From positions 1-24,127 of IMG/VR virus record IMGVR_UViG_3300031825_000068: DNA of 24,127 nt; one strand, written 5' to 3'. Position 1 is the stretch's first letter. Every line of letters starts with the position of its first letter. A program made the position numbers and the translations under genes. Source of the stretch: a virus. Positions 1-24,127 of this stretch are shown here, piece by piece. The notes below the pieces were generated by a model that worked only from the letters and a program-made list of their open reading frames with translations, made no database searches and was not told the origin of the DNA.

Positions 1-98
1 AGGCTAGAGTCGAGGTAAAACAGCCAGCGACTGAAAAGGAACTGGAAGATATTAAAAGGTGGGTTCAGGAACGGGAAAAATCCAATATCCCGTGGTAG
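1..98 (+). CDS. 3' end of an unknown phage gene (partial)
   Basis: The frame is open from the left edge (first full codon at 3) to TAG at 96-98 and encodes about 31 residues that are charged and helical in character, ending in SNIPW. The N-terminus lies outside the window, so no family can be assigned. The frame stays open for another 30 codons after the amber codon, to TAG at 189-191, and that extension contains YDPNAIKF. This faintly resembles linker segments of late phage regulators such as ArpU/DUF1492, but the similarity is too weak to name. The next gene's Shine-Dalgarno site starts right after the second TAG. TAG ends several clear genes here, so a recoded genome is not supported. Confidence 0.5.
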   Translation, partial: ARVEVKQPATEKELEDIKRWVQEREKSNIPW

Positions 99-206
99 CA
101 GTATGACCCTAATGCTATAAAGTTCGGAACGACTTGTGCTGGGCCAATCCAGGATTACAGCGTTAGTAGGCATGCAACTAAAGTGGATTAGAAAGGGGTG
201 AGGGGG

Positions 207-788
207 ATGGCTGATGGTATTTGCAAACAATGTGGCTTAAAATGTGACCTGCCATGCCCGCCGCTTAACCTTCTGACTAATATCTATAACGAGCAAAGAC
301 TGCAAGAAAAGAAAGAGCTCATAGCCAACCTGAGAAAAGAACTCAACATAAGGGATGCTGAACCGGCCGAAGATTTAAGAGAGCTTGCCGAGAAGGTAAT
401 AAAAGCCATGCCGGAACTGCACTACATTCTCGATTACGATATTAAGGTTGGATATATAAGAAGTTACGAGAGTAAAAAGGGAGCCAAGACTGTATTTGCA
501 GACTGTCGGAAGCTAACAACGGTTTATCAAGCCTATTTGCCGTATGACTTCCTGATTACCTTTTATGATAACGAAGCCAGCATACTGACTGAGAACCAGC
601 AGAAGATATTAATGCTGCATGAGCTCAAGCATATCGAAATGGGAGAGCATGGATTAAAGATCAGGCTGCATGATATAGAGGACTTCCACAGCATCTTAGG
701 CAGGTATGGGATTAATTGGAATGAGTTTCAAAACAATGATGTACCGGATATTTTGGAAGGTGATAATCATGGGACAAGCTGGGACTAA
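207..788 (+). CDS. Putative phage metallopeptidase (PhageMetallopep-type)
   Basis: A 193-aa protein. The N-terminus has a Cys cluster (CKQCGLKCDLPC, residues 6-17) that could bind metal. Residues about 58-175 match the pattern of the putative phage metallopeptidase domain: strand KVGYI, then TVFADCRK, YDFLITFY, the zinc motif HELKH (H138, E139, H142) and HDIEDF followed by RYGINW. The substrate is unknown; family members often sit near packaging genes. The start is ATG 207 rather than the upstream in-frame GTG 198, because AAGGGGTGA (193-201) lies at the right distance from 207 and overlaps the GTG. The 3' end overlaps the next gene by 20 nt, suggesting translational coupling. Family recognition comes from motif memory, not a search. 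Confidence 0.8.
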   Translation: MADGICKQCGLKCDLPCPPLNLLTNIYNEQRLQEKKELIANLRKELNIRDAEPAEDLRELAEKVIKAMPELHYILDYDIKVGYIRSYESKKGAKTVFADCRKLTTVYQAYLPYDFLITFYDNEASILTENQQKILMLHELKHIEMGEHGLKIRLHDIEDFHSILGRYGINWNEFQNNDVPDILEGDNHGTSWD

Positions 789-1116
789 ATGGATGCCGAG
801 TGCTGACCAAATAAAAATAGTTGAATTACTCATAAACCCTGATGATAGACGGGCGAAAGTAGATAAATTAAAAGAGGCAAATGTCCCGAAATCAACCTTT
901 TATAGGTGGATGCAGGAAAAGGAATTTATAAACTACATTCGAGAGCAGCTTGATACAATCACTGACAGCGAACTGCCTGAAGTCTGGAAGGCTCTTATCC
1001 TCAAATGCAAGCGAGGCGATATACAGGCCATTAAATTGTATTTTGAAATGAAAAACATGTACGTTGAGCGAAAAGAAATAGGTGTGACGCTCAAAAAGCT
1101 AGAAGATTTCTTTTAA
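769..1116 (+). CDS. terS: Probable terminase small subunit (phBC6A51-type HTH)
   Basis: A 115-aa protein with an N-terminal helix-turn-helix at about residues 28-52 (ANVPKSTFYRWMQEKEF). This is typical of the small-terminase HTH family seen in Bacillus phages. The rest is helical and charged, with a basic C-terminal tail. Its expected role is to recognise phage DNA and load it onto the large terminase encoded downstream. ATG 769 is chosen over ATG 706 because GGAAGGTGA lies just upstream of 769 and the longer form would overlap the preceding gene by 83 nt. Two terminators follow it. A generic HTH regulator is the main alternative; the position before the large terminase favours TerS. Confidence 0.75.
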   Translation: MGQAGTKWMPSADQIKIVELLINPDDRRAKVDKLKEANVPKSTFYRWMQEKEFINYIREQLDTITDSELPEVWKALILKCKRGDIQAIKLYFEMKNMYVERKEIGVTLKKLEDFF

Positions 1117-1168
1117 CATGCAGAGATACACAGTTATTACTAAGGTATGTTTGCATGAGATAAGCAAA

Positions 1169-1220
1169 AAAATAGCTCTCAACGCCTTGATATAACTAGG
1201 CTGAGAGCTATTTTACATTT
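1169..1220. terminator. Intrinsic terminator after the small terminase gene
   Basis: A 13-bp perfect inverted repeat, AAAATAGCTCTCA (1169-1181) and its complement (1202-1214). The 20-nt loop can form an extra GCC/GGC pairing. A-rich sequence lies on the left and TTTTACATTTTT on the right, so it could work in both directions. Confidence 0.75.
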
Positions 1221-1230
1221 TTGACATTTG

Positions 1231-1254
1231 GCCCCCATTTTTGGGGCATTTTTT
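1231..1254 (+). terminator. Second, tandem intrinsic terminator
   Basis: Short GC hairpin GCCCC (1231-1235) and GGGGC (1243-1247) with a 7-nt loop, followed at once by a T run (1249-1254). It lies 16 nt after the previous hairpin and before the Shine-Dalgarno site of the next gene. Confidence 0.7.
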
Positions 1255-1286
1255 ACCATCGTATGTCAATAATTTGGGGGTGCATC

Positions 1287-1826
1287 ATGGAAAAACGCAC
1301 TATATTTGTAGATGAAAAGACTGGGGAGGTTGTGAGTGAAAAAAGACATCATATTTCAGCGGCCTTTGATGACGAGAAAGGCTATCTGCTTTGGGCCAGG
1401 AAAAACTTTGCCAAGTCATTTTCGGAAATAGACTTTCCTAAAGATATGACCACGCTGGAGATCGGGCAAATGACCAGGCTGTCAAAAAGGATATGGTCTA
1501 ACACTAATATGCTTGGTTATAGGGGCAGTGGAGGCGTAAAGCCATACGACATTGACAAAATAGCCGAGGTGTTAAATATAAGCTCTCGGCAGGCTTATAG
1601 GTTCATGCAGAAGATGATGAAGCTGGGTATCATTGCTAAGGTTACGGTTGATACAGAAGGCAAAAAGGATACTCACTACTACATTAATCCGATGTACTTC
1701 TTTAGCAGTAAACGAATACCGCTGAACCTGTACCTTATATTCCGCAAGCAACTTGATGCAGTATTGCCTCAATGGGTTATACAACGGTTTAGCGATCAGA
1801 ATGTTATAGGAATAGAAAAGTGCTAA
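1287..1826 (+). CDS. RepL-like winged-helix DNA-binding protein
   Basis: A 179-aa protein. Residues about 53-140 form a winged-helix pattern. A recognition region at about 86-112 (YDIDKIAEVLNISSRQAYRFMQKM) is followed by a wing (IIAKVTVDTEGKKDTHYYI) and the NPMYFF segment common in RepL/plasmid replication-like proteins of Bacillota. It could bind DNA as a regulator or replication initiator; the sequence does not decide. It sits between the small and large terminase genes and is insulated on its left by two terminators, so it may have its own expression. A perfect TTGACA occurs at 1221-1226, but I see no matching -10 box. The start is ATG 1287 with GGGGGTG upstream; the 22 residues encoded before it run through the terminator and are rejected. 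Confidence 0.7.
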   Translation: MEKRTIFVDEKTGEVVSEKRHHISAAFDDEKGYLLWARKNFAKSFSEIDFPKDMTTLEIGQMTRLSKRIWSNTNMLGYRGSGGVKPYDIDKIAEVLNISSRQAYRFMQKMMKLGIIAKVTVDTEGKKDTHYYINPMYFFSSKRIPLNLYLIFRKQLDAVLPQWVIQRFSDQNVIGIEKC

Positions 1827-1847
1827 ATATCCACTGGGGGTGGACAT

Positions 1848-3689
1848 ATGAAAACAGCACAGGAGATTATAGCCAAGCGTAAAGAGCTCTGGTACCAACA
1901 CCAGGATATTGAGCAGGACCGAGAATATACTCAATCCGTAGCAGAATATATGCTCAGCGACAAGGGGAAAACCATCCGTGATGAAATCGGGAACAATCCT
2001 GAACTGCTTATCGAGATGGTTTTCGTCATTGTAGACAAGAATAAACAGACCGTGCCCTTTTTCATTAACACGGTCCAGGGTTTATTTCTTGACGATCTCA
2101 ACCAAGCCATACAGGATTATAAAGCCGGGAAAAGGTTGCACCTGAAATTTCTAGTCCTCAAAGGTAGGCAGCAGGGCTTTACCTCAATCATAACGGCATA
2201 CCAATTAGCCTGCAGCATCACCAAAAGAAACTTCGCAGGGTTCACCCTGGCTGATGATGCCGACAACACAGAAACGATATTTGAGGACAAAGCTAAGTAC
2301 CCATATAACCAGCTTCCGGAGGTCTTAAAACCAACAGAGAAGTACAACAACCGGCGGGAGTTCCACTTTGAGAAGCTCAACAGCCGGTGGAGAGTAGCCA
2401 CAGCCGGTAGCAAGGGTGTAGGCCGTTCCAAGACACTGAACTTCTTCCACGGCTCAGAGGCGGCATTCTGGGGTGAGATCCAAACCTTGCTGGCAGGACT
2501 TGGCCAGGCGTTAACATTGGACAGCATTCAGATACTTGAGACTACCGCCAACGGATATAACGAGTATAAAGACTTCTGGGATGATGACAATAACTGGGAG
2601 AACAAGTTCTACGAGTGGTGGCTAACTCCCGAGTATCGGCAGACCTTTGAGAGTAAGCGAGTCGAGGAAGAGTTTAAGCGGAATGTGGCCACTAAGAGTG
2701 ATTGGATTTATGCCAAATGCAAATGGCTGATAGAGTTTATTAGGCTGAACTGGGAACAGGTTTACTGGTACTACAACAAATGGTTAGATCTCAAAGAGTT
2801 GATTAAGCAAGAGTACCCGTGTTCGGCAGATGAGGCTTTCCTTGCCTCCGGACGCTGTGTATTTGACAAGGATAAGATCATTCGGCACAAAGAGTACCTT
2901 AAGGCACTATATAAAGAAAAGCCTCCAAAGCGTGGCGAATTCCAGTTTGAGTGGGACGATCCTGAGACCAAGAACAAAATAAAAGATGAAACAATCAAGT
3001 TTGTCGAGAGTGAAAACGGCTGCATAACCCTCTATGAGGAAGTTAAGCATGGTTGCCCTTATGTACTAGGCGGGGACACTAAAGGGGAGGGCTCAGACTT
3101 CTTTGCTGGCACCATGGTAAATAATTTAACTGGCAAAAGAGCAGCCATTCTTCATGCCAACCTCGATCCAGATACATATACTCATCAGATGTACTGCCTG
3201 GGCAAATATTATAACTATGCATTGATTGGTATTGAGATAAACTTCGACATATACCCAATTAAGGAACTGCAAAGGCTAGGATACTTATTCCAGTATAAAC
3301 GCCAGGTTATAGATAAAATCAGCAACGAAAAACAAGAAAAATTCGGGTGGAAAACGGATGGCAATACGAGACCGCTGGTAATTTCAAATGAAATTATACT
3401 GATCAGGGATAATATAGAATTATTTACGCACATTCCGATGCTCGATGAGTGTTTATCTTTCGTTTATGATGAAAATGGTCGGCCCGATGCCGAAAGTAGC
3501 AAGCATGATGACATTCTATTTTCTGATATGATAGCTGTACAAATTAGAACACAGCAGAGTATGTCATTAACAAGTCCCACCGCCTTCCTCCCCGGACAAG
3601 GAACTAAAACCAAGCCCCGCCCCTTCGATGAGGACGAACTAGACCCGTGGGACAAGCCCAACCTTGGCGGCAACTTCTACGATATGTGA
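1848..3689 (+). CDS. terL: Terminase large subunit
   Basis: A 613-aa motor-nuclease that pumps DNA into the prohead and cuts the concatemer. The ATPase half has an adenine/P-loop region KGRQQGFTS (residues 105-113, a variant Walker A as in many terminases). A Walker B-like FFHGSEAAFW lies at 199-208 with E204 as the likely catalytic Glu, and the coupling motif ETTANG is at 231-236. The RNase H-like nuclease half shows GGDTKGEGSDFFAG (D410 region), an acidic GIEINFD (E463 region) and HDDIL (D554/D555), a plausible three-acid metal site. Length is normal for the family. ATG 1848 has GGGGGTGG upstream. It belongs to the packaging operon; the next small gene starts 10 nt after its stop. Confidence 0.95.
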   Translation: MKTAQEIIAKRKELWYQHQDIEQDREYTQSVAEYMLSDKGKTIRDEIGNNPELLIEMVFVIVDKNKQTVPFFINTVQGLFLDDLNQAIQDYKAGKRLHLKFLVLKGRQQGFTSIITAYQLACSITKRNFAGFTLADDADNTETIFEDKAKYPYNQLPEVLKPTEKYNNRREFHFEKLNSRWRVATAGSKGVGRSKTLNFFHGSEAAFWGEIQTLLAGLGQALTLDSIQILETTANGYNEYKDFWDDDNNWENKFYEWWLTPEYRQTFESKRVEEEFKRNVATKSDWIYAKCKWLIEFIRLNWEQVYWYYNKWLDLKELIKQEYPCSADEAFLASGRCVFDKDKIIRHKEYLKALYKEKPPKRGEFQFEWDDPETKNKIKDETIKFVESENGCITLYEEVKHGCPYVLGGDTKGEGSDFFAGTMVNNLTGKRAAILHANLDPDTYTHQMYCLGKYYNYALIGIEINFDIYPIKELQRLGYLFQYKRQVIDKISNEKQEKFGWKTDGNTRPLVISNEIILIRDNIELFTHIPMLDECLSFVYDENGRPDAESSKHDDILFSDMIAVQIRTQQSMSLTSPTAFLPGQGTKTKPRPFDEDELDPWDKPNLGGNFYDM

Positions 3690-3699
3690 GGTGTTTACA

Positions 3700-3897
3700 A
3701 TGCTATGTAGTCCAGGAGGTAAATGCGAAAGTTGTCAAGAGCCTTGCCACACTTATGACTTATACCTTAAAGATAAGTTCTTTGGCAATGTAGCCCAAAA
3801 TGGATTCTATCAGCCAATGCCGATGGATGATGCTATAAAACAGTGGATAACCACCAGGAAAGCAGGCATTCAATCTTATATAGTTGCAGTGAGGTGA
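3700..3897 (+). CDS. Small Cys-rich protein of unknown function
   Basis: A 65-aa protein with C3, C9, and CESCQEPC (C9, C12, C16), so a small metal-binding or disulfide cluster is possible. The remainder is mixed polar and aromatic, with no membrane segment. ATG 3700 is preferred (GAGGTG upstream, just after the terL stop). The longer frame opening at 3664 would run inside terL. It is the first of five short genes between terL and portal. Function unknown. Confidence 0.65.
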   Translation: MLCSPGGKCESCQEPCHTYDLYLKDKFFGNVAQNGFYQPMPMDDAIKQWITTRKAGIQSYIVAVR

Positions 3898-3901
3898 TAT
3901 T

Positions 3902-4078
3902 ATGACGTTCGCTATTTTTACCGCTGTTGTTGCAGTGGTATTTTTGTGTATAGGCTACGGCTTTGGATACAGCACCAAGGTAGGGCAAAATGCCTTGCAG
4001 AAGATTGTTGAGGTAGCTAAAGAGGTTATACCTAAGCCGCAAGAGGAAGAGAAACAAAGGGGATTTTATGATAGGTAG
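3902..4078 (+). CDS. Small single-pass membrane protein
   Basis: A 58-aa ORF starting at ATG 3902 four nt after the previous stop, with GAGGTGA just upstream. Residues 3-23 are a continuous hydrophobic segment (AIFTAVVAVVFLCIGYGFGY). An amphipathic, Lys/Glu-rich tail follows, ending in FYDR before TAG 4076-4078. The layout suggests one N-terminal transmembrane helix with a cytoplasmic tail. No family is recognised. The position among packaging genes is shared by many tiny phage membrane proteins of unknown role. Confidence 0.7.
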   Translation: MTFAIFTAVVAVVFLCIGYGFGYSTKVGQNALQKIVEVAKEVIPKPQEEEKQRGFYDR

Positions 4079-4102
4079 AACGCCAAGGAGGTGAGAGCGT
4101 CA

Positions 4103-4327
4103 ATGGAAGTAAAATACAATTCGCACCAGGAGTTAATTGAGTCAGCACGAAAAACATATGAAGCACATGCTGCAAGCTTTTTGAAAAATGCATTTCCGAC
4201 TATATTTAGCGATCAAAAGTCATACCCACCAACATTAAGTCGACGGATAAAATTAAGATGGTATGGTTTCAGGTTTTGGTTAGCGGATCTGTTAGAGTGT
4301 GCAGCAGAAAACATTAAGCCATATTGA
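4103..4327 (+). CDS. Small hypothetical protein
   Basis: A 74-aa basic, aromatic-rich protein with helix-prone N- and C-terminal halves and a central SYPPTLSRRIKLRWYGFRFW segment. A perfect AAGGAGGTGA (4085-4094) lies 8 nt before ATG 4103, so this start is strongly favoured over the in-frame GTG at 4091, which lies inside the ribosome-binding site. No family is recognised. Confidence 0.65.
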   Translation: MEVKYNSHQELIESARKTYEAHAASFLKNAFPTIFSDQKSYPPTLSRRIKLRWYGFRFWLADLLECAAENIKPY

Positions 4328-4350
4328 ACGCCAAAAGGAGAGTGTCGAGA

Positions 4351-4539
4351 ATGGTTAAGCAAACTTTCGTCTATATCTGCCACTACTGCAGGAAAGAGCA
4401 TAAGCAAGAAGCTACCATCAGTTTTGATGGGCCCGTCCTAATGCCTTGTCTGCCCCTAGGATGGCGGAGAATAGAATACTCCCTTGTTTGCGATGAACAT
4501 ACCATCGAAATAAACATCAAAGAGAAGGCGAGCGAATGA
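4351..4539 (+). CDS. Small zinc-finger-like protein
   Basis: A 62-aa protein with CHYCRKEH (C10, C13, H17 region), then LPLGWRRIEYSLVCDEH. The spaced CxxC and CDEH pairs with a GW turn between them resemble small treble-clef or zinc-ribbon proteins common in phage genomes. It is a likely zinc binder; the partner is unknown. ATG 4351 has AAGGAG upstream at a 10-nt spacing; an in-frame TTG at 4324 is less likely. Its TGA overlaps the next gene's ATG (ATGA at 4536-4539), so the two are translationally coupled. Confidence 0.65.
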   Translation: MVKQTFVYICHYCRKEHKQEATISFDGPVLMPCLPLGWRRIEYSLVCDEHTIEINIKEKASE

Positions 4540-4838
4540 AAGAGTTTCGCATAGATGAAGAACTGCTGAAGCAGAACGAAAAAGAACTGCTAGGTCCTAA
4601 AAAATATTGGTTTCAGGTGGGTTTAAAAGAATTCCGCTGTCCCAAATGCGGAAAGCTGCTCGGGAAAATCTACGGTAAGGCTGAAATAAAATGCCCACGA
4701 TGTCAGGAGACTAACACGGTAGATACGGTTGTTAATAAAAACATCAACAGAAGCCACGAAATTATAGCAATAAAGATGCTATTGGATGCTAGAATCATAA
4801 CGAAAGAAGATATATTATCCGTTATTAATACTATCTGA
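4536..4838 (+). CDS. Mu Com-like zinc-ribbon protein
   Basis: A 100-aa protein with a clear zinc ribbon, FRCPKCGKLLGKIYGKAEIK then CPRCQETN. The ligands are C35, C38, C53 and C56. This matches the Com family of Mu, where Com binds mom mRNA and activates its translation. The N-terminal 30 residues and the C-terminal helical part (about 70-100, IKMLLDARIITKEDILSVI) go beyond the short Mu Com. No mom-like modification gene is visible in this window, so the RNA target here is unknown and could be a late phage message. The start overlaps the preceding stop (ATGA). A terminator follows directly. Confidence 0.75.
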   Translation: MKEFRIDEELLKQNEKELLGPKKYWFQVGLKEFRCPKCGKLLGKIYGKAEIKCPRCQETNTVDTVVNKNINRSHEIIAIKMLLDARIITKEDILSVINTI

Positions 4839-4847
4839 GAGCCTTTG

Positions 4848-4879
4848 AGCCCCTTACCTTAACCGGTAGGGGGCTTTTT
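4848..4879 (+). terminator. Intrinsic terminator before the portal gene
   Basis: An 11-bp stem with one G-U pair (4848-4858 with 4865-4875), loop TTAACC, followed by TTTTT. It ends the small-gene cluster. No promoter is evident before the portal, so it may be leaky or antiterminated. Confidence 0.8.
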
Positions 4880-4904
4880 CTATTTATAAGGGTGGTGATA
4901 AGCA

Positions 4905-7022
4905 TTGGGAATATTAGCAAAAGCAATGGAAGTGGGCAAAAACTTGGTCGATAGCGTGCCTGAGGGGTTGCGCCCAAGGTCGCAGATGAACACAAAAGAG
5001 GAATGGGCAGCCTTGCAAAAAGTTAAAGCCTGGCTGGAAGATGACAAACAGGCCAAGCAGGACTTTACCGACGAAATGAAGGAGATGCACAAAGCCTATA
5101 TGGGCGACCATTGGTCACTCAAAGGGCCTACTGGTGTCCAGATAAGAAGTGCAGAAACCCAGGCTAATAAGCCTAACTCGGTTGACAATCTTATTTTCAG
5201 CCAAATTGAGGGCTTCGTTGCCGAGTTTAGTATTGACCCCGAGATAGTCTGCGAGCCTACCGAGCAGGATGATGACGACAACTCCAACGCACTAAATGAG
5301 TTAAACCAATTCCTGCTAAACAAAAACAAGTTTGACGATGAGCAGGCACGTTTGCTCCGGTACGGCTTCAAGTACGGCCCATTTATAGTTCAGGACTTTT
5401 GGGACCCGTCATGGCAAGGCGGCAGGGGACCTAATCGCTGGATCGGTGATGTACGCATAAAAGCTCTGCACCCTGATGTCCTGTATATTGATGCCCGGTG
5501 CAAACAGGATATACAGGCCGCTAGACGGGTGCATAAGGTTGTCCGCTACCCCTTGGAGTATTTCAAGGAGAGCTATCCCGAAAAGGGCCAGTTTGTCAAC
5601 GAGGATACCGGTAACCACTTCCAAACTGTCGGTGACGATGACGAGGACACCAAGAGCCGTAACCGGACAGCTTGGCAGATAGAAACCTGGTACAAAGGAT
5701 TCCCGATGCTCGGCGAAAACAAAGGTTATGGCCTACATGTGGTATGGTGGTCAGGTGATGGGGATGTAATGCTTAAGCATCAGTCTTATATTTACCCCGA
5801 GCCGAGATACCCCTTCATTTTCCGTAACATCTACGAACGAGAAGGCACTATTTGGGGGTTCGGCGAGATTAAGCAGATTTTATCCCCGCAGATTATCCTC
5901 AACAAAGAGGATGAAATGATTCTCGAGGGTAACATGCACCAAGCCTTTGGGCAGACATTCTATAACCAAAACGGCACCATAAACGACAAGCAACTTAATG
6001 GACTTATTGCCAAAGGCACATTGCCCGGCATGTGGTTCCCTGTGCAGGACGTTAATGGTATTAAGAGATTGTACGGTACTGGTATGCCAGCCTCAGTAAT
6101 GCAACACCGTGAAGCAAAAATGCAAGCCTTGGAAGCTATTACAGGACGTTTTGACACCACGCAAGGAAAGACTCCCGCTGGGGTTACAGCGGCTAGTGCC
6201 ATTATGGAGCTTAATAACCGAGCTACTAACCGTCTGAAGGCCAAAGAGAAGGTCCTGAGGGCGGTTTACAAGGAGATCGGCGAGAAGAATAATGAATTTA
6301 TCTCCTGGTACTACACCGAAAAAAGAGGTTACCGTATCCTTGGCACCGACGGGAAATATCAGCACAAAGACTTTTCTAACAGTCAGATCAAAAAAGTTCA
6401 CATCTTTGCAAACAGCATAAAAGATAGCAAGGTAGTTCCCTTCCATGAATTTAGCCCGAAAGGTGCTGGGGTTGATCCGACCACCGGCGAACCAAAAGAC
6501 CTTGTGGAGAACGAAGATTATGAAGTCTATGCACCCGAGTATGATGTTTCCTGCAAAATCGGCAATGAATTACCTATTGGTAGAGCCTACTACATGGAGC
6601 TAGCCAAGGAATTATATGCACAGGGAGTCATAGACAAACGCGCAGTTCTCTATGTGCTTGAGAATGGCAAGCTAGAGCCAATGGATGAGATTCTAGAACG
6701 GATGGAGCAGCAAGCGCAGCCGCCACAAGGGCCGCAGTTCCCACAAGGCAAACTTCTGCCTCTTGGAGCCAAATTAAGCATGTCAATTAGCGACGAAGCA
6801 TTCATTCACGACATGCTAATGAACACCCAACAGGCTGGGCAGGAGCAAATGCAACAGCTAATAAGCGAACTGCCGCCTGAATTGCAACAGATAGTGTCGC
6901 AATTGCCGCCAGATAAGCAACAAATATTTCTGACGCAACTTTTACAACCACAACAACCTATAGAGGGAGGTGATTTAAATGCCCAAAATGAGTCCACAAA
7001 TGGCTATGGCAGTGCAGAGTAG
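4905..7022 (+). CDS. Portal protein (P22-like)
   Basis: A 705-aa protein forming the dodecameric channel at the head vertex through which DNA enters and leaves. The N-terminus has a helical region (KEEWAALQKVKAWLEDDKQ), then NKPNSVDNLIFSQIEGFVAE and the long mixed core. YGFKYGPFIVQDFWDP and the stem/crown-like helix around residues 420-480 (ATNRLKAKEKVLRAVYKEIG) fit P22-type portals. Length is close to P22 gp1. The C-terminus is Gln/Pro-rich (QQAQPPQGPQFPQGK and later QPQQP), a likely flexible or barrel tail. The start is TTG 4905, set by GGTGGTGA at 4891-4898 with a 6-nt spacer; ATG 4926 is a poorer alternative. The last 44 nt overlap the next small gene. Confidence 0.9.
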   Translation: MGILAKAMEVGKNLVDSVPEGLRPRSQMNTKEEWAALQKVKAWLEDDKQAKQDFTDEMKEMHKAYMGDHWSLKGPTGVQIRSAETQANKPNSVDNLIFSQIEGFVAEFSIDPEIVCEPTEQDDDDNSNALNELNQFLLNKNKFDDEQARLLRYGFKYGPFIVQDFWDPSWQGGRGPNRWIGDVRIKALHPDVLYIDARCKQDIQAARRVHKVVRYPLEYFKESYPEKGQFVNEDTGNHFQTVGDDDEDTKSRNRTAWQIETWYKGFPMLGENKGYGLHVVWWSGDGDVMLKHQSYIYPEPRYPFIFRNIYEREGTIWGFGEIKQILSPQIILNKEDEMILEGNMHQAFGQTFYNQNGTINDKQLNGLIAKGTLPGMWFPVQDVNGIKRLYGTGMPASVMQHREAKMQALEAITGRFDTTQGKTPAGVTAASAIMELNNRATNRLKAKEKVLRAVYKEIGEKNNEFISWYYTEKRGYRILGTDGKYQHKDFSNSQIKKVHIFANSIKDSKVVPFHEFSPKGAGVDPTTGEPKDLVENEDYEVYAPEYDVSCKIGNELPIGRAYYMELAKELYAQGVIDKRAVLYVLENGKLEPMDEILERMEQQAQPPQGPQFPQGKLLPLGAKLSMSISDEAFIHDMLMNTQQAGQEQMQQLISELPPELQQIVSQLPPDKQQIFLTQLLQPQQPIEGGDLNAQNESTNGYGSAE

Positions 7023-7200
7023 ACTACAAGGCGGTGGTGGCGGAGGTTCGAGCCCGGGTCTAATGAACCAAGAACCTCCTGGGGAAGGCAATGAAGCAGG
7101 GTCCATGATGGAAATGATGTCTCAAATGAGTTCTAAAATGGATCAGATGATGGAAATGATGCAAGGAATGACCGGGAAAAGCAATGTAATGGGCCAATAA
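6979..7200 (+). CDS. Met-rich microprotein overlapping the portal 3' end
   Basis: A 73-aa ORF beginning inside the portal gene (+1 frame) with an excellent GGGAGGTGA ribosome-binding site at 6966-6974. About 17 of 73 residues are Met, most in MMEMM/QMM clusters in the C-terminal half, after a six-Gly run and a Pro/Gly-rich linker. Such a pattern suggests a soft amphipathic helix that could pack against portal or scaffold. No family is recognised. It lies between portal and scaffold, where small head-assembly factors often sit. The strong ribosome-binding site makes it likely to be real. Confidence 0.65.
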   Translation: MPKMSPQMAMAVQSRLQGGGGGGSSPGLMNQEPPGEGNEAGSMMEMMSQMSSKMDQMMEMMQGMTGKSNVMGQ

Positions 7201-7286
7201 GGTCCTTTTCTTATGCCCACTAGGGGCTGACTAACGGGAAAGACCGGAATTTATAGCTGACGAGCTAATAATACGGGAGGTAAATC

Positions 7287-8120
7287 ATGTTCAAACCTAC
7301 TTTTATTCCCATGAATCTGCAACATTTTGCAGAGGGCGACACCGGAGCAACCGGAACCGAAACAGGAACCACAGACAGCGGAGCTGCGGGAACTGGGGAT
7401 GTAGACTTTTCCGCACTACTAGGCGACACCGGCCAGGGCGAAGGGCAGACACAAACCCAACAGACCCAAACAGGTGGAGAAAAGACGTTTACCCAGGCTG
7501 ACGTTGACCGCATTATAGGCGAAAGACTAGGCAGGGAACGGGAAAAGTACCAAGGATTCGATCAAACACAAACCCAACTGCAAGCTCTGCAACAGTATGG
7601 TTACAGCCTGAATGATGTTGTGGCTTATCTTGAACAGTCGGCACAAGAGCAATACCATCAACAGATTCAGCAGCAAGCGCAGGAGTTTGGGGTTGCGCCT
7701 CAGATTTTGCAAAAACTCAGCGAGTATGAGCAAAGGTTTGTTGCTCAAGATTATGCCGAAGCCCAAAGGACCCTGGACACCGAAGTAGACCGGATGGGTA
7801 AAGACCCGCAATTTGGCGAGTTCTTCAAGCAAAACGAGACGGAAATCCTGCAAACAGCCCTGAAACTAGGGACTTCCGACTTGGAATCAGCGATGGGCAA
7901 AGTCTTCCTGAAGAAATACCCGGAGATTCGCCAACAGACTACTCAAGCCGGTGAACAGCAAGCAATCCGCCAGATTCAGCAGAGGGGAACTACCCAAGTG
8001 GATGGTTCGGCCCAAAGCGGCGATACTGGCACAGGGGTTCAGTTGTCCAATGAGCAAATGGCAATGGCTAAAGCATTGGGCGTAAATCCTCAGGACTATG
8101 CCAAAAGAATGAAAAAGTAA
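7287..8120 (+). CDS. Head scaffolding protein
   Basis: A 277-aa internal scaffold that guides capsid assembly and is lost before DNA packaging. It has the PMNLQHFAE N-terminal motif typical of Bacillota phage scaffolds (usual form MNLQFFAE). A Gly/Thr/Gln-rich disordered stretch (residues about 18-63) follows, then TFTQADVDRIIGERLGREREKY and long Gln/Glu-rich helices likely to coil. The basic C-terminus (DYAKRMKK) fits a capsid-binding tail. ATG 7287 has GGGAGGT upstream. The order portal, scaffold, decoration, capsid is standard. No protease gene is seen next to it. Confidence 0.85.
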   Translation: MFKPTFIPMNLQHFAEGDTGATGTETGTTDSGAAGTGDVDFSALLGDTGQGEGQTQTQQTQTGGEKTFTQADVDRIIGERLGREREKYQGFDQTQTQLQALQQYGYSLNDVVAYLEQSAQEQYHQQIQQQAQEFGVAPQILQKLSEYEQRFVAQDYAEAQRTLDTEVDRMGKDPQFGEFFKQNETEILQTALKLGTSDLESAMGKVFLKKYPEIRQQTTQAGEQQAIRQIQQRGTTQVDGSAQSGDTGTGVQLSNEQMAMAKALGVNPQDYAKRMKK

Positions 8121-8134
8121 GGGAGTGAATTAAG

Positions 8135-8548
8135 ATGGCTTTTGATTTTCTAAAAGACCTCGCTGGTGCGCCATTAGTGGTTACCAACGAGTTTTTCATG
8201 ACCAACTCCGAGGCTTGCACCAAAGGGCAGGCATTGTATTTTGTGAGTGGTAGGTTAACCACCGCCGTAGCAGCCGGAGCAATCGCAGTTATTGCTCAGG
8301 AGACCAAGGCCGCCGGAACTGATGTTAAACCCCAAGTGGCAATTGTAAGTCCGACTCAGGTCTGGCGGGTTGGCTATACCGGTACCCCCGACGCAGCTTT
8401 CGTCGTAGGCCAAAATGCCGCCGACCTTGCCTCCGGTGGGTTACTGGCAAACGCAGCTGACGTAACCGGCGGGCCGCTGGCGATTATCGCCAAGGATACC
8501 ACAACCACAAAAGTCGATGTAATCATCAAGAACCGGCAACTATCATAG
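8135..8548 (+). CDS. Probable head decoration or capsid accessory protein
   Basis: A 137-aa Ala/Thr/Val-rich protein with short beta-strand-like segments: ALYFVSGRLTT, AIAVIAQET, PQVAIVSPTQVWRVGYTG, GPLAIIAKD and KVDVIIKN. The pattern is like DUF2190-type or other small beta-barrel capsid cement proteins, which bind the outside of the shell and stabilise it. The position directly between scaffold and major capsid genes supports this. The assignment is by fold pattern and context, not a named motif. ATG 8135 has AAGGGAGTGA upstream. A terminator-like hairpin overlaps its stop codon. Confidence 0.6.
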   Translation: MAFDFLKDLAGAPLVVTNEFFMTNSEACTKGQALYFVSGRLTTAVAAGAIAVIAQETKAAGTDVKPQVAIVSPTQVWRVGYTGTPDAAFVVGQNAADLASGGLLANAADVTGGPLAIIAKDTTTTKVDVIIKNRQLS

Positions 8549-8567
8549 GTTGACCGGTTTAATTTTT
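8531..8567 (+). terminator. Terminator-like hairpin between decoration and capsid genes
   Basis: AACCGGCAAC (8531-8540) pairs with GTTG and CCGGTT (8549-8559) with one bulged A and an 8-nt loop, then TAATTTTT. The left arm lies in the last codons of the upstream gene. It could attenuate read-through or protect the capsid mRNA 5' end. Confidence 0.6.
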
Positions 8568-8587
8568 GAAAAGAAAGGGTGATATCA

Positions 8588-9475
8588 ATGATAGTACAAG
8601 GTAACTGGGGGGAATTATTACTCCCTGGGCTAAGAACAATCTATGATCTGCATTTCAAGTCGCTGCCTGACTTTATGGGGCAGCTTTTTAATGTCCAAGG
8701 CACCACTAAAAAGACTGAGGAATCTCTTGGCGTGGGTGCTCTAGGATTAATGGAAGCATGGACCGGCACCGTGGCCTATGAAGATCCTAATAAGGGCTAT
8801 AAGTCCAGCTACACCCAGGCAAAATACTCCAAAGGCCTGCAAATCGAGGAAGAAATGGTCAGATTTGACCAGTATAACGAAATCAAGAAGCGTACCAAAC
8901 GGTTAGCTACTGCGGCGCACTACACCCGTCAAAATCATGGTGCTAGCGTGCTTAACAATGCGTTCGCAACCGTACTTGGCCCTGACGGGAAAGTGCTGTG
9001 TGCTACTGACCATCCTTATTCACCGTCTGATGCCACCACTCAAAGCAATAAAGGTACTACTGCATTGTCTCTCGATGCCGTAGATACTACTTATGTTGCT
9101 ATGACTGCTTGGACGGACGATAAGGGCAACAAGGTAGCTATTAATCCCGACACCTTAATTGTACCTCCTGGTCTGCGGAAAACCGCCCTGGAGATTGTCA
9201 AAAGCCCCAAGAACCCGACCAACGCGGATAACGCTGTCAACGTCTATGAGGGTGAATTCAAGGTTATTGTCCTGCCATTCCTGACCGACACTAATAACTG
9301 GTTTATGGCAGACTCTACCCTGATGAAGGACTTCCTTAACTGGTATGACAGCCGGAAGCCTGACTTCTCCGACACTGTAGACTTCGACACTGAAGTTGCA
9401 AAGTACAAGGTTGTTGGAAGCTGGGCATATGGGTGGGATCACTGGCAGTTTATTTATGGTCACTTGGTGGCCTAG
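8588..9475 (+). CDS. Major capsid protein (Mu gpT-like)
   Basis: A 295-aa protein resembling the Mu-like major head subunit (gpT) family. Its features are an N-terminal region with EAWTGTVAYEDP and YSKGLQIEEEM, a central AAHYTRQNHGASVLNNAF, CATDHPY, INPDTLIVPPGLRKTALEI, and a C-terminal NWFMADS...GWDHWQFIYGH. These are the usual landmarks of this HK97-fold branch. It would form the icosahedral shell. The start is ATG 8588 with AAAGGGTGA 5 nt upstream; GTG 8579 lies inside that site. It is preceded and followed by hairpins, so its message may be processed or stabilised separately. Confidence 0.88.
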   Translation: MIVQGNWGELLLPGLRTIYDLHFKSLPDFMGQLFNVQGTTKKTEESLGVGALGLMEAWTGTVAYEDPNKGYKSSYTQAKYSKGLQIEEEMVRFDQYNEIKKRTKRLATAAHYTRQNHGASVLNNAFATVLGPDGKVLCATDHPYSPSDATTQSNKGTTALSLDAVDTTYVAMTAWTDDKGNKVAINPDTLIVPPGLRKTALEIVKSPKNPTNADNAVNVYEGEFKVIVLPFLTDTNNWFMADSTLMKDFLNWYDSRKPDFSDTVDFDTEVAKYKVVGSWAYGWDHWQFIYGHLVA

Positions 9476-9493
9476 TCTTAACTAAAGGTTTTG

Positions 9494-9513
9494 GGGCAGG
9501 TTAATTCCTGCCC
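9494..9513 (+). terminator. Hairpin after the major capsid gene
   Basis: GGGCAGG (9494-9500) and CCTGCCC (9507-9513) with a TTAATT loop. The T-rich tract is weak and delayed (TAATTTT), so it is either an inefficient terminator or an mRNA-stabilising hairpin. Confidence 0.5.
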
Positions 9514-9537
9514 TGCCTAATTTTGGAGGTGAAACCA

Positions 9538-10080
9538 ATGGGATACACCCATTTTGACCAAGTAGCTGGAGTTAACGGTTTAGCTGTAGGCGCAAAAGGT
9601 GCAGAGGTTGCCGTTGCTAGCGCGACCGGACAACTCTCCCACCTAGGAACAGCACTAACACCAACAGCCGCAGAGATTAACAAACTAGCAGGCCTTGGTA
9701 CTGGCAGTTTCGTTGTCGGTCAAAAGTTTGAAGTTACTTTCCCGCAGATAGCTGCTGCAGACGTGGCTAAAACCTTCTTTATTGCTCCTGCGGCCTGTAA
9801 AATTGTATCTGGTTACGAACGACACGTTACCGTAGCAGGGCAAGCAGGAGTATTGACAATTGAAAAACTGACAGCAGCACAGGCCCCTGGTTCTGGCGGC
9901 GATTGTTTCACAACTGGTTGGGATTTGACAAGCACAGCGAATACATCAGTAAGTAAAACAGCAGTAACCACAGCGGTGGGGACACTTGCGGCAGGTGATG
10001 CGTTGTGCTTAAAGATGCAATCAGGTGCGGCCACATCTTACGCCCTGGGAACAATTACGGTTACGATGCAGTGGGTATAA
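9538..10080 (+). CDS. Virion structural protein, head-fibre or decoration-like
   Basis: A 180-aa Ala/Thr/Gly-rich protein. Residues about 40-56 contain LTPTAAEINKLAGLG, a short motif seen repeatedly in phage fibre and surface proteins. The remainder looks all-beta: KFEVTFPQIAAADVAKTFFIAP, GVLTIEKLTA and LGTITVTMQWV. A surface beta domain attached to the capsid or neck is likely, since it follows the capsid gene immediately. The start is ATG 9538 with GGAGGTGA (9525-9532) 5 nt upstream. I cannot assign a named family. Confidence 0.6.
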   Translation: MGYTHFDQVAGVNGLAVGAKGAEVAVASATGQLSHLGTALTPTAAEINKLAGLGTGSFVVGQKFEVTFPQIAAADVAKTFFIAPAACKIVSGYERHVTVAGQAGVLTIEKLTAAQAPGSGGDCFTTGWDLTSTANTSVSKTAVTTAVGTLAAGDALCLKMQSGAATSYALGTITVTMQWV

Positions 10081-10086
10081 TCGAGT

Positions 10087-10112
10087 AGGAGGGGGCTAAA
10101 GCTCCCTCTTTT
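10087..10112 (+). terminator. Intrinsic terminator-like hairpin
   Basis: AGGAGGGGGC (10087-10096) pairs with GCTCCCTCTT (10101-10110) with G-U pairs and a TAAA loop. TTTT (10109-10112) overlaps the stem end. It lies just after the 180-aa structural gene. Confidence 0.6.
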
Positions 10113-10129
10113 CGCCTATGGAGGTAGTT

Positions 10130-10354
10130 ATGAAAACCACCGAGGAATTATTATCACAACCACAAAATACCAGCACAAACGACCTTTTGCAAGCTATCTT
10201 GCGGGAGGTTTATTTGCATAGGAAGGAGTGCGAAAAATGCAGACAAGAGGGGAATTCTTTGAAAAAATTATCATCGATGCAGCAGCAATCCGGGACACCA
10301 ACGCAGTCACCTCGCAAAAAGCAAACCTCCAAGGCCTCAGCAAAAAAGGTTTAG
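10130..10354 (+). CDS. Small protein with possible frameshift-linked second domain
   Basis: A 74-aa ORF starting at ATG 10130 with GGAGGT upstream. Residues 1-40 are helical (TEELLSQ..NDLLQAILREVYLHRKECEKC), a form common at the N-terminus of small phage head/neck proteins. Residues about 41-74 are low-complexity Ser/Gln/Lys sequence, which fits overprinting by the next gene in the -1 frame. The last codons read GCA AAA AAG GTT TAG, so an A AAA AAG slippery heptamer lies two codons before the stop. A -1 slip there would give a 153-aa fusion with the C-terminal beta domain of the next ORF. Function unknown. Confidence 0.55.
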   Translation: MKTTEELLSQPQNTSTNDLLQAILREVYLHRKECEKCRQEGNSLKKLSSMQQQSGTPTQSPRKKQTSKASAKKV

Positions 10355-10590
10355 TAGTGATTAATGGCTTAAACCAAAATATTAACGTGCAACTTCAGGG
10401 AGGCTCAGATAATACTACATTTATAAATGTCGGTACTGCTCAAACCGTGAATAACGGCACTAATGCCATTATCGGCGAAAATGAAGTCGCACAACTAAAG
10501 AACTACTTTCCATACCTCAGGGCAATAATCACGGCGGCTTTAGCCCCAGCAAGCGGAACTTGCTCTGTTATTGCAGTAGCCAGCTTATAA
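10237..10590 (+). CDS. Small beta-rich virion-associated protein
   Basis: A 117-aa protein with strands separated by short turns: KIIIDAAAI, ANLQGLSKKGLVVINGLNQNI, VQLQGG and LRAIITAAL. The pattern resembles small jelly-roll-like domains of phage neck or surface proteins, where an LxxLNQ-type strand is common. ATG 10237 has AAGGAG (10223-10228) 8 nt upstream, so it can be translated by itself. It overlaps the preceding ORF by 118 nt in the -1 frame. It could therefore be a separate overlapping gene, or also the second half of a frameshift product. Confidence 0.65.
   Translation: MQTRGEFFEKIIIDAAAIRDTNAVTSQKANLQGLSKKGLVVINGLNQNINVQLQGGSDNTTFINVGTAQTVNNGTNAIIGENEVAQLKNYFPYLRAIITAALAPASGTCSVIAVASL
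10342..10348 (+). other. Candidate -1 slippery heptamer A AAA AAG
   Basis: In the frame of the 74-aa ORF the codons are GCA AAA AAG GTT TAG, an exact X XXY YYZ arrangement of the efficient bacterial A AAA AAG heptamer, two codons from the stop. The -1 frame downstream is the beta-rich ORF. A GGTTTA/TAAACC stem (10348-10353, 10370-10375) begins immediately after the heptamer, which is closer than the usual 5-9 nt spacer. The signal is therefore weaker than the one at 18609. Confidence 0.4.
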
Positions 10591-10595
10591 AACAT

Positions 10596-10618
10596 CCCCC
10601 GACCGCAAAGGCCGGGGG
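10596..10618 (+). terminator. GC-rich hairpin before the connector gene
   Basis: CCCCCGACC (10596-10604) pairs with GGCCGGGGG (10610-10618) with one mismatch and a GCAAA loop. It is followed by TTCCTCTTC, not a true T run, so termination may be weak. Confidence 0.5.
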
Positions 10619-10644
10619 TTCCTCTTCGGAAAGGGGTGAAAGTA

Positions 10645-11229
10645 TTGAATTTCGCAGCATTAAAAACTCAGGTTGAAAGTGTGACCGGCACGAGCACAGA
10701 AACCGGACGGTTCCTGAATGAAGGACAATTGGAATTAGCGCAGGAATCGAAAAGGCGCAAGAAAGTTTCCATAGCCATAACCGCAGGGGTAGCCACAATC
10801 CCAACAGACTGCCTGGTTATCCATACCATTAGGTATGGCAGTGCATCTTTGGGTTATGCCGACCTCGACCAAGATAAGCCAACAATGGACATTTCTACGT
10901 CCACTACAGATACACCGATCAAATATGCTGTCCTAGATGGGCAGATTTTACTTAATACTCTGGTTACCGTGACCGCCTTATCAAACACGGCAGTTCTTTT
11001 CTATACTCCCAAGCCAGCCACAATGACTCTCGATGCCGACAACCCCGAGTTAACCAATGCCGATACTGCATTGATCTACTATGGCAGATGGAAGAATTAT
11101 GTTGAGGGTGAGGATATCCAGGAAGCTGCTTATTGGGAAAACGAATGGTATAAAAAGGCTGAGGAATGGATTCAGATGGATGCAGAACTAAACTCCGAAC
11201 CGCCGCAACAACAAAAGACTGTGTGGTGA
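10645..11229 (+). CDS. Head-tail connector / adaptor protein
   Basis: A 194-aa protein with the usual adaptor layout. The N-terminal helices contain GRFLNEGQLELAQESKRRKK, a beta-rich middle part follows (VSIAITAGVATIPTDCLVIHTIRYG), and the C-terminal helices are YYGRWKNYVEGEDIQEAAYWENEWYKKAEEW. These are features of podovirus/siphovirus adaptors (P22 gp4 or SU10-adaptor type) that bind under the portal. The start is taken as TTG 10645, 5 nt after AAGGGGTGA (10631-10639). The in-frame GTG 10636 is part of that ribosome-binding site. It is directly followed by the gp10-like hub, matching the P22 order gp4-gp10. Confidence 0.75.
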   Translation: MNFAALKTQVESVTGTSTETGRFLNEGQLELAQESKRRKKVSIAITAGVATIPTDCLVIHTIRYGSASLGYADLDQDKPTMDISTSTTDTPIKYAVLDGQILLNTLVTVTALSNTAVLFYTPKPATMTLDADNPELTNADTALIYYGRWKNYVEGEDIQEAAYWENEWYKKAEEWIQMDAELNSEPPQQQKTVW

Positions 11230-11234
11230 TATAA

Positions 11235-12656
11235 ATGATAAGACCTGCACAATATCAATATAAGCCTCAGCAATTCAATTATAAAGAATGGCCCATAATC
11301 GACCTCTCCGGCGGCAAGAATGACTTTCTGGACGATAATCTCATTAAAGGCAACCAAGCCACCGATCTGCAGAATGTTATTTGTGTCACCATAGGCCGCC
11401 TACAAAAGCGTAAAGGGCAGGCTAAACTAAATACTGCCGCTTTAGCAGGAGCCATTCAGGGGCTTTATGCCTACTATTACGGCGCAACTCTGCAAAACCG
11501 CCGAATTATCACAGTTTCCAATGGTGTCGCCTACTATTGGGATGGTGCGGCCTTCCAATCATTCCGGACCGGTCTATCCACTACCAACCAAGTCCAATTT
11601 ATTACCGGCGTTAACTACATGATGGGCTTTGATGGCACTGCGCCATTCAAATATGACGGGACAACCGCCTCAACCTTGGCGAATGCGCCAACAACCGGAA
11701 AATGTCCGGTTCTGCATAAAGAAAGCGTGTTCGTTATCACTGATCTGGACACTATCAGGTGGTCTGACCCATTCAAGCCCGAATCATGGCCCGGGGTCAA
11801 TGTTTGGCAATTCGACAAGGGCGATGGTGACGAACTTGCTATGGCAGTCCCTTTTGGTGGGCAATATTTAGCCTGCAAAAAGCGGAAAATCCACCTATTG
11901 AGGGGAAGTAGTCTTGATGATTTCCGTTCTGATATAGTCGACAACAACCATGGAGTAGTCGGACAGAGGGCGGGAATCGTGCTCGAACCGTATTTCTACT
12001 ATGTCAGCTATGATGGAATCATGCTATTTGATGGTATCAAGTCAACCAACCTGACTGCTGAAACTATTCCCCTGACCTGGGCAGGGGTAAATAAAGCCCA
12101 GTTAAGCAAAGCAGTGGCCGGATACAACCCGGCATATAACCACCTATGGTTTCATCTTCCGGAAGGAGCTAGCACTACTAATAACTTGGTGCTGGTTTTT
12201 GACTTGAACTTCAAAACCCTATGGATATTCCGGGGCATCGAAGCTGCCGCAATGATGCAGTTTAACGACGGCACCAACCTGAAAACTTACACCGGACATG
12301 CTACATTAGGCCATGTTGTTGAGCAGAATATAGGCTTCAACGACTTGGGAGTAGCCATTACATCCTACTGGCAGGGCGGAGCATTCGACGACGGGGATCC
12401 TGTTCGAGTGAAGAAAATCAAAAAGCACTTCGCAGCAGATGCCAACGGCCTGAACGATGCTACCTTCAAATACCGGCTGAACTATGGCGCATGGCAGACA
12501 CCTACGGCCCAAACTGACAAGGATAACGTTCGGAAATATCGGATACCTAATGGCAAATGCCGCCAGTTTCAGCCTCGCTATGAACACGCCGTATTAGACC
12601 AGGACTTCACGCTGTCCGGTGCTAAAACACTCTTTGACCCGGGGAGGGATAAGTAG
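11235..12656 (+). CDS. P22 gp10-like tail hub / stabilisation protein
   Basis: A 473-aa protein, almost exactly the length of P22 gp10. It starts with a GGKNDFLDDNLIKGNQATDLQNV segment followed by a series of repeated short beta blades: ITVSNGVAYYWDG, YMMGFDGTAPFKYDG, ESVFVITDLDTIRWSDP, YYVSYDGIMLFDG and YNHLWFHLPEG. This pattern fits a beta-propeller-type hub that plugs the portal-adaptor channel and carries tail appendages. ATG 11235 follows GGTGATATAA. The stop TAG shares bases with the next gene's GTG, so the two are coupled. Assignment is by pattern, length and gene order. Confidence 0.7.
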   Translation: MIRPAQYQYKPQQFNYKEWPIIDLSGGKNDFLDDNLIKGNQATDLQNVICVTIGRLQKRKGQAKLNTAALAGAIQGLYAYYYGATLQNRRIITVSNGVAYYWDGAAFQSFRTGLSTTNQVQFITGVNYMMGFDGTAPFKYDGTTASTLANAPTTGKCPVLHKESVFVITDLDTIRWSDPFKPESWPGVNVWQFDKGDGDELAMAVPFGGQYLACKKRKIHLLRGSSLDDFRSDIVDNNHGVVGQRAGIVLEPYFYYVSYDGIMLFDGIKSTNLTAETIPLTWAGVNKAQLSKAVAGYNPAYNHLWFHLPEGASTTNNLVLVFDLNFKTLWIFRGIEAAAMMQFNDGTNLKTYTGHATLGHVVEQNIGFNDLGVAITSYWQGGAFDDGDPVRVKKIKKHFAADANGLNDATFKYRLNYGAWQTPTAQTDKDNVRKYRIPNGKCRQFQPRYEHAVLDQDFTLSGAKTLFDPGRDK

Positions 12657-15280
12657 TGAAATATCCGGTTTTGCAATTACCATACAGAATAACCGGCATG
12701 GACGATACCCTCCCTGTCCGTGTCCAGCGTAATCTTGATGCTATTGCCGATGCCATAGCTCAAATGCAGAAGTACGAGAATGCCTATGGCTTGGGCGCAA
12801 ATGACCTGCTGACGAATACTGTAGCTGACGAGCGGTTAGGTGCTTCCATAGCCGGATTTAAGCGTCCTTCTGTAGCTTATAAGCAAGATGGCACCCAAGT
12901 CCTTGCTAACCTCCCACGCTACGAATATGCACGCCAAGCGGCTCCTGTATGGTCTGATTTATTTAATGTTGATGATTTAGCACAATATACCTCTGGCGGT
13001 GATGTAGCGGCTACATGGAGTATTAGTGGTGGTGTGTTAAGTGGTACAGGTGGTACTCAGGCAACTTTAATTAAGAATAGCTTAACTCTGGCTGATTGCG
13101 AGATTGAGGTTAATTGTGACCAGGCACATGTTGCTGGAATTGTAGCGAGATATCAGGATAATAATAATTATTATCTTTTGGAAACATTAGATGATAGTAG
13201 TCCTACACCTACACAAAATTTAAAGATTTGGAAGCGTGTTAGTGGTACTTTTACAAACATAATTAATACTGATGTAACTTGGGTAAGAGGCACGTCTAAG
13301 CTAATTAAGTTTAGTTTAAATGGTAATTTATTAGAAGTTTGGTTTGATGGGGTAAAAGTAATCAGTGTTACTGATACCACTTTCACAAGTGGTGGAGTAG
13401 GTTTGAGAAATAATAATGCTACAGCCGTTCGTTTTCTTGACTTCAAAGTCTATCAAGCAAGCCAAGCGTTGATGATGGAGGAAGGGACGACAAATATTGT
13501 TGCAACATGGCCCACTGGCTTTGCCGGGTCTGGTGATGCCGGTGGCTCTGCTACTGATATAGGTGTGCAAACCGGAGCGGCAGGTAGCACAGTGAGATTA
13601 GCAAACACGGGTGCCACAGGATACAGTTATACAAACTATAACGCTTGTTATACCTTAAGTCCTTCAACAACATATACTTTAAGGTTTAAGGTACGTGGTA
13701 CGGTAGCCACTGGAAAATTTATTTATTTTGTATTAAGTAAAACAGGAACACTTATACAAACACAAGCCTCTCCCACTTTAACTGCAAATTTCCAAACGAT
13801 AACAAAAACATTTACAACCACAGCCGATATCACAGGAACAAATCAATATATTCGTTTTGACCACAATGGAAATGATACTGGATACATTGAAATTGCGGAA
13901 GTAACACTGATTCAAAAAGGATATGCGCTGGGTTTTCCTGGTTATAGTACTTCCCGTTCAGCCGAAACCTGCGCAATGCCCGTATCAGGTATATTTGCAA
14001 AGAACAATTGGGCAGTGGAGATGACTTATACGCCTAAAGCAAACTTTTATAGTGTGACAAGCGGTCATTTATGGTTTTGCGTTATTGATGGCAGTAATTA
14101 TTACTCTATTCGTATTGAACAAACCACTGGTTATATTGCATTGCACGTTGTTTCTGGTGGCGTGACAAAATCAATCATTGGTACAACTCCAATAGCAGTA
14201 GACACTCAATATTTCATCACAGCTTCAGGGGATGGCGCAAACATGAGGTTGTGCGTAAACGGTAATCAGATAGGTTCTGATTTAGCCTATACCGAACCTG
14301 TAGGGGCTTTGCCTACTCTTATGTATATCGGCACCAATGAAACGGGTGCAGTTCCGTGTAACGGCCTCATAGACGACCTTCGTTTTTCATCTAGGGCAAG
14401 GACCTACAGAGAGCATTACGATGCCTGGAAGAAGGGCACACCGTTAGAAGTAGATGATGTAACTACTCTTAAGCAGGATTTTAGCGGTACTTTGCGTCCA
14501 ACTGTGCGTAGTCGCACAAGAGAAGAAGAGATTCCAATTACTGCGGATAAAATGGTCACAATTATAGACGACCGTGATTCTGCAATTGTTTATACTCCTT
14601 CGCCAACTCCACCTGGAGCAGACATGAATCCTACGGGTCCATGGTATCAATGGTATGGGAGTATGTTTTATTATGACAAAACTATAATAATAGGAGATGG
14701 CGCGCGTGCGGAAACCCAAAGCCTTGAATATTCTTTCACAGGAAGCTCTATTAGTATAATCGCCAATACAGGCTCAGATTGCGGGAAAATCGACGTTTAT
14801 ATAGACAACGTTCTTGATGCAACAGTCGATTTATACAATGCTTCATGGTCACTAGGAAGGGATGAAGTATATAAAATATCTAATCTCTCTTACGCCACAC
14901 ACACAATAAAAATCGTTGTGCGTACAGACAAAAACCCTGCTTCGACAGCATATTTCTTTTTTTTCGATGGGCTTAGAATAGGTCGCGGTTTAAATATTAA
15001 ACAACTAGACATTAGTGTTGCTCGTCAAGTTGTTAATATAGTAACAAACGCTAACGGCTATGGTTCTCTTAATGTAGGTGGATATGAACCGGGCGGGCAA
15101 ACAGGCCCATGGCTCATGCTCTGCATTACTGGAGTTAGGTTATATAATAATCCTAATCCCGACAGCCTTACCGCCAATAAACCCAAAGTTGGCTTCAGAA
15201 CTCAATTGTTATATGTATGGGATGGCCCAGTGAGTTCTACTGTGCAATTAGAGTATTCAATTCTATTAATAACCAAATAA
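12656..15280 (+). CDS. Modular tail fibre with lectin-like domains
   Basis: An 874-aa receptor-binding candidate. Residues 1-95 are a likely virion anchor (IADAIAQMQKYENAYGLGAND...FKRPSVAY). Residues about 99-266 form a LamG/jelly-roll-like domain (WSISGGVLSGTGG, YYLLETLDD, GNLLEVWFDGVKV, GVGLRNNN). Residues about 279-420 look like a CBM4/9-type module starting at EEGTTNIVATWPTGFA. Residues about 445-580 are a second LamG-like domain ending NGLIDDLRFSSRART. Residues about 675-777 form another beta sandwich (SYSFTG, IDVYIDNVLDATVDLYN). The last 100 residues are unassigned. Codons in the domain region (about 13000-14400) look more A+T-rich than the neighbours, as expected of swapped host-range modules. 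The start is GTG 12656 with GGGAGGG upstream. Confidence 0.8.
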   Translation: MKYPVLQLPYRITGMDDTLPVRVQRNLDAIADAIAQMQKYENAYGLGANDLLTNTVADERLGASIAGFKRPSVAYKQDGTQVLANLPRYEYARQAAPVWSDLFNVDDLAQYTSGGDVAATWSISGGVLSGTGGTQATLIKNSLTLADCEIEVNCDQAHVAGIVARYQDNNNYYLLETLDDSSPTPTQNLKIWKRVSGTFTNIINTDVTWVRGTSKLIKFSLNGNLLEVWFDGVKVISVTDTTFTSGGVGLRNNNATAVRFLDFKVYQASQALMMEEGTTNIVATWPTGFAGSGDAGGSATDIGVQTGAAGSTVRLANTGATGYSYTNYNACYTLSPSTTYTLRFKVRGTVATGKFIYFVLSKTGTLIQTQASPTLTANFQTITKTFTTTADITGTNQYIRFDHNGNDTGYIEIAEVTLIQKGYALGFPGYSTSRSAETCAMPVSGIFAKNNWAVEMTYTPKANFYSVTSGHLWFCVIDGSNYYSIRIEQTTGYIALHVVSGGVTKSIIGTTPIAVDTQYFITASGDGANMRLCVNGNQIGSDLAYTEPVGALPTLMYIGTNETGAVPCNGLIDDLRFSSRARTYREHYDAWKKGTPLEVDDVTTLKQDFSGTLRPTVRSRTREEEIPITADKMVTIIDDRDSAIVYTPSPTPPGADMNPTGPWYQWYGSMFYYDKTIIIGDGARAETQSLEYSFTGSSISIIANTGSDCGKIDVYIDNVLDATVDLYNASWSLGRDEVYKISNLSYATHTIKIVVRTDKNPASTAYFFFFDGLRIGRGLNIKQLDISVARQVVNIVTNANGYGSLNVGGYEPGGQTGPWLMLCITGVRLYNNPNPDSLTANKPKVGFRTQLLYVWDGPVSSTVQLEYSILLITK

Positions 15281-15293
15281 GGGGGTTGTTTAT

Positions 15294-15593
15294 ATGTATA
15301 CTGCTAGGTATGACCTTGAAACAGGGGATATTCAAGGTATTTTTGAACAGATATTACAAGACACCCCTGATAGCGTTATTATTTCTCAAGAAGTTAAGGA
15401 TAACCCCCACTTTTTTAAGATTATCAATGGGAACGTAGTCAAAAAAAGTAAGACTGAAAGGGATGCTATACTTGCAAGTAGGGCAGAATGGCAGACTAAA
15501 AAAGAGCGGGAAAAGAACACTTTTGCCGAAATAGATAACATTATTAACAGACTGACATTAATTGAACAACGGTTAACAAAAGCAGGGTTGTAA
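15294..15593 (+). CDS. Small protein downstream of the tail fibre
   Basis: A 99-aa protein. The N-terminal half, MYTARYDLETGDIQGIFEQ and later FFKIINGNVVKKS, resembles the short beta folds of small fibre-linked proteins. Residues about 55-97 are a Lys/Glu-rich helix likely to coil (EREKNTFAEIDNIINRLTLIEQRL). It directly follows the fibre with AAGGGGGTTG as ribosome-binding site. A role as fibre tip, assembly helper or trimeriser is possible from position only. Confidence 0.6.
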   Translation: MYTARYDLETGDIQGIFEQILQDTPDSVIISQEVKDNPHFFKIINGNVVKKSKTERDAILASRAEWQTKKEREKNTFAEIDNIINRLTLIEQRLTKAGL

Positions 15594-15616
15594 AAGTATG
15601 TTAATAAATGTATAAT
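15588..15616 (+). promoter_or_regulatory. SigmaA-type promoter for the secreted peptidase gene
   Basis: TTGTAA (15588-15593, 4 of 6 to consensus), a 17-nt spacer, and a perfect TATAAT (15611-15616). The -35 overlaps the stop of the preceding gene. AGGAGG follows at 15626-15631 and the GTG start at 15640. Together with the terminator after the gene, this marks an independent transcription unit. Confidence 0.7.
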
Positions 15617-15639
15617 AAGGGTAACAGGAGGTGTTTTTC

Positions 15640-16434
15640 GTGCTTAAAAAAACTCTCGTTGCCCTTATTATTATATTCTCGTTACCCTTAAACGCATGGG
15701 CGGCCATGCAAGTAATAGAAATGGACAATTTACCGGAAGACCAAATAATAGAAGAATATACTGTTTCCCCGGTAAGCAATCCCGATGACGAATTAATGCC
15801 AACTTGGGCTGTCCAAAAGGAAGTGTCCCATTTACAAAAAGCTATTCCTTTATTAAATAGGGTTAATTGGAATGTCTATGTAATAAACCAGCAGATTAGC
15901 ATGCCAAGTTTTAAATTAAGCGTTCCATTAGCTGGATATGCAAGACGTTTTCCCAAACCTTATAAAGTATTCCTTTTTGCTTCCCCAAAAACAAACAAAT
16001 ATACTGCTTATGATCTGGTTGAACACGAAATAGGGCATTTGGTGAGATATGAGGTTATTTCAAAACAAGATTTGCAAGAATATGTTGATTTGCGCAATGA
16101 TGGTTTAGAGCGCGATGGCTACTATGATAAACCTGACGAATTGTTTGCAGAAGATTTCCGTTGGCTATTTGGTTCGGATGGTAGTCGGGATTATAGGTAC
16201 ATGCCGACTTATCCCAAGCCTAGCGAAAAGGAAAAAGAGTGGATATTGAATCATGTTTTACTTACTTGGCAAGATAAATTAGAATACTACAAAATTGACC
16301 ATGATATAGGTTTTAAGGAAATACTCAGGGCTAAAGAATTATATGATCAAAGAAAAGCAAGAAAAGATTACAAAGGGGCAGAATTGGCCCATTTATGGGC
16401 TAATCAAGTAAGGAAAGCAATAGGTATATTCTAG
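15640..16434 (+). CDS. Secreted HExxH zinc metallopeptidase (ATLF/M34-like)
   Basis: A 264-aa protein starting at GTG 15640 behind AGGAGGTG. Residues 1-21 are a signal peptide (LKKTLVALIIIFSLPLNAWA, cleavage after AWA at 21), so it is exported. The zinc motif is HEIGH (H129, E130, H133) in YDLVEHEIGHLVRYE. A likely third ligand lies in ELFAEDFRWLF (E167 or E171). The combination of short secreted length, HExGH and a downstream xFAExF helix resembles anthrax-lethal-factor-like and Pro-Pro endopeptidases of Bacillota; this is a motif-level inference. It carries its own promoter and terminator and interrupts the tail operon, so it looks like a moron active in the host rather than a virion part. 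Codon use is more A+T-rich than in the head genes. Confidence 0.75.
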   Translation: MLKKTLVALIIIFSLPLNAWAAMQVIEMDNLPEDQIIEEYTVSPVSNPDDELMPTWAVQKEVSHLQKAIPLLNRVNWNVYVINQQISMPSFKLSVPLAGYARRFPKPYKVFLFASPKTNKYTAYDLVEHEIGHLVRYEVISKQDLQEYVDLRNDGLERDGYYDKPDELFAEDFRWLFGSDGSRDYRYMPTYPKPSEKEKEWILNHVLLTWQDKLEYYKIDHDIGFKEILRAKELYDQRKARKDYKGAELAHLWANQVRKAIGIF

Positions 16435-16466
16435 CCAAAGAATAAAACAACTTATAATCAAAACCC

Positions 16467-16499
16467 AAAGGAATCGGAAAAATCCGGTTCCTTTTTCTT
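16467..16499 (+). terminator. Strong intrinsic terminator after the peptidase gene
   Basis: AAAGGAATCGG (16467-16477) pairs with CCGGTTCCTTT (16484-16494), 11 bp with one G-U pair and a 6-nt loop, followed by TTTTTCTT. Confidence 0.85.
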
Positions 16500-16529
16500 A
16501 TGCGTAATTAATGAAGGGAGGTCTGTAAA

Positions 16530-17759
16530 ATGGCAACTATACAAGAACAAATGAAAGCGAATAGCGAAAAGTGGTGGACAGCATCACCAACTGAAAAAAA
16601 GCAGTTAGAAGCTGCAAATCAATCTTTAGGCAAACAGACAGGTTTAAGTTACAATTCGTCTTCAGGAACTTGGAATAATCCCAGCGGTACACAAGCTTAT
16701 ACTGTTAATTCTGGTTCTAGTGGGGGTTCTGGTTCAGGCGGAGGCTATGGTTCTGGGAGTTCCGGAGGTGGTTCATCTCCTAACCCTAGTGCTTACCCAT
16801 CTTATCTCACTGGCGTAACCGGCAACAAAGATGGTACATGGCAGGAACGATTACGGCACTACTATGACAACCCCGGAGAAGTAGCCGCAGAAATAACTAG
16901 AGCGGGAGGGATTAATACTCCCGATGCTAATGACTGGGTAAATAAGCTGAGTCCTATTATTCCTGGTTATTCTCAGGTTTTAGGGAATCAAACTCCAGTT
17001 TCTGGACAGGGCAATCTACCGCCTGGCAATCCCCCGACCACAACCCCACCAGTTACAGTGCAATCACAAGGGAATAACAGTGATGCCCTTGCTCGGCTAC
17101 AGAAAATATTTGATCAATACGCACAGAACAGCACTACACGTCAACAAACTTTGCAGGATTTGCTGACCGCATCTCCGACATATAAGGCTCCTACCGCTGA
17201 TGAAATGCTTGCCCAATCTAGGCAATATGCAGGGCTTCAGGTTGACCCTGTATTGTCGGCTATTCAGTCACGGTTGTCTGGTGCGAGAACTTCTGCTACC
17301 AATGCTAGAACAGCTACAGAGGCGGCTTACGCAGGAGTTCCGGCACAGACTCAGGCGAGACTTGAAGAGGCTCGGAGATATGCACTAGAAAACGCCATAT
17401 CTCGGGGAATGGGCAGATCCGGGGTGGTCGAGTGGAACAATGCTAAGCTGTCTGCTCCAATTATCCAAGCAGAAACCGAATCCGAGAGAGAAAAAGCCGC
17501 CAAGCTATCGGCCATCGCTAACGAGTTAGCAAATACTGAATCGGAAACCGGCAGACTAACGCAGGAAACCGAGGCCAGGAGAGGCGCCTTGGAAAGCGCC
17601 CGACTAACTGAACTGCAGCAACTAGCCCAGCAGTTAGCCGCCCAAGATCAGCAAACAAGGTTTAACCAGGGACAGGCATGGGCTAATTATGGGTCACAGT
17701 CTGATTTGGCACAAGCGAGTATAAGAATGCTGATGGAAGACCTCTTAAGGAACGGATAA
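16530..17759 (+). CDS. Internal virion / DNA-entry protein candidate
   Basis: A 409-aa protein in three parts. Residues 1-52 form a compact module (MKANSEKWWTASPTEKKQL...GLSYNSSSGTW). Residues about 55-90 are a Ser/Gly linker (GSSGGSGSGGGYGSGSSGGG). After a Pro-rich stretch (about 150-180), residues about 185-405 are Ala/Gln/Glu-rich helix with coiled-coil character. No signal peptide or enzyme motif is seen. The position before two other entry-type proteins, in a phage without tape-measure genes, suggests an ejected or internal tail protein as in P22 (gp7/gp20/gp16). Identity is inferred from context. ATG 16530 has GAAGGGAGG upstream. Confidence 0.55.
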   Translation: MATIQEQMKANSEKWWTASPTEKKQLEAANQSLGKQTGLSYNSSSGTWNNPSGTQAYTVNSGSSGGSGSGGGYGSGSSGGGSSPNPSAYPSYLTGVTGNKDGTWQERLRHYYDNPGEVAAEITRAGGINTPDANDWVNKLSPIIPGYSQVLGNQTPVSGQGNLPPGNPPTTTPPVTVQSQGNNSDALARLQKIFDQYAQNSTTRQQTLQDLLTASPTYKAPTADEMLAQSRQYAGLQVDPVLSAIQSRLSGARTSATNARTATEAAYAGVPAQTQARLEEARRYALENAISRGMGRSGVVEWNNAKLSAPIIQAETESEREKAAKLSAIANELANTESETGRLTQETEARRGALESARLTELQQLAQQLAAQDQQTRFNQGQAWANYGSQSDLAQASIRMLMEDLLRNG

Positions 17760-17775
17760 GGGAGGGATAAATAAA

Positions 17776-18621
17776 ATGGCAACAATAGATGAAGTTTTAA
17801 GTCGATTGTCAAAAACCCCCGTTAGCCCTGTTGGAAATGCTTTCACCGAGGCTCAAGATTTAACTAGAGGAATTGTGCAATTTCAAAAAAATCAGCGAGC
17901 ACAACCTTTAATCACTAATTTGCAGGACTTGAGCAGCCAGTTTGCCCAAGCTCCTACCGTCCAACAATCGAAACTCAACGCCCGAGCCAATGCGCTCAGG
18001 GCGGCCTATATTAATTCTGGCGGCAGCCCAACGGACTTGCCAAAGGAACTGTGGGGTTCCGACCCTAGTCAAGGATTCCAGACGGGTACGGGACAGTTTA
18101 ATTTGGGATCTGCCGATGACAATTTGAGTTTTGGCCAGAAGTTAAAACGGGCTCCAATTACCGGAATGTTTGAAAACAAGCCGATTTGGGAGAGGCAATA
18201 TCAACAGGGATTATTGGATATATCGAGATTAAATGCTCAAAACACACAAGATAAAAATTATTTGGATAAAATGATGGATATCCAAAAGAATCTTACTGAA
18301 CAGGGGAATAAGCAAACCGAAAATATTAATAAAGCAATCCAAGATGCTCACATCGCCATTGATAAAGCTATGGTCAGGATACCCAACCCCGATTCAAAAA
18401 CTAGATCGACTAATCCGTATATTATGACTAATATGCGTCCTGAAATGAAGTCGCAAATGAAGGATGTATTTAACCGCACTTTCGATAGACTGCGCACTAA
18501 CGGGATAACAATGCTAACTCCTGATATGCAAAAGGCTGTTCTTCAAGAACTTCCTGAAGGTGGTGGTTGGGACGTAATTAATGCCTTAAATAGTGCTCTA
18601 AAGACCTCCCCAAAGCAGTAG
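17776..18621 (+). CDS. Entry protein candidate, 0-frame product (281 aa)
   Basis: A 281-aa helical, Gln/Asn-rich protein from ATG 17776 (GGGAGGG upstream) to TAG 18619-18621. It has an N-terminal VLSRLSK segment, a Gln-rich middle (QFAQAPTVQQSK), KLKRAPITGMFENKPIWERQYQQGLLDI, and a likely coiled coil at about 165-195. No family is recognised. The gene directly follows the 409-aa protein and precedes the 1542-aa protein, so it belongs to the entry block. Its last codons, TCC CCA AAG CAG TAG, hold a -1 slippery heptamer, so this product is probably the majority form of a two-product gene. Confidence 0.75.
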   Translation: MATIDEVLSRLSKTPVSPVGNAFTEAQDLTRGIVQFQKNQRAQPLITNLQDLSSQFAQAPTVQQSKLNARANALRAAYINSGGSPTDLPKELWGSDPSQGFQTGTGQFNLGSADDNLSFGQKLKRAPITGMFENKPIWERQYQQGLLDISRLNAQNTQDKNYLDKMMDIQKNLTEQGNKQTENINKAIQDAHIAIDKAMVRIPNPDSKTRSTNPYIMTNMRPEMKSQMKDVFNRTFDRLRTNGITMLTPDMQKAVLQELPEGGGWDVINALNSALKTSPKQ

Positions 18622-18923
18622 GCTCCGGTTCCGTTGATTCTTGGGTTGATGAAGCTATTACAAAAACCGGAGTCGGAGCGGATTGGAAACCATATCTCAA
18701 TTGGATAATCCAGAAGGAAAGCAGTGGTAACCCACAGGCACAAAATAAAAAATCTTCAGCCTATGGTCTGATGCAGTTCCTTGACCAAACTTTCAAAAAT
18801 CATGGTGTGGGTTCAAGGGATAATCCAGTAGATCAAATTGTTTCCGGCATTGGTTACATTAAGGACCGTTACAAAACACCGGAAAAAGCAGTAGCCTTTC
18901 ACCAGAAAAAAGGTTGGTATTAA
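17776..18923 (+). CDS. -1 frameshift product with lytic transglycosylase domain (382 aa)
   Basis: Predicted as join(17776..18615, 18615..18923): 280 residues from frame 0, then 102 from frame -1. The -1 frame encodes a lytic transglycosylase (SLT-type) core. The catalytic Glu motif is IIQKESSGNPQAQN (E315), followed by SSAYGLMQFLDQTF (GLMQ at 331-334), DNPVDQIVSGIGYIKDRY, and the ending AVAFHQKKGWY typical of tail-linked SLT domains. The domain would cleave peptidoglycan during DNA entry. It has no usable start codon: the -1 frame opens only after a TAG just upstream of 18596, and the first in-frame ATG lies inside GLMQ. A separate gene is therefore unlikely. A simple frameshift mutation is the alternative, but the slippery site and stem argue for programmed frameshifting. 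Confidence 0.75.
18609..18672 (+). promoter_or_regulatory. Programmed -1 ribosomal frameshift signal
   Basis: Slippery heptamer C CCA AAG (18609-18615) in the correct NNX XXY YYZ phase of the 281-aa ORF, with the 0-frame stop at 18619-18621. After a 7-nt spacer (18616-18622), CTCCGGTT (18623-18630) pairs perfectly with AACCGGAG (18665-18672), giving an 8-bp GC-rich stem with a 34-nt loop; G18622 and T18673 can add a wobble pair. No clear pseudoknot partner was found by eye. Confidence 0.75.
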
Positions 18924-18935
18924 GGGGGTGGACTC

Positions 18936-21900
18936 ATGTCTTTGGAAGATAGCCTCGACGCAGCTATACAAAAAGCAAAAAAGAATACATTGACTCCTAC
19001 TGTCACGGATGCTCCTGCCAATACTTCCGATTTGGAAAGCAACCTCGACGCAGCTATACAAAAGTACAAGAACCCTGATGCTTTCGTTAATAAACCAAAA
19101 CCTACTCCTGTAGATTATAACAGCCTTGAATTTAAACCTGTCTCTGTTCGTAAATCTACAGCAGAACTAGAAAAAATAGCTGAAACTCCACAAGGTAGAG
19201 CATCTATAAGCGAAGCAGATTGGCAGAGACTTTACTTTAATAAGTCTAAAGCCGCTGATTTGCTTAATTTAACTCCTGAAGGAAGAAATTTAACCGAACA
19301 ATTTGGAGAAAAGCAATATAAGGCAGACCTTCCTAATCGCCCCATACTGCAAAAGCTTGAACCACTTCGCCAATGGAACGAACGGGCAGGGGATGCATCT
19401 AATAGGGTATCCTATTTTGACGATACACCTACCACTGCGACTACTGGTAATAAGTGGGGGGATATGTCGGCTGATGTTTTAGGTAGCTTGGCTGGCTTTA
19501 TAAATCCTATGGCCGGCGGTGGTGCATTAAAAGCCGGCAGAGTAGCAGAATTGTTCCCGCAACTTGGCAAAGTTGGGCAAGGGGCTTTGCATGGGTTAGC
19601 TGGCGGTGCTGCCTACGGTACTGCCGGGGGTATTGTGCAGGGCCAATCTGCCACCGATACCGCTATACGTGCGCTGAAAGAGGGTGCTTTGTTCGGTTCT
19701 ATGGGTGCTGGTGGCGCATTAGGTAAAATCCCCGGAGCATTAGCAGGTGCAGGCGTATTCGGTGGCCAGACAGCGTTAGAGGGTGGAACTCCCCAGGATA
19801 TTGTGACCCAAGCCGCTCTAGGTCTTTTGCTTGGCGGTGCTGGTGGTGCAGGCAGAGAAGTCAATAAGCCATGGGTGGCAGACAAACCTGCATTCACCGA
19901 AACATTCCAAGCTGAACCTGTTGACAGAATTCCTTTGCGATTAGGCACTGGTCAACAAACCGGAGGTAAGGTACATCCAAAATGGCAGCTGCCTTCTGGT
20001 GAACCAACAATTGCAGGGTTGTTGCCGGTTCGGGGCCCTGTCGATTTCTATTCTGGCGAAGCAGGTATGTCAAAGGATATAAGTTCGGCTGGAAGAAGAA
20101 TGATCCCCTCCGGCAAAGAAGAACCCTTTGGACTATTACCAGAAGGAACAAGACCAGATTTCTATGCCGGTGATGCTGGAATTTCAGCAGATATTAACGC
20201 TGCTGGAAGAAAATTATTACCAGCTTCCGAGCAAGTTCCGCTATTGCCGGATAGGTTCGTGAAAGGTCAGCCAGATTTCTATGCCGGACCGGAAGGAGTT
20301 TCGACCAATAAGGATATGATCGCTTTATACGGTCAAATTAAGCCCGTAGTTGACCGCTTGTTTGTTCCAGGTGTAAAGCCTAGCAGAGATGCTTTAGGAC
20401 GAATCCTAGACCAAAGCGGAGTGCGGGTAGCCCCTGGGCAAAGGACAGAACTAATTAACTTGCTGCAAGGGCTTGAAAAATCCAAACCACAACTTTCCCC
20501 GACAATCCTACAATCTATCAAAGGCACCAATTACAGGCAAGACTTAGCGGATTATTCCGAAACGGCTAAATCACAAAGAGAACTTGGCCGTGAAATGGAT
20601 ACCATTATAAACCAAGAAACTGCTTCCAGGTACGACATCGAAAAGCAAGCCGCTCAGGCTAATCCACTTTGGCAAGCCATAAAAGAAAATGGCGGTATTA
20701 AGCCTTATAAGAATGGTTATTTGGCCGAAGAATACAGGTTGATGCCCAACAATATTAAGAACAAAAATGGCATAACACTTGATGAAATGGCTTCCACTCT
20801 AGGTTACGAAAGCGAGAGTTCTTTAGTGGCAGATCTAGGCAACCAGTCAGCAAGGCAGGTTCCTAAATACTCAGACATTAAATCTGATGTTTTGGGTGAC
20901 GCTGAATTAGGAAGAATGCCCGAATATCAAGCATTGAAGAAAACTGCTGAGGCCATTGATAAAGACATAAAGGAACTCGAAAGAACAATAGCTCCTGGCG
21001 ATAAGCAGAAAATAATCAAGCAGCTTGATGCAATGGAGCGATTGGCTAAAAACCGTATCGAGGGCAGAAAAGACCGCCTATTGTCCGGGGTGCCAGTGGA
21101 CACGTTAGCAGACTATGCCATAATTGGTGCTGCCAAAATAGCGAAGGGCACCATTAGGTTTGCGGATTGGTCCGCTGTCATGGTTAAAGAGCTTGGGGAA
21201 AATGTTCGTCCCCATCTTGAACATCTCTGGAAATCTGCAAAATCCGTCTACCAGGAACAAGCGAAAACAAATAGGTTCATAGATCGGGATGAAGTTATAA
21301 AGCGGTTTTTAGACAAAGAAAAGGCAGCAGAGGTAGCCGGAGGCCCGAATACTTTCGGTGTCGACCCGACCCAACTAAAAGACATTGATGGACCTCAAGT
21401 CTACGGTACCGATGCTTATCGCATTTTCGAGAAAGTTTATGGCGATAAGTTTCCGGAAGCAAAGAAAGCCATTCTCGACCCGTTCGATGCATCGAAAAAG
21501 GAATATATCGACTTTCAGAAAAATTGGTTAGGTAAGCTCAAAACGGAGATAGTTGAGAGGTTAGGAATTAGCAGGGGAAGTAAATTATCAGCCTTGGTCC
21601 AGAGATACGGCGAAGGCGGCAGAAGATACTTCGACAAGAAAAAAGGCGAAACTATCCTTGAAGCGTACACCTTGGAGGATTTGAAGCGTGATGCTCCTAA
21701 TGATTGGCAGATGATAGTCGAAGCGGATAAGTGGTTCAGGAAGGCTTATGACCAGCTCATCGATGAGGTAAATGTGGTTCGTAAACAAATATACCCCAGA
21801 AGTCCAGACAAAATAATCCAGAAGCGGCAGGATTATTATCGGCACTTCAGGGAGCTGGAAGGGTTAGAAGGAATCAAGAATATTTTCGAAACCCCGGCTA

Positions 21901-23564
21901 ACATAGACCCCAATTTGGTAGCTATATCCGAATTTACTCAACCAAAGTCAAGGTTCCTTGGATTTGCCCAAAAGAGAGGTCTGGGGCCATACAAAGAGGA
22001 TGCAGTTGGAGGTTTCTTAAACTATATTCCTGCTGCTTCATATGCTGTTAATATTGACAAGCATATCCGTGTTTTCGCCAAGTTGGCCGGCGATTTATCG
22101 AAGGCGACAAAGAAAACCAAGAATCTTAATAATTTTATCAACTTCCTTCGCAAGTACGCCCAGGATTTAGCTGGCAAAACTAACCCAGCAGATCGGTTTA
22201 TTCAGGAGGCCATTCCTGGTGGCAGGATGGCGTTTAACGGTATCCGGTGGCTTAATAACAGGGTAAAGGCTAATGCTGTTCTCGGTAATGTCTCGTCTGC
22301 TCTGGCGCAGCTCGCCAATATACCGCAGGGCATAGCGTTTGCAAAACAGCATTCGGCAGAGGGGTTGGCTAGGTCCCTGCGTGCTATTGTGCCATCGGAA
22401 AATAACCCCATGAACCAATCCGGGTTCTTGGCAGAGCGTTACGGTGGCCCTGGTGGGGCAATGTACCGGCAGTTTGATACTAGAATAATCGATCAACCTA
22501 AAAAAGTGGCTGCTTGGGTTATGGAAACGGCTGACAAGTTAGGCACTAACTTTGTATGGAACTCTGCTTACTCTAAAGCGGTTCGGGAGAAAGCTTCTAA
22601 TCCCGTCAAGTATGCAGACGATGTAACTAGAAAACTGGTTGCCGGTAGGGGTATTGGCGAAATGCCACTAATACAAAAATCGCAGATTACTCAAGTATTC
22701 TTTCCGTTCACCCTGGAAGTGGCCAACCTCTGGAAGGTGCAGAAAGACTTTCTCAAAGACAAGGATTTTACCGGGCTTGCTGTTCTCTATGTGGCTAACT
22801 TCCTGTTTAATAAGGTTATGGAGCAGACTAGGGGCTCAGGAGTGACCCTCGACCCCATTCAAGCTACCCTGGACGCATTCCCGGAACTAAAGCCTTATGT
22901 TGGGCAGGAAATGACTGCCGATGATCAGGACATTACCCCACTTCAGAGAGGCGGAAGGTTGGCCGGCGAAGTATTATCTAATTTACCTGCCGGTCAATAT
23001 GCTGCTTCATTATATCCCGAATACGGTACGGATATACTTGGCTATCAACTACCGACCAGGAAAGAGCTTTTTGGCAGGAATGACCCGACTAGATTCGGGA
23101 CTGGCGTTGCTATTGTTAAGGGATTGCAAAACCCGTTTTATAGGCTTGCACTGCCTTTCGGTGGAGGACAATTACAAAAGACCCTGAAAGGGAAAGAAGC
23201 TATTGAGTTGGGTGGTAGTTACAACAAGGATAAAACCAAACTTAACTATCCGGTTGATACTGACCCTGCGAATGCGCTCAGCGGTTTATTGTTTGGCCCT
23301 GGCGGCTTCAGAGAAACCAAGGATTACTATAATAACAATAGGCGGCCGCTTGGAGAGAATCAGACTCGGCAATTTCAAGAAGATGTTAGAAGTGGCAGAG
23401 ACCCCAAAGAGCTATACCAGCAACTTTTGAGGGATCGAGTGATCGAGGGTATCCAAGAGGAAATTGGTAAGGTTGGGCAAGATGCGAAGATGAGCGAAGC
23501 GGAAAAGCGGAAGAAAATAGCGGAGCTAGAAGCGAGAGTGAAAAGTATAGTGCGGCAAAAGTAA
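18936..23564 (+). CDS. Giant internal virion / ejection protein (1542 aa)
   Basis: A 1542-aa protein from ATG 18936 (GGGGGTGG upstream). Residues 1-46 hold two copies of a (S/N)LDAAIQK helix. Residues about 175-305 are Gly/Ala-rich and hydrophobic (LAGFINPMAGGGALKAGR, ALHGLAGGAAYGTAGGIVQG, AALGLLLGGAGGAG), a membrane-active or pore-like segment. Residues 361-465 carry three copies of a GLLP..PDFYAG..G(I/V/M)S repeat. The rest is mostly helical and polar: about 540-760 coiled-coil-like, and about 800-1400 like the large polyvalent proteins of podoviruses. No peptidase or muramidase motif was seen; the wall-cutting function may come from the upstream frameshift product. The likely role is a transenvelope DNA conduit. 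Length and position fit an ejection protein. Confidence 0.7.
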   Translation: MSLEDSLDAAIQKAKKNTLTPTVTDAPANTSDLESNLDAAIQKYKNPDAFVNKPKPTPVDYNSLEFKPVSVRKSTAELEKIAETPQGRASISEADWQRLYFNKSKAADLLNLTPEGRNLTEQFGEKQYKADLPNRPILQKLEPLRQWNERAGDASNRVSYFDDTPTTATTGNKWGDMSADVLGSLAGFINPMAGGGALKAGRVAELFPQLGKVGQGALHGLAGGAAYGTAGGIVQGQSATDTAIRALKEGALFGSMGAGGALGKIPGALAGAGVFGGQTALEGGTPQDIVTQAALGLLLGGAGGAGREVNKPWVADKPAFTETFQAEPVDRIPLRLGTGQQTGGKVHPKWQLPSGEPTIAGLLPVRGPVDFYSGEAGMSKDISSAGRRMIPSGKEEPFGLLPEGTRPDFYAGDAGISADINAAGRKLLPASEQVPLLPDRFVKGQPDFYAGPEGVSTNKDMIALYGQIKPVVDRLFVPGVKPSRDALGRILDQSGVRVAPGQRTELINLLQGLEKSKPQLSPTILQSIKGTNYRQDLADYSETAKSQRELGREMDTIINQETASRYDIEKQAAQANPLWQAIKENGGIKPYKNGYLAEEYRLMPNNIKNKNGITLDEMASTLGYESESSLVADLGNQSARQVPKYSDIKSDVLGDAELGRMPEYQALKKTAEAIDKDIKELERTIAPGDKQKIIKQLDAMERLAKNRIEGRKDRLLSGVPVDTLADYAIIGAAKIAKGTIRFADWSAVMVKELGENVRPHLEHLWKSAKSVYQEQAKTNRFIDRDEVIKRFLDKEKAAEVAGGPNTFGVDPTQLKDIDGPQVYGTDAYRIFEKVYGDKFPEAKKAILDPFDASKKEYIDFQKNWLGKLKTEIVERLGISRGSKLSALVQRYGEGGRRYFDKKKGETILEAYTLEDLKRDAPNDWQMIVEADKWFRKAYDQLIDEVNVVRKQIYPRSPDKIIQKRQDYYRHFRELEGLEGIKNIFETPANIDPNLVAISEFTQPKSRFLGFAQKRGLGPYKEDAVGGFLNYIPAASYAVNIDKHIRVFAKLAGDLSKATKKTKNLNNFINFLRKYAQDLAGKTNPADRFIQEAIPGGRMAFNGIRWLNNRVKANAVLGNVSSALAQLANIPQGIAFAKQHSAEGLARSLRAIVPSENNPMNQSGFLAERYGGPGGAMYRQFDTRIIDQPKKVAAWVMETADKLGTNFVWNSAYSKAVREKASNPVKYADDVTRKLVAGRGIGEMPLIQKSQITQVFFPFTLEVANLWKVQKDFLKDKDFTGLAVLYVANFLFNKVMEQTRGSGVTLDPIQATLDAFPELKPYVGQEMTADDQDITPLQRGGRLAGEVLSNLPAGQYAASLYPEYGTDILGYQLPTRKELFGRNDPTRFGTGVAIVKGLQNPFYRLALPFGGGQLQKTLKGKEAIELGGSYNKDKTKLNYPVDTDPANALSGLLFGPGGFRETKDYYNNNRRPLGENQTRQFQEDVRSGRDPKELYQQLLRDRVIEGIQEEIGKVGQDAKMSEAEKRKKIAELEARVKSIVRQK
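18953..19073 (+). repeat. Short direct repeat encoding (S/N)LDAAIQK
   Basis: A 21-nt identical sequence occurs at 18953-18973 and 19053-19073, exactly 100 bp apart, with similar flanking bases starting TTTGGAA. It encodes two copies of LDAAIQK near the N-terminus of the 1542-aa protein. Confidence 0.85.
20016..20330 (+). repeat. Three-copy peptide repeat in the giant protein
   Basis: Residues 361-390, 399-430 and 436-465 repeat the pattern LLP-x(n)-(P/V)DFY(A/S)G-x-x-G(M/I/V)S. The first two also share DI.(S/A)AGR(R/K). The copies have diverged in DNA, so this is an old protein-level duplication. Confidence 0.8.
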
Positions 23565-23566
23565 AA

Positions 23567-23593
23567 GGGAGAGGTAGAAACCTCTTCCTTAAT
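23567..23593. terminator. Bidirectional terminator between convergent genes
   Basis: GGGAGAGGT (23567-23575) pairs with ACCTCTTCC (23580-23588), 9 bp with one G-U pair and loop AGAA. It lies between the + strand giant gene and the minus-strand gene. On the minus strand it is followed by TTTTACTTTTG, on the plus strand by TTAATTAAT, so it favours the minus-strand transcript. Confidence 0.7.
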
Positions 23594-23790
23594 TAATAGT
23601 CGTCCCTGTAAGAAGGATGCGCCCATACAACGAGAATAAGAAATATTATAACGACGACAAATAGACCAATTTCCTTAATACTATTTCTTGCATCCACAGG
23701 GTCCCTTTTGTACCATCTAACCCCTATGGGGATGATAAATATAAAATTTAAGACAAAAATACCACAGTATATGTAATCTACTATACCCAC
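23593..23790 (-). CDS. Two-TM small membrane protein on the opposite strand
   Basis: A 65-aa protein starting at GTG (23790-23788) with a perfect GGAGGT ribosome-binding site (23797-23802 on the minus strand, 6-nt spacer). Residues 5-24 and 41-56 are strongly hydrophobic transmembrane segments. The loop RWYKRDPVDAR between them is basic and so probably cytoplasmic. It is the only clear minus-strand gene here and has its own extended -10 promoter and a terminator at its end. Family not recognised. The independent, antisense layout between the entry block and holin suits a lysogen-expressed moron, for example a superinfection-exclusion protein, or an anti-holin-like factor. Both ideas are inference only. 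Confidence 0.75.
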   Translation of the reverse strand: MGIVDYIYCGIFVLNFIFIIPIGVRWYKRDPVDARNSIKEIGLFVVVIIFLILVVWAHPSYRDDY

Positions 23791-23817
23791 TTTAGCACCT
23801 CCAAAGGTGTTTTATTT

Positions 23818-23826
23818 ATTATAGCA
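23818..23826 (-). promoter_or_regulatory. Extended -10 promoter for the minus-strand gene
   Basis: On the minus strand TGCTATAAT reads from 23826 to 23818, a full extended -10 (TGn plus perfect TATAAT). No good -35 box is seen, which is acceptable for extended -10 promoters. It lies about 28 nt before the GTG start. Confidence 0.65.
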
Positions 23827-23840
23827 CAAAATTTGCTAGA

Positions 23841-23925
23841 GAGTACCGGCCCGCCTCCAAGCAAGACCGATACTCCCACCTGCTCAGGCCATAGGGAACG
23901 CCTGAGAGGTAAGCCTAAGTTTACC
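23841..23925 (+). other. Three consecutive hairpins upstream of the holin gene
   Basis: Stem 1 is GAGTA-c-CGG (23841-23849) with CCG-a-TACTC (23867-23875). Stem 2 is CTCAGGC (23883-23889) with GCCTGAG (23900-23906). Stem 3 is GGTAA (23908-23912) with TTACC (23921-23925). None is followed by a T run, so they are not terminators. The block could be a structured holin leader, a small RNA or a protein-binding site. It matches no riboswitch class I can name. Confidence 0.5.
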
Positions 23926-23958
23926 ACAAAATTAAATCATAGGGAAGGAGTTGTTCAC

Positions 23959-24127
23959 ATGGAATTAACAAGTTACATCAAGATTTTTGGTACTGCAGTC
24001 GGGACCCTAGTTTCATTTATCGTCGGAGGTATCGGCATGGCTTTCGCTGTCCTCCTGGGGATGATGGTCCTAGACTACATCACAGGGTTAATGGTAGGTT
24101 ACGCCAACAAAGAACTGTCTAGTTCCA
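23959..24127 (+). CDS. Phage holin, TcdE/Cph1 (holin_4_1) family, 5' part
   Basis: ATG 23959 with AAGGAG upstream; the frame runs off the window after 56 codons. The visible part has a hydrophobic helix (about residues 10-36, FGTAVGTLVSFIVGGIGMAF then AVLLGMM) and the family signature VLDYITGLMVGYANKELSS. That signature matches the LDYxTGxxxA-type core of the Bacteriophage holin/TcdE family. Holins open the membrane at the end of infection to release the endolysin, which should lie beyond the right edge. This marks the start of the lysis block. A structured untranslated region precedes it. Confidence 0.88.
   Translation, partial: MELTSYIKIFGTAVGTLVSFIVGGIGMAFAVLLGMMVLDYITGLMVGYANKELSSS

Follow-up and report, generated by a model that had tools for sequence, protein, structure and literature searches.

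Podoviruses such as T7 and P22 carry a lytic transglycosylase or murein hydrolase on a virion protein (gp16 and gp4, respectively), which serves DNA entry. In these phages the enzyme lies in one reading frame with the rest of the protein, and is therefore present on every copy. The locus described here resembles them in that a wall-cutting enzyme is borne by a putative podovirus virion protein, but differs in that the enzyme is predicted to be on only a fraction of the copies, being encoded in the -1 frame (here called B) at the end of a first open reading frame (ORF A). In the dnaX gene of Escherichia coli (tau/gamma), ordinary decoding yields the long product and the short one arises from a -1 slip. 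Four relatives of our locus (L094, L145, L097 and L216) are like dnaX, in that a slip would give the short product, although the proteins are unrelated and the window and most relatives have the opposite polarity.

The heptamer used by G/GT of phage lambda is GGGAAAG. Frameshifting makes the G/GT tail assembly chaperones in lambda and in most long-tailed phages (PMC5009743). The present arrangement is similar, with a -1 slip at an X XXY YYZ site near the end of the first ORF, and few fused and many plain copies predicted. However, neither G/GT product is found in the virion and the -1 domain of GT binds the tail tube protein, whereas the -1 domain at our locus is a peptidoglycan hydrolase of the SLT type, the phage is podovirus-like, and there is no tape measure gene downstream, a profile search with the next gene having given no tape-measure match. 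An identity of A and B as G/GT was rejected on the grounds of the SLT domain and of this next gene. Frameshifting also provides capsid and tail proteins with extensions, in gene 10 of T7/T3, Lactobacillus phage A2, Listeria phage PSA and Privateer (PMC5009743, PMC7881722). These are like our locus in placing an extra C-terminal domain on a minority of copies (predicted in our case), and in having in-frame and frameshifted versions among relatives; the extensions described are decorative or Ig-like, whereas here the extension is an enzyme, swapped among several hydrolase families.

The PRFect paper names lysins among the genes known to contain a frameshift (PMC10885494). A literature search on frameshifting with virion hydrolases, ejection proteins and Bacillus or Paenibacillus podophages, which covered few subscription papers, found no virion hydrolase attached in this way, and agrees with the remark in the initial annotation that no such case is described. 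It is likely, though not certain, that a virion hydrolase appended by frameshifting is new to the literature.

The slip site and the transglycosylase frame

The window, meaning the whole 24.1-kb IMG/VR stretch analysed, encodes a P22-type portal (Pfam E 2e-17), a Mu gpT-type capsid, and tail and structural genes, with a holin-like ORF at its end. The features discussed below are collected in Table 1.

Table 1. Positions of the features of the A/B locus within the window.
Feature	Position	Strand	Remarks
409-aa protein, possible structural partner of A	16530..17759	+	immediately upstream of A
ORF A, 281-aa protein (plain product)	17776..18621	+	TAG stop 18619-18621
-1 reading frame B	18594..18923	+	read from about 18615 after the slip; TAA stop 18921-18923
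Slippery heptamer C CCA AAG	18609..18615	+	X XXY YYZ, in phase with ORF A
Spacer CAG TAG	18616..18621	+	holds the 0-frame stop; 6 nt ahead of GCTCCGG, family-typical spacing
Putative stimulatory stem-loop	18621..18674	+	18621-18630 pairs with 18665-18674
SLT lytic transglycosylase domain (PF01464)	18681..18884	+	ESSGNP and GLMQ motifs; Pfam E 8.9e-14
Giant 1542-aa protein, putative ejection protein	18936..23564	+	next after B, in relatives as well as in the window

ORF A sits between the structural genes and the giant putative ejection protein, and because of this position its product, which has no known family, is most likely a virion or ejection protein of a P22/T7-like podovirus. Family and profile searches with the window A protein (Pfam, PHROGs) gave no family match. 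AlphaFold was used to predict structures for window A and for the natural A-B fusion of L094, with pLDDT values of 51 and 60 respectively, too poor for a fold match, and Foldseek found nothing significant. The 409-aa protein encoded just upstream aligns with a 757-aa ORF of L116 at 36.7% identity over 139 aa. Also among the late genes, at 15631-16434, is a 267-aa ORF whose product apparently has a signal peptide, together with a HEIGH zinc-protease motif (weak DUF2268 match).

The final codons of ORF A are ACC TCC CCA AAG CAG TAG, so that the heptamer ends one codon ahead of the stop. It is in the correct phase, as had been claimed from the initial reading of the sequence, and is the only canonical heptamer within the 28-nt overlap between ORF A and the open -1 frame. 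The 8-bp stem proposed earlier (18623-18630 with 18665-18672) is real, and extends to 10 contiguous base pairs, including one G-U, which enclose a 34-nt loop and begin 5 nt past the heptamer. The minimum-energy fold has a slightly shifted register (18622-18635 with 18665-18679), at -21.8 kcal/mol (z -2.8, p 0.025). The 5' arm GCTCCGG is identical to that of two relatives (L095 and L144). An Rfam search gave no match.

By both profile and motifs, B is an SLT lytic transglycosylase, as first annotated: the Pfam match scores 51.5 bits against a curated cut-off of 21.3, and cleavage of peptidoglycan is predicted. Window B is 39-47% identical to the SLT B domains of relatives, including the catalytic ESS and G-L-x-Q-F-L, and residues E35 and G51-L52-x-Q54 are invariant across the aligned SLT B domains. 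A search of PDB sequences with B gave no match at E 0.01.

The stop of B is 12 nt ahead of the start codon of the giant protein, which shows a weak match to an internal virion protein (phrog_342, E 0.0045). Residues of about 690-790 form a segment of ~100 residues that is 37-54% identical to the giant proteins of L097/L187, L099 and L100, and may be an exchangeable module, the remainder being mostly hardly alignable. Near the start of the giant protein, at about 18951-19065, an exact repeat of ~20 nt, CTCGACGCAGCTATACAAAA, encodes LDAAIQK twice.

Layout and exchangeable hydrolases among relatives

IMG/VR pattern scans with A, the SLT domain, the giant protein and the portal gave no direct orthologs. 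Relatives were reached via portal alignment and then capsid alignment, and whole-genome searches with an A protein and a B domain added further ones. They make up a large set of prophages and viral contigs, in most of which the capsid is about 37-53% identical to that of the window. Where a host is named, it is mainly a Paenibacillus (P. jilunlii, alvei, sinopodophylli, xylanexedens, bouchesdurhonensis, plantiphilus, zanthoxyli and sp. Root52). In the nearest capsid relatives (L115-L128, about 46-53%), the sequence ends before the site or other genes are found there. Comparison by hhalign of window A, and of its 409-aa neighbour, with the family A profile detected no homology. Because window A has no ortholog among the sequences scanned and its kinship with the A family is undetectable, what is shown is conservation of the family layout and of the B domain, not of this exact A gene.

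The layout in relatives consists of an A-type ORF (about 440-680 aa), a slip site, a stem, a hydrolase in the -1 frame and the giant protein. The initial annotation had called for an alignment of homologues, and this finds the heptamer, the spacer and the stem conserved at the level of the family. Protein searches gave 39 distinct A/B sites, window included (34, with L208 left out, and five new ones), and at 30 of these the end of A holds a canonical heptamer in phase. The commonest site is G GGA AAC TGA, others being G GGA AAG TAG, A AAA AAC TRA and C CCA AAA; C CCA AAG followed by a stem is rarer among relatives than G GGA AAC. Slip-capable variants are found at a further eight sites (six G GGG GAG, one G TTT TTT, and one G GTT TTT, similar to the site in gene 10 of T7 that PMC5009743 discusses), and one site, in L203, has no recognisable slip site. 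The chance rate was taken from distinct ends of ORFs of at least 250 aa, not A-type, in the same related phage loci, counting heptamers that end 0 or 3 nt before the stop; a canonical in-phase heptamer is present at 13 of about 1300 such ends (1.0%).

The stem was analysed over 21 aligned sites, where 7 bp starting about 6 nt past the heptamer are paired in 99.3% of cells. In 23 cells both sides have changed (C-G/U-A, A-U/G-C, C-G/G-C), and the covariation score is 0.437; sliding the partner by 1-3 nt gives no more than 0.127. Of a larger set of 57 sites, 28 have a 6-nt spacer and 23 have one of 3-5 nt, the stem being extended outwards in the latter. The stems score a median of 21, against 11.6 for shuffled sequences, with weak stems at a few sites, for example L200 and L226. 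A scan of IMG/VR with the motif GGGAAACTGANNAGCYCC alone found mostly the same A/hydrolase architecture, and the matches bear the complementary 3' arm, which is absent from the query.

The motif scan also reached a second, unrelated family, in which GGGAAACTGANNAGCCCC ends an ORF of 136-247 aa that has a -1 extension of 76-82 codons (NSPGWLAGYAW...), in L239, L241, L244, L250, L254, L260, L265, L269 and L275. This family gave no match in a PHROGs search and is possibly a tail assembly chaperone.

The enzymes encoded behind such sites are SLT domains of two sub-types, glucosaminidases (PF01832) and a VgrG3-like C-terminal hydrolase (PF21277), and in the Bacillus Pagevirus phages an NlpC/P60 and SLT pair in the -1 frame. 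In L099, L141, L147, L165 and L184 the A-type protein is not followed by a hydrolase. Two candidates were set aside: L208, where A is followed by an NlpC/P60-like domain in the -1 frame, has a B start codon beside the A stop and no heptamer, and L194, with an in-frame glucosaminidase, has no canonical heptamer at the junction. In L098/L103, a Paenibacillus alvei prophage, the slip site and stem are intact and a further indel shortly downstream breaks the -1 glucosaminidase frame, of which intact counterparts are present in other prophages.

In the cultured Bacillus phages Page, Pascal and Palmer (L307, 12623-14781, L308 and L310), gp18 (gp17 in Pascal; 417 aa) is followed in the -1 frame by a gene that is annotated separately as 'lytic tail fiber protein', and Pony is annotated likewise. 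Within the overlap in Page, Pascal and Palmer, G GGT TTT is the sole canonical heptamer in phase. The annotated start codon in Page falls within the NlpC/P60 domain, and because of this the gene has probably been mis-started, and would be joined to gp18 by frameshifting. The word 'frameshift' is absent from the text of the genome announcements of Pavlov, Pascal, Pookie, Palmer, Pony and Page.

In-frame fusions and competing explanations

In four relatives (L094, L145, L097 at 9853-12003 and L216 at 3392-5824), A and B form one ORF, evidence that a fused A-B protein is viable. At the junction each of the four still has a canonical heptamer in phase, either G GGA AAC or C CCA AAG, the latter being shared with the window by the more distant L097 and L216. 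In all four a -1 stop follows 2-3 codons past the heptamer, and in three (L094, L145 and L097) there is a good hairpin after it; such heptamers are expected at 0.025 per 50 codons. In L094 and L145 the heptamer has probably been inherited from frameshifting ancestors. The initial annotation had named homologues with both parts in one frame and no slippery site as evidence against its proposal. One-frame relatives do exist, but in them the in-phase heptamer is preserved and the -1 frame stops 2-3 codons further on, and for this reason they do not refute the frameshift. Our hypothesis is that slippage in these four would yield the short form, in a mirror-image arrangement. Having both products thus seems to be conserved, since -1 slippage in the fusions would truncate the protein.

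The existence of these fusions also bears on the possibility that A and SLT are really one continuous ORF in the window, separated by a sequencing or assembly error or by a recent inactivating indel, the window being a metagenomic record. However, an error or indel would by chance have to produce both a heptamer in phase and a stem with the spacing of the family. The separate-frame layout is moreover found in dozens of independent genomes, including every one of the 19 Paenibacillaceae genomes with the SLT version, in which A and B are in different frames with a slip-type sequence. We consider this explanation very unlikely.

We attach a similarly low probability to B being an independent gene, translated from an internal start by termination-reinitiation or from a non-standard start codon. 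It had been claimed from the outset that B has no start codon of its own, and the first ATG, GTG or TTG of the -1 frame in the window is indeed ATG 18771, which encodes the M of GLMQ and lies within the catalytic domain. Most relatives have no plausible start codon ahead of the -1 hydrolase domain. Several do have TTG or GTG 4-16 codons into B, and such starts were chosen by the annotators of the Bacillus phages, but in Page the chosen start lies inside a domain, as noted above, and reinitiation requires neither an in-phase heptamer nor a covarying stem at fixed spacing. Transcriptional slippage, in which a stuttering polymerase makes a fused message, might be thought of for the few relatives with A6 runs (L098, L168), but its probability is negligible, as the typical sites are short (C4A3 in the window, G3A3 in most relatives), the runs that cause polymerase slippage are far longer, and it would conserve neither codon phase nor a downstream RNA stem.

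Programmed -1 ribosomal frameshifting that appends the SLT domain to A is thus, from comparison of sequences, the highly probable explanation, and it is well supported because the in-phase site and its spacer are conserved, the stem covaries, the hydrolase is interchangeable and a start codon is usually lacking. This family-wide conservation supports the central proposal of the initial annotation, that a virion or entry-type protein of a podovirus receives a lytic transglycosylase through a -1 frameshift. Most ribosomes would end at the TAG of ORF A and release the plain protein. The downstream stem would hold up a minority, which would slip in tandem on the heptamer, tRNA-Pro moving from CCA to CCC and tRNA-Lys from AAG to AAA, and would continue in the -1 frame to give an A-SLT fusion predicted at 382 aa. 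The fusion would place a peptidoglycan-cutting domain on a subset of A copies, aiding the delivery of DNA through the cell wall. We infer that both products are present in the virion, and that the ratio between them would control the dose of enzyme.

Implications for penetration of the Gram-positive wall

A broader proposal, which we put forward tentatively and with slightly less than even confidence, is that plain and enzyme-bearing A are kept side by side by selection, in most lineages through an appended hydrolase and in others through a fused gene in which the slip site is kept. The ratio of plain to enzyme-bearing copies would on this proposal be a conserved design rule of Gram-positive wall penetration.

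Automatic annotation loses or mis-starts hydrolases that are appended by frameshifting, and the cultured phages Page, Pascal and Palmer appear to carry an unrecognised frameshift of this kind. With these proteins, virion-associated hydrolases would join the short list of protein types made by programmed frameshifting. The wall that short-tailed phages of Gram-positive bacteria have to cross is thick. If a conserved switch in translation fixes how many subunits bear a hydrolase, the number of enzyme copies that a particle needs would become measurable.
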